From: Prorocentrum cordatum
Lineage: Eukaryota; Sar; Dinophyceae; Prorocentrales; Prorocentraceae
Direction of reading: 5' to 3'
Assembly: GCA_963575745.1 (NCBI GenBank)
Contig: CAUYUJ010003025.1
Coordinates: 531,057 to 595,056 of the forward strand
Length of the DNA: 64,000 bases
The notes beneath the pieces were generated by a model. That model saw only the letters and a program-made list of their open reading frames with translations, did no database searches and was not told the DNA's origin. How positions within the stretch are numbered: position 1 is the first letter of the stretch; every line of letters begins with the position of its first letter. Shown here piece by piece: positions 1-64,000 of the stretch. Position numbers and translations under genes: made by a program.

Positions 1-92
1 GTAAGCGTCTCGCTTGAGACGGCCCCGTTTTTTAAACAAAAGAACTGCCGCCGAACGGGTTTTCGAACTCATCAGATCATGACGGACATGGT

Positions 93-588
93 GATATAGG
101 TTGGGGTATATAGGGCTAGGGTCTGCAGGATGAGAGTTGCAGTGTCGGGGTCTGTTGGGTTACGGTCTGTAGGGTGAGAGTGTGTAGGGTTAGGGTATGC
201 AGGGCCGGGGTCTGTAGGGTTATGGTCTCTAGGGTTATGGTTTCTAGGGTTAGAGTCTGTATGGTCTGTAAGGTCAGGGTCTGTAGGGTTAGTAGGGTTT
301 GTAGGGTTGGGGTATGCAGGGTTTGGGCCTCCAGGGTTACTGTCAGTAGGGTTGGGGTATGTAGAGTTAGTAGGGTCTGTAGGGTTAGGGTATGTAGGGT
401 TCGGGTATTTAGGGTTAGGGTATGTAGGGTTAGAAGATGTATCAGTATGTATTTAGGGTTAGGGTCTGTAGGGTCAGTAGGGTCTGTAGGGTTAGGGTTT
501 GTATGGTTAGGGTATGTGGGCTAGGGTCTGTGGGGTTAGAGTTTGGGGGGGGGGTATGTGGGGCTAGACGGGTCTGTAGGGTTAGTGT
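93..588. repeat. Degenerate telomere-like TAGGGT repeats
   Basis: About 500 bases of irregular units built on TAGGGT and TTAGGG with interspersed GTCTG and GTATG. They resemble plant- and alga-type telomeric repeat (TTTAGGG) that has decayed, or a subtelomeric satellite. The spacing is irregular, so this is not an intact telomere. Reading frames through it are low-complexity artefacts. Confidence 0.75.
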
Positions 589-944
589 CTTGGAAAACTG
601 AGGAAGGAGGAAACTGGAGGTGCACGGAGGAGAGAGACAGGATATTCTGAATCATACTTGTTGACATTCGGGGAGCGTGTGTCCACAGTTATCCGCTGTG
701 AGCCTTCGGAGAGCTCGCGCGCGTTACATTTCATCGTGATGCTGCCGTACGTTCTTGCGCAACTCGTCGTATTGTAGTGGCCTTCGGCCAGTGCCGCCGA
801 TCCGGGTCGCTCGGGGTTATTCTCCAGACGCAGAAATTATGGGCGCACACTCAAACGCACACACACAGTCACACCACTTAACCTGCGCCGCAGACATGCG
901 CACACAGCATCACCCACACACACATACTAGTTGGGAAACGCTCC

Positions 945-952
945 TGTAGTAC

Positions 953-994
<42 letters not shown>

Positions 995-995
995 C

Positions 996-1030
<35 letters not shown>

Positions 1031-1076
1031 TAGTAGTAGTAGTAGTGGTTGTGGTAGTAGTGGTAGTAGTAGTAGA
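945..1076. repeat. (GTA)n microsatellite
   Basis: Nearly pure trinucleotide run of GTA/TAG with a few GTG and CAG interruptions. The poly-Val, poly-Tyr and poly-Thr frames across it are artefacts. The 589-944 stretch before it holds nothing I recognise. Confidence 0.95.
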
Positions 1077-1142
1077 GGCCTCGTTCCGCGGCTTCTCTCG
1101 ACTTCCCGCGGTCTCTCTCAAGTTTCGAGCACGCGGTGAGTT

Positions 1143-1395
1143 TCACGATATATGTGTGTGTATGTACGCGTGCATGCATGTATGCATGCATTGATCATGT
1201 GTGCCTGTGTGTAGGTACGTATGTATGTATGTATGCTTGTGCGCGTATGTATGTATTTAGTTTGTATGTATGTTTGTATGTGTGTATGATAATATGTGTG
1301 TATGTGTGTGAATGTAAGTATGTATGTCTGGAAGATTGTTTTTCTATGTATGCAAATGTGTTTAAATGTAGGTATGTATGCATGTGTGTATGGAT
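1143..1395. repeat. (TATG)n-rich degenerate microsatellite
   Basis: Long alternating purine/pyrimidine tract dominated by GTATG/TATG and GTGT units. No coding content. Confidence 0.85.
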
Positions 1396-1599
1396 GTGCG
1401 TTTGAAGAGCGAGGATGTTTCAAAGAAGAGGCACTCGGTGACGCGATCGTTGAGGGATAGGAGTGAGGTCGCAGAGGAGGAGGAGGAGAATGAGGAAGAG
1501 GCGATAACTTGAAGGAAAACGATGAGACGGAGGACATCCTGCCGGTGGCGCCCTGGGCGGTGCCGCGGAAGAAACCGGGGGCCTGCCGGAGGCAGTCTG

Positions 1600-2132
1600 G
1601 AGGCCTCTGGGGAGCTGTTTTGGGGCCTCTTGGAACCTCTTTTGGGCCTCTTGTGGGCTTCTTGGGGCCCCTTGGGGGTCTCTTGGGGCCTCCTGGGGGC
1701 CTCTTGGGGCGGAAAGCTCGGTTCTTTCGGTTCGTGGTCCCCCTCTTGGGCCCCTCTTGGGGCTCTCTTGGGGCCTTCTTGGGCTGTCCAGAGGCCCTCT
1801 TGGGCCGTCTTGGGGCCCTCTTGGGCCGTCTTGGGGCTCTCTTGGGCCGTGTTGGAAGCATCGTGGGCCGTCTTGGGACGGACTTGGGGGCCTCTTGGGC
1901 CGTCTTCGAGCGTCGGACGCCCGAAAAGGCAAGAACGCTAAAAACCCTGAGAAAACCAATGAAAATCAACGATTCTGGCCTCTTGGGGCCCTCTTGGGAG
2001 GCCTCTTGGAAGCTTCTTGGGGCGTCTTGGAGACACCTTGGGCCGTCTGGAGGCCATCTCGGGCGTCTTGGAGCGATTTTTCGGCGACTCGGGGCCCTCT
2101 TGGAACCCCTTGGGGGTCTCTTGGGCCCCCCC
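1600..2132. repeat. GC-rich minisatellite, CTTGGGGCC-type units
   Basis: Repeated imperfect units around CTTGGG(G)CC(C/G)T of roughly 12-15 bases. The reverse-complement pattern (CCCAAGAxGGCCCC) recurs at 2478-2790, so the two blocks form an imperfect large inverted arrangement separated by poly-C runs (about 2128-2262). The Pro/Arg- and Gly/Leu-rich reading frames in it are compositional. Confidence 0.8.
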
Positions 2133-2477
2133 CCTCCTCCAAAGCGCCGGAAAAAGCGGAGCATGGCGCCCCCCCCCCCCCTATCTTCCACTCCCCCGGA
2201 GCGGCCCCGGGGTTCGCCGGAAACTCGCACCCCCCCCCCCCCCCCCACCCCCCCTTCCCCGGCAGAGCCACCCCGGCGACCCCCCCAGAGGCTGAAGCTC
2301 AGCCTCGAGGCTGTAGCTGAGACTCCTTGAAACTCACACGCCGGATCGGCGGATTTCCGCGCATCCCGTTCATGTCAGGAAAGGTTCTGGGAAAATTACA
2401 TTTCGTTCGAGGCATCTTCGAAACATCTGTTTAGGAGAGGACTCCGGACCAGCATTACCTTGGAGTCGCTCCCGGTG

Positions 2478-2790
2478 GGCTTCAACACGACCCAAGAGAG
2501 CTCCCGAAGGCCCCCCAGGGGACTCCAAAGCGCCCCGAGGGGTCCCCAAAGGCGCCCAGAGGCCCCCAAGAGCCCCCGAAGAGGCCCCGGGACTGCCCAA
2601 GCGGGCCCCAAGACGGCCCAAGACAGTTCAGGATGGCGCCAAGACGGCTTGAGAGAGCCCCCAAGAACCCGAAAACATGCTTAGACAGCCCAAGAAGACC
2701 CCAGAAGCTCCCAAGAGAATCCCAACAGGCCCCCAAAAGGCTCCCAGGATGCCCCAAGATAGCCCCAGACGGACCCAACAGCCCCCAGGG
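2478..2790. repeat. Inverted counterpart of the 1.6-2.1 kb minisatellite
   Basis: Units of the form CCCAAGA and GGCCCCCAAGAGCCCC, the complement of the upstream block, with weaker periodicity towards the end. It is followed by a unique-looking stretch and then the pyrimidine tract. Confidence 0.7.
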
Positions 2791-2861
2791 TTGCTTCAAG
2801 AGATCACGAGGACCCCTCTCTTCTTCGGCGTCATTTTCGTCGGGCTCCTTACCTTCCTTCA

Positions 2862-3085
2862 TTGTCGTCGTCCTCCTTCTTCTCCTCCTCCTCCTCCGCC
2901 TCCTCCTCCGCTTCGTTCCTCATACTCGTCCTCCTCCATCTCCTCCTCCTCGTCCTTGTGCTTGTTGTTTTACTCGTTGTCCTTCTGCTCCCCTCGCTAC
3001 CCTCCCCGTCATCCACGCTTCCATCCTCGACATCCGCCGCCTTGTCGTCGACATCATCCTTGTCTTCTTCTCCCCCACACGAGCC
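2862..3085. repeat. Pyrimidine-rich (TCC/TCT/TCG)n tract
   Basis: One strand is almost purely pyrimidine, with CTCCTCCTTCT-type units. The Ser-rich or Glu-rich frames are artefacts. Confidence 0.85.
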
Positions 3086-5325
3086 CAATGGATAACATCG
3101 GCGCGTCCTGTTCTTGTCCGATCATGTTTGACAAGCGTGGCTCTACATGGGACTGCTCGGTGTATACGTTGACGCAAATGTTGTCTTGGGGGCCGCCATA
3201 GATTTGACGGTACACCCGAATGTATGAACGTATGTTCTGCAATTATATTCCAACGACCGTTTCATTGGCTTGGCAATCGGGGCGGCATTCGAGCAACGTA
3301 CCTCTTGTTTTCTCGATGTGGCGCATTATGTTAACTCATTGTAGTTTCGCAGCGAATGCCCACCAGAGATTTATGAAGTCTAGCATCAGACGACGGAAAC
3401 TTACACCCTGCATGTGAATACGACGAGGCAGCTAGTTGTAGCCAACAGGCCAAACTCTCCTCTTCCTCATGTTCCCCTCCTCTTTCGCTGCTGCCTCCCA
3501 GGCGATGGCGGCAAGGGCGGCAGCGGGGGTGGCGGAATGAGCTCTGCGCGGAAGCGCGAGCTCTTCGGCAGCGGTTCTGCGTCCCCCGTGAGGAAGAAGG
3601 ACGCAGGGAGGAAGAGGCAGGGCATCTTCGATCCGATCACCAATCCAATATTCCCCTCGAGGGGGGAGGGGGAAGGAAAGTAAATTGCATTGGTCGTCGT
3701 TTGGTGGGTCGCCCATGCAAAGGATGAGGTCAGCAGGGGAGGAGCGTGCAGTCAGTAGCCGTTGCAAGGGCACTGTACTATCGATGTGAATGCCTTTGTT
3801 TGCACCAGCCTCGAACCGCAGGAGGGGCGTACCGCAATCAGGTGAGGGCAGTTTTCACGACAGCGTTTGCGACGGCATCGAGCGGCCAGCCGCTAGGGGT
3901 GGAGGGTCGAAGGAATATGCTGCACGCTGAAAGGACCAGATGCAGCGGCGGGACCAATCCGAATGAAGATGTTGGGATGGGCTGGTACGGCGTTGCGTAA
4001 ACTTTTTTTGTGGTGCTGCCCGACCCGTCTGGCTTGGCCCCGCCCCCTCTACGACGGTATCGCAGTGACGGTGATTGGCGTTGGCGGTGGTGGTGATGCT
4101 GACACATATGGGAGGACTCAGCGCATCGGGCAGGGCCCTCTTTGTTCTCGGTCTGATGCGGGATCTCTCGGGATATCTTTGCACCTGCGTTGTCGCGCTC
4201 GGCGGACGTGGGTCTTCGTCCATTGGGGGTGTAAGCGCCGCCACCACCCTCTCCTTCTTCTCAACCGTCGCTCTGCACGAGCGAGAGTACCCGCATGAGC
4301 CTTAGGCAGATGGAGTGCAAGCGGGCCTGGTACAATGGGCGCAGAAATCGAGTGCCTCATGTTGAATTGAATGTTTGGGGTCAGGTGAGGGTGCCATCGT
4401 GGGCCGTTCCTTCGCATCGATGCGGCTCTGGGTGGCCCGCGAGCATGCTTGCTCTCTGGCCGGGTTCGGGCCTGCTTGGAGGACTAGAGGTTCCAGAGCA
4501 GCCCAGTGAATTCGGTTCTGATCGAGGAGGGGAGGGCCCCCTTGAGAGCCCAGAGTTCGCCAGACGGTCCATGTAAAAACTCTGATAGGCGGAAGATGTT
4601 CGGCAGCATATGCACTTGACGGCGCACTTCTATTTGGCGGGCCACGCCGTCCAGCGTGTTGGACCCACCCCGAATTCCTCGAGTGAACCCCTGGCGCCTT
4701 ACCACGCTTGCGATGGGTGTTTGGAATGGTGGCAGGTGTTGGCGTGGGGGGCGCTCCAGGAGGACGGGAGCACGCCACGTCTGCAGACTTGGTTTGTGGC
4801 AGGCGAACTCACCGTCCTGAACTATTCAGCCGCAGGGTGCCGCTGTTGCTCGACGGTCAGTTTCTCGCTGCGCGCCCTGGGTTGACATGTTCAGCCGGGC
4901 CCTCCCAAGGGGGAGGGGGCATGGGGCGAATCTAGTAGCCAACTCTTCCCCGGGCCCCCTCAGCGGTCGTGGCTTCGTCGTGGCTGTGCAGCGCTCCCTC
5001 GGCATGAGGACAGCGCAGGTTTCAACCCATTCGTGTAGCATCTTCCGCCCCTCATCCCCTGCCTTCGTGTACTGAGCCCCCTCATCAGCAGGGGTCCAGG
5101 AGGCGGCTGGCGACCAGGGTTGCGCTAGCGGTGCGCGACCTTCGGCTTCTGCACGTCGGCAGTAGTGAGCTTCTGGGCTGAAGCCGAGACCCTCTTGCCC
5201 TCCCCCTTCCTCTCTTTCCGAGAGCGTCTGTCTGTCATTCCCGCGGCATCTTGCGAGCAGGACAAGAAAGATTCCAGGGGCCGCTCGCGAAGCAGGACGC
5301 CGGGGTCGCCAAGTCGGAGTCGGAT
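3086..5325. other. No confident gene; possible short exon near 3537-3650
   Basis: Mixed-composition sequence with no recognisable domain. The only stretch that reads like protein is at 3537-3650 on the plus strand: Gly-rich, then an ATG, then a basic Ser/Arg/Lys-rich segment. It could be the first exon of a host gene, but splice sites in dinoflagellates are too variable to settle this by eye. Confidence 0.3.
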
Positions 5326-5330
5326 TGTTT

Positions 5331-5406
5331 GCGTGTGTGTGTGTGTGTTTGTGTGTGCGTGTGCGTGTGTGTACGTGTGTGTGTGTGTACGTGTGTGTGT
5401 GTGTGT

Positions 5407-5442
<36 letters not shown>

Positions 5443-5652
5443 GTTTGTGTGTAAGTGTGTGCACGTGTGTGTAAGTGTAAGTGTGTGTAAGTGTGTGTTT
5501 GTGTGCGCGTGCGCGTGTGCGTGTGCGTGTGCGTGTGCGTGTGCGTGTGCGTGTGCGCGTGTGTGTATACATACATACATACATGTATATACATACATAT
5601 ATATATAGATATAGATATAGATATAGATGTGTGTGTGTGTGTGCGTGTGTGC
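5331..5652. repeat. (GT)n / (ACAT)n / (GATATA)n compound microsatellite
   Basis: A GT/GC-GT alternating run of over 200 bases, then ACAT and GATATA units, then GT again. Such tracts can adopt Z-DNA. Frames of Val/Cys or His/Thr here are artefacts. Confidence 0.95.
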
Positions 5653-8600
5653 ATGTTTGCGTGCCGCGTGGTTGCCTATCCCCGCTCGGCCCCTCCCAGC
5701 GGCCCCGTCCTCGTTCTCGCCTTCCGTGCTCCATCCACGGTGCAGAGGTCTGGGTTGGATGGGCATTGGCCTGTGGCCTGGGGTTCCTCACGAAGGGACG
5801 TTTTTTGGGGAGGGGCGGGGGCGGGCTTGGGGCGGGAGGTGGCATGGACCACGCCCCTGCTACACCCCACGCCTTCACTTCTGCACGTTCACGACGGGGA
5901 TGAGGGGTGCGCGCCAGAAGCCAAGCTGTAGCCATGACTCCCCTGTAACCCTCTCCAGCGTCTCGGCTGCAGACGGTGCCACCAGTCTGGCCGCATTTTC
6001 AGATAAAGGGGAGGATGGGAAATCAGACGTCGGAGAGGAAGAGAAGGGGCAGGACGGAATGGAGGCGGATGGGGAGGATCATGTGTTGTCGGCGGCGGCG
6101 ACAAAGGAGGATGTGTAGGAGGGCGCGTAGTGATGAGGAGAAGGAAGACGAGGAGGAGTAAACAGGATCAGTATGAGGACAATGAGCAAGAGCATGACCA
6201 TGGGCAGCATGACCAGGCGGAGCAGAGTAAGAATTGGTGAGAAGGAGCATAGGAGCACGATCGGCAGGAGCGAGGAGCACAGGGAACACATGGGGACGAG
6301 GGGCGAGGAGTCGTGAGAGAGGAATGGTGAGTGGGGAATTGGGGGTGGTGAAGACGAGGAGGCGGAAGAGGACCAGAAAGAGGAGGATGAGGAGGAGGAG
6401 CAGGAGGAGAAGGAGGCTTACGCCGCAAAGCACCGTGGTCCACCCAGGAGGAGAAAGGACGAGAGCAAGTCGAGGTCGCGAAAGAGGCGGGGCCAATCAC
6501 GACACCCTACACCGTTGTCCTGGCATGAGGCATGTATCACTATCTTCGATGCAGGCTTCGCGCGAACATCGCTGGCGAGGGCCCTGATTGTGGAATAGCT
6601 GATCTATGCTTTGGTAAAGGGTTTGGGTGCTTTCGTGATGCAACCGCTGCCACCAATTGATTTCACTGGACCTATCATCTTCGCTTCCCCATTCTCACTC
6701 CGCTGCCCTCTGCTCATGTAAAGGATCCCCATCATCTCTTATCGCTGCTGTTCCGAAGGGATCAGTTGTGAGAAGTTGGACATCTCCAGCCTCGCTGGGC
6801 CTGCACCGCAGCGCTGGCGGGGCAGGCATGCCGTATGTATCAGAGGCGCGTGCCATGAAGCGTGCCCGTCGTGCGCGTCATCATCGCGCGCTCCCTGCCT
6901 TGCGAAGTTGTGAGCGGAGCGGGGGGGGTGGTAATAACGCCTCCGTTGGCGTCAACATCTTTTTTCGGGTGAGCCGATCCATTGTCTAAGATGTGTTCCT
7001 AATGCCCGAGAAGTGTCATACAGGAGGAGAGCCGCCGTCGCACTCCGAGTTTGCCGATGACATTTCATCCGGTGAGGATCGTGGTTGTTGCTCATGATGC
7101 GACAGTCTACGGCACGACACACCGATTCATTGACCTGTAGTTTCCACCACCCTTATCTCGTTGATTGATTGCCGGGCGTTTTCGGAAGATCGTTTGTTTG
7201 CGTGCGTTTTTAAATTCTTTGAGATGTGAGGAGAGTTGGGGGGACGCTGAATGCTTTTTAGTGGAGCACCGAACTTTCCCCCAGTGCCCTAGTGAATGCT
7301 TGTGGAACTAGCCAACAAGTGGTCTCCCTCTCTCTCTTTCTGCCCCCCTTTCTCGATCCTTTCTCTCTCCCTCCTTCTCCTTCTCTTTCCCATCACCTGA
7401 GCGTGCACCAAGCGTTTGCGGGTAGTGGAATTCCTTCCTTCCAAGTCATCGCCGCTCTTCTCCTCTCGAGCAGCTCGAGTGCGCCTGCACTCACACTGGC
7501 CTCTGTTGTTCGCGAAACCTCACGCACAGCAGAAGCAAGAAATTGCATGGACTGCTTCCGAGAAGCGTATCTGCGTGGCCTCTGGATGGCATGGGATTTT
7601 CACAGTTGGGCGCAGTCAGGTGTCTTTCGTCGATTGTCGACCTTGTGACATCTTCTGGAGGGAAGACGGGAACGCACTCCGTGGCTCTGAGACACCGGGC
7701 CTCTTGGAATGAATGCTACCTGCGCCTTTGCCTGCGAGTACCTTCAGGCAAATATCTGGCCTCCTCTTGGGAGGTCTCGCGTGACACAACTTCTTGCCAG
7801 ATCCTCGAGGGCATGGGTGAGCGAGTGGAACCTGTGGTCCCACCATCGAGCAAATTGCGTCTGATCCTTCTGGATTGTCCTTTCCGCTGTTTGCAATGGC
7901 CTGCGGCCAGTGCCGCCGCTCCGGGGTTCTCTGGATGTGACCCTCTCCCCTTCTCCCCTCTTCTCCTCCCCCCTCCCTCCCCTCGCCCTTTTCCTCCTCT
8001 CTCCCTCCACTCGTCATTTCCATTCATTTTCCGTCCTACCTTTCATCTTGCCGTTTCCACACGCACACAGACAACACTCGATTCACTTACCACCACCAGC
8101 CCTCCCTTCGCCTCAACGCCACCACGCGCACGCGCGCACGCACGCACGCCCGTCCGCGCGCGCACGCACGCCCACAAACACGAACACATACACACAGAAG
8201 CTACTTGCATCCCCATCCCTGACCTCACTTCACCCCGCTCTACGCTACGTGGAATGCATACTATGTGATGCAATCAACGTGGTGCAGTCGACGTGGCGAA
8301 AATTACGTTGTGCAACCTATGTGGCGCAGTAGTCCATATGGTGCAAGCTATGCTGTGCGAGCTATGTGGTGCAATATTTGTGGTGCAAGCTATGTGGTAC
8401 TGAGCACTGCAGCGCAATGCGATGCAATGCAATCTAGCGCAATGCAACGTAGAGTGATGCCGACACAATGTAATGCTTTTGCAGCGCAACGCCTTTACAA
8501 CCATGACGCTCAGAGCAAGTGATGGGCGGCAGCGGTCGTCTATAGTCAAGGTTGTGGGGAGGGCCCGCAGCGCGCCGTTTGGCGCGGGTGCCTGCCCACG

Positions 8601-9424
8601 TGTAGGCCCGCAGAGTCGGGCCCGGAGGCGACGATAGGGGCGAATAGCCCAGGGGGGAGCAACGCATGTATTCGGGGTCGCCCGTGGTAAACGTCTTCGG
8701 CGAGGCTCCCCGGCGAACACTTGCAATCCCCGCCTCTGAGCTATTCGAACCTATCGTCGCCTCTGACGGTCGGAAGAGGGCCATGCAAGACAATGGCGGC
8801 CCTGCAGTCGGGGAGACGCAAGGCCCGAGTTCACTGGTTCTCAGATTTGCTGCTGCTTCTTGACGAACCCGTCCTGGAGTTTGACGCGCAGTTTTCGTGG
8901 GGTGTTTGCAGCGGGAGCTCGCGTCAAGTTTCGGACTGGGTCTCGTCATTCTCTTGTTGGCTTCGCCAGACTAATCCGGGTTCTCCGAACCCGAGTCTTA
9001 CGTCTCTCCTGTTTGGCGTTTGCCGTCCTATTTGGGACCACTTGGAGACTTTCCGTCGCCACGGCTGGATGGATCCATATAGGAAGGCGAGTCAGGATGT
9101 GCCCCGGAAGGGGTCCAGGGGCCGATTCTGAGCAGATGTGGACCAGGCGGGAGAGCCGCCGTTTTTTATCAGAGGAGGGCGAGCTGAGACGACGGTAGTT
9201 GGCCTTCGGGGGGCCCGCTCGTCGCCACGGCTCGGCTCAGCGCGGGATATTGATGTGTTCAGACCCTGGGAGGGGTCCGAGGTCCGTTGAGCCGTTGTTG
9301 GCTCAGCTCGATTGCTCTGAGCAGGAGCGCTCGGTTTTAGCGGAAGTGGCACTTGGTGCCGTGTTGGCTTTGGCCGTGTCCCAGCGTCAGGATTCGAAGG
9401 AAAAGCAAAGGCATGAGCATGATC
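5653..9424. other. No confident gene; several simple-repeat patches
   Basis: Contains a purine-rich GAG tract (about 6350-6425), CT-rich tracts (about 7319-7400 and 7925-8010), a CGCA/CGCG run (about 8110-8170) and degenerate TGTGGTGCA-type units (about 8270-8460). Longer open frames, for example 8721-9131 on plus and 8434-8949 on minus, show no motif or periodicity that I would defend as a gene. Confidence 0.5.
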
Positions 9425-10135
9425 TTTCGGAGCCCTGGCCCGGCTCTAGGCCCAGGCCCTGGGCCGGCTTCAATCCTGGCGCCAGCCCCAGTCCCAGTCC
9501 CGGCCCGTATACTGGCTGCAGCCGCAGCCCCGGCCCCGGCTCCAGCTCCGGCCCCGGTCGCACGGCTCCCGCGGGCACTGGCCCCATGGCTCTATGGTCC
9601 GCCCAGCCCCTGCTCCGGCTCTGGTCCTTGCCCCCGGGCCGGCTCCGACCCTGGAGCCACGGCTCTGGGCTTCGAGCCCGGCGCCGACCCTCAGGCAGCG
9701 GCCCCAGCCCCGCCCCGCGCCCGGCTCCTCTGTAGTTGCAGCCCCCGCTCCAGCGCCGGCCCCAACGGGCCGCGGCCCCGGCTCAGCGCCCAGCTCCTGC
9801 CGCGGCGGCGGCCGTGGCCCCGGCCCCGACCGCAGCGTTTGGTTCCGGGACGATCGCTGTCGGCCCCGGGCCCCGGCCCCGGCTCCGGCTCCGGCCCCAG
9901 TCTGGCCCCAGGCCCGCGGGCGCCGCGGGCCCCAGCCTCGGGCCTCGACCCGGGCTCCGACCATGGTTCCCGCCCCGGTCCCAGCCCCATGGGCCCTGGC
10001 CGGCCCCGCGCCCAGCTCCAGATCCCGGTGCGCCCAGGCTGGCCCCGTCCCCGAGCCTGGCTCCGACCCCGACCTCCTCGGCCCCAACCCCGGCTCTGGC
10101 CCCAGCCCCAGTCCCGGCACTGTCTCCCTCCCTTT
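9425..10135. repeat. GGCCCCGGCTCC-type GC-rich minisatellite
   Basis: Hundreds of bases of CCCCGGC, GGCTCC and CCAGCC units. Pro/Ala- and Gly-rich frames are open on both strands because of composition, not because of a gene. Confidence 0.85.
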
Positions 10136-10139
10136 CGCC

Positions 10140-10245
10140 TCCCAGGGCTCCCCGCCCAGAAAACGAAACAACCCCTCCCCCCCATCCCTTCCAGAGCTTA
10201 ACGGACGTTCCCCCACGCCCGAAAACGGAACACGCCCCCGGTTAG
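10140..10245. repeat. Dispersed repeat unit with GAAAACGGAACA core
   Basis: Carries poly-C blocks and CCGAAAACGGAACA-type cores. The same arrangement recurs in several tandem copies at 58,030-58,345 in this window, so it belongs to a dispersed repeat family. Confidence 0.6.
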
Positions 10246-10504
10246 GTCTTAGTTCCCAGCACCGGCTTTGGCACCAACGTTGGCGCCGAATGTCAGCTTG
10301 TGAAAGGCTACCCCCCCGGGGCTGATGAACAGACCCCGCGGGGCGCGAAACCTTTTTTTCAATCACGCGCGCCAGGGGGTCGTCGCTGGCGCCGCCGAGG
10401 GCATCGTGCACCCCCCTGCACGACAGCCTCACAACGGTTGCCTTTGCGTATAGGAATTTTTAGAAGGGTCGTGCGCATCCGAGGCGAATTGTCGTTCCCC
10501 CTCT

Positions 10505-10837
<333 letters not shown>

Positions 10838-11439
10838 CGAAGAGAGCGGCCGTTGGAAACGGGCGCAGGCAGGGCGGGGGACGGCGGCGACGACGGCGAC
10901 AGGGGGGAGGAGGACTACCCGCCTTGCTCGGGTCGGACGAAAAGCTGGGGAAGGAAAGGGGGGGTGGCAAAGCCTGCTGCGCGCAGCTAGTTTCGGTCAC
11001 CCCGCCGGAGGGCCAGTCCTCGACGCATGACCGCTTTCGGCGCCAGGAGGCGCTTGGAAAATCGGCGACGTGAGCTGCTTGGCACATCCCCCCTTTGCTG
11101 CGCCCAGCTTTCGTCCAGCCCGCCCTGCCCGCAGGCCCGCATCGGCTCGACAGAAAGAGGGGCGCCCTGGCTCGCGCTTGCCTCCGACCCCCCCCCCTTG
11201 CCCCTCGTTGGCAGCCAGGCATCGGCGCTAATCACTAGCGCCGCCCCGTTGATTTTCAACCTGGCGGGCGCCACCCCGCGATTCGCTCGAGCAGGGGAAC
11301 TATTGTTTTAAACACGCGCCCCCCACGGATTTGTTGATTACAAGGTGACATTACGCCGGCACCAATGCCTGCGAATACACCAGCGCCGACGTCGTCCCAT
11401 CCGCTATCACCATAGCCACCGCAACGCCGACAACAGCGC

Positions 11440-12110
11440 CGTTCAGCGCAGGCCAGTCCGACGCCAGCTTCATATCCGACGCCAGTGCCGTTTCCGACGC
11501 CAGCACTGTTTCCGACGCCAGCATTGTTTTTCGACCGTTGGTCACAACATGTACCGACGTCGCGAATTCGAAAAACGATTGAGTTACCAGCGGCACGACG
11601 GCGCCGAGCGGCGCGACCGCAACGGCCACCAGCTCCAATGTTACGACGGCCATCAGGAGGTCGACGAGTTTTCCAGTACAAGCGGCGCGTTGGCGCTGAG
11701 CGGCACGACCATGACGCCCGCGCACAAACACCCGCTCCGACACCAGCATCGACATCAGCATCGACACCAGCACCGACACCGGTATCGGCCAACATCGCTG
11801 CGCGTTCCGACGCCAGCGCCCCCGCAAGCGTCGACATCAGCTTCGACGCCAGCATCGACACCTGAGTCGACGATGGCTTCACTTTTTGCTCGGCGGCTCC
11901 GACGCCGGCCGGCCTCTCCTCCAGCTCGGACGCTCTTTCCGCCGCCGGTTCGGGCGTCGACTCCGACCGCAGCCACGACCACTGGATCCAAGCTCCAACT
12001 CCACTCCCGACGTCTACTTTGGCTCCGAGTCGTTCATCGGCTCCGACTCCGGCACCTGCCCCGAGCCCGACTCAGGCGAAGCGCCGACGCCGCCTTCGAT
12101 TTCTTCTCCC
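11440..12110. repeat. CGACGCCAGCA-type minisatellite
   Basis: Repeats of CGACGCCAGCA, CGACACCAGCA and CGACATCAGCA with 12-base and 18-base spacing, degenerating towards the 3' end. The His/Arg-rich frames are compositional. Between here and 12,541 I see nothing recognisable. Confidence 0.75.
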
Positions 12111-12541
12111 ACGTTGGCACGCGCTTCATTCTTGACAGTGAAGTTGGACGACGACGACGACGACAACCCTGACAGGTACGAGTTTGGGAGGATGCAGCTC
12201 GTCATGCTTGGGCTGGGACGGGCCCATATCAGAGAAGAAGCTTCACAAGTTTGAGGGCCACCGCGGTTTCGTGATGTGAGGGTTGTTTCGCTTAAGTCTC
12301 CGACGCCGCTGCTCGAGCCTGCCTGCCAGCAGATTCGTAGGGATGTTGCACTTTCCCCTCTTATCATTTTCCTCCCGTTCTTGCCTCCCAGAGGCGGAAC
12401 GCTGGCTAGCCCCGCCGGTGTTGGCCGGGTTTCTGCCCTCTCTGCCAGTCTCGTCTTCGTTCCCCCCCGAATAGTGATGTAGTTGATCGCGGAGGGTTGA
12501 ACGTCCGCGCGTTTGTCTGCAGCCCTCCTGTCCTCTGCCCC

Positions 12542-12546
12542 ACTTT
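12542..12546. repeat. Target site duplication, left copy (ACTTT)
   Basis: ACTTT here is repeated directly after the right LTR at 56,342-56,346. A five-base duplication fits Ty1/copia integration. The boundary could be off by a base or two. Confidence 0.65.
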
Positions 12547-12891
12547 AGTAAATATGCTCCTCTCCGCCTCATATTCATGCTGCTTTTCACATCACTTGCT
12601 TTGCTGCGCACTGTGTGACTATCTGCAGCTGTGTTGTACTCAAGCTACGCGTGAGCGTACAGGAGATAAAAGGAGCGTGCTGGCTCGCACGCGCGCGCCG
12701 AGGGGTCGTCCCATCGTGGTACTCGTGTCGTCGGCTGGCCGGCTTCCCCACTTACTATTCCTGATAGAGTACATTGGTTTACCGGTTACTTGTCCTATCG
12801 ATGTCTCATCCCGTACCCTCTACCACTGAGCAGAGTGAACACGAGACCTTAATTCCTTTGTCATCTTACCCCGATTCTCAGAGGAAAGACT
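12547..12891 (+). repeat. Left LTR of the giant copia-type element
   Basis: Aligns end to end with 56,008-56,341. I count about 22 substitutions over 323 aligned bases, plus 6- and 5-base extra stretches near its start. The ends AGT and ACT are inverted relative to each other. A GATAAAAGG stretch near 12,664 may be promoter-like, but no transcription start can be assigned. Confidence 0.88.
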
Positions 12892-12903
12892 TGGCTATCA
12901 GCC
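12892..12903 (+). promoter_or_regulatory. Putative primer-binding site
   Basis: TGGCTATCAGCC begins at the first base after the LTR. A PBS normally starts with TGG, pairing with the CCA end of a tRNA. I cannot assign the tRNA. Confidence 0.5.
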
Positions 12904-12987
12904 GAAAGCCGCGACATAGTCGAAACGGGCGTGAATCAGCCAGGAAATTGGTTTTCCGACGAAACCCGCGACTTAGTCGCTACGGGT

Positions 12988-13989
12988 ATGAGCTATGATG
13001 AGACAGATGAAATGTCCGTCACTTCGCGAAACGCTGAACAGCAAGTTGTACAACGCGACGGACATGAATTACAGGAGAGCGGCCCCCAGCAGGGCCGCCT
13101 TCCTCCTTCTAGTATCGCCTATCGGGTCTCTCGGGGTAGAAGTAGCGGAGACTTGTCGGAAGATGATTTTCCCTCTAGGGCTCCGATCCGTGATCGCGAA
13201 CAAACCCCAGACCCGCATAGACGGAATGGCATAACAGCAAGATCTGGACGAGGAGCATTCTCGTCTTTGATCGCCGAATCTTCGGATACGATAAGTCCTA
13301 TCCCGATTGCTACACAGACAATCGTGCCGGCCGCTGGCGAAGCCAGTGGGTCGGGAGAAGCTCGCGAGTCTACAGGCGTGTACCCCAACGTCCCAGACGG
13401 ATGGGGAAGCACGAGTGGGACTCTTCCCATCCCTATAGCATTGAACGGACAGTTCGGCCAAGATAGTGACGAACCACTAGACAGAGAACATGCGATAAAC
13501 TCCATGGAAGAACATTTTGAATACGCCAATACAGGAGTTTCTTTGAGCCGAGACTTGTCCTTGATGATGGATGCAGACCACCCCGCCCAAGGCGAGCGGT
13601 GGTCCCCAGATGGTTCAGATGTTGATACAAGTGACCTGGCGCCTCAGGCGGCCAAGGCTGATATCGAACATCAATCTCAGGCAAAGCACGATAGAGAGCC
13701 CACAGGACGGACTCCTGCACCTCAACTCAAGAAGCAGAGGAACGAGGATTACGACTTGGACGATTCACCGCTTCGGGAAGGATTCTATCGATCTGCCGTC
13801 GCCTCAGGCGATTGGCAACCCTCGATACCGGCTGTTGTTGAGGATGAAGAAATGGTTGAACAACCCGCTTCGTATACTGAGCTAATAAGACAGGATGAAA
13901 GGGATGAGGAGCTTCGAGAGGTACCAAACCCCCCAGAAAGCACGTGCACACGTCCCAGATCGAACGCCTCGAGTAGGGGAAGACCTTAG
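12988..13989 (+). CDS. 5' ORF of the giant copia element (Gag-like N-terminal region)
   Basis: This is the first long frame after the left LTR and PBS. The frame is open from 12,931, but the first ATG is at 12,988. The product is hydrophilic, Ser/Glu/Asp/Arg-rich and probably disordered, with no recognised domain. It stops at 13,989, but a Cys-rich coding stretch continues in another frame at 14,040-14,265, so one or more frameshifts have probably broken a longer protein. By position it belongs to the Gag region. I infer this from context only; the sequence itself gives no motif for function. Confidence 0.5.
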   Translation: MSYDETDEMSVTSRNAEQQVVQRDGHELQESGPQQGRLPPSSIAYRVSRGRSSGDLSEDDFPSRAPIRDREQTPDPHRRNGITARSGRGAFSSLIAESSDTISPIPIATQTIVPAAGEASGSGEARESTGVYPNVPDGWGSTSGTLPIPIALNGQFGQDSDEPLDREHAINSMEEHFEYANTGVSLSRDLSLMMDADHPAQGERWSPDGSDVDTSDLAPQAAKADIEHQSQAKHDREPTGRTPAPQLKKQRNEDYDLDDSPLREGFYRSAVASGDWQPSIPAVVEDEEMVEQPASYTELIRQDERDEELREVPNPPESTCTRPRSNASSRGRP

Positions 13990-14039
13990 ATACCAAGATC
14001 AGGAGCTCGGTCTGCTTCAAGGAGCAACAGTACTTATCC

Positions 14040-14265
14040 ATGCTTGATGCATGCTGGAACTGGAGCCCCGACTGCGCGCCACAGGCGGAGAGCAGATGCC
14101 CGGGGAAAGCCCACAGGCCAGATGGAGCTTGCAGACGTCCAGTGTGTAGGAGTTGCTCGGATGTGTGTCCCAATTGTAGCAATCAATGGTTGTGTGCAGA
14201 TTGTTTTCCCATGAGTGGGCAGAACTGCACATTTCTTCTCATGCGAGCCATGCAGAATCAGGCTA
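14040..14265 (+). pseudogene. Cys-rich coding segment interrupted by the nested element
   Basis: The frame encodes a zinc-finger-like cluster, CxxC-x4-CxxC followed by CxxC, around 14,130-14,205. It is cut at 14,265 by the nested retroelement. Deleting 14,266-29,869 joins this frame to the coiled-coil frame beginning at 29,870 with no extra or missing base. So 14,040-14,265 and 29,870-30,804 are two halves of one coding region of the outer element. Confidence 0.6.
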
Positions 14266-14370
14266 TTGTATAGTCTGATTGGTTGTAGACTGCAGGTTAA
14301 GTGGGAGGGGGTGTGGGCTCAGGTAGCCATTTTGGGTCCGTAGCGTTCGGCTCTGGCCGACGCGCGGGTG
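14266..14370 (+). repeat. Terminal repeat A1 of the nested element
   Basis: 105 bases matching A2 (29,518-29,622) with one difference (T versus C). Begins TTGTATAG. Contains the spliced-leader-like stretch. Confidence 0.93.
14316..14335 (+). other. Dinoflagellate spliced-leader relic in repeat A1
   Basis: GGCTCA is followed, after GG, by TAGCCATTTTGG. The dinoflagellate spliced leader contains TAGCCATTTTGGCTCAAG. The order, an SL 3' end (GGCTCA...) running into an SL core, resembles the tandem relict leaders left when trans-spliced RNA is copied back into the genome. The same stretch is in A2 at 29,568-29,587. Confidence 0.6.
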
Positions 14371-14443
14371 TTCCAGGGGGCCGCGGGGCGGCCATAACCA
14401 CGGCCGTGCTAGTCCGCGGACTAGGTAGCGCGCCTGTGGTGCC

Positions 14444-17164
14444 ATGGCTGTGGGCTTCCTGGGGGCGCACCTGATGATCTTGGTTACGGGCGGCGCTCTC
14501 ACGGTCCAAGGGGCACTTGGCTGGCTGCCGTTCGGGCGCGGGGGACAGGAGGTCCCAGCGCCGACGCCGCCAGCCCTGCCCGGGCCGACAGCGCTGCCGG
14601 CAGGCGGTGGGGGGCGAGGCAAGGGGCGAGGACCGCCCGCCAAGCCCGCGCCTGCAGGGGGAAAGGGGCGAGGGCCGCAGGCCAAGCCCCCGGGGGCGCC
14701 GGGCGTCCCACCGCCGCCGCGGTCAGGGTCGACTACAACGACCACGACCGCGGGCATCGGGCGCGTAGGCGAGGGCGAGCCCACGGGCAGCCCAGCTACG
14801 CCGGCGTACGGAGGTAACAACGAGCCCACGGGCGCGCCTGGGCAGCCGTCCGCCCCGGGAAACCGGACGGGCGATGGTGAGCCTGACCTGCCGCGTGGGC
14901 TGGACGGGTATTGGGGGTGGAGTGGTTGGGTCCCGCACCTGCCCCATTGGTGGGCTGGCCGGAACGTACCCCCACCGCCGCCGCCGCCACCTACCCCGCC
15001 CCCGGAGGCGGGGCCGGGTCCCGGTTGGGGCTTCGCAGCCTGGGTCTTCGAGTTCGTGGGCTACGGAGCGTGGGTAAGCTCCCCCGACCACCCGGGCACG
15101 ATCCGCACGAGTGGCGGATGGATTGGATCCGCCGTCGACCGCCTGGGCGTTAAGATGCTTGGGTACTGGTGGGAGACCGCGGTCCTATGCTTTGCCCTAG
15201 GCATCTTCACGTTCGTGTTGGGTGCCCTGGCCTTCATCGTCAACACCGCAGCCCAGCCTATGCTGTGGGCAGCCGGGGGACTCCGCTGGGCGTGGTACCA
15301 GATTACCCGGTGCTGCCAGCGACGCGGAGGCGATGGGCCCGGCGCCCATCTTCCCCCACCCCCTCCGACTCCCTTGCTGGTGCGCTGGCGCGGGCCGGGC
15401 TTGGGCGGCGTGGTGGAGACGGAGTTCTACACAAAGGGGGTCCGCGGCCGAGGGACCAATCGGGCGTACAACCACGTGCTTCTGCGCAAGCACGGGCAGG
15501 TGGCCCGCATCAGCTGCAACTTCGCGGACCGGTACCGACTGGACCGCCACGGGCTCAACATCAAGATCGGGCAGGTCCTGGGGTGCACCAGTCGCAAGTG
15601 GCGGCTGAACCTCGAGGAGACAGGGAATGTGCATCTATGTCGTGCCGTCGAGTGCGCCTCCTGTCCAGTGGCGCATCCCATGCATGTCGACCAGTACGCG
15701 GCCATTGACCACACACAGATCGTGGACTTGGCTGAGCACGGAAAGGCCACGGCCTGCCGGGCAGTCGGCGTGGGGCTCCGGAAGGTATTCGGGGTCGTCA
15801 AGTGGCTGCTTTGCTCACCCTGGTCGGTTCTCGGATGGCTGTGCCGGGGCCGGCCGGAGCCCCGCTACATCACCGACGCCACGGGCTATCGCCGCCTGGA
15901 CATCGATTCGGAGAGCGAGGTGGAGGCGGAGGAGCGCCCCTGCCAAGCCGCACAAGTTGGGGTGCAGCTCGCGGGTGGCGCACGCCCCCTCCAGCCGGAG
16001 GGGTGCGGCGACCGAGGGATGCAGGAGGCCACTGTTCTGCTACAGGAGGACGCGGAGGTGTCGGACGTCCCCCGGCCGGGGCATTGTCTCAATGCACAGG
16101 TGCACCTCTGCGCCCACCATGCGCAGAAGTATCGGTCTACCCTGATCGGCCGCAAGTGCAGCCTCCCCACTTGTCTCCGCATGGCGAAGGGTAGCTGCGG
16201 GGGGGCCCCGATGTGCGGGGAACATCTCCGACGGGACGAGGGTCACACCGTGCGCGTCGAAGCGACGGTCCAACCTGGGATTCTCGGGGGCCTGCGCCGC
16301 CGCATGCGGGCGCGGGCTCCAAGCCCCGCCAGGGCGCGCGATTGGACCGCGCACGCTGCCGATGGGGTTGGCATAGCGCCCGGGCCGGTCTACCCCCCGC
16401 CTCTACCTCCCCCCGCTGCACCGCCACCGCCCGCCGTGGCCCCATCTGTCGATGTGGAGCCCACGGGGGCGCAGGCCCTAGCCTCTGGGCCGCAGCCGCG
16501 TCGCACACGCTCCGCGGAAGCAAGGGCCAGCGGACGCTCACGGTCTGCCGACCGCGGAGCCCCGGGCGATCGGATCGCCCATCACGGGTGGCTTCAGGAG
16601 CCCCTACTCGTGAAGGTCTGCCCGATACTTCCGGGCGACCCTCGGGGAGCCGAGGAGGCGTACGGCGCGCCCCCGGCGAGTCCTTGGTTTATTCTATTGG
16701 GAGAATGCGAGGGGCTCGACGCACGGGGCACTGGCGGGGACGCCCGACTTATCATCGGGACTAGCCTCGAGGGCGTCAGGGTGGAGGTCCCAGCCAGCGA
16801 AGTCGCACGGCACCCCCCTCCGCTGGAGGACGGGCGCTACCCGATAGATTGGATCAATCGGCTGCTGTACGAGGTCCCCCAAGGGGCTCGGGAAGTGGGG
16901 TTGCGTGTCATCGCCCACCACATCCCGCAGGATCTGCTGGCGATGTTACGCCAGGAGCAGTGGGGCGGTGTGGACGTGGAAAGCGCGAGCGGCTGGAGGC
17001 GGCGCTACCTGACGAACACGGAGCGCCAGCAGCTGCAGCACGACCCGGTGCGCACACTCGGCCACCATGCGCACACGGGGCCACGCAGGCGCGCAGCCTG
17101 CGCCCCTGGGCTTCAGCCCCCGTGGCGGCACCGTCGCGCTTGGCGGCGGCCGCCGCCGGCGTGA
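14444..17164 (+). CDS. ORF1 of nested element: membrane-segment Cys/His-rich protein
   Basis: 906 codons from an ATG, uninterrupted. It starts with a hydrophobic N-terminal segment (residues about 3-26), then a Pro/Gly/Ala-rich linker, then a strong hydrophobic stretch near residues 242-275 that could span a membrane. A region follows at about 305-430 with Cys/His clusters, and another Cys/His-rich patch lies near 550-600. The C-terminal third looks globular. I do not recognise a named family. By position it is the first protein of the element and probably part of its Gag or particle assembly. It overlaps the next ORF, which lies in the -1 frame, by up to 316 bases, so frameshifting or reinitiation may link them. 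Confidence 0.75.
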   Translation: MAVGFLGAHLMILVTGGALTVQGALGWLPFGRGGQEVPAPTPPALPGPTALPAGGGGRGKGRGPPAKPAPAGGKGRGPQAKPPGAPGVPPPPRSGSTTTTTTAGIGRVGEGEPTGSPATPAYGGNNEPTGAPGQPSAPGNRTGDGEPDLPRGLDGYWGWSGWVPHLPHWWAGRNVPPPPPPPPTPPPEAGPGPGWGFAAWVFEFVGYGAWVSSPDHPGTIRTSGGWIGSAVDRLGVKMLGYWWETAVLCFALGIFTFVLGALAFIVNTAAQPMLWAAGGLRWAWYQITRCCQRRGGDGPGAHLPPPPPTPLLVRWRGPGLGGVVETEFYTKGVRGRGTNRAYNHVLLRKHGQVARISCNFADRYRLDRHGLNIKIGQVLGCTSRKWRLNLEETGNVHLCRAVECASCPVAHPMHVDQYAAIDHTQIVDLAEHGKATACRAVGVGLRKVFGVVKWLLCSPWSVLGWLCRGRPEPRYITDATGYRRLDIDSESEVEAEERPCQAAQVGVQLAGGARPLQPEGCGDRGMQEATVLLQEDAEVSDVPRPGHCLNAQVHLCAHHAQKYRSTLIGRKCSLPTCLRMAKGSCGGAPMCGEHLRRDEGHTVRVEATVQPGILGGLRRRMRARAPSPARARDWTAHAADGVGIAPGPVYPPPLPPPAAPPPPAVAPSVDVEPTGAQALASGPQPRRTRSAEARASGRSRSADRGAPGDRIAHHGWLQEPLLVKVCPILPGDPRGAEEAYGAPPASPWFILLGECEGLDARGTGGDARLIIGTSLEGVRVEVPASEVARHPPPLEDGRYPIDWINRLLYEVPQGAREVGLRVIAHHIPQDLLAMLRQEQWGGVDVESASGWRRRYLTNTERQQLQHDPVRTLGHHAHTGPRRRAACAPGLQPPWRHRRAWRRPPPA

Positions 17165-17196
17165 GCGAGGATGCTGAGGAGCCCGACCCACTCGAA

Positions 17197-18825
17197 ATGT
17201 TCATGGATTCCTTGCGAGCCGAGGATCTCAAAGGACGGGGGGGCCAAGCGGCGGCCCTCAGTGCATTAGGTATGGCCGCGGACCTGCTCGGGGTTCCGCT
17301 TGATCAGGCGGAACGGCAGCTGCGGCGGAGGGTCGCACAGGTGGCAGCGGCGGGCCCACTGGGGTCCGACCTGGAGCGCGCCCTCGCGGATTTGGAGGAT
17401 GCGCAGCTGGAAGCGCGCGCGCGGGAGCGTGCTGCGGCCGCCGACAGGGTTCCCCTGCAGGGCAGCCTCTCACGCGAGGGGTCGCGGAGTCGCTCGGCGC
17501 GGGGACGGGATCCCAGCCCGAAGCAGGGACCCCGACGCGAGCTCTTCGGGGCCATGCCCCCCATCCAACCCACGGGCCTACGACGGGGCTTGCTGGGTGA
17601 TCGGGACCTGCTGGCGCGCGATGGACGCGGGGGGGCCGCTCGTGGGGCCAATCCGCTCCTCGACGGGGCCTCGGTCCTTGGCCACCTCACTGGCCAGACG
17701 CCCCACGGGGGCGGCCTGGGTGGGGAGCGAGCTGGGGGTCCAGACGACGCCGGGGCGGCGGGCGCCCTAGGCGGGCTTGCAGCCGAGGCCGAAGCCCAGA
17801 TCATCGAGCGCCTGGATCGCCAGAACCGCCTCACCGAACGCCACATCCTCGCCGCCGAGCGGCAGGCGCGGGCCACCGAGGGCGACAAGAAGGCCCGGGG
17901 CACCAGGGCAGGGATCGGTCGGGACGAGGAACTTGATCTTTACATAGCCCGGGGATGCAACACCTTCGTGGTTGAGGCCTGCGAGGGGATCACGGGGAAG
18001 GACTTGTTCGACTCTCTCAAGCGCATGTGTGCGCACTCCAAGAGCACGCTCAAGACGATCGGGTTTCCCTGCCTGGTTACCAACCGTGTGGCGCACGGCT
18101 ACGCGGCGCTCGCCTTCGGGACGGGCCCTCACGACCTGGCGGTGGACGACTGCGTCCCCGCGCGTGACGAGGACTTCGATGGCTATCGGCTCCCTGTGGA
18201 CGACAAGCTGGAGCCCCGCCAGCGGCCCGCCACCCACATGGCGACTTGGTTCAAGAGGGCCCGGTGCGAGATCCAGATGTTCGAGTCCATCGTAGGGGTC
18301 GCACATGGGGCGGAGCGTCGGCGGTCGTTAGGGTTCTTGGAGGCGGCCTTCGAGAGGGACCCCTCGGAGTTCCCAGACCATTGGGTCAAGGATCTGTGGG
18401 AAGAGCTCCGAAGCACCTGGGTCGAGGAGTTACGGGAGCTGAGGCGTCGGCTCTGCCGAGAGCTCGACACCGAGAACCCGAGGAGGGAGGACATCAAGTA
18501 CATCCTACTCATGCCGGAGAACGGCTACGATTTGCCCCGAACGTTCGACCTCGGGGACCCGAACGCCTACTACCAGCAGGTGGTCGTGCCCCGGCGCAAG
18601 GCCGCACTCACGCGCCTCCTCAATGGGCAGCTGAACGCCCACCTCACGAAGCGACCGCCCAAAGCGGGAGGGAGCGAGGAAATGGGCGATCCCCGGCCCA
18701 CGGCGCAGGGGGATGACAGGCCCAAGGCGGGGGCTGGGCCCCAGCCGAAGGCGGGGCCCAAGGCGGGCACCGGGGCCCCAGCGGGGACAGCCCCAAGAGG
18801 GCGTACCCAGCGGGCAAGGAACTAA
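17197..18825 (+). CDS. ORF2 of nested element: Gag-like protein
   Basis: The frame is open from 16,849, but the first ATG is at 17,197, 32 bases after the ORF1 stop; a GTG at 17,161 overlaps that stop. The product has an Arg/Ser-rich middle, then a helical, coiled-coil-like segment (Glu/Arg/Gln-rich, about nt 17,790-17,890). A conserved-looking globular part follows (about nt 17,925-18,640), and a Lys/Pro/Gly-rich tail ends it. Such a layout fits a Gag or nucleocapsid protein. The CCCH finger expected at a Gag C-terminus lies at the start of the next ORF in the -1 frame. That frame is open from 18,717 and reads sensibly up to the finger, so a -1 frameshift inside 18,717-18,822 probably makes a Gag-Pol fusion. 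I saw no canonical slippery heptamer in frame. Confidence 0.75.
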   Translation: MFMDSLRAEDLKGRGGQAAALSALGMAADLLGVPLDQAERQLRRRVAQVAAAGPLGSDLERALADLEDAQLEARARERAAAADRVPLQGSLSREGSRSRSARGRDPSPKQGPRRELFGAMPPIQPTGLRRGLLGDRDLLARDGRGGAARGANPLLDGASVLGHLTGQTPHGGGLGGERAGGPDDAGAAGALGGLAAEAEAQIIERLDRQNRLTERHILAAERQARATEGDKKARGTRAGIGRDEELDLYIARGCNTFVVEACEGITGKDLFDSLKRMCAHSKSTLKTIGFPCLVTNRVAHGYAALAFGTGPHDLAVDDCVPARDEDFDGYRLPVDDKLEPRQRPATHMATWFKRARCEIQMFESIVGVAHGAERRRSLGFLEAAFERDPSEFPDHWVKDLWEELRSTWVEELRELRRRLCRELDTENPRREDIKYILLMPENGYDLPRTFDLGDPNAYYQQVVVPRRKAALTRLLNGQLNAHLTKRPPKAGGSEEMGDPRPTAQGDDRPKAGAGPQPKAGPKAGTGAPAGTAPRGRTQRARN

Positions 18826-18848
18826 CACGCCCGGAGCGTACGCGATCC

Positions 18849-21800
18849 GTGGCGCATGCGCCCCGCAATAAGGACAACGTCCCTATCTGCTGGGGGGCCA
18901 CCACGCACATGGGCTGCTCGCGGAAGGCTTGCGATTGCCCTAACTCCCATGACCCCATCAAGTCAACGCGCGGATTGGACTACTCGGTAGTCATGCAGCT
19001 CACGAGGCGCGGGGGGCTCCTTGGGGCGCCCCGGATCGATCCCAAGCAGGTGGATGGGATGATTGCGCAGCTGCGCTCGCAAGCCAAGGCAGCCGAGGCC
19101 GAGAAGGTTGGCGAGGACACCTCCCCACCTGCTGCCCCTGACTCCCAGAAGGAAAAGGGCCGTGGCCGTGGCAGCGGCTCGCGAGCAGCGGGCGACCCGG
19201 GCCCGGGGCAGGCCCCGGACGACTACACCGCGCTCCAGCTTACCGCGATGGAATCTGACCTCCGGGAAGCGGTTAAGGGCCCCGACTTCGGATGGCTCGA
19301 AGACCACGACCGCCCGCGCGCGGCGGCCACTTGGGACGCCCAGCCCGCGGGTGATGGGCCGGAGCTTCGCCTCAAACTCATGCAGGAGCTCGAATCCGAG
19401 GGCATCTTCGCGCCTCTGAAGGGGGCCAGCGAGTACTTGCAGAGCCACGTGCGCGGGCGCGTCTTGGGGGCGCGCCTGCGCGGGGAGCGGCTCACCCTGG
19501 AGCGAGCCCTCGAGGAAGCCGTGGACCGAGGCCATCGGGGTCTCAGCAGCGAGGCAGCCGACCTGCATGAGGCGCTTAGCTGCGCCGCAGGATACGTCAC
19601 CGAGGGCGGGGCCGAGGTTGGCCCGGTTGCGTGGGACACCGACGGGCTGATAGGCCGCGGGTCCTATACCTTCTGGGACGGGGACACCCGCATCCAGTGG
19701 GACTTCATCGACTACCGGGACCGCCTCGGCCCTACAGAGGAGATGGGCCAGGCGATGGGCCTGGAGGTGGGCGACACCGAGGAGCGGCAGTGCCTGCTAC
19801 TGCACGTAGCTGCGGGGGTGCTCCTGCTACGCGCGGGCGAGGGCACAGGTGAGCCCAGCCCGGACGCGGTGCAGCAGTTGGCCGCGACGTATCGCCATGC
19901 ACTATGGGAGGAGGCCCATGAGGCCCTGCGGGCCCTGGGCGACTCCCCACCGTGGATCACGGCCCTGGAGGCCGATGTCCGCTCCTACGTCCATGATGCG
20001 GTGCACCCGCACCACGACAAGGACTATCGCTGCCTGGCAGCATGCCCCGTCGCCGACCTCGACGCCGTCACGCTCCAGGTGCACCGTGTCAACGGCAGTG
20101 GGCGCCTATGCGTGGACCACCTAATGGGGACGGGTGTCGGCGCGGAGGATCACGTAATTCCGCTCCTGATCTGGCGTGGTCATATGCGCGCCTTGCGCCC
20201 ACGCTCCCACGCGGAGGCGGCGGCCCTAGGCCAGCGCTGGGGGCACGCAGGGCGCCTGTCCCGCGAGATCGTAAGTGTCGGCTGGCGCGAGATGCTCGAT
20301 GAAGGCCCGGACGTTGAACCCACCGTCCCGGGCAAGAGCGCGCCCTGCACCCACTGCAAGGCAGCGGAAGGTCGGGCGGGCCGCGCAGTGGGACGCGCGC
20401 CAGCCTCGTTCGGGGAACATCCAGCCGACGTCCAGGCACGCCTCCTGGAGGCGAACGCGATGCCAATTCGACACGACCCCGCGTTCGCGTACGGTTTGAT
20501 CGCCCAGGAGGTGTACGCCGGTTCGGGAAATTGGTCGGCCGCGCTTCGCGCCGAGGGCATCCGGGTGCTGGAGCCGATCGAATATTACGACGACCCCCTC
20601 CGAGAGTCCGGCCCACGGCCGGATCATGACACCCTCGACCCAGCGGTTCGCGCGCGCCTACAGGAGGCCGCACGGACCCCCATGGGCCCCGACGTGGCCA
20701 ACGTTTGGTGCTGGGGTACCCCGTGTGGCTCGTACACCGACCTTGGGCTCATGACCCAGCCGGGCGGGACCCCGCAGGGCGCCCGCACGTGGGAGCACCC
20801 CGAGGGGGATGGCTCCAAAGAGTTCGAGCGCGTGGGTAACAGCCACACACAGTTCACGTGCGACACCTGCCGCATCCTACACGACGCCGGCAAGGAGTTT
20901 CTCATCGAGTCCTCCTGCCCCTCGGGCCGCTACCCCAAGATTTGGGACCAGGCCCCGATGCACGAGCTGCGTCGAGCGACGGGGGCCATGATCGTCCCGA
21001 TCCACATGTGCGCCTGGGGTAAGGCCCCGTCCGACGCGCCAGAGAGCCGCTATCGCAAGGGCAGCTGGTGGCTCGTCAGCCCCCGGCTGTACCTGCACGC
21101 TCTGCTGTTGGCGCGACGTTGCCCACGTGACCACCACCACGTCGAGCTGAAGGATCACGTGCCGGGCTCGGGCATTAAGCGCACCAAGGAGGCGCAGGTT
21201 TGGGCCCCCCGCCTTTGCGCCGCGTGGGCAAAGGTGTTGAAAGGGGCCTATCACCGCTGGTCGGTGAGCCAACTGCGTCGGCAGTTGGCGCCTATATGGG
21301 AGGATGGCCCGGGGGCGTCCCCCAAAATCGCCCGGGCGGAGGCGCCCGGGCGCCTGCAGGGCGTCGACTTCACTGGAATCGAGCGCCTGCAGGCCTCAGG
21401 GGACGGCTCAAAATGCGGTAGGCTTAGCCCAGCCATGCACCGAGCATTGGCGGGGCTTCCTAAGCCCCCATTGGGCAAGGCACAGGGGGAGGTGAGTGCG
21501 GGCAAGACTCGACCCCCTTGCGAGGATCCGGCCAGAGATATCGCGGAGGACCTCGACGGGTGCAGCCCGGCGGAGCTGGCCACGGTCTACCTGACCTTCT
21601 GCACGGAGCACCCTGAGTACGACCCCGAAGCCATGCGGACCCTGGTGGGGCTGGGGGATCAGCTCCTCCAGCGGACGGGGTCCCTGAAGGAAGCGGCCGC
21701 GCTGCTTAGGCGCGCGCGCCACGAGCGCCTGGGCAACCCCCTTCGGGGTGTCCTGGGGGACAAGGTGCGACGGTGTTTAAGCCGAGAGCACTTCGAGTAC

Positions 21801-24800
21801 GTCCGGGAGCTAGCGGAAGGGGGAGCCTCCGCGCGGCGGGGCGCGCCGCGGAGGCGCGAGCGAGCCCAGCCGTACCCCAGCGTGCGAGCCCACATCGACG
21901 AGGCCTACCAGAAGGTATGGGCGGATGTGACCTGGGGGATCGTCCTGGTGGCTTCCCAGGCGGCAGAGGGTTTTCTGACGGAGCTGGTGGAAGCCCCCCT
22001 GGGGAGGGTACCGAAGCAGCTACCGGACAGGACCTTATCGTCCGAAGGGCGTATGATCCACGCGATGCTCTCGGCCAACGCCGCCACACACAAGCGCGAC
22101 CACCCGCCTGCCGTCCAGCCACGCCATCGGCAAGTGGCGAGGACGGCGGTATGGCATCGCGCGCGCCACCCCGGAGCGCGCCTCCTCTGCGCCAAGCGGG
22201 ACGTCTCGCGGGCCTTCAAGTGGCTGGACATCGCCCCGGCGGACGTCGGGGACTTTGGCACCTCATTACCGGGGGCCCACGCTGGCATCGAGGGGGACGT
22301 CAGAGTCGTTTACCTAGCCATGGTGTTTGGGTGGACGGGAGCCCCAGGCAATTACATGATGCTCGCCCTGGCGGCGAGGGAGCTCCACGAGAGCTATCGG
22401 CCTGGGGAGCCGCACTGGCACGACACCACCCACTTCCACTCGGAGTGGCTCATGGATGACCCTGTGGTGGTGGAGCCCGACATTGGGGTCCGACCGTGGA
22501 TGGCCTGCGACGCATTGGATGCCTCCATACGTGAGGTGTTTGGGTCCGAAGCAGTGAACGTCAGCAAGAGGGACGCCGAGGGGGAGCCTTCCACCACGCA
22601 GATTATCTGGGGGCTCAGTATGGACTTCGAGCGCGAGCGAGTTGGACTCCCGGAGCCCAAGGCCATGAAGATGCGCTTCCTACTGGCGGAGCCGGAGCTG
22701 AGCTTCGGCTGCCGCATGGTCCGGCTGCGAACCGCGAGGGAGCTAAGTGGGCTCGGCCAGTTCTGCGCCTGCGCAGCTCCAGCCCTGAGCCTGGAGCTCC
22801 CAGCGGTCCACCGGATGCTGTCGGGTGACCCAGGTCAGGCCTACGTCCATCCGCCGGGCGACCCCGAGATGGTAGAGGCTGCGTGGGACGATTGGCACCA
22901 GACCCTGGATTGGCTGCGCGTCTGCTTTGAGATGCCGGTCGAGGGTAACTTCGAGACCTCCTTCGAGGGCCTGCTAGGCCTTCGCGAGGCCCTCGCACTC
23001 CCGGGGGCGCTCGGCAAGCTGCGCTGGCTGGGAGGCGATGCCACCCTGGATCGGATCGGTGCGCTGGACTGGTCCTCGCGCGAGTACATCGTGGCGGAGG
23101 CGGCTCCCTATCTGGAGACGCTCCGCTCCGCCCCTGGGGTCACCTGGCAGGGGGAGGGGGAGATCATCGCGGTGGTCGAACTCCTCTGCCTGATAGCCTT
23201 GGCGGCCGAGAAGGGCCCGGACTGGTTCCAGCTGCTATTGCCGTACGTCACTGACAACAGTAATGTCAGCCGCTGGCTGCGACGCCGCCGGGCACGGAAC
23301 GCGGTGGCGCGCCACCTGCTTCGAGTCCTGGCCATGCTGGAGCTACGGTACAAGTTCCGGGTCCTGGACGGGCTTTACTTGCGGACTTACCACAATGAGC
23401 TGGCCGACTTCATTACTCGTGCCACGGTGGAGGAGGTACGCCAGCGGATGGCGGAGGCCGGATGGACCGAGCTGTCGCCGGCAGCACCGTGGGGCGAGTT
23501 GGTGGAGGAGGCCGCCCAGCGCGAGCTGCGGATGCCAGGAGACGACGGGCCCTGGCGCGCGGCTGCGCTCCAAGTCAAAGGAGCCCGGGAGGCCCTACTA
23601 CGCTACGCCCCCCTGCAGGTCGAGGGGGCGCGGCTGCTGGAGGTGGGAACCGCGTGGCCCCCCTTTGGGGAGGCATGGGAGAGCCTCGGTGGGTCGGCGC
23701 TGCTAGCGCCGTGGGATGTCGGTGACCGATGGGACCCGGACGACGGGGACCACCCCAAGGACCCCACTGGGGCCCCACGGACCCGCTGGCTGTGCGTGTC
23801 ACTATCGGAGGACCCCGGTGGACGCGAAGCGACGGGCCTGGAGCGGCTACTGATCACCATTCGGCCACTGGCCGTGTTGCTCGACGCTCCCGTCAACTAC
23901 GCTGCAGTGCGACTAGGGGCGCGCTTACGGCGCCTCGGCTATGTGGCACTCTCCCCAGAGACGCGCCTACTGTGCACACACTTCGGCGACGTCACGGCAC
24001 GCGCGCGGGCGGTCCAGGTTTGGGGTTGCGGAGAACGGGTTCGGGCACCGAGCCCCATACCCCCCCTGGGGCAGCCCTGCGTGGAGCCACGCGGCCTCTG
24101 CCAGCTCTGGAAAGAGGCAGGGCGGCCACCGCTGGATGAGCTCCGCCTGGACCTCAACAACGGCACCTTGCTCGTGGACCCTCGGATCTCGACGACGGGG
24201 GATCGCATGATGCCCTGGCCGCGCGGCACATGGCAGCCCGCGGGAGGCGGGCGGGCCCAGCGCGTGGTGATTCATGATCCGCGCGGGCCCTGCCATACGG
24301 CACGGGCGAAGCCCGACCCGTTGAAGGGCTATGCGAACACCCTGATCCTGGAAGGGTCCGAGGGCGGCTGGACCGTGCGAGCCCTGCACCCGAAAGAAAT
24401 CTGGTGCGCCCAGGGGGGCACGGCGGAGCTGTGGGATGCCTTGGGCCTTGGAGGTATGCCGATCGCCGAGCGCATGCGGCAGGCCGCTCGTGCACTCCCG
24501 CGTCGCACGGCCCGCTGGGTGCTCCAGTGGGCGGAGCGCCTGCTGAGGCAGGCCGTAGAGGCAGCGAGCGCAGGCGAGGCACCCGGGGCGCGCGCTGGCG
24601 TCGGACCCGATCACGACCGACTCGCTAACGACGAGATGGTTAAGCTGTGGCTAAAGGCCTGGCTTCAGGCCCCCGATCGCCCAAGCGGGCCATTCGAGGC
24701 TGCGCTGGAGGCGGGGAAGACGACGGACGACGCCGCTCGGTTGGCGGACCAGCTCGACCCCCCTGCTACCGCGCGGTCCACCGCAGCAGGGGAGGACGGG

Positions 24801-27800
24801 GCAGGCGGGGAGCGGGTCGGGGCGGTGACCTTCGCTGTTCCGGAAGGCGCGGGCATGCCCAGGCCAAGCGCCATGGACGGCGTGGGCGGCGAGGCTCGCC
24901 CCCCGCGCAAGGCCCGCCGGCGTACCCGCAGCGCCCCTGCTCCCGCGCTGGTGAAGCCCGCCGCCTGGCGGTACGCCGGCGGGGGCGCCCCGAAAGGGAT
25001 TCAAGGTGAACTCACCGACCCCCGCGAGCTGGATGCGACCGCCACCGAGGCGATGTTGGCCAAGCTTGCCGAAGGGACGCGGGCCAATTACAGCGCCGGG
25101 TGGCGTAACTGGGTACTCTGGCGGAGGCTCCGAGGCCGGAGCCCATACCTGCAGGGGGAGACTCGGGACGCCCGCCTTACGGATGAGGATGACCTCATCC
25201 GGTATGTCGTGTACCTGTACAAGGTGATGAAGAGGCGGGCCACGACCATCCGCCAGCGCCTGTTCGCCATTCGATATGCCCACACCCTGGCCGGGTTTGG
25301 GGATGTGACCTCCGATCGGCGCCGGCTCTGGACCACGATCGAGGGACTCCGCCGCTGGGACGGAAAGGCGAAACGGAAGCTGCCGGCCACGCCCCGGATG
25401 TTGCGCTGGCTCCGCGAGTACTTGTTCGCCCACGGGACGGCCACGCGCCGGGAGGCGACCATCCTATGGGCGGCGCTTATGACGGGGTACTTCTTCATGC
25501 TCCGCGCGTCGGAGTATTTGGTCCAAGAGGACCGCTCCTGGAGCATGGGACGGGTGGTGCGTGGGCAGGACGTGCAGGGGATGCGCGGGGGTACACCCAG
25601 CGCAAGGCTCAGCGACTGCGATGAGGTAGTACTGACGATCACGTCGTCCAAGACGGACCAGTTCAACGCAGGTTGCGTACGCAACCATTACCGCTCGGGG
25701 GTGGAGTTGTGTGTCGTGGACGCACTCGCCGACCTCCAGAGGGAGCTGCCGGACCGGTTTGGACGAGGAACCGAGGCGGGGCTCCCCCTGTTCCGCCGGC
25801 CCGATGGCCACCCGATTATGCGGGAGGAGGTGCAGGGGCTCCTCCAACTCGCGGCTGCCGCCTGCGGCGTGGACGCAGGCCAGATGGGATCCCACTCCCT
25901 GCGCATCGGGGGCGCGACGGCGTTGTACCACGCCTGTCGCGACCTGGAAGCGGTCAAGAGGTTCGGGAGGTGGTCCACGGACGCCTTCCACGGATATCTC
26001 TGGGAGGACCATCGGCGTCAGGCTCCATTCGCCCGAGGCATGGCGGAGGGCCACGCCTTATTGGCCCCGGACGCCCGCGGTGACGACGGCGCCGCGGCCG
26101 GCGCCCGCCCCGACCAGTTGGCCGGGAGCGACCCGCCCCAGTTTGGGAGCGACCTGAGGCCCTCGGAACGCCCGGCCTGGGCGCCCGGGCGCCCCCCCTG
26201 GGCGCGCCCTTCGGCGCGAGCAGGGTCAACTACGGAGGGGGAAGGAGAGGAGGAGCTGGTGAGATACGAGCCAGGGCGAGGAGTTAACGGGCGTGTGGGG
26301 AAGCAGCAGGCGGGTCCCACGGGTATTCAGGTCAGGGCGGGGGCTTCGCGTTGTGGGGGTATCCCGGTGGACCTCTCGCCCTCGACCCCCCTTTCGCTAC
26401 CGCTCCCGATCGCCCCAGGCACGCCCACCTCCTCTTGGTCCTCTCATCCGCAGCCATCTCCCACTCCAGAGCGAGGCACGCGAGCAGCGCGCGCACCCCA
26501 GCCTCGCGCGCCAGCCGCGCCTCCGCCCCGCGCTCCGGCAGCGTGCATCATGGGATTCCTGGTGGGCCTGGTGGCCCCGGACCAGAGCAAGGCGCGTGGC
26601 CATGACTACAGCATCATGGCGGTGAACCCCCTCGGCGTCGTCGTCTCGGGGGCCGCGCTGTCGGACGAGCTCCGGAGTGCCGCCCACAACATCCTGTACA
26701 CGGTGGTGAACGAGCTGGACAGCGAGGACCTCGTCGAGGTGGTCAACCACGACCACGAAGCAGCCCCGTGCATCGCGGCGGCTTGCTTGGCCGCGGGGGC
26801 GAGCGAGGACCACGGCCAGCTGGTGATCGTCGACGGCAAGCGGGGCGCGTGGGGGGTGGGCGCGGGGCCGAATATCAAGGTCCAGCGCCAGGCGGCCAAG
26901 CTGGCGCTCGCCCTGGCCCAGTTCCAGGGGCAGCCCATGCCGGAGCTCCGCGAGCTCTGCAAGCACAACAGGGGGCTGCTCGACATGATGCGCACGGTGG
27001 ACGCGGAGGCGGTCGTGGAGCTCACCGACGTGGACGACGCCTCGAGCAGGGGCGAGGGGAGGTCGACCCCAGCCCCGGTCCTCGAGGCGGGAGAGGACGC
27101 GGTCACCGCGGCGCTGGCGCGCGCGGCCATCCAGGCTGCAGCGCGGCGCCAGAGCAAAGGCGCTCCAGCGGAGCGCCCGCGGCCCGCGCGGTCCCCGGGC
27201 CAAGAGCGCCTCGCCGAAGAGGTCCGCAAGCGCGAGAGGCGCCCTGCGCCCTTGCGCTCGCCCTCGCGCGCGAGGCGCCGCGATCGCGAGCGCGATGCGC
27301 CTCGCGATCGCGGGCGCAGGGGACAGGAGGAGGAGGCCGTCTTGAAACCCAAGACGGGCGGCGCCCCCCCGAAGGCCGACATCGTGAAGCGTGAGGCCGT
27401 CCTGAAGCCCAAGAGCGGGGGGGCGCCGCCGCGGTCCTTCGAGGTGAAGACCGAGGTGGAGGAGGCGGCGGCGCCAGGCGCGGGGGACGGTCCGCCCCAG
27501 CGCCAGCCGCGCTCGAGGAGCCGCCGTAGGCGCAAGGAGGAGCAGCGCCAGGGCGCCCAGCAGCAGCCCAGTGACCAGCACGACGAGGGCGAGTCCATCA
27601 TCCGCATCGAGCGGGTACCGCACCACGTCGATGCCGAGGTGGTCAGGCAGGTGGTCGTGCCCTTTGGGGTCGTCAAACACATCGCCTTCCTGTACGACCA
27701 CCGCCACAAGCGGGAGCCGTGCGTGCTGGTGGAGTTCCAGCGCCGCGCTGACGCAAAGCGCGCGCGGGAGTGCATGAGGTCGAACTATCGGTTCTACAAG

Positions 27801-28751
27801 ACGGACCCGTGCACGGTGGTCACGGAGTGGGCGAGCCGACCTCGCGGCCCTGACCCAGGCAGCGACGGGGAGGATGGCCCGACCATCCAGCCGCCTGCCT
27901 GCCCGACGTGCGCACTCAAGATGCGCTGGAGCTCCTTTGACCCGGGAGACGGTTGGGGTTGCGAGATGTGCCCCGCGGGCGGAGCTAACAGCGGAGCCCT
28001 GCGGTGGCACTGTAAGGGGTGCGACGTGAGCTACTGCGAGGCTTGCCGCGTCGCCTTCGGCAAACCCAAGACGGTGGTGGAGAAGGCCCGGCGGAGCGGC
28101 CACACCGTGCGGGAGGCGCCGGGCCCCAGTGCCGGCCATGGAGAGCGCCCCAGCACGGGTGCCACGGGTGCGGGGGCTGAGGGGGACCGCCCGCCGGGCG
28201 ACCTCAGCTGGCCCAAGCGTGAGAGGTCGCCCAGCCGCAACCGGCCCAAGCGCGAGAGGTCGCCCAGCCGCAGTCTGGCGCGGGACCCAGCGCGGGCGCG
28301 GCGCGGCGACACCCCTCCCGGCCGCACGCGGCGTAAGACCGGGAAGCACGCTGGGCAGCTTCGCGCTCCTCGCGGCGGCTGGTACGAGCAGGAGAAAAAG
28401 CGGCGGCGTGCTGCCGCCGCGGAGGCTGCCGCGGGCGGGGGTGGGATCCCAGCCTGGCGTGGCAAGGGCGCGGGCGACAAGGGCGGCAAGGGCGGCAAGG
28501 TCAAGGGCAAGCACTCCGGCAAGGCCGCCAAGGGCTCCAAGAGCGGCGGCAAGGGCGACAAGAGCGGCAAGGGCGGCCACTCCAAGGGCGACCAGGGCAG
28601 CCGCGGCCGGAGTGAGCGTGACTGGCCCAGCGCGGACGGTCGCGCGTCGAGGGGCGGCGATGGCGGCAGCCCCCGGGACCCCAGTGAGCGCGGCGGAGAC
28701 CGCAGCGGAGACGAGAGCCGCGACCGCCAGGGGAACACGCCCTCCATCTAG
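18849..28751 (+). CDS. ORF3 of nested element: Pol polyprotein with RT, RNase H, two methyltransferase-like domains and tyrosine recombinase
   Basis: 3300 codons without a stop, counted from a GTG at 18,849; no ATG precedes the first domain, so it is probably reached by frameshift from ORF2. Domains, by residue: CCCH finger C14-C23-C30-H34. Methyltransferase-like, about 520-840, with a Gly-rich loop near 558, Pro625-Cys626 and C721. Reverse transcriptase, about 1080-1330, with D1118 in motif A, FGWTGAPG at 1160 and LMDD at 1201-1204. RNase H of DIRS type, with E1444, D1469-N and D1520. C5-methyltransferase-like, about 1590-1900. Tyrosine recombinase, about 2060-2400, with R2219, K2268, H2349, R2352, W2375 and Y2383. 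An RRM/zinc-like tail follows from 2568. The recombinase would integrate a circular cDNA. Confidence 0.9.
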   Translation: MAHAPRNKDNVPICWGATTHMGCSRKACDCPNSHDPIKSTRGLDYSVVMQLTRRGGLLGAPRIDPKQVDGMIAQLRSQAKAAEAEKVGEDTSPPAAPDSQKEKGRGRGSGSRAAGDPGPGQAPDDYTALQLTAMESDLREAVKGPDFGWLEDHDRPRAAATWDAQPAGDGPELRLKLMQELESEGIFAPLKGASEYLQSHVRGRVLGARLRGERLTLERALEEAVDRGHRGLSSEAADLHEALSCAAGYVTEGGAEVGPVAWDTDGLIGRGSYTFWDGDTRIQWDFIDYRDRLGPTEEMGQAMGLEVGDTEERQCLLLHVAAGVLLLRAGEGTGEPSPDAVQQLAATYRHALWEEAHEALRALGDSPPWITALEADVRSYVHDAVHPHHDKDYRCLAACPVADLDAVTLQVHRVNGSGRLCVDHLMGTGVGAEDHVIPLLIWRGHMRALRPRSHAEAAALGQRWGHAGRLSREIVSVGWREMLDEGPDVEPTVPGKSAPCTHCKAAEGRAGRAVGRAPASFGEHPADVQARLLEANAMPIRHDPAFAYGLIAQEVYAGSGNWSAALRAEGIRVLEPIEYYDDPLRESGPRPDHDTLDPAVRARLQEAARTPMGPDVANVWCWGTPCGSYTDLGLMTQPGGTPQGARTWEHPEGDGSKEFERVGNSHTQFTCDTCRILHDAGKEFLIESSCPSGRYPKIWDQAPMHELRRATGAMIVPIHMCAWGKAPSDAPESRYRKGSWWLVSPRLYLHALLLARRCPRDHHHVELKDHVPGSGIKRTKEAQVWAPRLCAAWAKVLKGAYHRWSVSQLRRQLAPIWEDGPGASPKIARAEAPGRLQGVDFTGIERLQASGDGSKCGRLSPAMHRALAGLPKPPLGKAQGEVSAGKTRPPCEDPARDIAEDLDGCSPAELATVYLTFCTEHPEYDPEAMRTLVGLGDQLLQRTGSLKEAAALLRRARHERLGNPLRGVLGDKVRRCLSREHFEYVRELAEGGASARRGAPRRRERAQPYPSVRAHIDEAYQKVWADVTWGIVLVASQAAEGFLTELVEAPLGRVPKQLPDRTLSSEGRMIHAMLSANAATHKRDHPPAVQPRHRQVARTAVWHRARHPGARLLCAKRDVSRAFKWLDIAPADVGDFGTSLPGAHAGIEGDVRVVYLAMVFGWTGAPGNYMMLALAARELHESYRPGEPHWHDTTHFHSEWLMDDPVVVEPDIGVRPWMACDALDASIREVFGSEAVNVSKRDAEGEPSTTQIIWGLSMDFERERVGLPEPKAMKMRFLLAEPELSFGCRMVRLRTARELSGLGQFCACAAPALSLELPAVHRMLSGDPGQAYVHPPGDPEMVEAAWDDWHQTLDWLRVCFEMPVEGNFETSFEGLLGLREALALPGALGKLRWLGGDATLDRIGALDWSSREYIVAEAAPYLETLRSAPGVTWQGEGEIIAVVELLCLIALAAEKGPDWFQLLLPYVTDNSNVSRWLRRRRARNAVARHLLRVLAMLELRYKFRVLDGLYLRTYHNELADFITRATVEEVRQRMAEAGWTELSPAAPWGELVEEAAQRELRMPGDDGPWRAAALQVKGAREALLRYAPLQVEGARLLEVGTAWPPFGEAWESLGGSALLAPWDVGDRWDPDDGDHPKDPTGAPRTRWLCVSLSEDPGGREATGLERLLITIRPLAVLLDAPVNYAAVRLGARLRRLGYVALSPETRLLCTHFGDVTARARAVQVWGCGERVRAPSPIPPLGQPCVEPRGLCQLWKEAGRPPLDELRLDLNNGTLLVDPRISTTGDRMMPWPRGTWQPAGGGRAQRVVIHDPRGPCHTARAKPDPLKGYANTLILEGSEGGWTVRALHPKEIWCAQGGTAELWDALGLGGMPIAERMRQAARALPRRTARWVLQWAERLLRQAVEAASAGEAPGARAGVGPDHDRLANDEMVKLWLKAWLQAPDRPSGPFEAALEAGKTTDDAARLADQLDPPATARSTAAGEDGAGGERVGAVTFAVPEGAGMPRPSAMDGVGGEARPPRKARRRTRSAPAPALVKPAAWRYAGGGAPKGIQGELTDPRELDATATEAMLAKLAEGTRANYSAGWRNWVLWRRLRGRSPYLQGETRDARLTDEDDLIRYVVYLYKVMKRRATTIRQRLFAIRYAHTLAGFGDVTSDRRRLWTTIEGLRRWDGKAKRKLPATPRMLRWLREYLFAHGTATRREATILWAALMTGYFFMLRASEYLVQEDRSWSMGRVVRGQDVQGMRGGTPSARLSDCDEVVLTITSSKTDQFNAGCVRNHYRSGVELCVVDALADLQRELPDRFGRGTEAGLPLFRRPDGHPIMREEVQGLLQLAAAACGVDAGQMGSHSLRIGGATALYHACRDLEAVKRFGRWSTDAFHGYLWEDHRRQAPFARGMAEGHALLAPDARGDDGAAAGARPDQLAGSDPPQFGSDLRPSERPAWAPGRPPWARPSARAGSTTEGEGEEELVRYEPGRGVNGRVGKQQAGPTGIQVRAGASRCGGIPVDLSPSTPLSLPLPIAPGTPTSSWSSHPQPSPTPERGTRAARAPQPRAPAAPPPRAPAACIMGFLVGLVAPDQSKARGHDYSIMAVNPLGVVVSGAALSDELRSAAHNILYTVVNELDSEDLVEVVNHDHEAAPCIAAACLAAGASEDHGQLVIVDGKRGAWGVGAGPNIKVQRQAAKLALALAQFQGQPMPELRELCKHNRGLLDMMRTVDAEAVVELTDVDDASSRGEGRSTPAPVLEAGEDAVTAALARAAIQAAARRQSKGAPAERPRPARSPGQERLAEEVRKRERRPAPLRSPSRARRRDRERDAPRDRGRRGQEEEAVLKPKTGGAPPKADIVKREAVLKPKSGGAPPRSFEVKTEVEEAAAPGAGDGPPQRQPRSRSRRRRKEEQRQGAQQQPSDQHDEGESIIRIERVPHHVDAEVVRQVVVPFGVVKHIAFLYDHRHKREPCVLVEFQRRADAKRARECMRSNYRFYKTDPCTVVTEWASRPRGPDPGSDGEDGPTIQPPACPTCALKMRWSSFDPGDGWGCEMCPAGGANSGALRWHCKGCDVSYCEACRVAFGKPKTVVEKARRSGHTVREAPGPSAGHGERPSTGATGAGAEGDRPPGDLSWPKRERSPSRNRPKRERSPSRSLARDPARARRGDTPPGRTRRKTGKHAGQLRAPRGGWYEQEKKRRRAAAAEAAAGGGGIPAWRGKGAGDKGGKGGKVKGKHSGKAAKGSKSGGKGDKSGKGGHSKGDQGSRGRSERDWPSADGRASRGGDGGSPRDPSERGGDRSGDESRDRQGNTPSI
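20409..21370 (+). other. Methyltransferase-like domain I within ORF3
   Basis: Residues about 521-840 of the Pol frame. A GSGNW loop after a short strand resembles the SAM-binding motif I of C5-cytosine methyltransferases. WGTPCG at 622-627 resembles the Pro-Cys catalytic motif. ESSCPSGRYPKIW from 687 sits where the EN(V/P) motif would be, and a conserved CAWG element starts at 721. Order and spacing are plausible for a Rossmann-type methyltransferase. The match is by motif only, and enzymatic activity cannot be judged. Confidence 0.45.
22086..22840 (+). other. Reverse transcriptase domain within ORF3
   Basis: Motif A is KRDVSRAF (Asp at residue 1118), motif B is FGWTGAPGN and motif C is WLMDD. 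A Lys-containing segment with a Gly (IIWGLSMDF) follows as motifs D and E. The order and spacing are those of DIRS/Ty3-class reverse transcriptases, with Leu-Met-Asp-Asp in place of the commoner Tyr-x-Asp-Asp. Confidence 0.9.
23152..23430 (+). other. RNase H domain within ORF3
   Basis: Acidic residues E1444, D1469 (in TDNSNVSRWL) and D1520 (in NELADFITR) follow the pattern of DIRS-element RNase H, where a TDN and a terminal N-x-x-A-D are conserved. It lies directly after RT, as in that class. Confidence 0.8.
23620..24550 (+). other. C5-cytosine-methyltransferase-like domain II within ORF3
   Basis: Residues about 1590-1900. LLEVG with a following Gly-rich stretch and APWDVGD resembles motifs I-II. 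PLAVLLDAPVNY matches the place of the ENV motif. HFGDVTARARAVQVWG resembles the QxRxR motif VIII region. VRALHPKEIWCAQGG, followed by a Gly and helix, resembles motifs IX-X (RxLTxxE...QGF). The catalytic Pro-Cys is not evident near 1646 (LCVSLSEDP), so this copy may be inactive or structural. Known DIRS elements carry a methyltransferase, but of adenine type and in another arrangement. Confidence 0.5.
25011..26050 (+). other. Tyrosine recombinase (YR) domain within ORF3
   Basis: The N-terminal SAM-like core-binding part is at about 25,070-25,330 and the catalytic part at about 25,440-26,010. The full catalytic set is visible: Arg in MLRASEY, Lys in SSKTDQ, HSLR, Trp in GRWST and Tyr in HGYLWE. 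This is the phage-integrase superfamily fold used by DIRS, PAT and Ngaro elements and by Cryptons. It should join the circular cDNA to the target. Confidence 0.92.
26550..28751 (+). CDS. Possible separate ORF4: RRM-like, zinc-binding, Lys/Gly-rich protein
   Basis: In frame with ORF3, but preceded by about 500 bases of low-complexity Pro/Ala/Gly coding after the recombinase. It has its own ATG at 26,550, so it may be translated separately. The product has an N-terminal globular part (to about nt 27,030) and a basic Arg/Ser linker with KxGGAPP-type repeats. An RRM-like fold follows at about 27,594-27,790 (IIRIERVP ... VLVEFQRRADAKRA). Next are paired CxxC/CxxxC zinc clusters (27,899-28,060), repeated KRERSPSR motifs, and a tail of GKGGK repeats. 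RNA binding is the natural inference. An accessory domain of this kind is not part of textbook YR retroelements as I know them, and it could be captured host sequence. Confidence 0.6.
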   Translation: MGFLVGLVAPDQSKARGHDYSIMAVNPLGVVVSGAALSDELRSAAHNILYTVVNELDSEDLVEVVNHDHEAAPCIAAACLAAGASEDHGQLVIVDGKRGAWGVGAGPNIKVQRQAAKLALALAQFQGQPMPELRELCKHNRGLLDMMRTVDAEAVVELTDVDDASSRGEGRSTPAPVLEAGEDAVTAALARAAIQAAARRQSKGAPAERPRPARSPGQERLAEEVRKRERRPAPLRSPSRARRRDRERDAPRDRGRRGQEEEAVLKPKTGGAPPKADIVKREAVLKPKSGGAPPRSFEVKTEVEEAAAPGAGDGPPQRQPRSRSRRRRKEEQRQGAQQQPSDQHDEGESIIRIERVPHHVDAEVVRQVVVPFGVVKHIAFLYDHRHKREPCVLVEFQRRADAKRARECMRSNYRFYKTDPCTVVTEWASRPRGPDPGSDGEDGPTIQPPACPTCALKMRWSSFDPGDGWGCEMCPAGGANSGALRWHCKGCDVSYCEACRVAFGKPKTVVEKARRSGHTVREAPGPSAGHGERPSTGATGAGAEGDRPPGDLSWPKRERSPSRNRPKRERSPSRSLARDPARARRGDTPPGRTRRKTGKHAGQLRAPRGGWYEQEKKRRRAAAAEAAAGGGGIPAWRGKGAGDKGGKGGKVKGKHSGKAAKGSKSGGKGDKSGKGGHSKGDQGSRGRSERDWPSADGRASRGGDGGSPRDPSERGGDRSGDESRDRQGNTPSI

Positions 28752-28856
28752 GCGTGGAGCCCCCCCCGTACCCCGACGCCAGCGCCCGCGGCATCGCGGG
28801 CGCGGGCTGAAGGCGGCGGCCTGTGAGTGAGCCGGCCCTCCTCTCAGCCTACCGTG

Positions 28857-28995
28857 CGCAGGTGGCGCCTGCGATCCTGAGCCTACGGTACGCAGGTGGC
28901 GCCTGCGATCTTCTTTCTTTTAGCCTCGGTACGCAGGTGGCGCCTGCGATCTTCTTTCTTTTAGCCTACGGTACGCAGGTGGCGCCTGCGATCCT
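28857..28995 (+). repeat. Four tandem hairpin units after the last ORF
   Basis: Four units each contain CGCAGGTGGCGCCTGCG, a self-complementary hairpin core, spaced 32-42 bases apart. Three also share TTTCTTTTAGCC or CTCTCTTTGG linkers. They lie in the 3' untranslated part of the nested element and could serve in RNA stability, termination or cDNA packaging. Function is unknown. Confidence 0.7.
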
Positions 28996-29306
28996 CTCTC
29001 TTTGGAGGAGTTTAACTTTGCGCGCACGTCGCGTGCTTCCTGGACCCGGCCGTGCCGCGCGTCTTGCGCGCCGTGCGGTCGGGGCCACACTTGCGCTCTG
29101 CGCCCGGCGCATCGTGCGCCGTCCCCTTTCGGTTCTTTTGCGCGCATCGCGCACGCGCCGCGCCCGCGCTCTGGGTGCGCGGGGCGCGGAAGGCCTCAAG
29201 GTTGCAGGCAAGTGGCCGCGCGCGCGAGGCTCTTGCAGCCTCTGGTTCCGCCCTCGCACTCGGGCGGGGCGTCCCCGCGCGCGCGGCTGCGTCTTTCTTT
29301 TCTCAT

Positions 29307-29517
29307 GGCCGAGCGGCCGCAGGCGTGCCAGAGCGCGAGCGCGCGGGCCGTCAGGGCCCACGCGCTCGCGTTGAGCGTGGGGCCATCAGGGCCCACGCCC
29401 AGGCGGAGATGCGCGTCGCCACGCTGCCATGAAAATACCATCGCCCTGTCCTGGTCCCCCTCTCGTCCCCTCCTCTCCTCCTCTCCCTCCGTTGAGTGCA
29501 CGCGTATCTCACTTAAC
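29307..29517 (+). repeat. Split direct repeat B1
   Basis: 211 bases that look identical to B2 (29,659-29,869). Directly joined to A2 at 29,517/29,518, which preserves the circle junction. Confidence 0.92.
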
Positions 29518-29622
29518 TTGTATAGTCTGATTGGTTGTAGACTGCAGGTTAAGTGGGAGGGGGCGTGGGCTCAGGTAGCCATTTTGGGTCCGTAGCGTTC
29601 GGCTCTGGCCGACGCGCGGGTG
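29518..29622 (+). repeat. Split direct repeat A2
   Basis: 105 bases matching A1 with one difference. Contains the second spliced-leader-like stretch at 29,568-29,587. Confidence 0.93.
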
Positions 29623-29658
29623 CCCACCCACCCCGCTTTGCTCCCAGACGCCTGCGTC

Positions 29659-29869
29659 GGCCGAGCGGCCGCAGGCGTGCCAGAGCGCGAGCGCGCGGGC
29701 CGTCAGGGCCCACGCGCTCGCGTTGAGCGTGGGGCCATCAGGGCCCACGCCCAGGCGGAGATGCGCGTCGCCACGCTGCCATGAAAATACCATCGCCCTG
29801 TCCTGGTCCCCCTCTCGTCCCCTCCTCTCCTCCTCTCCCTCCGTTGAGTGCACGCGTATCTCACTTAAC
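29659..29869 (+). repeat. Split direct repeat B2
   Basis: 211-base copy of B1 that ends the element. A 36-base spacer separates it from A2. Confidence 0.92.
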
Positions 29870-30804
29870 GATTTGTTGAAGCTAAGACTCAGCAGGAGTT
29901 CCTGCAGCGCGAGGCGCAGAGGGCCGAGAAGGCTCGACTTGAGAGAGAAGAAATGACCGCAACCATCGAGGATGTTCGGAAGACGCTCGAGGCTGAAAGA
30001 CTTTCCCTGGCGAGGGCTGCCAGAGAGCGAGAATAGGAGTTGGCGGTGCAAGCGCGCCATCAAACCGCGGTCGTTATGCGGCAAGCGGAGGGAGAAGCCA
30101 AGAGCCGTTGCGCCGAGATGATGGCTTCCGAACGACAGGCCGTTGCAACGGCGATTAATCAATCTGTCGATGCCAAGACCGTATCCACGGCTGTTGCGGC
30201 GGCTAGAGTAGAAGGGGGGAAAGTCGCAACAGCCAGGGCGGAACAAGAAAAGCAGGAGCTTCAAGAGCAACTCAAAACTGCCAGGCTGGAAGCATCTAAT
30301 ACACACATTGCAGCTGAGACAAGAGTCGATCTGATAAGGAAACAAAGAGAAGACTTCAGATTGCATGATAATGCTAGAGCATCCCCTCAGCAAGTGCAAC
30401 TAACCGACGTCACGCGCCAATCGGCTAAGCCGACTGGGGAAAGTGGAGGAACTTTGCCAGCGGCCCAACCGTCCGGCATAGCGTTCTCGCGAGAACAATT
30501 GGAGTTGATAACCGTGGGGAGCGCGATGCTGTCCATGCTGAAGGCGAGGGCTGCACCTAAGCCGCAACCCGCGAAAGGGGCTGGTGAGGTACAATGCTCG
30601 GTCTGTTCGAACCCGAAAGTCGGGGGCTGCGCCACTTGTGGAAAGCTGGGCTGCAACGACCACTTTGACACGAATACGAAAAGATGCTCGAAGTGCACTC
30701 AGGTAAAGAGTTTGCCAGCTGAACAGGAGAAGTGGGACGAGCAGTGGAGAAAACGCAGTGCCGACAGTGACTTTCGGGCCCCACAGCAAAAGCTCTTTGA
30801 ATAA
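29870..30804 (+). pseudogene. Coiled-coil and Cys-rich part of the outer element's Gag region
   Basis: Continuation of the frame cut at 14,265. It encodes a long Glu/Arg/Ala-rich coiled coil with one in-frame TAG at 30,034-30,036, then open to 30,804. Near the end (30,594-30,705) lies a zinc-binding-looking cluster, CxxC-x5-C-x2-C-x3-C with a later CxxC. The partner of the coil is unknown; self-association in a Gag particle is the simplest reading. Confidence 0.6.
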
Positions 30805-30876
30805 TGCAGTGCGCAGAGGGCGAAGGAGCAAACTGAGGAGCAGATTCTAGCACCGGCAGCTGCATCAGGAAGAGAC

Positions 30877-32227
30877 ATGATGAAGCTTCAAGCTGTCATC
30901 ACTAAGCCCTGCCCACACGGGGAAACAGAACAGGGCAACATAATAAAATCGAGCTCGTTAGAGTTACCTCTATTCTCGCAGGATACGCCCACAAGACCTG
31001 CCATGGAACCTCATTATACTGTCCCCGGTCCTGCAATCGAAGGTCCGGCCAAGCCTAGCACCTCCGAGCATGGCATGCCAAGCAGGATGAAGCTCGCAGG
31101 TGAAATTGAAGGAAAGAATTATGGTAACTTCCATCCGTTCTCTAAGGACGGACCTGTGAGACCGTCAACGGCCCAGCCGTTGGACAACGATAAGGATCAT
31201 GCGCCAGCGCGGGCGGGGCGGGGCAGGATAAGGATGGTGACGACAGAAGTATCGCGTCGAGTAATCACACTCCATCGGCACTGAATGATGTTTTTCGCGA
31301 CCCGCCAGACAAGCCACCGCCCGGGAGTCCGGGGGGATCTGGATCCCCAGGCGGTGGAGGCGGTGGCGGTGGCCTTCCTGGCCCAGGAGGACCACATGAT
31401 CCGGGAGGTCTAGATGAGAGTACCCCTCTGGATCAATGGAGGCAAGTTGAAACAACCAAAAGGTCGATCTGATGGACATTCCCGATGTTACAAACATGCG
31501 GGAGTGGCAAATGCACGCAGTTCGCGCCATTGCTGGATCTTCCCCAGAAATTCAGCTAGCACAGCATTGGATTATGGAAGCTATGAACCCAGCTGTGGGT
31601 GACCAGCAGCTAAGAAACGCTGGTCGTTTCCAACGTCTTGACCTCGTGATCGCCGCAACTCTGATGCAGAAATTCAGCAACATGCGAAGGAATCACAAGT
31701 TGCCGAATCATCGCATCCGCTTCCTTCAACAGATCAGTCGGATGGAGTTTGGCGCCCAGGCTGAAGAGAGACTTTTAACGGGGCGCGAAATGATTCGAGC
31801 CATTTGCCACCGGTGCTCTGTTCGATCGGAGTTGGGTCAGCGTCGCATCTCGCGTGATATATTTAAAATAGGTGTAGACCCTAATCGCCCTGATGCTGAC
31901 CTGTATCATTTCTACAACGAATGGACAGATGTTTACCAGCAGTTATATGGGGTTCGACCTCCATCTGATGAAATGCGAGCCTCGATTCACGCACACTTCA
32001 CTGAGCAGTGTAGGAAGCCCAAGAAGCTATCATTCGTTTGTCAGATTGATGACATGTCCAGAGATAGATTGGTAACAGGAGGGAAATCATACGAGCGGCT
32101 TATGAGTGAAATTGAATCGTTGATGTTGCGCGATAAGGAAGAATGGAACATCAATGTGCATGAGAGCACTCTGAATCAACGTGCTCGGCAGGCAAAAATT
32201 GGGTGGAGGTGGGAACAACAACAATGA
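30877..32227 (+). pseudogene. Gag core of the giant copia element
   Basis: A linker frame (30,877-31,284) leads through a Pro/Gly-rich stretch (about 31,285-31,400) to a 251-codon frame from ATG 31,472. That product is helical and rich in Trp, Arg and Leu, with the look of a copia-type Gag capsid region. It starts after a stop at about 31,469-31,471, and the coding sense moves to the +1 frame at about 32,200, where zinc fingers follow. Confidence 0.6.
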
Positions 32228-32999
32228 CAATCGCCGAAATGCCAGCGGTAAAGCCGCTCCGGCAGAGGTAACAGCTCGATTAGGTAAATCCACAGATGTC
32301 ATGAAGAGCGGATTGACTAAGGGCGAGACAACGTGCAAATATGTACGCAAGGGCCAGGCTTGCCCGTGCGCAGGCCAGGGTTGCCTTTTAAACCATAAGA
32401 AGCCCAAGGCTGCCGCGCCGGCTCAGTCGGCTGCGGGAACTAAGTCTAATGCTGCTCCAGCCCAAAACAAGAACCCCAGAGGGAGATCTGGCAAGCCCGA
32501 AGGCCGAGGCCGAAAGGGGCAGAGCCGTTCACAGACCCCTACGTGGGGGCGAGGGAAGGGAGCGCAGCAGAGAAATCGAAGTCAATCCAATCGATCGCGT
32601 GGAAAAAAGAGCAAGCTACCATGTTACGCTTGCTCGCGAGACCCCAAGAACTGTCGCGGACCAGAGGATGGCTGCTATAAAGAGCATAGAGGATTGACTG
32701 ATGCTGAGAAGCTTAAACGCGACAAGTACGAACAAGCGAAGCTTGATTCGGGGCCATCCCTGGGGCGCGAGCGATCTGTTAAACAAGCCAGTGCCGCGGC
32801 TGCTAATGTCTCGTCGTCAGCGGGCAAGGGCGGCTCGAGAGCCTCCAGCAACAACTCCGACAGACATAGGAAAGACGGGGACTTTAATAAAGGCAAAGGC
32901 AAAGGCAAGGACATGATATGTCGTTCTTTCAGGGACACAATCAATTGTTCGCGTGGCAAGGATTGTTGGTTTGCCCAGACCACGCCTGGTCATCCGTGA
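32228..32999 (+). CDS. Gag C-terminal region with CCCH-type zinc fingers
   Basis: The frame is open from 32,181 and overlaps the capsid frame. Three Cys/His clusters are visible: C-x9-C-x1-C-x3-C with H near 32,334-32,396, C-x2-C-x6-C-x6-C-x3-H near 32,622-32,690, and C-x8-C-x5-C-x9-H near 32,917-32,997. Between them lie Arg/Ser/Gly/Lys-rich basic stretches suited to nucleic-acid binding. This is the nucleocapsid part of Gag. The change of frame may be a mutation or a programmed +1 shift. Confidence 0.6.
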
Positions 33000-33056
33000 C
33001 ATTGGCTCCGCACTGGCGGTTCAGCCGCCAGTGCAGGAGGACTGACTGATATAATT

Positions 33057-34207
33057 TTGATAAGGGTACTCTTTCTTGTCTTCCTTGCTCGACGGATGCG
33101 GCGAAGTCCGCGTCGGTTATGCCGAAAGCGGGGGGGCCGGGAGGGATCCACTAACCAAGTCAGCATGGGTGCCATCGCGTGCCCCGCCCCGTTGATTCGG
33201 GGCTTCCCTGGGCAAAAACAGGCCAGCCCTAAGTTTTTGAAGGCCTCTAGAGATACCAACGGAGGAGTCTACGGGAGTCCCTCCGGTGGAGAGTCTCACC
33301 ACGAATGCAGGGAGCAGGTCGAGAGTCTTGCCCGCGTCCTTGCGAATTTCCTGCATCCTCTCTCTCGGGGCGCTATAAAGAAGTACTGGAGCGTCCCCAC
33401 TAGTAAGAGTTGCATCCGATCTCAGATGAAGGGTCGGAGCGCGCTCCGCGTCCGATTTCACCCCTCTACTGAGGGGCCCGCCGTCACTTGGAGGAAGGCG
33501 CGTCGCCACGACTTGAAAGAGTTGCCCTCGAGTGCCAAACGCAGGTGGAAGTTCCCGGGAGAGATGCGCCGACAGATGTCTACTCAGTCGAGGGCGTCTG
33601 CTGCGGAGGCCTTGATCAGGGCGTCAGACCTGCAAGATGAAGTTTGGCACCTCTGGTTGAGGACCGAGGAGCAGGCCGAAGACCTTGCCTATTGTTGCCC
33701 AACGGTCAAAGAGTGGACCTGATCGTTGAGGGCAAGATGCCATACTTGACCCTTTCAGGCAAAGAGGCACTGGGTCAGTGGATGTGCGCGGTCGCCGCTG
33801 GGGAGGGCGAGCCTCCCGAGCGGTGGTGTTGCGTGACGCCAGGCGCCAAGGCATTCCTGGACAATGTGGAATCTGCGGGAGGCCCTCCGCCCCATGCTGT
33901 CCAGACTCGCGTAACCATAGACATGCATGCACATGAGTTGATTGGTGCCCACAGCTACGTTGACGGACGGCCGACTGAGACCGCGCCCGTTGTTCCGTCC
34001 TCAGTAGACTCTGCGGATACTATCATTTATTTCTATGATTCGCCTCGAAAGGCTATCGAAAGCGGTTGGAGTCGGACGCCGACCGGTATTGCTGCCTCTA
34101 AGAGTCTCCTAACTTTGCCCTGTCGCGGTCAAGCCGTTGGGCAGAACGACGAGCAGCCCGGCAAGGCCGAGGCCTGCGCAGCCGCATATAAGAGGCCTCA
34201 TTGGTAA
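33057..34207 (+). pseudogene. Protease region of the giant copia element (decayed)
   Basis: Two overlapping frames (33,057-33,722 and 33,644-34,207) together encode a basic region, then LLLPNGQRVDL followed by a strand-like segment, the kind of sequence found at the C-terminal half of copia-type aspartic proteases. I could not place an intact DSG/DTG catalytic triplet. Placement between Gag and integrase supports the call. Confidence 0.45.
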
Positions 34208-34234
34208 GGGGTCTCAGGGTACCTTTCCCATGAC

Positions 34235-35712
34235 ATGGATCGAGGTTTGGATTCCAGTGCGTGCGACGCGGCCCCCGGGCCCGAGGAGGGTGAAGTTGGA
34301 GACGCTGGCGGCGTTGACTTAGTCAACGTCGACGCACAGCCAGAGATGGACCCAGACGATGCGGAGGTTGAGGTGTCGGAATCCCTTGCCGAGCGGCTCA
34401 AAAAGGCCGCAGCCTCCCTGCTGCACCTTCTAACTCATACTCCCAAGAACCCATGTTGCCCAGTGTGCAATTGGGCCAAAGCTATCAGAAAGCAGCAGCG
34501 CAAAGCGCAAACTAAAGGGCTGAAGGTTCCCCGCCCATGCGCTAACCCCACTTCGTTTGAACACCTGACGACGATGGACCATTGGTTTGCGATGGATGAA
34601 CTCTCGCGAGGGCTCCACGATGAGACCGCGTGCGTGACTTTTCGCGACCGGGCAACGGATTTCCTTGCCGCTCAGCGTGTACACGACAAGCCTGCGGTTC
34701 ACGTTTGCAATTTCCTGGTAAACCTTAAGGCCCCGGAGGAGAGGTTATAATACGGCCATGCAGATGGTGCACGAGAGCTCGCAAGGGCATGTTACGAGCT
34801 CAAGATTGCACATGATCCTACCATCCGAGGAAACAAGAAACAAAACGCCGTCGCTGAACGTGCAAATGGCGTGGTACAGATGGGGACTAGAGCCTTGCTC
34901 ATGCAGGCCGGTCTTCCACCACCATATTGGACTTACGCCGTCCGATACTTCTGCCTTTGCTACAATACAAGGACCCCTGAGGAGGGACAGTCCCTTTGCT
35001 ACAATACAAGGACCCCTCAGGATGTAGATTTGAGGCTCCGCTCCTGCCCTTCGGGTCTCTAGCGCGCTATGTGCTTCCGCCTGAGTCCAGATTTCGTACC
35101 GCCAAGACTGGCGCAACGATGAATTCGGGAATATACCTGGGGTATGTGCACAAAGCGGGGGAATTGGTTGGACCAGATAGTTATGTTGTGCCGTTGAGAC
35201 AGCTGGATGGATTTAACATGGAATCAGGGCGCACTCCAGAGGGTAAGCGACCCACCATTGAGAAGTCTGACCAGGTATACAGCAACATCTTACATGGCAC
35301 TGCTGAAGATCAATCTCCCAAGTTTCCATTGAGAAAAGCGCACGAGAAGGCAGTGACCGAAGTGCGTTCCGTTGCGACCCCTCCAGCGGGAGAAGCTGCG
35401 GCCGTCCCAGACGGACCACAGCCGGCAACAGGGATACGACCGGACAACTTGTTTAATGCAAATGATCCTGCTGTTGTCATGCCGCCGCCTTCCCAAGGAG
35501 GCGAGGGCGCCCCGCACTTCGACTCGGGGGCCGAATTAGAAGATGAAGGCCCTGGTGGGTTGTGCGTGGACGATGAGCCTATGGTAGTTGACGGCAGGGA
35601 TCTACAGCGAGATTCCCATCCAGCAGATAAGAACCAGAAATTGGGACTCGCACAGCTCGAGTACCGTTTGGATAGACAATCAAACTTCTCAGCGGCGAAG
35701 CCGCGCGAGTAG
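34235..35712 (+). pseudogene. Integrase of the giant copia element (frameshifted)
   Basis: An H-x3-H-like helix followed by PCCPVCNWAK at about 34,420-34,480 is the zinc-binding pre-integrase domain. The RNase-H-fold core follows, with Asp in TTMDHW near 34,575. After a stop at 34,748 the sense continues in another frame: AHDP near 34,812, then NAVAERANG near 34,850, where the catalytic Glu of the DDE set is expected. A motif typical of copia integrase C-termini follows (QAGLPPPYWTYAV). A 39-base in-frame tandem duplication lies at 34,955-35,032. The frame 34,996-35,712 carries the integrase-to-RT linker. Confidence 0.75.
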
Positions 35713-35754
35713 GTCCCCCGGAAAGGGCAACTTCTAGCTCGAGCAACTCAAAAC

Positions 35755-36402
35755 TTGGATACGATGGAATACTTCGAAGATAGGCGCATTGTTGCCGGTG
35801 TGACAAAAGAAGAGCTAACCCAGAAGCTTCCATTGACAGGTCGAAGAAAGACATGTCACATTCGAGTTGTTCTTTATTATGATCCAGACTACGTGCCTAT
35901 AACTCGTGTATGGGTCACTGACCCAGATCCGAAATACGGTGCCCAATGGCTGAAAAAGCTACCCGAATCCAGCAATCATGGGATGCATCCTGGACGATGG
36001 TTCAACATGGACCAAGCCCAACGCCGACAGGCCGTATAACAATACAAGGCAGACAAGAGATGATTGTTCTGTATAGAAGATCCTGGTCCTTGTCTTGGCC
36101 TCCTGCGCGATGTTGGCCTGGATGTGGATGATCCACCGACTCCGCCCGAACCCGCAGTGGCTCAGCCACTTGCGGCGTATCCCGAGGCCAGGCTAGCAGC
36201 GCCGCAGGTGGCTGAGCGGCTTCGTCGTTTGAGGGCGGCCAGCCTGTGCTACACCCCTGGCAGTGGACGCGGAGCGGCATCGCGGCCTGCACAGGGCGAT
36301 CAAGCCGCAGCTGTGGCTACTGAATCCTCTGAGGAAGGTGATTCCGACGAATAATTTTTCGGGCGACGAGGACGTTTGGTGGAAACAGACATGGCATGGT
36401 GG
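35755..36402 (+). pseudogene. Linker between integrase and reverse transcriptase
   Basis: Short frames (35,755-36,039; 36,064-36,354) of acidic, Pro/Ala-rich sequence with no domain. A perfect 5-base-stem hairpin with TCA loop lies at 36,429-36,441, just downstream. Confidence 0.4.
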
Positions 36403-37560
36403 CACCATAGCACGTGACGGGGTTCCCTCCGGCTCAGCCGGCAGGGATCCGTTGTCCGATGATGAGTCTGAGGAGACACAAGAGGCAAGCCTGACCTTGA
36501 GTCCGGCGGCCGCCGCGTCGCGGCGAAGCGTGCCTCGAATGCCGTTGCAGAGCAGCTCAGCTTCAGCAATCAGACATCGTGAAAAAGAGAGATTTGATTT
36601 GCAATATTTTTACAACCCATTTACTGATCTTATCTCAGTGGTCGACGAACCCTTCCAACTTCCTGATGACTGGCAACATGCCAAGATTGACGCCGCTGTC
36701 GCGCGATCTGTCTCAAAAGACGAGGCCGAGGCGAACAAAGACACCCAAGCTGCCTTGAGAAAAGAATGGGATAGACTGCGTGACATTGGCACATGGAAAT
36801 AGGATGGCGTCAGATAGTACTCTGACGTTATCGCCGAACTCAACGGACAGACGGCGCACTTCGGCCGGCTATGTGCGGCCCTTGTTGAAAAGAACTCAGA
36901 GTTACTATTGGGACACAAAGATCGCAAGCACAAAGGTCGGGTAGTTTTCGATGGTTCGAGCGTGAGAGATCAGAATAAGGATGTAGCGTTGTTCCAAGAA
37001 CTTTCCAGTAGTCCTGCTACTATGCAGGCGAGTAAAGCAGCCGACACCTACGGGCTATTCGAAGGCCATAGTATTGAACAAGCTGACGCCCGCCAAGCCT
37101 ACACCCAGTCAAAGTTCGGCGGCACCCCGACTTGGGTATTTCTACCCCGCGATGAGTGGCCTAAGGAATGGTCTCACATGCGTAATCCCGTATGCCCGTT
37201 ATATCTCTCGTTATGCGGACATCCGGATTCAGGGGGATATTGGGAACAGCGTCGCGAGGGGCATGTTACAGCGAAAGGCTTTGTGAAGTGTAGTCCGTGG
37301 CGCAGCTGTTATTTCCACAGGGAAATGAAGCTTTTCCTGATTCCTGATTATCTATGTTGATGATTTCAAGCTGTCGGGTCCTACAGACAAGCTTGCAGAG
37401 GGATGGCAACGACTACAAGAACCTTCTGAAAACTGCCCCAAGGGAATTGAAATCGACCCTCCGACTGCGGCTGGAAGATATCTGGAATGTGAGCATAGAC
37501 TCTCTACACAGTGGGTTGAATGGCAGGGTGAATTACCCACGGTTTTGGATCCGCCCCCTC
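36403..37560 (+). pseudogene. Ty1/copia reverse transcriptase (decayed)
   Basis: The fingers start in the frame ending 36,802. The palm continues at 36,908-37,360: HKGRVVFDGSSVRD, then ADARQAYTQ (motif A with the first Asp), WVFLPRDEWP, and LYLSLCGHPDSGGYW (motif B region). The catalytic YVDD is at 37,353-37,364, but in the next frame. These are the recognised RVT_2 motifs of Ty1/copia. At least two frameshifts and a stop break it. Confidence 0.88.
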
Positions 37561-38135
37561 CTAAAGTTAAGAAGAACGCTTCCGTCACAGACGAGAATAG
37601 CGAGGAGGAAACGGGGGGCGACTCGGCGGCTCAGCCGCCCGAACCGTACCAACCGAGAGAGCCGGAACAAGCCGGAGTCATCGAGTATGACATGACAGAA
37701 TTCTTTGATTCCTGTGTTACGCTATATGCTCAACTAACGGACATTGATCCAGCTACTTATCCCGCTGCAGGTGCACCATTCGGCCCAGAACTAATTGACC
37801 TCGAGGATGGCCTGGGTGGCCCCAGAGGCGAAGTTTACTCTCCGGCAGAGGAGGCCATAGCATCAGCGTTACAAATCAAAGTTGACTCGGGGCCTCCTGA
37901 TCAGAAAGTAGAAGTTCTTGGCCTTGACGCTGCAGCGGCAAGCCCCAATGACCCAGAGCCACCGACACAGTCGGGAGTGCTTCAGCCCATTGCGGCGGAA
38001 GTCTTAATTCAGATACTTTATGGTGCAAGAACGGCTAGATATAACTTGCTCCGCGCCGTGTGTCAGGCAGCCAGTTGCATTGCCAAATGGACAGAGCAAC
38101 AAGACATGGATTTTTCCGCCTCATCTGTTATATAA
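37545..38135 (+). CDS. RT connection region to RNase H
   Basis: 196 codons, acidic and Pro-rich, joining RT to RNase H. It contains the perfect 6-base-stem hairpin GGCGGC-TCA-GCCGCC at 37,625-37,639, read as Ser-Ala-Ala-Gln. The final part (about 37,980 on) resembles the copia RT-to-RNase H hinge. Confidence 0.5.
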   Translation: MDPPPPKVKKNASVTDENSEEETGGDSAAQPPEPYQPREPEQAGVIEYDMTEFFDSCVTLYAQLTDIDPATYPAAGAPFGPELIDLEDGLGGPRGEVYSPAEEAIASALQIKVDSGPPDQKVEVLGLDAAAASPNDPEPPTQSGVLQPIAAEVLIQILYGARTARYNLLRAVCQAASCIAKWTEQQDMDFSASSVI

Positions 38136-39205
38136 AATGTACCTCTCACTACCGCATGTCTTCGTGGGTAGGTGACAAACTGGATGATGTCTTGTTGAAG
38201 CAATACTCTGACGCAGATTTAGCCAGCGACATTCGAACGCATCGGAGCACGAGTGCCAGCTTTCAAGCCACATGGGGCCCATGCACTAGAGCTGGGCAGT
38301 CCATGAGATCGCAGCGACAGACTTGCGTTTCCCACAGCACACTCGAGGCAGAGATTGTGGCTGCTGACCTTGCTTTGCGAAAAGAGCTGCTTGCAGCGCT
38401 ACCGCCTTGGGAAACGCTGCTTGATAGACAGGTACGATGCTTGTTTCTAGAAGATATCCAGGCAGCGTGTAAAGCCATCAGAGCGGGCGGGTCAATGAAG
38501 CTTATGCACCTACCGAGAACACATCGGATTGACGCAGCAGCTGTGTCCGAACAATTTTCTCGAGGGATTGTTGAGCTCCAGTACGAAAGGACCAAAAATG
38601 AAGCTGCAGACATTGGGGCGAAGGGGTTCACGGACCCTTTGGCCTGGGTTAAAGTTTTATGCCTTGTCAACATTGCAGCGCCCAAATTCTGGGCCGCCAG
38701 GCGGTACCAGGACTATTGGGAATCGACGTTTTCAGACGGACTTCCCCTGAAACCCGGGGGGGTTCGGAAGCCGCGCTTAGGTCCTAGTTCGGCCTTGCGA
38801 AGAGGAGCTATTGTACCTAGCCAAAAAATGAACAAAAAGAAGAAGCGCCCCAATAAGGGCAAGCCCGTCGCGCATACACCAAAACCAATAAATGCCCCAG
38901 CGGCGCCTGAGGCCGCCCCCGGCAAAGCCGTGGTCGCACGCGCCCCCAGCATAGCTGCGGTTGCGAATGCGCCCGGCCAAGCCGTGGAACCAGGTGCAAT
39001 TATTCCTATAATGGCCGAAGGAGGTTGCAGCAGTAGCTCAGAGAAAACCAGAGCGATGGAGGAAATAATTAAGAAAAGCTCAAATCGTGAGATGAAAGCA
39101 ATGTCTGACATGACTGACAGCGAAACTGAGTCAGATATATCGATCTTGCCAAAAGAACTATGTGAAGGATATCGGAGTAACGAGCCAGCCAGGGATACAG
39201 AATAA
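38060..39205 (+). CDS. Ty1/copia RNase H and C-terminal extension
   Basis: Motifs: YSDADLASD near 38,205 (first catalytic Asp), STLEAEIVAADLALRKE near 38,337 (Glu), LFLEDIQAACKAI near 38,445 (third acidic residue, with Ile in place of the usual Asn), and ADIGAKG near 38,610. This is the standard copia RNase H. A Lys/Pro/Ala-rich extension follows after about 38,800. The first part, before about 38,150, overlaps the previous frame. Confidence 0.8.
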   Translation: MSGSQLHCQMDRATRHGFFRLICYIKCTSHYRMSSWVGDKLDDVLLKQYSDADLASDIRTHRSTSASFQATWGPCTRAGQSMRSQRQTCVSHSTLEAEIVAADLALRKELLAALPPWETLLDRQVRCLFLEDIQAACKAIRAGGSMKLMHLPRTHRIDAAAVSEQFSRGIVELQYERTKNEAADIGAKGFTDPLAWVKVLCLVNIAAPKFWAARRYQDYWESTFSDGLPLKPGGVRKPRLGPSSALRRGAIVPSQKMNKKKKRPNKGKPVAHTPKPINAPAAPEAAPGKAVVARAPSIAAVANAPGQAVEPGAIIPIMAEGGCSSSSEKTRAMEEIIKKSSNREMKAMSDMTDSETESDISILPKELCEGYRSNEPARDTE

Positions 39206-39302
39206 ATACCCGGTCGCAACCTTATCCTTCCTCATCTTCCTCTTGCTGCTGTTGCCAGCTTCCTGGACAGAAAGGATGCGTGGACGCAACAAGGGCAGAG
39301 TT

Positions 39303-39414
39303 TGAAGCGCTGGCATTTCGTTCCGAGACTTGTTGCGTTTATGCCAGTAATCAGTGATTGAAGCGCTGGCATTTCGTTCCGAGACATGTTGCGTTTATGC
39401 CAGTAACCAGTGAT
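39303..39414 (+). repeat. 56-base tandem duplication
   Basis: 39,303-39,358 is repeated at 39,359-39,414 with two differences. It lies in the short gap between the RNase H ORF and the methyltransferase-like frame. Confidence 0.85.
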
Positions 39415-40340
39415 TGTCCCATCGACCTGGAAAGGCTAGATGATAGGCGTCGTACTTATGCCATTAATACCCAACAGGGTTTGACGGTTGACCGCGCAGA
39501 TAACTGGCGCGACGAAGATAACAAGTATCATCACCCATTTGAACATAACTCGAATGGCGATTCCAGCGATGACGACTACTGCCCTAGCAGATGGACTGGA
39601 TACACAGAGTTCTGGATCCGAGAAAATTGCGCCCCGGCCACGCAGTGGACCGGGGAAAGACTCTTGCTAGAATATTGTTGTGGCCCTCAGACCAGGATAG
39701 GAAACCCGAAGAATTTCGTTGACAACTCGTGTAAAGTGATTCGATACACCGAGACGGAAGATATGAGGACTGAAGAGGGACTTAGGTTGGCTTTGACTGA
39801 TATTATATTAAAATGTTCAAAAGGAGAACACATTACGTCGTGGGGCTCTATGCCCTGCGCGGGAGGCTCCCCCTGGCAATATGTGAACGAAGCACATTAT
39901 TTCCGTGCCGGAAACCAGAGAGCGATGCGTAGGCTTCGTGGTATCAGGACTGACTTCAGATACCTGTTTTGGAATTTCCGTGAGATTGCCCGCGCTGTGC
40001 ACAAAGAGGGGGGGCATCGTTTGCATTGAGTGGCCTACTCAATGTAACTACTGGAGGGATCCTCAGGTGAGAGAATTTTGGAGAGAGTTAGAGTTTGTCA
40101 AGACGGCGCTGCATGGATGTGCGTACGGACTGAAGGATAGCAAGGGTAATTTCATGAAGAAGCCTTGGACGATAGCTTCTACCTCCTCCGATGATGCGGA
40201 GGGACTTGAGCGCAAATGCGACGGCACGCACGAGCATGTTGAGGCTAGAGGACGTGAGTGTAAGATCGCAGAAGATTGCACGTATGCTTTTGCCAGACAG
40301 GTCCAAATTGTCGTTGCTCGAGCTGCAGAGAGATTTTTGT
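39358..40340 (+). pseudogene. Methyltransferase-like ORF after RNase H in the giant copia element
   Basis: LLLEYCCGPQTRIG (about nt 39,660) resembles SAM-binding motif I, and SMPCAGGSPW (about 39,850) carries a Pro-Cys. CIEWPTQCNYW follows at about 40,020, where an EN(V/P)-type motif would be, then a Cys/Gly/Lys-rich segment with KKPWTIAST. The frame breaks at 40,029 inside a run of seven G (about 40,009-40,015). With six G the coding sense is continuous into the frame that includes 40,030-40,330. This may be a frameshift mutation or slippage. Family assignment rests on motif order only. Confidence 0.5.
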
Positions 40341-43300
40341 CGTCTCGTCGTCGTCGTCGTCCTATCCTTTCTTCTGATCTCGTTTTGCGCCGCTGCCGTT
40401 TCATCTCTAGAGCTTGCGCGGGCTGCCCCGCGGCCGGCCCCCCCTCGGATTGCGCGGTCACCCTGCGGCGACTACGCGAACCTTGCCTGCCGCGGCCCCC
40501 GCGCGCCCGAGAGAGCGTCGACCAAACCCATGTGTCGACCGTTGGGAGACCCAGCGGTTAAGCCGTCGGGGGAGGACGTTGTCTGGATCTGCTCAGATGA
40601 TATCATAGACGAACTCATTCCCGACTCATTTGAGGCGGGAAATCCCGGGACCGAGCCCAAAGAAAACGCCCCTCCCGATACAAGTCGAAAGGCTACCCCG
40701 CCGGCTCAGCCGAGTGAGGAAGCTTTCCCGCCGATTCAGCCGGCTGGGGATGAGGCAGAACCATTTAGCCCGAGCGATGTCGCGATGGATGAAGACATCG
40801 AGATGGAAGTTGGTGTAGAACGTCGCGGAGAGGAGATAGTTGCTCGCAAAAGGGCAGCAGAAACAGCTATCCAGGACAGTCAGCCTGCCAAGAAAGCGGC
40901 CACCTCCGGTCCAGGAGACATTGATTCCAAACAAGAGAGACCAACATTCCGTTGCTTTCCGGATAAAAAAAAGAGAGAGTGGTCTAGATTGGATCACACC
41001 GGGACCGTCAAGTTTGGACACAAGCGAGGATGGAGTTGGCGCTTCGCGATGTGGAGGCGTGACGTATTGTACATGCGAAGCGACCAAGTCGTGACCGCGC
41101 TGAAGGCTGACCTGGACGCAACATCGCAGACGGTTTTCCAACGTCTGTATTCTCAGGTCTCGCAGGATCCGTGGGTAGTGCACTGGACAACGTTCGAACG
41201 AAAGACAACATGCCGTTTCGATTGTGCTCCCCATAGTTTGGACCACATCCCCGTGGGTACATTCTTCCAGACGTAGCCTGATGAAAAGACGAGGTTGGTC
41301 TGTAAGTTGTATACGAACCCGCCAGGGGAGGCGCGTCGTGCTGCTCGAACTCTCGAGAAAGGAGAGGCCATTGGTCCCACCGTCGGCCCAGCCGTACGGT
41401 GCAAAACTATCTTTGGAGATTTTGTGAGCGTCCCGGTGATAGACCACTGGACAGAAGGATCCCCCGAGGTGTGGTTCAACATCTGGGGCCCTTCTCCCCG
41501 AAAGCCTCCCCGTGGCACAGCCGCTGAGGACGGTTGGGGAACAATGTTTGCCCTTCCTGTGGTCAAAGGTTTGTATCACACGCCAGTGCACGTTGTCGAG
41601 GAGGCTCTCACCGCTACAGCAAGAACGAACTATTTTGATGCCTCCCCTCAGCAGGCGATATATCGGCGCATAGAGCAACGCCCATGGAAGTGGCCGCAAA
41701 ACCCAGAAGCGTGGTTCGCCAAGGACGGCCCCGATCCTGAGGCCAAAGTGCAGTCGCCACCAAAGAGGTCGCGGATGACAGAGGAGGCACCGGACGACTC
41801 AGTCGCTTCGGCAAGCCATCAGGTAGCCCTAGCTGTCATTCAGCCCTCTTTGGGCAACCCTGGAGTCGGTCAGCAGGCTGCCGGCGGATCATCCGCCGAC
41901 CCAGCCTCAGGTCCGGCTGACCCTCCCGGCCCAGCCGGCGGTGGGACAGGTGGTGGCTCACCCCCCGGCTCAGCCGGCGGCGGTGGAGCTCCGCCTGGAC
42001 CAGGTGGTTCTTCGTCGGGAAATGGTCCACCCTCTCATCCCTCCTCAGGAGGTGGTGGAGGGGATGGACCGCCCGAATCGGGTCCACCCGAGGCCGATGC
42101 TGAGCCGGGTGGCCCGGCCTATATTGGGCGAGGTCCTTGGAACGTCCTTGACTATTTTCGGTCGCAGAGGAACTTTGCGACCGATCCTAAGGCCCCTACA
42201 CACGAGTGGCAGGTCAAGGTGAATGAGATTCTTGACCTTTATATGGGGATTACTGACCCGATGATGTCAACTTGGGCAGTCAAACTATCGTTTCTTCAGA
42301 AGTGCCAAGCCATCTCGCAAATCGCTAGGGTGAACGGACACTCGTGCATCCCATTCATAGGCGAGAACCTCGCGGCCATGTCGGACACAGGGAAACCAGT
42401 TATTGATTTCTTTCGTCCGCTATGCCTGATGAGTAATGGGACATATCCTTGTTGGTCTTACTCTGCTCATATTGTTTCAGACTCCACAATTGTATTCAAG
42501 GATGGGCCCGGGAAGATTAAACCTAGCCTTCTTCCCGAGTACAACCTGCGAGATCATGTATTTGGAAGCTCGCTGAAGGCCATCAGTGGAGCCTTTGTCT
42601 CGGCTATTCGGGAGGCATCTTCAAACTTCCAGTGGAGTAACCACGAAAACCTTAAGAAGGGGACCCACACTCCGATACGCTTCACCTTGTGGAATTTCAA
42701 TGATATCGTAGATGGCACCAGTGAATTGATCGGAGTCGGCACTGGGCCAAAACGACAGGAAAATCCATTAGCTTTCGCAGGGGGCCTCATAATATTAGTA
42801 GAGGCAGCGGTTCAGCTGGTGGATGACGCGATGAGCCGTGGTACCGACGGAGCGATAGAGATCATGTGTGTCGGTGGGGACCACAAATGTTGGCAGACGG
42901 ATGGAGTTGGCATAAACCCGATGTGGGATGATATTGCCACTCTTGTTAGGGCCAGAATGAACCGTCGGATCGAACACTACAAAGCCATTGGGCTTTTCCC
43001 AAGAATAATGATCCTAGACGGGTTGAGCCTGTGCCGACAGCTTCGGCACCGCTCAGGAGACATCTTTAACTCTGCTTCGACCCATCACGAGTATAAAATG
43101 AACAAAGGAGGGCAAATAGTGAACGCGAATGCGGGCCAGTTATGTGCAGAGTACATGACCAAGACCGCTAAACTGGCCGCGTTATTCTTTTGCCAGCCCT
43201 CCGGCGGCTCAGCCGCACGGAGTGGGAACGTACCAGGGGCGACAAGAGCTGACGGGTATGCCCAGCAGGGGGCGACCATCAATGAGCTAGTCATGTACTG

Positions 43301-43373
43301 GCAGAATTGGGCCCCCTCAATAGGCGACATACCCGTGTCTTTGCTCAATGCCTGCAATTTACAACAGCTTTGA
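40341..43373 (+). pseudogene. Large unrecognised ORF with one internal stop, first module copy
   Basis: One frame is open from about 40,191 to 43,373 except for a TAG at 41,274-41,276. It has a hydrophobic segment near 40,330-40,380, an acidic linker, a Trp/Arg-rich globular part (about 40,960-41,740), then a Pro/Gly/Ser-rich low-complexity stretch (41,850-42,130). A conserved globular domain follows (42,200-43,330) with a CVGGDHKCWQ motif. I do not recognise the domain. The frame ends at 43,373 because one base is missing relative to the second copy (near 43,350). Confidence 0.5.
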
Positions 43374-44755
43374 GTAACGAAGAGTTCCCAGTCATTTTAG
43401 ATGGATCTGGAGGTGGAGCTATCCATTCATATTACGCAGCGGCTTTTATTGACTTTCTTAAGCAGGGAATGGCATATGAGGACTTTTTCCCTTGGAAAGA
43501 TGACAATTACTTCTTGCCGCGCGGCGAGATTTTCTGTCCGGGATTGCCGCCGAAGGGGCAACGCGTACGATCGGAGGACGAAGGTGTGCAAAATGATGAA
43601 CGCATGCGCACGGCACTGAACGAGCTGCAAAAGGCAGCGCCGGCCAAGGCACCGAGCGGCTTAGCCGTTTCGGTGAATGGATCGGCCTCGGGCGGCATAG
43701 CCGTCTCGGTTCACGCCGCGCCATTGAGCGGCGCAGCCGCTTCCTGTGGAGTCGCTGCGCCCAGTGGCTAAGCCGCCTCGGGCAGTGATCCCAGCATGCG
43801 GATGACTTAGTCGCCCCGCAGTCCCCTTTTGGCGCCGCCTACGGGCTTTCAAGAAGCTCAAACGCCTGGTGAAGCAGCGGAGGAGTATCTTCGCAATAAA
43901 TGCCCCGTGGGAAGTTTAACCGAGCTCAGCGGCGGTCACAAGTTCCCGCAGCGTCCGACAGAAGGTAGACCCGGAGAAAGGGAACTTGATTGGCCTTATC
44001 ATTTGCCATATCAGAAGATGAAGAAATTGCCTTATAAAAGTGCGACAGGGCCAGAGATTGCCTACCATGATTGTCTCCAACCGTTTACGGTCAAGAGCGG
44101 CAATCTCCATCGGGACATGATGCCTGGGAACGTTTATCCAGGCGAAGAAGGCCGTGCTGCAGAGGTTGCAAAAGGGAATGACCCGCCTCATAGCCCACAG
44201 TACAAGACGGTTCTGAGAACTGCGCAAGGGGAGGCATGGTTGGCTTTTCAGTTGTTACAGAAGTCAACGAGAACCCCACCTCTGGAACCAAATTACGTGA
44301 TTCCGAACTGGGCACGCTTCTTTAGGATCAAAGCCGACCGGTCAAGAGCAGACCCAGCAGCCACTGTTGCTGATCGTTTGAATTGGGCCAAGTTGTCGGC
44401 GAGGACCCATAGAGCGGGCATCGGCCATTGTGTTGAGCTCTCGTTGCCCTTCCTCGTGAAAGACGGAAAGCTTGCGGAGGTCCAAGACCCATCCACAGGC
44501 TGGTCTAAACGGTCTCATGACACGTCTGTGACTGCCCTTCATTGCTTCCTTCTGACCCCAAATACGAATACGGAGGTAACGTCAAGGCGCACAAGGTTGG
44601 GGCGTACTCCTTTCCATGTGTGGATAACCCTAATACGCACACGACGTATTCCGTTGCAGAGGAGACTTTTGGAGACGGTATATAGATTACTGCGGAGATT
44701 GTTTTCTTCACGAAAGACCCAACAGTCATCAAAGGAAGGCCGCCGCAATATGTGA
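43374..44755 (+). pseudogene. Broken continuation of the module protein, copy 1
   Basis: Continues the copy-1 protein in another frame to a stop at 43,769-43,771, with a further TAG at 43,808-43,810, then again in frame at 43,829-44,755. Compared with copy 2 it lacks about 20 bases near 44,540, which removes the HGT-type motif region. Several GGC-NNA-GCC hairpins lie at 43,657-43,765. It is clearly the degenerate copy here. Confidence 0.75.
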
Positions 44756-45776
44756 GCGATCCAGTCGGAGACGTATTGCGCGAGCTTAGACTTTACCATT
44801 GGACTCCGGCAGCGCTTCACGTTACGCCAGCCTATGTGCATTTACAAAACGCTGCCAGACAGAAAGGTTGGAATCTGGAGCAGGATTTCGAGGTCGAAAG
44901 ATGCCGAGATAACGATCGGACAAATGCCACGGACAAAGTCCGGGAGGCGCAGAGAGAGTGGGTTCCAAATTTAGAACCATCTGACTGGCGAAAGGACAAG
45001 AGCCCATATCTCAACAACGAGAATTTTGACGATGTTTGGCCTTGGCTCCAGCAGAAGGGAGTCAGGCGAACCAAGATTCACCCATTGCACAAAGACGAGG
45101 CCTTGGAGGAATCAGCGAAGCTTGTTGAAAATAATAAAGAATTACATTGAAGACAGCGGCGGAAGCAAAACCAGAAGTGCCGGCGGCTCAGCCGTCCGGT
45201 ACTCAATTTTCGGTTGAGGCCGAAAACTTCCCGGCTTTAGGGCAGGCTGCATCAAGCACTGAAAGAGCGTTCAAGCCTCCGCCCCCGCGGGCAGAGGCTC
45301 GGCCATCGAATCCTAAGGCCGACGCAACTACGAAAGCGCCGACGCCCCCTCCTCCTCCAAAGGAGGGGTTGCCCGCGGAAGCGCCGAAAGAGGAAGCTTC
45401 GAAGAAGGCTCTGCCGCCGCTTTCTGCATTGGCACCGCCGCTGGCTACGAAGCCGAACACCGCGTCGCTTGAGGGCGTGCCACAGGCGAAGCAGACGGTG
45501 CTTAAGAAGGCTCCGCCTCCGCCACAGTTTAGTCCAGAAGCGTATTCGATGAATCCCCCGCCGGCGAAGGCGCCTCGCATTGATAGGGGAGACGAGAACC
45601 CCATGGCATCTTCGTTGACGCAACCACCGGCAAAGCCGGGAGGCAAGGACACGACTAGCGGTCAGTCTGAAGCCTGGAAACCGAGTCTTCGTGACCCCCC
45701 GGTTCCTTTGACTCAACCCACCAGGCCAAATATTGTCAGTCCTCCCTCAGCGGATCCAAGTCGCCAGAAGACCTAG
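44752..45776 (+). pseudogene. Module C-terminal region, copy 1
   Basis: Two frames (44,752-45,150 and 45,147-45,776) encode a Trp-containing helical segment and then a Pro/Ala/Lys-rich disordered region. A stop at 45,774 interrupts it relative to copy 2; the frame resumes at 45,777-46,034. No domain recognised. Confidence 0.5.
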
Positions 45777-46034
45777 CCTCCGGCCAAGGCCGCGCCTGCA
45801 TGGGTGAGAGACCAGGGGGCCCCACAGCATGCCAAAGGCAGCGCTGCGGGGGACCAACCCGTTAGGGAGAAGAGCCCTGTTGAAGGTGCAAAGGCGGCCG
45901 AGGCAAAAGCGACGTCCGCCGAGGATGTGGTTCCTGCCCGACACGGAGGCGACGACGCATCAGGCATCCTTAACGCAACCCCTCCAGCGCAGCCGGATGG
46001 GGGCGTTTCGTCTGCCGATGCTAGTGGGATCTGA

Positions 46035-47066
46035 TGAAATAATTACTATTCTCATGATTCGTAAAGAAGTCTCCAAGCTGCAGTTCTCGCGTCCGAGAGC
46101 ACGCAAGGCATTGAGGAATAAGAAAGATTTCTTCCACAGATGGCGTGGTCTTAGAGCAACTTGGTCGCAAGAACCAGACGATCTTGAAGAGCAGAGAATA
46201 GAGGCTGCAGACTATATATATCGAAACTGCGAAAAATGTTTACATGAGGTTCAAAGTAAAAGACAGACATGACCCGGAAAACTATTCAAGTACATGGCTG
46301 AAAGGTGCCGACGCTGTTGTTGAACGGATCCTTAAAGTGGATCCAAATCTCGTCCGTGCTCCAATGATATTTGAAAGGGGTGAGGGGCATAAGCCTCGTG
46401 CCAAAGGCAAATCTGTTGCGAGTGGAAGTAGACTTCCAACTCCTCCTGCACCTCCGTCCGGCTAAGCCGCGACACAGAACCTTCCGCTTCCTCCGCCTGG
46501 CCCAGCCAGAGCGGAACAGGAGCAAGGGAAGAATGATGAGATGATGGTGGACTTGGGTGCTCATGCTGCACATCCTGAGGCACCTCGAGAGCAGTCTCCC
46601 CCCGCGGTTGCGCCGTCGGAGGAAGAAACTGCACCTGCCGCCAAGGCGCCAGCGCCAGCAGCCGCTCCGAGCGGAAGTCAGGCAGCAGAAATTCCCTCTG
46701 CAGAACAGAACCCGGATGCCGCAGGCACCCCGGGGTCCTTGGAAGCAGGCGCTGATCCTGCGGATGTTAAAACTTTTCCATACGATGCGGATCCTGAGTT
46801 CGTATTTACCATGGAAGAAGAGCATTACCGTCCAGGCCCAGCATCTGAGAACTTCTTTCGCAGAGTGAGTCTGCCACCTGCTCCTGATAGAAGACAGCGT
46901 CAGCCCACGCCTATGTATCCCGGCGGCGGTGGAGCTCCGCCTGGACCAGGCGGTTCTTCGTCGGGAAATGGCCCACCCTCTCATCCCTCCTCAGGAGGTG
47001 GTGGAGGGGGTGGACCGCCCGAATCGGGTCCACCCGAGGCCGATGCTGAGCCGGGTGGCCCGCCCT
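46035..47066 (+). pseudogene. Module 3' ORF, copy 1
   Basis: Equivalent to 51,003-51,884 of copy 2: an Arg/Lys-rich helical part, then acidic Pro/Ala-rich sequence. Stops at 46,463 (inside a hairpin, GGC-TAA-GCC) and the TAG at 47,066-47,068 interrupt it. The last part crosses into copy 2 through the shared low-complexity stretch. Confidence 0.5.
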
Positions 47067-47164
47067 AGATTGGGCGAGGTCCTTGGAACGTCCTTGATTA
47101 GTTTCGGTCGCAGAGGAATTTTGCGACCGATCCTAAGGCCCCTACACACGAGTGGCAGGTCAAG

Positions 47165-49717
47165 GTGAATCAGATTCTTGACCTTTATATCGGGATTACT
47201 GACCCGATGATGTCAACCTGGGCAGTACAACTATCGTTTCTTCAGAAGTGCCAAGCCATCTCGCAAATCGCTAGGGTGAACGGACACTCGTGGATCCCAT
47301 TCATCGGTGAGGACCTCGCGGCCATGTCGGACACAGGGAAACCAGTTACTGATTTCTTTCGTCCGCTCTGCCTGATGAGTAATGGGACATATCCTTGTTG
47401 GTCTTACTCTGCTCATATTGTTTCAGACTCCACAATTGTATTCAAGGATGGGCCCGGGAATATTAAACCTAGCCTTCTTCCCGAGTACAACCTGCGAGAT
47501 CATGTATTTGGAAGCTCGCAGAAGGCCATCAGTGGAGCCTTTGCCTCTGCTATTCGGGAGACTTCCTCAAACTTCCAGTGGAGTAAACACGAAAACTTTA
47601 AGAAGGGGATCCACACTCTGATGCGCTTCACCTTTTGGAATTTCAATGATATCGTAGATGACACCAGTGAATTGATCGGAGTCGGCACTGGGCCAACACG
47701 ATCGGGAAATCGAGTAGCTTTCGCAGGGGGCCTCAGAATATTAGTAGAGGCAGCGGTTCAGCTGGTGGATGACTTGATGAGCCGTGCTACCGACGGAGCG
47801 ATAGAGATCATGTATGTTGGTGGGGACCACAAATGCTGGCAGACGGATGGAGTTGGCATAAACCCGATGTGGGACGATATTGCCACTCTTGTTAGGGCCA
47901 GAATGAACCGTCGGATCGAACACCACAAAGCCATATGGTTTTTCCCAAGAATAATGTTCCTAGACGGAGTGAGCCTTCACCGACAGCTTCGGCACCGCTC
48001 AGGAGACATCTTTAACTTTGCTTCAACCCACCACGAGTATAAAACTAACAAAGGAGGGCAAATAGTGAACGCGAATGCGGGCCAGTTATGTGCAGAGTAC
48101 ATGGGCAAGACCGCTAATCTGGCCGTGTTATTCTTCTGCCAGCCCTCCGGCGGCTCAGCCGCACGGAGTGGGAACGTACCAAGGGCGACAAGAGCTGACG
48201 GGTATGCCCAGCAGGGGGCGACCATCAATGAGCTAGTCATGTACTGGCAGACTTGGGCCCCCCCAGTAGGCAACATACCCGTGTCTCTGCTCAATGCCCG
48301 TCAATTTAAAACAACTTTGAGTAACGAAGAGTTTCCAGCCATCTTAGATGGATCTGGAGGTGGAGCTATCCACTCATATTACTCAGCGGTTTTTATTGAC
48401 TTTCTTAAGCAGGGAATGGCATATGATGACTTTTGCCCTTGGAAAGATGACAATTACTTCTTGCCGCGCGGAGAGATTTTCTGTCCGGGAATGCCGCCGA
48501 AGGGGCAACGCCTACGATCGGAGGACGAAGGTGTGCAACATGATGAACGTATGCGCACGGCACTGAACGAGCTGCAAAAGGCAGCGCCGGCCAAGGCACC
48601 GAGCGGCTTAGCCGTTTTGGTGAGTAGATCGGCCTCGGGCGGCATAGCCGTCTCGGTTCACGCCGCGCCATTGAGCGGCGCAGCCGCTTCCTGTGGAGTC
48701 GTTGCGCCCGGTGGCTCAGCCGCCTCGGGCAGTGATTCCAGCATGCGGACGGCTCAGTCGCCCCGCAGTACCCCTTTGGCGCCGCCTACGGGCTTTCACG
48801 AAGCTCAAACGCCTGGTGAAGCAGCGGAGGAGTATCTTCGCAATAAATGCCCCGTGGGAAGTTTAACCAAGCTCAGCGGCGGTCACAAGTTCCCGCAGCG
48901 TCCGAAAGAAGGTAGACCCGGAGAAAGGGAACTTGATTGGCCCTATCATGTGCCATATCAGCAGATGAAGAAATTGCCTTATAAAAGTGCGACAGGGCCA
49001 GAGATTGCCTACCATGATTGTCTCCAACCGTTTACGGTCAAGAGCGGCAATCTCCATCGGGGCATGATGCCTGGGAACGTTTATCCAGGCGAAGAAGGCC
49101 GTGCTGCAGAGGTTGCAACAGGGGATGACCCGCCGCATAGCCCACAGTACAAGACGGTTCTGAGAACCGCGCAAGGGGAGGCATGGTTGGCTTTTCCGTT
49201 GTTACAGAAGTCAACGAGAACCCCACCTCTGGAACCAAATTACGTGATTCCGAACTGGGCACGCTTCTTTAGGATCAAAGCCGACCGGTCAAGAGCAGAC
49301 CCAGCAGCCACTGTTGCTGATCGTCTGAATTGGGCCAAGTTGTCGGCGAGGACCCATAGAGCGGGCATCGGCCATTGTGTTGAGCTCTCGTTGCCCTTCT
49401 TCGTGAAAGACGAAAAGCTTGCGGAGGTCCAAGACCCATCCACAGGCTGGTCTAAACAGTGTCATGGCACGTCTGTGACTGCCCTTCATGCAATATTGGA
49501 GGGCCACCAATTGCTTCCTTCTGACCCCAAACACGGAGGTAACGTCAAGGCGCACAAGGTTGGGGTCTACTCCTTTCCATGTGTGGATAACCCTAATACG
49601 CACACGACGTATTCCGTTGCAGAGGAGACCTTTGGAGACGGTATATGGATCATTGCTGAGATTGTTTCTTCACGAAAGACCCAACAGTCATCGAAGGAAG
49701 GCCGCCACAATATGTGA
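47165..49717 (+). CDS. Module protein, copy 2 (unrecognised domain plus HGT-motif domain)
   Basis: 850 codons open, counted from a GTG; the frame upstream has TAGs at 47,066 and 47,099. The N-terminal globular domain (to about nt 48,290) is the same as in copy 1. A middle Ala/Gly/Ser-rich stretch is built of hairpin insertions (48,600-48,740). The C-terminal part ends with CHGTSVTALHAILEGHQ (about 49,470-49,510), then Tyr-containing strands and FGDGIWIIAEIV. His-Gly-Thr followed by a helix, then Tyr, is the pattern of ADP-ribosyltransferase-fold enzymes (PARP, KptA, RES), so such a domain is possible. The frame then shifts by one missing T (near 49,667) compared with copy 1. Confidence 0.6.
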   Translation: MNQILDLYIGITDPMMSTWAVQLSFLQKCQAISQIARVNGHSWIPFIGEDLAAMSDTGKPVTDFFRPLCLMSNGTYPCWSYSAHIVSDSTIVFKDGPGNIKPSLLPEYNLRDHVFGSSQKAISGAFASAIRETSSNFQWSKHENFKKGIHTLMRFTFWNFNDIVDDTSELIGVGTGPTRSGNRVAFAGGLRILVEAAVQLVDDLMSRATDGAIEIMYVGGDHKCWQTDGVGINPMWDDIATLVRARMNRRIEHHKAIWFFPRIMFLDGVSLHRQLRHRSGDIFNFASTHHEYKTNKGGQIVNANAGQLCAEYMGKTANLAVLFFCQPSGGSAARSGNVPRATRADGYAQQGATINELVMYWQTWAPPVGNIPVSLLNARQFKTTLSNEEFPAILDGSGGGAIHSYYSAVFIDFLKQGMAYDDFCPWKDDNYFLPRGEIFCPGMPPKGQRLRSEDEGVQHDERMRTALNELQKAAPAKAPSGLAVLVSRSASGGIAVSVHAAPLSGAAASCGVVAPGGSAASGSDSSMRTAQSPRSTPLAPPTGFHEAQTPGEAAEEYLRNKCPVGSLTKLSGGHKFPQRPKEGRPGERELDWPYHVPYQQMKKLPYKSATGPEIAYHDCLQPFTVKSGNLHRGMMPGNVYPGEEGRAAEVATGDDPPHSPQYKTVLRTAQGEAWLAFPLLQKSTRTPPLEPNYVIPNWARFFRIKADRSRADPAATVADRLNWAKLSARTHRAGIGHCVELSLPFFVKDEKLAEVQDPSTGWSKQCHGTSVTALHAILEGHQLLPSDPKHGGNVKAHKVGVYSFPCVDNPNTHTTYSVAEETFGDGIWIIAEIVSSRKTQQSSKEGRHNM

Positions 49718-50336
49718 GCGATCCAGTCGGAGACGTATTGCACGAGCTTAGACTATACCATTGGACTCCGGCAGCGCTTCACGTTACGCCAGCTTATGTG
49801 CATTTACAAAACGCTGCCAGATAGAAAGGTTGGAATCTGGAGCAGGATTTCGAGGTCGAAAGATACCGAGATAACGATCGGACAAGTGCCACGGACAAAG
49901 TCCGGGAGGCACAGAGAGAGTGGGTTCCAAATTTAGAACCATCTGACTGGCGAAAGGACAAGAGCCCATATCTCAACAACGAGAAGGTTGACGATGTTTG
50001 GCCTTGGCTCCAACAGAAGGGAGTCAGGCTAACCAAGATTCACCCATTGCACAAAGACGAGGCCTCGGAGGAATCAGCGAAGCTTGTTAAACATAATAAA
50101 GAAGAAACAAATACATTGAAGACAACGGCGGAAGCAAAACCAGAAGTGCCGGCGGCTCAGCCGTCCGGCATTCAATTTTCGGTTGAGGCCGAGAACTTCC
50201 CGGCTTTAGGGCAGGCTGCATCAAGCACTGAGAGAGCGTTCAAGCCTCCGCCCCCGCGGGCAGAGGCTCGGCCATCGAATCCTAAGGCCGACGCAACTAC
50301 GAAAGTGCCGATGCCCCTCCTCCTCCAAAGGAGGGG
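49718..50336 (+). pseudogene. Module C-terminal region, copy 2 (shifted frame)
   Basis: Coding sense continues from the 850-codon frame after a one-base loss. It matches 44,752-45,350 of copy 1, with a TAG at 49,821-49,823, then a Pro/Ala-rich stretch in the frame 50,047-50,520. One C is missing near 50,310, so sense moves to the frame 50,337-51,002. Confidence 0.5.
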
Positions 50337-51002
50337 TTGCCCGCGGAAGCGCCGAAAGAGGAAGCTTCGAACAAGGCTCCGCCGCCACTTTATGCATTGG
50401 CACCGCCGCCGGCTACGAAGCCGAACGCCGCGTCGCTCGAAGGCGTACCACGGGCGAAGCAGACGGCGCCTAAGAAGGCTCCGCCTCCGCCACAGTTTAG
50501 TCCAGAAGCGTATTCGATGACCCCCCCGCCGGCGAAGGTGCCTCGCATTGATAGGGGAGACGAGAACCCTATGGCATCTTCATTGACGCAGCCACCGGCA
50601 AAGCCGGGAGGCAAGGACACGACTAGCGGTCAGTCTGAAGCCTGGAAACCGAGTCTTCGTGACCCCCCGGTTCCTTTGACTCGACCCACCGGGCCAAATC
50701 TTGTTAGTCCTCCCCCAGCGGATCCAAGTCGCCAGAAGACAGAGCATCCGGCCAAGGCCGCACCTGCATGGGTGAGAGACCAGGGAGCCCCACAGCATGC
50801 CAAAGGCAGCGCTGCGGGGGACCAGCCCGTTAAGGAGAAGAGCCCTGTTGAAGGTGCAAAGGCGGCCGAGGCAAAAGCGACGTCCGCCGAGGATGTGGTT
50901 CCTGCCCGACACGGAGGCGACGACGCATCAGGCATCCTTAACGCAACAGTTCCGGCGCAGCCAGATGGGGGCGTTTCGTCTGTCGATGCTAGTGGGATCT
51001 GA
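50337..51002 (+). CDS. Pro/Ala/Lys-rich disordered region, copy 2
   Basis: 221 codons, very rich in Pro, Ala, Lys and Glu. No domain is visible and the region is probably disordered. Copy 1 has the same sequence with a stop at 45,774-45,776 that is a sense codon here. Confidence 0.45.
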   Translation: MPAEAPKEEASNKAPPPLYALAPPPATKPNAASLEGVPRAKQTAPKKAPPPPQFSPEAYSMTPPPAKVPRIDRGDENPMASSLTQPPAKPGGKDTTSGQSEAWKPSLRDPPVPLTRPTGPNLVSPPPADPSRQKTEHPAKAAPAWVRDQGAPQHAKGSAAGDQPVKEKSPVEGAKAAEAKATSAEDVVPARHGGDDASGILNATVPAQPDGGVSSVDASGI

Positions 51003-52290
51003 TGAGATAACTACTATTCTCATGTTTCGTAAAGAAGTCTCCAAGCTGCAGTTCTCGCGTCCGAGAGCACGCAAGGCATTGAGGAATAAGAAAGATTTCT
51101 TCCACAGATGGCGTGATCTTAGAGCAACTTGGTCGCAAGAACCGGACGATCTTGAAGAGCAGAGAATGGAGGCTGCAGAATGTATCGAAGCTGCGAAAAA
51201 TGTTTACATGAGGTTCAAAGTAAAAGACAGACATGACCCGGAAAACTATTCAAGTACATGGCTGAAAGATTCGGACGCTGTTGTTGGACGGATCCTTAAA
51301 GTGGATCCAAATTTCGTCCGTACTCCAATGATACTTGAAAGGGGTGAGGGGCATAAGCCTCGTGCCAAAGGCAAATCTGTTGCGAGTGGAAGTAGATTTC
51401 CAACTCCTCCTGCACCTCCGTCCGGCTCAGCCGTGACAGAGAAGCTTCCGCCACCTCCGCCTGGCCCAGCCAGAGCGGAACAGGAGCAAAGGAATAATGA
51501 TGAGATGATGGTGGACTTGGGTGCTCATGATGCACATCCTGAGGCACCTCAAGAGCAGTCTTCCCCCGCGGTTGCGCCGTCGGAGGAAGAAATTGCACCT
51601 GCTGCCAAGGCGCCAGCGCCAGCAGCCGCTCCGAGTGGAAGTCAGGCAGCAGAAATTCCCTCTGCAGAACAGAACCCGGATGCCGCAGGCACCCCGGGGT
51701 CCTTGGAAGCAGGCGCTGATCCTGCGGATGTTACAGCTTTTCCATGCGATGCGGATCCTGAATTTGCATTTACCATGGAAGAAGAGCGTTACCGTCCAGG
51801 CCCAGCATCTGAGAACTTCTTTCGCAAAGTGAGTCTGCCACCTGCTCCTGATAGAAGACAGCGCCCGCCCACGCCTATGCATCCCCAGGAAGGAGATCAG
51901 GAGATTACTGTTGGGCATGCTGTCTCGTTTAGAGGCAGACAGCTTCGCGTTTCAAATGAAGAGCGCGGGCAGATCATTCAGCGCACGCCTGCTGCAATGA
52001 GACAGAAAGTTCGCGAAGCCCACATGGCTGGTCCCGTTCCGCCGCATACTGAAGCCATACGCAATCAGGCGGGTAATACGCTTAGGTATATTGCAGAATT
52101 TGCTGAAGACCCGATCTTCGCGTTGCTGGGCAACCTCGACCAAGATGACGGCACAGTCAACCAAGCAAAGGAGTTTCTCCGAGCCGAGTTTTACTCCGAT
52201 GATGTCCCAGAAGTGTTCACTCCGAAGTTTTTCAATTGCCTGAAACCGTTGGTAGTTGGGGTTGATGATCGCAACAATCCAGCTGACTGA
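51003..52290 (+). CDS. Module 3' ORF, copy 2, and single-copy continuation
   Basis: Frame open from 50,797; the plausible coding part starts about 51,003. It has an Arg/Lys-rich helical segment, an acidic Pro/Ala-rich linker, and after 51,884 a single-copy helical domain with many charged residues. It ends at a TGA (52,288-52,290), after which the same frame encodes the KptA-like domain, so this may once have been one protein. Confidence 0.5.
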
Positions 52291-52695
52291 GGCAGTCTGG
52301 AGTTTTGGAGACCCCAGAGCTGCCGAGTCGACAAGTTTGCTGAGCACATAGGTAAGTGCGCGGCATATCTCGCGAGGCATTGCTCGGACTATGCGAGATC
52401 ATCGGGTGGTTGGGTCTATTTCGGGGACCTAGTACAGAAGATTGCTGAGGGCGGATTCAGTTACCAGTCATATGTTCTCGCAGCACACGGCTTAGCCGCG
52501 TTGCAGCCAGAGACAGTGGGAGTTTGGGGAGCAACCCCTGAAGATAGTGAAAACATCAGTGGAACGAGCATTTACGACATGTGGCAGAATTACAAGGCGT
52601 GCCCCTCGCAGATACAAGTGAGGAGAGCAATTGCCATACCTGTCTTCTATCGCGTATGCCAGGGACATTCCACTTTTGTCGCTTCCATTGAATGA
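52291..52695 (+). CDS. KptA/Tpt1-like (RNA 2'-phosphotransferase) domain
   Basis: In the same frame as the preceding ORF, after one TGA. It encodes VDKFAEHIGKCAAYLARH, a helix ending in Arg-His, then GGWVYFGDLVQKI, the GWV..DL wing. About 90 residues later comes FYRVCQGHS, an exact RxxQGHS motif. In Tpt1/KptA the LLRH, GWV and RxxQGHS motifs occur in this order and supply NAD+ and RNA contacts. The HGT-containing second half is not evident after the TGA at 52,693, though an HGT-type domain lies upstream in the tandem module. Tpt1/KptA removes a splice-junction 2'-phosphate from tRNA. Whether this one is active cannot be told. Confidence 0.6.
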   Translation, partial: GSLEFWRPQSCRVDKFAEHIGKCAAYLARHCSDYARSSGGWVYFGDLVQKIAEGGFSYQSYVLAAHGLAALQPETVGVWGATPEDSENISGTSIYDMWQNYKACPSQIQVRRAIAIPVFYRVCQGHSTFVASIE

Positions 52696-53277
52696 ATGTA
52701 CGTCCCATATGACCCTGGCCAAGCCAGGAGTCACGGGTCCCTTCTCCACGTCACAGACATGCAGACGTTCCCAGACTCTACGGATGGAAGGGTACGCTTT
52801 CCGAAGAAAGATTCAGGGCTTTGCCTCGAAGCAGACTACGAACTGCTAAGGCTGCTTCCGACCAACATGAGCCCAACAATGCCCGATGCAACGCGTACCC
52901 CTCCGTGGCTCAGCCAGCGGAGATATGGGGGGGGGGCTCCCCCTCCAAGGCGTTTTGTGTCTATGGGCCATAACGCACAAGAAGGAGAGCCGCCAACGGT
53001 TGGGACATGGCCCGCAGAGGACGCAGTCCATCTATGGGACAAGCTCCCCAACCATAGAGATTCCTGGCCACTAATTCTTGTTTTCGCTGGCCGAGTGCTC
53101 ACTCGCCTCTCGCGTAGAATTTGCCAGGGCGGGACCCTCGTGTCTCGAGAGGTGCCGAGGTTCACTGATAACGGCAGGGCCGTCACTCTTGTTAGAGTTG
53201 GAAACCCAGCGGATATTGGAACACAGCAGATGTTCTGGTCCGTTGCTTTCAACCATGAATGGGCTCGCACGAAGTGA
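52696..53277 (+). CDS. Unrecognised ORF following the KptA-like domain
   Basis: Starts with an ATG directly after the TGA at 52,693-52,695 and stays in the frame used by the two preceding segments, so it may be a continuation. 193 codons with Arg-rich and Pro-rich stretches; no domain recognised. A short tract of nine G lies near 52,929. Confidence 0.4.
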   Translation: MYVPYDPGQARSHGSLLHVTDMQTFPDSTDGRVRFPKKDSGLCLEADYELLRLLPTNMSPTMPDATRTPPWLSQRRYGGGAPPPRRFVSMGHNAQEGEPPTVGTWPAEDAVHLWDKLPNHRDSWPLILVFAGRVLTRLSRRICQGGTLVSREVPRFTDNGRAVTLVRVGNPADIGTQQMFWSVAFNHEWARTK

Positions 53278-55592
53278 TTTTCGACAACGAACCAGTGATC
53301 GCTTGGATTCACACTGATGAGACGCTATCGTTGGTCCCAAATCACAGGCCCCAGTTGTTGCCCGAGGCGCAAGAACGTGTTTTGTCTGTTCCCTGGACGG
53401 ACGACGGTAGGTTTTGGTGCTGCCAATTTCACTGGGTGCGCACGGGCTTCGGACACTGTCAATTTTGCAACTGTCGGATCACATACAAACATAGAGTCAC
53501 TCACGACTATATGGCCCAGACGTGGAACAGACAGATCATCCCGACATCCCTTGCGGCAAATGGACTTGAATTTCATGTGAACGACCCTGATAATCTTCTC
53601 ACAACGCGTGCTGACTGGATCGGTACGCGTACGAGAAGACAAGAGAGAGCCTCTGCGATTGTGATAAGAAATATCAGCAGCAACCGACAGCAGGAGCGCA
53701 AGTGGGCAGATGGGGCATTCACGCGGATGGCCGCTGCTGGTCAAATCTTTGGGAATAGCCAGGCAGGCAACTTCCCTGCCTGGGTTCCAGAGAACGCCGC
53801 GGCTCAGCCGCCGGCGCGACATGGCCCTTTCTTCCAGTATTTGGAGCCCTTGAAACGGAGGTTCATTGAATGGCTCGCATTCTCGGCTTCGAGAGCGAGG
53901 ACCCAAGTTCCTCCAATTCAGGTATGGTGGGCCATGCTTTGGAAGACAGATATTGACCAGTATGCGCGCCCAATGTCTTGCCCAGCTCTGGCAGCCTTCG
54001 ACTGGCCAGATCCGCGAGACGACCTCCACGAACCGATAAACGGTTGGGAGAGATGGCAGCTCACGATGACCAGGCAAAACACTTCCGTCCCGACACTTCA
54101 AACGATAGCCAATGCGGTAGCCATGGGAACACCGTGGATGCCTGTGCCGCAGGACGATGCCGCAGACGCCGCAGGGCAACGCCCTCGCGGACGTCTACCG
54201 GTTGCCCGGAAAAACAGCTTGGAGGCGAGACCGAGTCGTGACTCTCGCTCTATCACTAGGCGAACAAATCAGTGTCGCGATCATCGTCTCATAGCACGGA
54301 TGCTGCAACCTGCCTCCGGCGAAGCCGCGACGGCAGACGCAGACTTGCAAATCACGCTTGACTTCACAGCCCTCAGCGGGCCTAAGGCAACGCTGATAAC
54401 TGAAGGGACGATCAACCTTGATCAGCCCGACGGATATTCATATAAGCATTGCGAGGACAGTTCAATAAACAGATCTTTGCATGGGAGTGAGGCTAGAGTA
54501 ATAACGGCACAATATGTCATTGAATACACAAGTGTTCGCTCAAATACCAATGATCCCAATAGGTTGCGACTGTCAGGGGAAACAGAACACGAAGTCCCAC
54601 CGATCGTGAAGAACATAGTTGAAGGGAACTGGATGGCCCCTGTACAACAAATGCAACTTGGTCTTCGCATTATTAGAGTGGTTGCCATCGTTCGCGAGAT
54701 CATGAGCTCGTTTATTTCAGATGGACATGTTGTTGATTATCCGGGGCGAACAATTCGCACCGCGGGAGGGAGCACAGATGATGCTAATTATAAGCGACGG
54801 AGGGATGCACACGCCCTCGACTGTCGCATCCGCTCTGCGGTTCAGACGGACGACCTCATAGAAGAGTGGGCCCGCAATTTAGGTAGACAGGTACGAACCG
54901 ACATTCGTCGCCAGGGCTCGCTGCTACAGGAGGCCATTCATTGGTTTCATAACAGGTACGTAGATGCCAACACGGAGCTCCAAGATAAGGACGCAGGCCC
55001 GTTCCGTATTGCATGCGGTAAGTTTGGCATTCCAGTAGCTACAGCTGGTAGGAATTTGCTGAAGTTCATTCGCGATCGAGAGCAGAATGTTCGTGAGAGC
55101 GGGGGTGCCAATGAGTCCCACGACAGCCCAGCTGGTTCGGTGGGGCCGAGACGACCACAGGATGCGGCGAAAGCGAGACCGCTACCACCATCTCCGCCGC
55201 GCAGACCCGACGTCTCAGACGCTCGGACTGGCGACGAAGTTACCGAATCCCCATGCTCTGCCACCGGCGCAGCCGTGTCGGCAAGAGAGGAATACTCGTG
55301 GTACTCTGACACACGGGATTGGTCGAGGCCCCAGCGCGCGCGCGATGGAGCCATGGATGTCGGCCGCGGCGCTGCTGGCCACGACCCGCTCGTCTCCTAC
55401 CCGCGCTACGCAAACGACGTGCAGGTCGGATACTACGTCCATAGGGATCGGATATGGTGGCTGTCCAACGACGTCTGGTGGTCGCAGCTGCGGCGCGTCC
55501 TGTCTCTGGCTGAGCATGAGTATCGCTTCCCGCTGAAGGGGGGGGGGGGGGCGACCAAGAACAAAGACAAGTATTACAGGACAGCGTGCTAG
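53259..55592 (+). CDS. Large unrecognised ORF (777 codons) of the giant copia element
   Basis: ATG at 53,259, overlapping the end of the previous ORF in another frame. Uninterrupted. Features: an early Cys cluster (HCQFCNC, near 53,457), Trp-rich segments, a helical domain near 54,600-55,080, then a Pro/Arg-rich linker and a Trp/Tyr-rich C-terminal segment ending in a G-run-coded Gly tract. No family recognised. Being the longest intact frame of this element, it is worth a structure-based search. Confidence 0.6.
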   Translation: MGSHEVIFDNEPVIAWIHTDETLSLVPNHRPQLLPEAQERVLSVPWTDDGRFWCCQFHWVRTGFGHCQFCNCRITYKHRVTHDYMAQTWNRQIIPTSLAANGLEFHVNDPDNLLTTRADWIGTRTRRQERASAIVIRNISSNRQQERKWADGAFTRMAAAGQIFGNSQAGNFPAWVPENAAAQPPARHGPFFQYLEPLKRRFIEWLAFSASRARTQVPPIQVWWAMLWKTDIDQYARPMSCPALAAFDWPDPRDDLHEPINGWERWQLTMTRQNTSVPTLQTIANAVAMGTPWMPVPQDDAADAAGQRPRGRLPVARKNSLEARPSRDSRSITRRTNQCRDHRLIARMLQPASGEAATADADLQITLDFTALSGPKATLITEGTINLDQPDGYSYKHCEDSSINRSLHGSEARVITAQYVIEYTSVRSNTNDPNRLRLSGETEHEVPPIVKNIVEGNWMAPVQQMQLGLRIIRVVAIVREIMSSFISDGHVVDYPGRTIRTAGGSTDDANYKRRRDAHALDCRIRSAVQTDDLIEEWARNLGRQVRTDIRRQGSLLQEAIHWFHNRYVDANTELQDKDAGPFRIACGKFGIPVATAGRNLLKFIRDREQNVRESGGANESHDSPAGSVGPRRPQDAAKARPLPPSPPRRPDVSDARTGDEVTESPCSATGAAVSAREEYSWYSDTRDWSRPQRARDGAMDVGRGAAGHDPLVSYPRYANDVQVGYYVHRDRIWWLSNDVWWSQLRRVLSLAEHEYRFPLKGGGGATKNKDKYYRTAC

Positions 55593-56001
55593 GCTGGCCG
55601 TGGCAAAGGAAGGTCCCGCTCGCCTCGCGGCGGCGAGGGACAGACTGGAGGCTCGGCGCCGCCGAGCCCGAGGCCTCCGACGCCACCGACGGGGGACAAC
55701 AACCCGTTCGAGGACCTGGATTGAGTCCGGCCCGCGTGACTTAGTCGCTGCAGGCGCATGCAAGAGAGTTCTCGCCGCGCGACGAAGGCGCGTCGGACGA
55801 GTAAAGCAGCTCTGCCGATCGGCGAAGCCGAATCGGCGGAGAGAGCTTATTTATCTAATGGTTGGAGTCGTCGGGCCTCTTCGGCCCTTAGCCCCCTGGT
55901 GCCCACCGTTGAGCGGTAAAAGTTTTTGGGGTTCGCTCCGGTGGTTGTACATGCATAGGCCAGGCGCGCTGTGGCCGGATGGGCTCTACGAGGCCCGCCG
56001 C

Positions 56002-56007
56002 GGGGGG
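56002..56007 (+). promoter_or_regulatory. Putative polypurine tract
   Basis: Six G directly before the AGT that starts the right LTR, the position of the plus-strand primer. Very short, so the call rests mainly on position. Confidence 0.45.
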
Positions 56008-56341
56008 AGTGCTCCGCCTCGTATTCATGCTGCTTGTCACATCACTTGCTTTGCTGCGCACTGTGTGACTATCTGCAGATGTGTTGTACTCAAGCTACGC
56101 GTGAGCGTACAGGAGATAAAAGGGGCGTGCTGGCTCGCACGCGCGCGCCGAGGGGTCGCCCCCTCGTCGCGCTCGTGTCGTCGGCCGGTCGGCCTCCTCA
56201 CTTACTATTCCTGATAGAGTACATTTGCTTACCCGTTACTTGTCTTATCGATGTTTCATCGCGTACCCTCTACCACTGAGCAGAGTGAACTCGAGACCTT
56301 AATCCCTTTGTCATCTTATCCCGATTCTCAGAGGAAAGACT
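56008..56341 (+). repeat. Right LTR of the giant copia-type element
   Basis: 334 bases aligned with 12,547-12,891 and followed directly by ACTTT. The LTR divergence (about 22 substitutions in 323 bases by hand count) marks an older insertion than the nested element. Confidence 0.88.
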
Positions 56342-56346
56342 ACTTT
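56342..56346. repeat. Target site duplication, right copy (ACTTT)
   Basis: Matches 12,542-12,546 on the left side. Confidence 0.65.
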
Positions 56347-56939
56347 CTCTCCCTCTCTTTCTCTGTCGCCCCCTGATGGATGCTTGAGTGTTCATAATTT
56401 TCGTTTCCTTTGGCTTCCGCGTATCAGCCCGCGCGTGCTAGCTTCTGCTCGGGGTTTGCACGTCTGCGGGGCAATGGGGCCCTGCGCTACATATAACCAC
56501 ACCAAGAACCTCAATGACTGGGGTAGGTGCGTATTGCACTCCTTGCACTACTACGCCCCGTACTGTAGTTGGTTTTCCGACTTGCGGAGCCTCGTGCTGT
56601 GAACAGGCCGCGGCCGGTTTTGTTATGTTTTGTTTGGAGGGTGAAAGCGGGGGTCGGGCGCAGGGTCCCGGCAATGGTGTTTGTATGGGCCATGCATGCG
56701 CGATGCATCCTCGATTGCTGTGTTCGGCGGGGGAGCCAATTGAAGCTCCCCGCCTGCACCCATGCGCGAGATTTGAGGGTAAACGAGGCAAGGGGGCGGG
56801 GGCTCGCGAAAGGCGACGAAGGCAGCGTGCGCTGAGGGCCCCCAAAAAAGGTTGGAATAGACAAAAGCGGTGAGGTGAGTGTCAAAACCTACCCAGCCAA
56901 TCTGACATGCGGAGCGCTGCGCCTCATTTTAGGGGATCT
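56347..56939. other. Flank with no recognised gene
   Basis: Begins with a CT-rich stretch, then mixed sequence. Short open frames on both strands have no motif. Confidence 0.5.
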
Positions 56940-57165
56940 TGAAGGCCAGGGCAAAATGCGAAGTCACATTGTGGGGGAAAAAGAAAAATGTGAATTCACT
57001 TTTTGGGAAAAAGGAAAATCGGAATTCACATTTTGGACAAAAGGACAATGTGAATTCACATGTTGGAATTTTGTATAAGAAACTGGATGGAAAAGGGGCC
57101 AGAATGTGAATTCAAATTTTGGGAAGAAGGAACATGTGAATTCACATTTTGGGAGAATCGCGGGT
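56940..57165. repeat. Minisatellite with TGTGAATTCACA palindromes
   Basis: Five or six imperfect units of about 35 bases, each with a GAATTC-centred palindrome followed by a TTTTGGGAAAAAGGA-type spacer. Some units carry CGGAATTCA or GAATTCAAA variants. Confidence 0.85.
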
Positions 57166-57485
57166 CCCATTCCAAATCTGTCTTGGGGGTCGACAAGTCA
57201 TCGTTTGGGAACATACGCGATCATCAATCGCACAGTCTAGATACACTTGCGCTCTACTTCGCCGCCCCACGCGCAATATGCAAGAACGCCTGCACGCATG
57301 AACGATAATGGGTGGACGGCGCGTTTGCCCGCGCGGGCACGAACGATTGGCCCTCCATGGCCGCCAACGCTGGATGCCAATCGTACCCGATCATATACGT
57401 GAGCGATACATTGAGCATACATGCGCCATTCAGCCCCCATTGAAGACCCCCTGTTGCAGACCCTTCCTTTCACCCTTAAATTTGT

Positions 57486-57524
57486 TGTTCTTCCCCCCTC
57501 TTTCTCGCTCTCTCTCGCTCTCTC

Positions 57525-57621
<97 letters not shown>

Positions 57622-57625
57622 GTAT
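57486..57625. repeat. (CT)n then (TA)n microsatellite
   Basis: Over 100 bases of CTCTCT with a few CG interruptions, ending in a TATATATA run. The Ser/Leu-rich and Arg/Glu-rich frames are artefacts. The 57,166-57,485 stretch before it and 57,626-58,029 after it hold no gene I can support. Confidence 0.95.
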
Positions 57626-58029
57626 ATATCGCCTCTTGATTGTAACCTTCGGTTGGCACGCAACTGATCCGCTGGCTGCACAGATTGGGGTCGTGCGCCT
57701 CTCTCTGCTCCTCCTCCCTCCTGCTGCGCCCCCTTCTAATTATGGCCAATTCTGTATTTACGTCGGGAAGGGGCCGGTGTTTAAAGCAGTCGGCGCATGG
57801 GACGGTCGAAGTGTTGGCGGCGACACTGTCAATGATCGTTCTTCGTCCTCCACTTTTCGTTCCTTCCTCTTCCTCTTTTCCTCGTCTCGCTCATGCGAAC
57901 AACCGCCCGAATTTCCGTACCGAGTTTCGGCCACGCTCGCAGAACATATTTTCTGCGATTGGCGACCGTGGTCTGGTGAATGTCATCGGTTGTTAACCCT
58001 CCATTACCATTGTTGCGCGGCCTCCAAAA

Positions 58030-58345
58030 AATGCCCGAAAACGGAACAACAAAACTCCCTGCGCCCCAAAGCGAAAAGAGCTTTCTCTCCGTCTAAAACG
58101 GAACAAGCCCCTCTCCATCTCCACAGCGAAACCAAACTCCCCCCGCCCCGAAGACGGAACAACCCCTCCCCCCCCGCCCTTTCAGAGCGAAACGAGCCCC
58201 TGCCCCCCGAAAGCGGAACAACCCCTCCCCCCCCCTCCCTTCCAAAGCGTATCGAGTCTTCCCGGTCGAAAACGGAACAGCCCCCCCTCCCCCTACACAG
58301 CGAAACCAAGCCCCCTCACCCGAAAACGGACCCCCCCTCCCAGAG
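58030..58345. repeat. Tandem CGAAAACGGAACA / poly-C units
   Basis: Five or six imperfect units alternate GAAAACGGAACA-type cores, poly-C blocks and AGAGCGAAAC segments. Related to 10,140-10,245. The following bases (58,350-58,405) resemble 2,296-2,358, including CGGATCGGCGGATTT versus AGATCGGCGGATTT. Confidence 0.75.
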
Positions 58346-58704
58346 CGAAGCTACAGCGAGCTCAGGCTGACGTTCTCTTAGACTCATACACCAGATCGGC
58401 GGATTTGTGACCTCCTCTCTTCTGCTCTTGCTCCTTTGCCGCCCCCCTATCCAAACACGTGGGAACTTGCACATAAACAGTACCGGGGGCTCTCTCATGG
58501 ATATCGAACGAGTATTTATCGGGATCGCGTTGCCCGACGCTTCCGGGTCACATGCGCCGTTTGGCTGGTCAGTAAGACAGTGTTTCTGCCCCTTCTGCCT
58601 TGTCCAGTGGTTTTTGGGTGGCTCATCGGCGATTTGGTTCAGCCTGTGGGCCCACATCTCGGATTTGGGGGGCAGAGTTGCTGAGGCCTTGCAGGCCGCT
58701 CGCA

Positions 58705-58860
58705 GCTCTGACCAGGCGCAGCCGATCGCGCTCGCGTAAGAAGAAGAAAGACAAGGGCAAGGATAAGGACAAGGAATCGGATAGCCGCTCGCGCTCGCGC
58801 AAGAAGGACAAGGAGAAGGGCAAAGACAAGGAAAAAGACCGTGACCGCGACAGGGACAAG
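58705..58860 (+). CDS. RS/KD-rich coding stretch, possible exon
   Basis: Encodes alternating Arg-Ser dipeptides and long Lys-Asp-Lys runs followed by Asp-Arg repeats, as in RS-domain splicing factors and related nuclear proteins. AG dinucleotides lie before it, but exon ends cannot be fixed. It may be a host exon or the basic tail of a retroelement protein like the one at 28,200-28,600. Confidence 0.4.
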
Positions 58861-59558
58861 GAGCCGCATTGGCCAGCCAGGGGCGAGCTGGCCTGCCGCC
58901 GCTGCCCTGCCCTCCTCCCCCCTCCTGCCACACGCCCCCGTCCGCCCTCCTCTCTCCCTCCGTTTCCTCTCCTTCGTTCCCCTTTCCCTTCCCGCGCCCT
59001 TCATGGCCCCTCCCCCTCTCTCTTCATTCCCCCCTCTCTCTCCTCCTCCCCCCGACGCGCCCCCGCTCCTCGTCTTCTGTCCCACACCCTGCGTTCACAT
59101 GATGCTACGCTGCCTGCCAGCCTTCTCAGTGGGAAGCGCGCTCTCGGGTGGTGGCGGATCAAACCAATGCGATGAAAGCCCAGCTTAAATATGCAAACGC
59201 CCCCGGTGCGAGTGCGGAGCGTGATTGGCTCTTGCATCTTGGCATGAAAGGGATGCACGCGCATTTTGGTACCCTTTTCCAGGATTTGGGACATGCCGCC
59301 GAAGGGCCGCGATGTTCGGCGGCGGCCCGCGGCCGCTCCGCGAGTGGTTTCGCGGGCAGCGGTCGTTCGCCAGTAGCCCGCTGGGAGGCCGCGCGCCACC
59401 CCGCATGCGGGTAGAGCCGGGGCTGGCGATCGAGGGCTCGCGGACGAGCTTCGAGACCTCGCTGGTGTCCTTGGCGTCCCCGGGCCCGCAGGCGAGGCGA
59501 GCGGCCCTGGGGGTGGTCCCCCAAGGCGCCAAGCGAGCGCCGCCTGCTGCGCCCGGGG

Positions 59559-60455
59559 TTGCCGAGGGCAAGCTGGCAGTTGCCGGCGGCGCGCCAGGAG
59601 GGGGAGGCGCCCCCACCAACCCGCTGCTTCTGGCATTGGGAGCGGCGGCAGGGGCGCCCCATGCCGAGGACTTGCGACGGCGGTTTGCAGGAGGCTCGGG
59701 ATCGCCATCGAGGCGCGGCTGCGGGCCAGGCTGCCGGGCCAGAGGCACTTGCCGCCGCACTTTCCGAGCACCTCCGCACGGAGCTCGTCGCGCGCATCCT
59801 CGGTGGGGACGCGGACGCAGTATTCTGGGGCACCAGGAACGCGGTGGCGGACGGTCGCCAGAGCGGCGACCGCGGTCGTCCGACGACGCGCACCATCGCG
59901 GCGCGCTTCCCGGGCGTGCTCTCGCACCAGGCCTTGCGACGCATGGGGGGGCACCTGCGCGGGTCCGCCATGGAGGACCTGCTGGGCGGGGTTCCGCTGC
60001 CCAACGTGGTGCGGGTTGACCTCGTGACGGTCATCTTCGGGGTGCACCCAGAAGCATCTGGCGGAGCAGCTTTCCGGCGGGGCATCGTCCTCATAGGGCA
60101 CCACCTCCGCGCTCTGGGGGAGCTGAGCCAGTTGTGGCCATGCGGCGCGTGGCAAGATTTGGTTGGCCCTGGAGCTGCCGCCAGTCGCTCGGCCAGAGCG
60201 TTCCGCGGTCTTCCGAACGGCGTTGGAGGATTTGCAGGCGCCCCGGTCTGGCAGCACGACCCCTGGTTGCCTCCCAGCGGTGCGCCGCGGCGTGGGTGGA
60301 ACTTGCAACCCTCGTCACGAACTACGGCTTTTTGGGTTGACCGCGGCTTCTTGCGAGGCCCCGTAAGTTCACCGCCGAACCCGCGGCGCAGCAACAGGCC
60401 CTCTTGCGCTTCAGGCGGTTTGCAACCATCTGGGCCAACAAGGGGGACCACGTGA
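59559..60455 (+). pseudogene. Gag-like ORF of the decayed retroelement
   Basis: 298 codons, counted from a non-ATG start. The helical region at about 59,730-60,040 (EALAAALSEHLRTELVARI, later ALRRMGGHLRG) and a Trp-containing segment at about 60,085-60,165 look like a retroelement Gag or pre-RT region. The sense of the first part comes from the frame 59,225-59,700, so there is a frameshift near 59,700. No named family. Confidence 0.45.
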
Positions 60456-60863
60456 ACCTCATCCCTTCCGAGGTGGCGTCGCGCGGGGCATCCGAGCAGC
60501 ATTGGGGCGAACAGTTCGTCCACGCATTGCCGCACACACATGCCGGCGCCCTTCCTGCCCCTCCTGTTGCGCAGGTCGCTTCGCAGGTGGAATTGGCGGG
60601 CTTCCTCGACGGGCCTGCTCGCGCAGCCATCCTGGACACCAGCATTCTGAGGCCCCCTGAGGGCGAGTCATGGGGCCACTGCCGAAGGCCAGCGTGCTGG
60701 CGGCGTCCGAGGGCGAGCACTACCAGATCGTGGAGTCGTTGCACGAGCTGGGCATCAGGGGGGCGGAGATCCCGCGAGAAAGTTCCGCGGCCGCCCTGCG
60801 CGGAACGGCCTTTTCGGAGCGCATGAGGCATGGGACGATGTCGGGCGCCAACGGCGCCGCGCC
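60404..60863 (+). pseudogene. Linker and RT N-terminal region of the decayed retroelement
   Basis: Two overlapping frames (60,404-60,826 and 60,670-60,879). The second includes a helix of the type found just before RT fingers (EGEHYQIVESLHELGI). A frameshift separates them. Confidence 0.4.
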
Positions 60864-61547
60864 ATGCGCCCCATCTTGAACGCGGTCCCCACGGGCGCCC
60901 TTCAGCGGCGCTACGGCGGCGCGTCCAAGCTCATGGGACATCCAGGTTCGCGCCCGTTGCTGGACCTGCTTCCCGACGAGTTCCAGGTGCACTACTCCGA
61001 AGACCAGAGCGGCTGCTTCCACCTCTATCGAGTGCCTCGGGCGTGGCGTGGCTCTTTCGTCATCGAGGAGGCCACCCCTGGGCCCGCCTTCGGGTTTCCC
61101 GATAGCGCGCGGGCCCGGCCGCGCATGCGGACGTGCCCCATGGGTTGGGTCAGCGCGTTTGACTTTACCCAGGAGGCGCATGCAAACCTGATAACCAGGC
61201 AGCTTCCGCATACCATGGGGCTAGCATCCCTCGGGACCTGCTGCGGACGGGACCCGCGCCCGGCTCCTGCCGGCACCAGGGCGCCGTGGAATTGGTTCTC
61301 CATCTACGTCGGCAGATGGGGCCAGGGTAAGGTCGCCCTTGAGACGGAGACGGAACAGTGCGTTTTCAAGCCGAGCGGGGAGCCGATGAGCGACAGGGCA
61401 GCGCGCGCTGCAGCGGGCGCGTGGCGTGCTCTGAAGAAGTCCGCCGAGGGGTTTTCAATTTGGAGACTTGGCGAGCTCAGGTGCGCGGCGCCGACCGGTG
61501 CGTGTCTCCCACGCCATGGGCCACTTGGCAGCCGAACGCATCGATGA
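60864..61547 (+). pseudogene. Reverse transcriptase fragment
   Basis: MRPILNAVPT at the start, then SEDQSGCFHLYRVPRAWRG (motif A region with an acidic residue before a Phe-containing helix) and CPMGWVSAFDFTQEAHANLI (motif B-like, P-x-GW with a Gln). The catalytic YxDD box is not visible, so the RT is truncated or shifted after about 61,240. The rest to 61,547 is of unclear origin. Confidence 0.5.
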
Positions 61548-61725
61548 CGAGGACCTTTTGTCGCATTTGGACCGCATCGGCTTCGCCTTGATTGTTGGCC
61601 CCGGGCACTTTTCATTTCTCAACCGCCTGTTTCGCGAACCCTCGATTGGGCGGCCGCCGGCCCCCCTGAGCAGCGACGCGGCCGACGAGCTCCTTTCCGC
61701 GAGGATCGCTTCGCCGTTGCTCTGA
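61468..61725 (+). CDS. Short unrecognised ORF
   Basis: About 85 codons from a non-ATG start, with one internal ATG at 61,516. The helical, Leu/Asp-rich product (HAMGHLAAERIDDEDLLSHL) has no recognised domain. It may be the end of the preceding element in another frame. Confidence 0.3.
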   Translation: MASSGARRRPVRVSHAMGHLAAERIDDEDLLSHLDRIGFALIVGPGHFSFLNRLFREPSIGRPPAPLSSDAADELLSARIASPLL

Positions 61726-61837
61726 ACAGACCTCGCGGCGCAAATCTTTATTCCGTTGCCTACGTTTTTCGTTTCTGATTCTCCGTGTACTCCCATCTCA
61801 ATAGCCCTTTTTCTGGTCCAGGCCTGGCCCAGAGTGT

Positions 61838-62180
61838 ATGGCCTGGCTGACCAGCTTGCTTCAGGGCACCTCTTCCGTCACCAGTTCGGTCGTCGCCGGC
61901 GCTATAGGCGGGCTGGCCGCGGGCGGGCGCTGTGACTGCCACTGCGAGGTGGCCGCCGCCCCGGACCAGGGCCTCCTCCAGTTGCTGCAGCGGCAACTGG
62001 ACCGCTGTGGCCCAGAGCAGCTCCACGGGCAGGTGTGCCGCGCCCTGCCGCCCCCGCCGGTGGCCACTTTGGCCCTCATTGGCGTGGGGCTCTTCTTCGC
62101 GGGCGTCGTCTTCGGTTCGGTCCTCGTGATCTGCTCTCGACATGCGGGATGGCTGGCGCCCAAGCGCAGCGCGGCCAGAG
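61838..62180 (+). CDS. 5' ORF of a gag-pol retroelement: Cys and membrane-segment N-terminus
   Basis: Starts at an ATG. It has a short CxCxC cluster (CDCHC) near 61,935, a Leu/Gln-rich helix, then a hydrophobic segment (about 62,060-62,130) that could span a membrane. The frame stays open to 62,302, but after about 62,170 the protein-like sense moves to the +1 frame. This recalls the hydrophobic segments in ORF1 of the nested element. Confidence 0.5.
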
Positions 62181-63299
62181 TGGTTTTCACAACTCCAGTG
62201 GTGGGGTCTGGTCCTGGTGCGGCTCGAGGCGTACTCACTGTGGCACGGGCAGCTGCGGGGCGTCCGCTCGGGGCCATCACCCTGGGTGGGGGCGACGCCT
62301 AGCGGCTCCGACCACGATGAGGACCTCATGGAGAGCGACGGGTCTCCTCGCGTGGGCCCGCTGGGCTGCCTCCAGGCGGGCGCGGCGAACGTCGAGGTCT
62401 TCCGGTTCGCCTACCTCACGACCCAGGAGAAGCGCGAGCTGCTCGAGGCCCGTGAGGACCACGTCCGCGACATCGAGGGTTCCCACGACATCGAGGCCGC
62501 CGTTGGCCAGGTCCTCGTGGCGCAGCATGTGCATCCTCCTTGTGGCGGCGCTGGCCTTGGCGCGGCGCCCGCCCCCATCGCGCCAGGCCGCGCCGCGGCA
62601 ACCCTCCCACAGGCTCTCGCTGGTCAGGCCTGGGTGGCCACCGAGTCCTGCCACGGCTTCACCCACGGCCAGGCGGACGACCTCGCGGTCTGCCAGTCGC
62701 TGGCCTCAGGGGATCGCGGTGCGCTCACGGTGCCCAACGTGTGGGCCCTCTTCGTGGTCATGGCGGGGTCTCTCTCAGCTGGAGCTGGCGAGGGCGACCT
62801 GGGCACCCCTCCCGTGCGCTTCGACAGGAGCAACCCCCGCTTCGGTGGGTGCGGCGGCGCGGTGGTCTGCCTCTCGGAGACCGTGCAGGCTGGCTGGGCT
62901 GTCGCGGGCCCTCGGACGTGCAAGTGGATCCTCCACGGCATCCGCGACGCAGGCTGGACTCCCACACGGCGCCAGGTCGGGGGGCGCAACCTGCCGCAGG
63001 TCTCGCACGGCGACGCTGGCGTTGAGGAGCACGCCTACATCACAGAGGTGCTGGAGAGGGCCTGCGTCTTCGATCAGCCCAACTGCACCGAGCTGGAGGC
63101 GTTCGTGGTCCTCTCGTGGCGCTACCAGCTCTCGGAGGCGCTCTACGCACCAGAGAGCGCCATCCTCACGGAAAAGGTCAAGGGGGGGGAGGAGAAGCGG
63201 CTCGCGCATGGGGCCACAGCAGGCAGTCAGGCCCAGCAGCAGCAGGGCAAGGCCCGCGGCAGCGTCGCGCGCGCGAGGGCGCGCGGCCGCGGCCAGTGA
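62142..63299 (+). CDS. Gag-like ORF of the right-edge retroelement
   Basis: 385 codons, plausible from about 62,175. It has Trp- and Glu-rich helical segments, a CHGFTHGQADDLAVCQS stretch, a Gly-rich patch (about 62,840), a block with TCKWILHGIRDAGWTPTRRQ, and a helical, Arg/Gly-rich basic C-terminus. This is the layout of a dinoflagellate retroelement Gag or pre-RT protein as I recall it. It ends at a TGA (63,297-63,299) that overlaps the start of the next frame. Confidence 0.55.
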   Translation: MRDGWRPSAARPEWFSQLQWWGLVLVRLEAYSLWHGQLRGVRSGPSPWVGATPSGSDHDEDLMESDGSPRVGPLGCLQAGAANVEVFRFAYLTTQEKRELLEAREDHVRDIEGSHDIEAAVGQVLVAQHVHPPCGGAGLGAAPAPIAPGRAAATLPQALAGQAWVATESCHGFTHGQADDLAVCQSLASGDRGALTVPNVWALFVVMAGSLSAGAGEGDLGTPPVRFDRSNPRFGGCGGAVVCLSETVQAGWAVAGPRTCKWILHGIRDAGWTPTRRQVGGRNLPQVSHGDAGVEEHAYITEVLERACVFDQPNCTELEAFVVLSWRYQLSEALYAPESAILTEKVKGGEEKRLAHGATAGSQAQQQQGKARGSVARARARGRGQ

Positions 63300-64000
63300 T
63301 ACCGCTCCTGAAGCACATTTCGCCCGCGGGCCTCTCCGGGAGACGTCGCCGGCGCTGTTGCGCCCGCAGCCAGCGGTGGTCGGCTCGGGCATGGCGTTTG
63401 GTCCTCAGCCCCCTGATGGCCGCCCTCGCGGCCTGCTGCCCTTCCCGGGCGGGCGGGCCCTCGACGAGCTGCTCCTCGGCGCGGCGGGCGGCGGGCTCTC
63501 CGCAGCGGGCGAGCGGAAGGCCAGGCGGCGCCGGGGCGAGGAGGCTCGGCTACGCGCGGGCCTGGGCGCGCTGAGCGAGCTTGGCGGCGGCGGCAGTGCG
63601 CCCGGCATTGCCCGAGCGACCGCCGCCCAGGCCTCTGCGGTGCGCTCCTTGGCCAAGCTCTATGGTGGGCGCGGACCTCCGCCAGCTGACGTCGACTCGG
63701 GCGTGGCCGACAGTTTTGATGCAACCTACCAGCCTGGCAGGATCTCCCTGCCGCAGTCACGCGCTGGGGCTGCGCCGCTGTGCGACGTGGCCCCAAACGA
63801 CTTGCAGTGCACGCTGGCAGAGGGCAGCGGCCTTCTCCGCGACCCCGCGGAGGTGCAGGCGGCGCTGCGCGAGCTCGGGCCCGCCATGGCCTTGGACCCC
63901 GCGCTGAGGCTGAGAGGCTTCATGCGCGGGCGCTTCCCGGCGGAGCTCCTGGACAAGGGCATCCTGGAGAAGGCCACCGTTGTCAAGGAGACCTCGGGGG
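63298..64000 (+). CDS. Pol N-terminal region, cut by the window edge
   Basis: The +1 frame after the previous ORF is open from about 63,298 to the end of the window without a stop. It encodes a Pro/Gly/Arg-rich part, a Leu/Ala-rich helical region with SLAKLYGG near 63,650, then DPALRLRGFMRGRF followed by DKGILEKATVVKE at the very end. The last part resembles the segment just before RT fingers. The RT itself would lie to the right. A +1 shift or reinitiation at the overlapping TGA may link the two ORFs. Confidence 0.5.

Follow-up and report, generated by a model that had tools for sequence, protein, structure and literature searches.

A giant tyrosine-recombinase retrotransposon in Prorocentrum cordatum with two methyltransferase domains and leader-like sequences in its terminal repeats

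In the dinoflagellate Prorocentrum cordatum, a 64,000-nucleotide stretch of genomic DNA (the window) very probably contains a young insertion of a giant, 15.6-kb dinoflagellate tyrosine-recombinase (YR) retrotransposon, for which a cycle through a trans-spliced mRNA is proposed. Its parts are ordered A1-ORFs-B1-A2-B2, with ends of PAT/Ngaro type, and its domains follow one another as membrane protein, Gag, zinc knuckle, first methyltransferase (MT1), reverse transcriptase (RT), RNase H, second methyltransferase (MT2), YR and RNA-binding ORF, all on the forward (+) strand. More tentatively, and with somewhat less than an even chance of being right, we propose that host spliced leaders form the basis of the terminal repeat, that the trans-spliced mRNA is the genomic RNA and that leader sequence copied in each cycle was incorporated into the repeat, perhaps for strand transfer or as a promoter; with a giant multi-domain Pol that includes one active methyltransferase and one pseudo-methyltransferase, and with an RNA-binding gene acquired by capture, the element would then represent a distinct dinoflagellate YR lineage. 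It ties together three dinoflagellate oddities, namely huge YR retroelements, methyltransferases within retroelements and genomic spliced-leader relicts.

Alignment of the repeat copies upheld the A and B repeats of the original prediction, positions included. Repeat A1 (14266..14370, the left end) and A2 (29518..29622) are 105 nt long and differ by one mismatch (104/105), while B1 (29307..29517) and B2 (29659..29869, the right end) are identical over 211 nt (211/211); a unique 36-nt spacer (29623..29658) separates A2 from B2. These matches are far beyond chance, and the single difference in 316 repeat positions indicates that the element is young. The B1/A2 joint (29510..29555) holds inverted 8-mers, CACTTAAC and GTTAAGTG, as a possible recombinase site; when the initial 60 nt of A were shuffled base by base 5000 times, 42 shuffles produced an inverted 8-mer of this kind. 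Tandem repeats of 41 nt occupy 28846..29003, between ORF4 and B1. In 1-kb bins, the GC content of the element is 0.66-0.74, and that of the bins on either side is 0.54 and 0.55; bins at 9-12 kb, outside the element, are likewise GC-rich (0.64-0.71). When the flanks are joined without the element, one sense frame stays open for 453 nt, from -289 to +164 relative to the junction; the remaining frames are open for 135 and 84 nt. No target duplication is present at this one insertion site, and none is expected from YR integration. The exact repeats, the lack of a target duplication and the catalytic residues described below thus identify a YR retrotransposon, a member of the broadly defined DIRS order, with PAT/Ngaro-type ends, as had been predicted, and its size is indeed unusually large. 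Elsewhere in the window, blastn and tblastn (the latter with seven proteins) revealed no further copy or relative, and there were no tRNA or Rfam matches.

The enzymatic domains lie in ORF3 (18849..28751; open from 18717, first ATG at 18909), which spans the zinc knuckle, MT1, RT, RNase H, MT2, YR, a linker and the ORF4 region. A CCCH-like zinc knuckle (18879..18950) was recognized by eye, and its Cys/His pattern also occurs in the related proteins P0004, P0005, P0008 and P0009. (PF26692 is precomputed on these same four proteins; a rescan of P0005 did not recover the accession.) The RT (21846..22958) contains the motifs KRDVSRAFKW, FGWTGAPG and LMDD, with D1118, D1203 and D1204 invariant in all seven aligned members, and the RNase H (23001..23528) keeps its D..E..D..D residues in all five rows covering the domain. 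Both are identified by catalytic motifs only, Pfam RT and RNase H models giving no match in any of the seven family members scanned. The YR (25044..26138) is continuous with RT inside ORF3, with no ORF of its own; its R, K, R, W and Y residues are invariant in 4/4 sequences, and it matches Pfam Phage_integrase at E 1.5e-4 (22.0 bits, below the 27.1 cut-off). All three predicted enzymes were therefore found with their catalytic residues. A DDE integrase was absent from the Pfam matches, which here also miss RT and RNase H. Profile searches of the PDB gave one match of no meaning (E 1.4) for the whole protein family and five chains (E 0.06-0.36) for the YR alignment, four of which are recombinases or integrases. 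A structure model of the RT-RNase H-MT2 region had a mean pLDDT of 43, its RT and RNase H parts being unusable.

Six protein relatives share 39-43% identity with ORF3 over 25-48% of its length and are colinear with it. Five YR relatives carry the name Prorocentrum cordatum; the YR tree comprised the element and 63 of 97 proteins, to the exclusion of named reference elements. Viral contigs yielded no relatives by the YR piece, the protein P0011 or a 25-nt A pattern, and the RT alignment (A5) had no matches on viral or genome contigs. Separately, 24 loci with 24-30% identity to the YR alignment (A6) were taken as phage integrases, given their location on IMG/VR contigs, and left out of the analysis.

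MT1 (20436..21338) has a C5-cytosine methyltransferase fold with a conserved catalytic Cys626, so that a cytosine methyltransferase domain shares one ORF with RT. In structural comparison, DNMT3A rows tie with Dnmt2, HhaI, ZMET2 and DNMT1 (Z within 1). MT2 (23616..24548) is a second SAM-methyltransferase-like domain, with a methyltransferase fold in model region 686-832 but without the Pro-Cys motif; it has lost the catalytic Cys and probably serves a structural role. The cDNA may be methylated by MT1; the CpG depletion that might betray self-methylation was not seen, the observed/expected ratio being 0.96 in the element against 1.07 and 0.92 in the flanks. The original prediction was silent on the methyltransferases, as it was on the membrane-protein region, the RNA-binding ORF and the spliced-leader relicts.

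At the 5' side, ORF1 (14444..17164) encodes an N-terminal membrane-protein region with a hydrophobic N terminus, a strong transmembrane segment (aa 247-265) and a Cys-rich part, and is 31% identical to aa 48-669 of P0005. The Gag-like ORF2 (16849..18825) is 41% identical to aa 843-1244 of the same protein. At the 3' side, ORF4 (26550..28751) has its own ATG and is fused in frame to ORF3. It encodes an RRM (Pfam match, E 8e-5), a zinc-binding-like Cys motif and an RS/KG-rich tail, and is 98% identical over 733 aa to P0011, a stand-alone 729-aa protein from a 2,869-nt contig. For the originally suggested activity of the lineage, this protein match is the sole sign. Its fourfold GC differs, and its N-terminus had no PDB match. 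This ORF probably originated by capture of a cellular mRNA. A possible leader relict ahead of it (score 17) was unconvincing.

The evidence for leader relicts lies in repeat A, which was compared with the dinoflagellate spliced leader (DinoSL) as printed in the accessible text of PMC6050394 and PMC6616646. Relict 1 in A1, GTAGCCATTTTGG (14323..14335), is an exact 13-mer of DinoSL nt 4-16 (22-nt numbering), with a chance expectation in the window of 0.02 at one mismatch or fewer. It is followed by a decayed relict 2 (14337..14353), which has a best score of 17 with relict 1 masked, a value reached in 10 of 2000 shuffles. The corresponding relicts of A2 are at 29575-29587 and 29589-29605, the latter placed by register, as relict 2 was aligned in A1 only. 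The leader at up to three mismatches is absent. Because a leader piece and a decayed second one stand in A in coding sense, the element probably cycles through a trans-spliced mRNA. Transcription would start from A1, and a host spliced leader would be joined to the mRNA where A offers a 3' splice site, at the AG just ahead of relict 1. A Gag-Pol polyprotein would then be translated and the RNA reverse transcribed, the B1-A2 region restoring the 5' sequence lost from the mRNA and giving a circle with a B-A joint, which the YR would recombine with the chromosome. Leaders copied along with the RNA would have been kept in A as relicts, one behind the other, with less decay in the upstream relict. 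An element of the same kind may instead bear a promoter or a chance likeness in A and undergo no trans-splicing, a reading that we consider rather unlikely. The exact match is just 13 nt, 17 other places in the window, on both strands, reach leader-like scores of 16-23, the TTT(G) of the leader may be a promoter motif according to a discussion in the available part of PMC6050394, and tandem leaders also arise from tandem-leader genes by one trans-splicing event, according to the part of PMC6616646 at hand. However, the top score of the window, 27, falls in both A copies, and none of 2000 dinucleotide shuffles of A scored as high; the match reads in coding sense and lies 121 nt upstream of the ORF1 ATG, and relict 1 comes directly after an AG and is itself followed by the second leader-like stretch.

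The ORF sizes stood as originally described, except that the three main ORFs (906, 658 and 3,300 aa) lie in three frames, each -1 relative to the preceding one; the description of the copy as intact, with no disabling mutation, gave way to two unexplained frame changes, owing to which it may be non-autonomous. By codon usage and homology, the coding frame switches at ~17.06-17.16 and ~18.72-18.79 kb: the coding signal of ORF1 extends to ~17.06 kb, and the true coding part of ORF2 is ~17.06-18.79 kb. There is about an even chance that this is a dead copy of an element that encodes a single polyprotein and is moved in trans, each frame change being an indel that inactivates it or an error of the assembly. 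At both borders, coding signal and homology run on into the next frame ahead of its first ATG (17197 and 18909), and P0005, colinear with ORF1-3, forms a single protein of 4,033 aa. P0005 may, however, stem from a spliced gene model; apart from the two changes the long ORFs are open, the repeats are nearly identical, and a -1 step at both places is what programmed frameshifting would show. That such frameshifts or other recoding join ORF1, ORF2 and ORF3 in a functional copy is possible but doubtful: since ORF3 homology begins upstream of its first ATG, ORF3 must be fused to ORF2, and both steps are -1, but the second overlap has no fitting slippery heptamer, and the one found in the first overlap (CCCCCCT at 16813) comes early, upstream of the codon-usage switch. 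It is very improbable that there is no single element, and that the split repeats are mimicked by those of an LTR element or of one element nested in another. Other retroelement remains do lie in the flanks (a copia-like ORF at 38045-39202, noted by eye), but the GC block ends at A1 and B2, the flank frame is continuous and homology to P0005 is colinear over 15.0-26.3 kb with gaps of up to 0.5 kb.

In the text available, the review PMC6050394 describes the element type responsible for the retroposition of host mRNAs as unknown, its authors favouring Ty1/copia. The present element, with leader relicts of its own and an mRNA that it has probably captured, is a further candidate open to testing.

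The closest published system is SymbioDIRS-Dnmt3 of Symbiodinium, as far as the accessible text describes it (PMC5890265). Both have a dinoflagellate host, A-coding-B-A-B repeats, a cytosine methyltransferase with RT in the Pol ORF and a divergent RT poorly matched by Pfam. In SymbioDIRS-Dnmt3, however, the YR is a separate ORF, whereas here it is in the Pol frame; its methyltransferase is placed with Dnmt3, whereas here there are two domains, one without the catalytic Cys; and the N-terminal membrane-protein region and 3' RNA-binding ORF set the present element apart. That text mentions neither leader relicts nor element lengths, and the combination of a dinoflagellate DIRS retrotransposon with a spliced leader was not found among the open-licence papers searched. 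VIPER/TATE of kinetoplastids, as covered in the available part of PMC6681497, resemble the element in their A1...B1-A2-B2 repeats, Gag zinc knuckle and trans-splicing host, and SIRE, their A2-B2 region, has an exclusive middle of ~30 nt comparable to the 36-nt spacer here; they have three ORFs, and no methyltransferase or leader relict is mentioned there. Compared by features, PAT, Kangaroo and Toc share split direct repeats, RT/RNase H, YR and a methyltransferase domain (PMC4157794, in part), and differ in methyltransferase type (Dam-like in the DIRS class, according to the accessible text of PMC5890265) and in the extra domains of the present element. Ngaro shares the A1-[ORFs]-B1A2B2 order with internal repeats downstream of YR, and the Cafeteria Ngaro elements, ~6-kb insertions in other elements, are GC-rich like the present one (PMC4157794, PMC8547959, both in part). 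Ngaro is by definition without a methyltransferase domain in the available text of PMC4157794, whereas the element has the MT1 fold. It departs from PAT/Ngaro in its membrane-protein region, its MT1 and MT2, its YR in the Pol frame and its 3' RNA-binding ORF.

The split repeats stand where the original prediction placed them. The two 105-nt A copies (A1, 14266-14370; A2, 29518-29622) have a single mismatch in 105 positions and the two 211-nt B copies (B1, 29307-29517; B2, 29659-29869) match at 211 of 211, in the order A1, coding region, B1, A2, a 36-nt spacer and B2. The element is real and well observed, and GC content per 1-kb bin is 0.66-0.74 within it versus 0.54-0.55 in the adjoining bins. 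Because only one difference falls in 316 repeat positions, the insertion is judged from sequence to be recent, if, as is assumed of split-repeat elements, every cycle equalises the repeat copies. When the flanks are joined, one frame stays open for 453 nt over the junction (-289 to +164; the other two for 135 and 84 nt), and its translation is continuous across the insertion point, with ..LLMRAMQNQA before it and RFVEAKTQQEFLQREAQ.. after it. As the joined flanks read through in one open frame, target bases appear neither duplicated nor lost, as far as a frame argument can show. The interrupted host ORF is decayed farther out from the junction.

Downstream, an ORF at 38045-39202 resembles by eye the RNase H end of Ty1/copia Pol (ADLASDIRTHRSTS...) and gave no Pfam match; the element may have inserted farther upstream into the one decayed Ty1/copia-like element to which this ORF would belong. 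The right flank also holds a tandem duplication of ~4.95 kb (41900-51500), with seven repeat pairs listed (138-300 nt, 94-97% alike, spacing 4,946-4,969); its two units carry ORFs of ~700 and ~870 aa that resemble each other by eye and had no Pfam match. The window starts with a degenerate 15-nt array, GGTTAGGGTCTGTAG (99-540), telomere-like in look.

Portions of two sources give the dinoflagellate spliced leader as DCCGUAGCCAUUUUGGCUCAAG (PMC6050394, PMC6616646). An exact piece of it, GTAGCCATTTTGG, lies in the A repeat at 14323 and 29575, the only window sites at one mismatch or fewer (0.02 expected), and this relict 1 aligns with a score of 27, which none of 2000 dinucleotide-shuffled versions of A reached. 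Relict 2, just 3' of it, scores 17 with relict 1 masked (10 of 2000 shuffles). No site in the window matches the leader as a whole at three or fewer mismatches; the next-best leader-like match (9271-9291, score 23) lies outside the element and is possibly a retrogene relict. Directly 5' of relict 1, GGCTCAG may be a 3' splice site or else the last bases of a further leader. Fewer mutations in younger, more 5' relicts, as cited in part of PMC6050394, is a pattern that the A-repeat relicts fit, the more 5' one being less mutated. Tandem-leader genes, in the portion of PMC6616646 available, are an alternative source of tandem relicts.

The left part of A1 would be missing from a trans-spliced mRNA of the element. 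This part is present in the B1-A2 region, which would allow it to be restored during reverse transcription, and the restored cDNA would yield a circle with a B-A joint. At this joint, inverted CACTTAAC/GTTAAGTG separated by 30 nt are a possible tyrosine-recombinase (YR) site; such an 8-mer arises in 42 of 5000 single-base shuffles. The B1-A2-B2 RNA fold is more stable than 100 shuffles (z -5.0).

Coding sequence spans ORF1 (14444-17164), ORF2 (16849-18825) and ORF3 (18849-28751). A protein search with ORF3 found 7 relatives among 2,583 scored candidates: P0004-P0009 (39-43% identity over 25-48% of the query) and the more distant P0010 (29% over 10%). P0008 and P0009, almost identical proteins from separate contigs, are either two recent copies or one copy assembled twice. 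P0005, of 4,033 aa, runs colinear with ORF1 and ORF2 and with ORF3 as far as the YR end. The P0004 and P0005 models extend beyond the YR without the C-terminal 800 residues of ORF3; the remaining four of P0004-P0009 stop before the YR is complete and are uninformative on those residues. By both tblastn and codon usage, coding leaves frame 2 for frame 1 at ~17.06-17.16 kb and then frame 1 for frame 0 at ~18.72-18.79 kb, each a -1 step upstream of the next frame's first ATG (17197; 18909). Assembly errors or inactivating indels could account for these steps, as could programmed frameshifting. The only fitting slippery heptamer, CCCCCCT at 16813, is in the first overlap, well upstream of the switch, and the second overlap holds none. 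Given these alternatives, the predicted intactness of the element is not established.

ORF4 (26550-28751) is fused in frame with ORF3. ORF3 residues 2568-3300 match the stand-alone 729-aa protein P0011, encoded on a 2,869-nt NCBI contig, at 98% with the same starting Met; it was the sole match among 7,991 scored candidates, where low-complexity words may have displaced others. ORF4 matches an RRM at E 8e-5 and also carries a zinc-binding-like motif rich in Cys, which resembles a B-box with E 0.01, under the cut-off. Its fourfold-site GC is 0.87 (431 sites) versus 0.77-0.81 in 34 of 34 equal-length pol windows; in 244-codon windows, only its first part (0.88-0.93) departs from pol, the last part (0.78-0.84) overlapping pol (0.74-0.87). 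On these sequence features, ORF4 is likely a captured cellular mRNA, and P0011 either the transcript of its source gene or another element copy. Between ORF4 and B1 lie about four 41-nt tandem repeats (28846-29003), each with a GGCGCC-centred near-palindrome.

Five of 90 YR matches are named Prorocentrum cordatum (P0027, P0028, P0031, P0044 and P0060; 39-49% identity over 90-97% of the query). Together with the spliced-leader relicts, these five make a dinoflagellate the likeliest host. In a YR tree that covers the element plus 63 of 97 proteins, none of them a named DIRS, PAT or Ngaro reference, the element groups with YR relatives P0040 and P0017 (support 99/91 and 100/97), separate from the P. 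cordatum clade and the P0004-P0006 clade. Four other relatives (P0047, P0054, P0057 and P0073), in a ten-row clade adjoining the element's YR, carry precomputed PF00226 (DnaJ); its association with the recombinase is unexplained.

The main interest of the element lies in the spliced-leader relicts inside its repeat and in its unusual domain set. The nearest known system, as far as the accessible part of PMC5890265 describes it, is SymbioDIRS-Dnmt3, likewise from a dinoflagellate, with an A-coding-B-A-B arrangement and a cytosine methyltransferase in Pol. Compared with that description, the present element differs in having Pol and YR in one frame, two methyltransferases, a membrane-protein region and ORF4.
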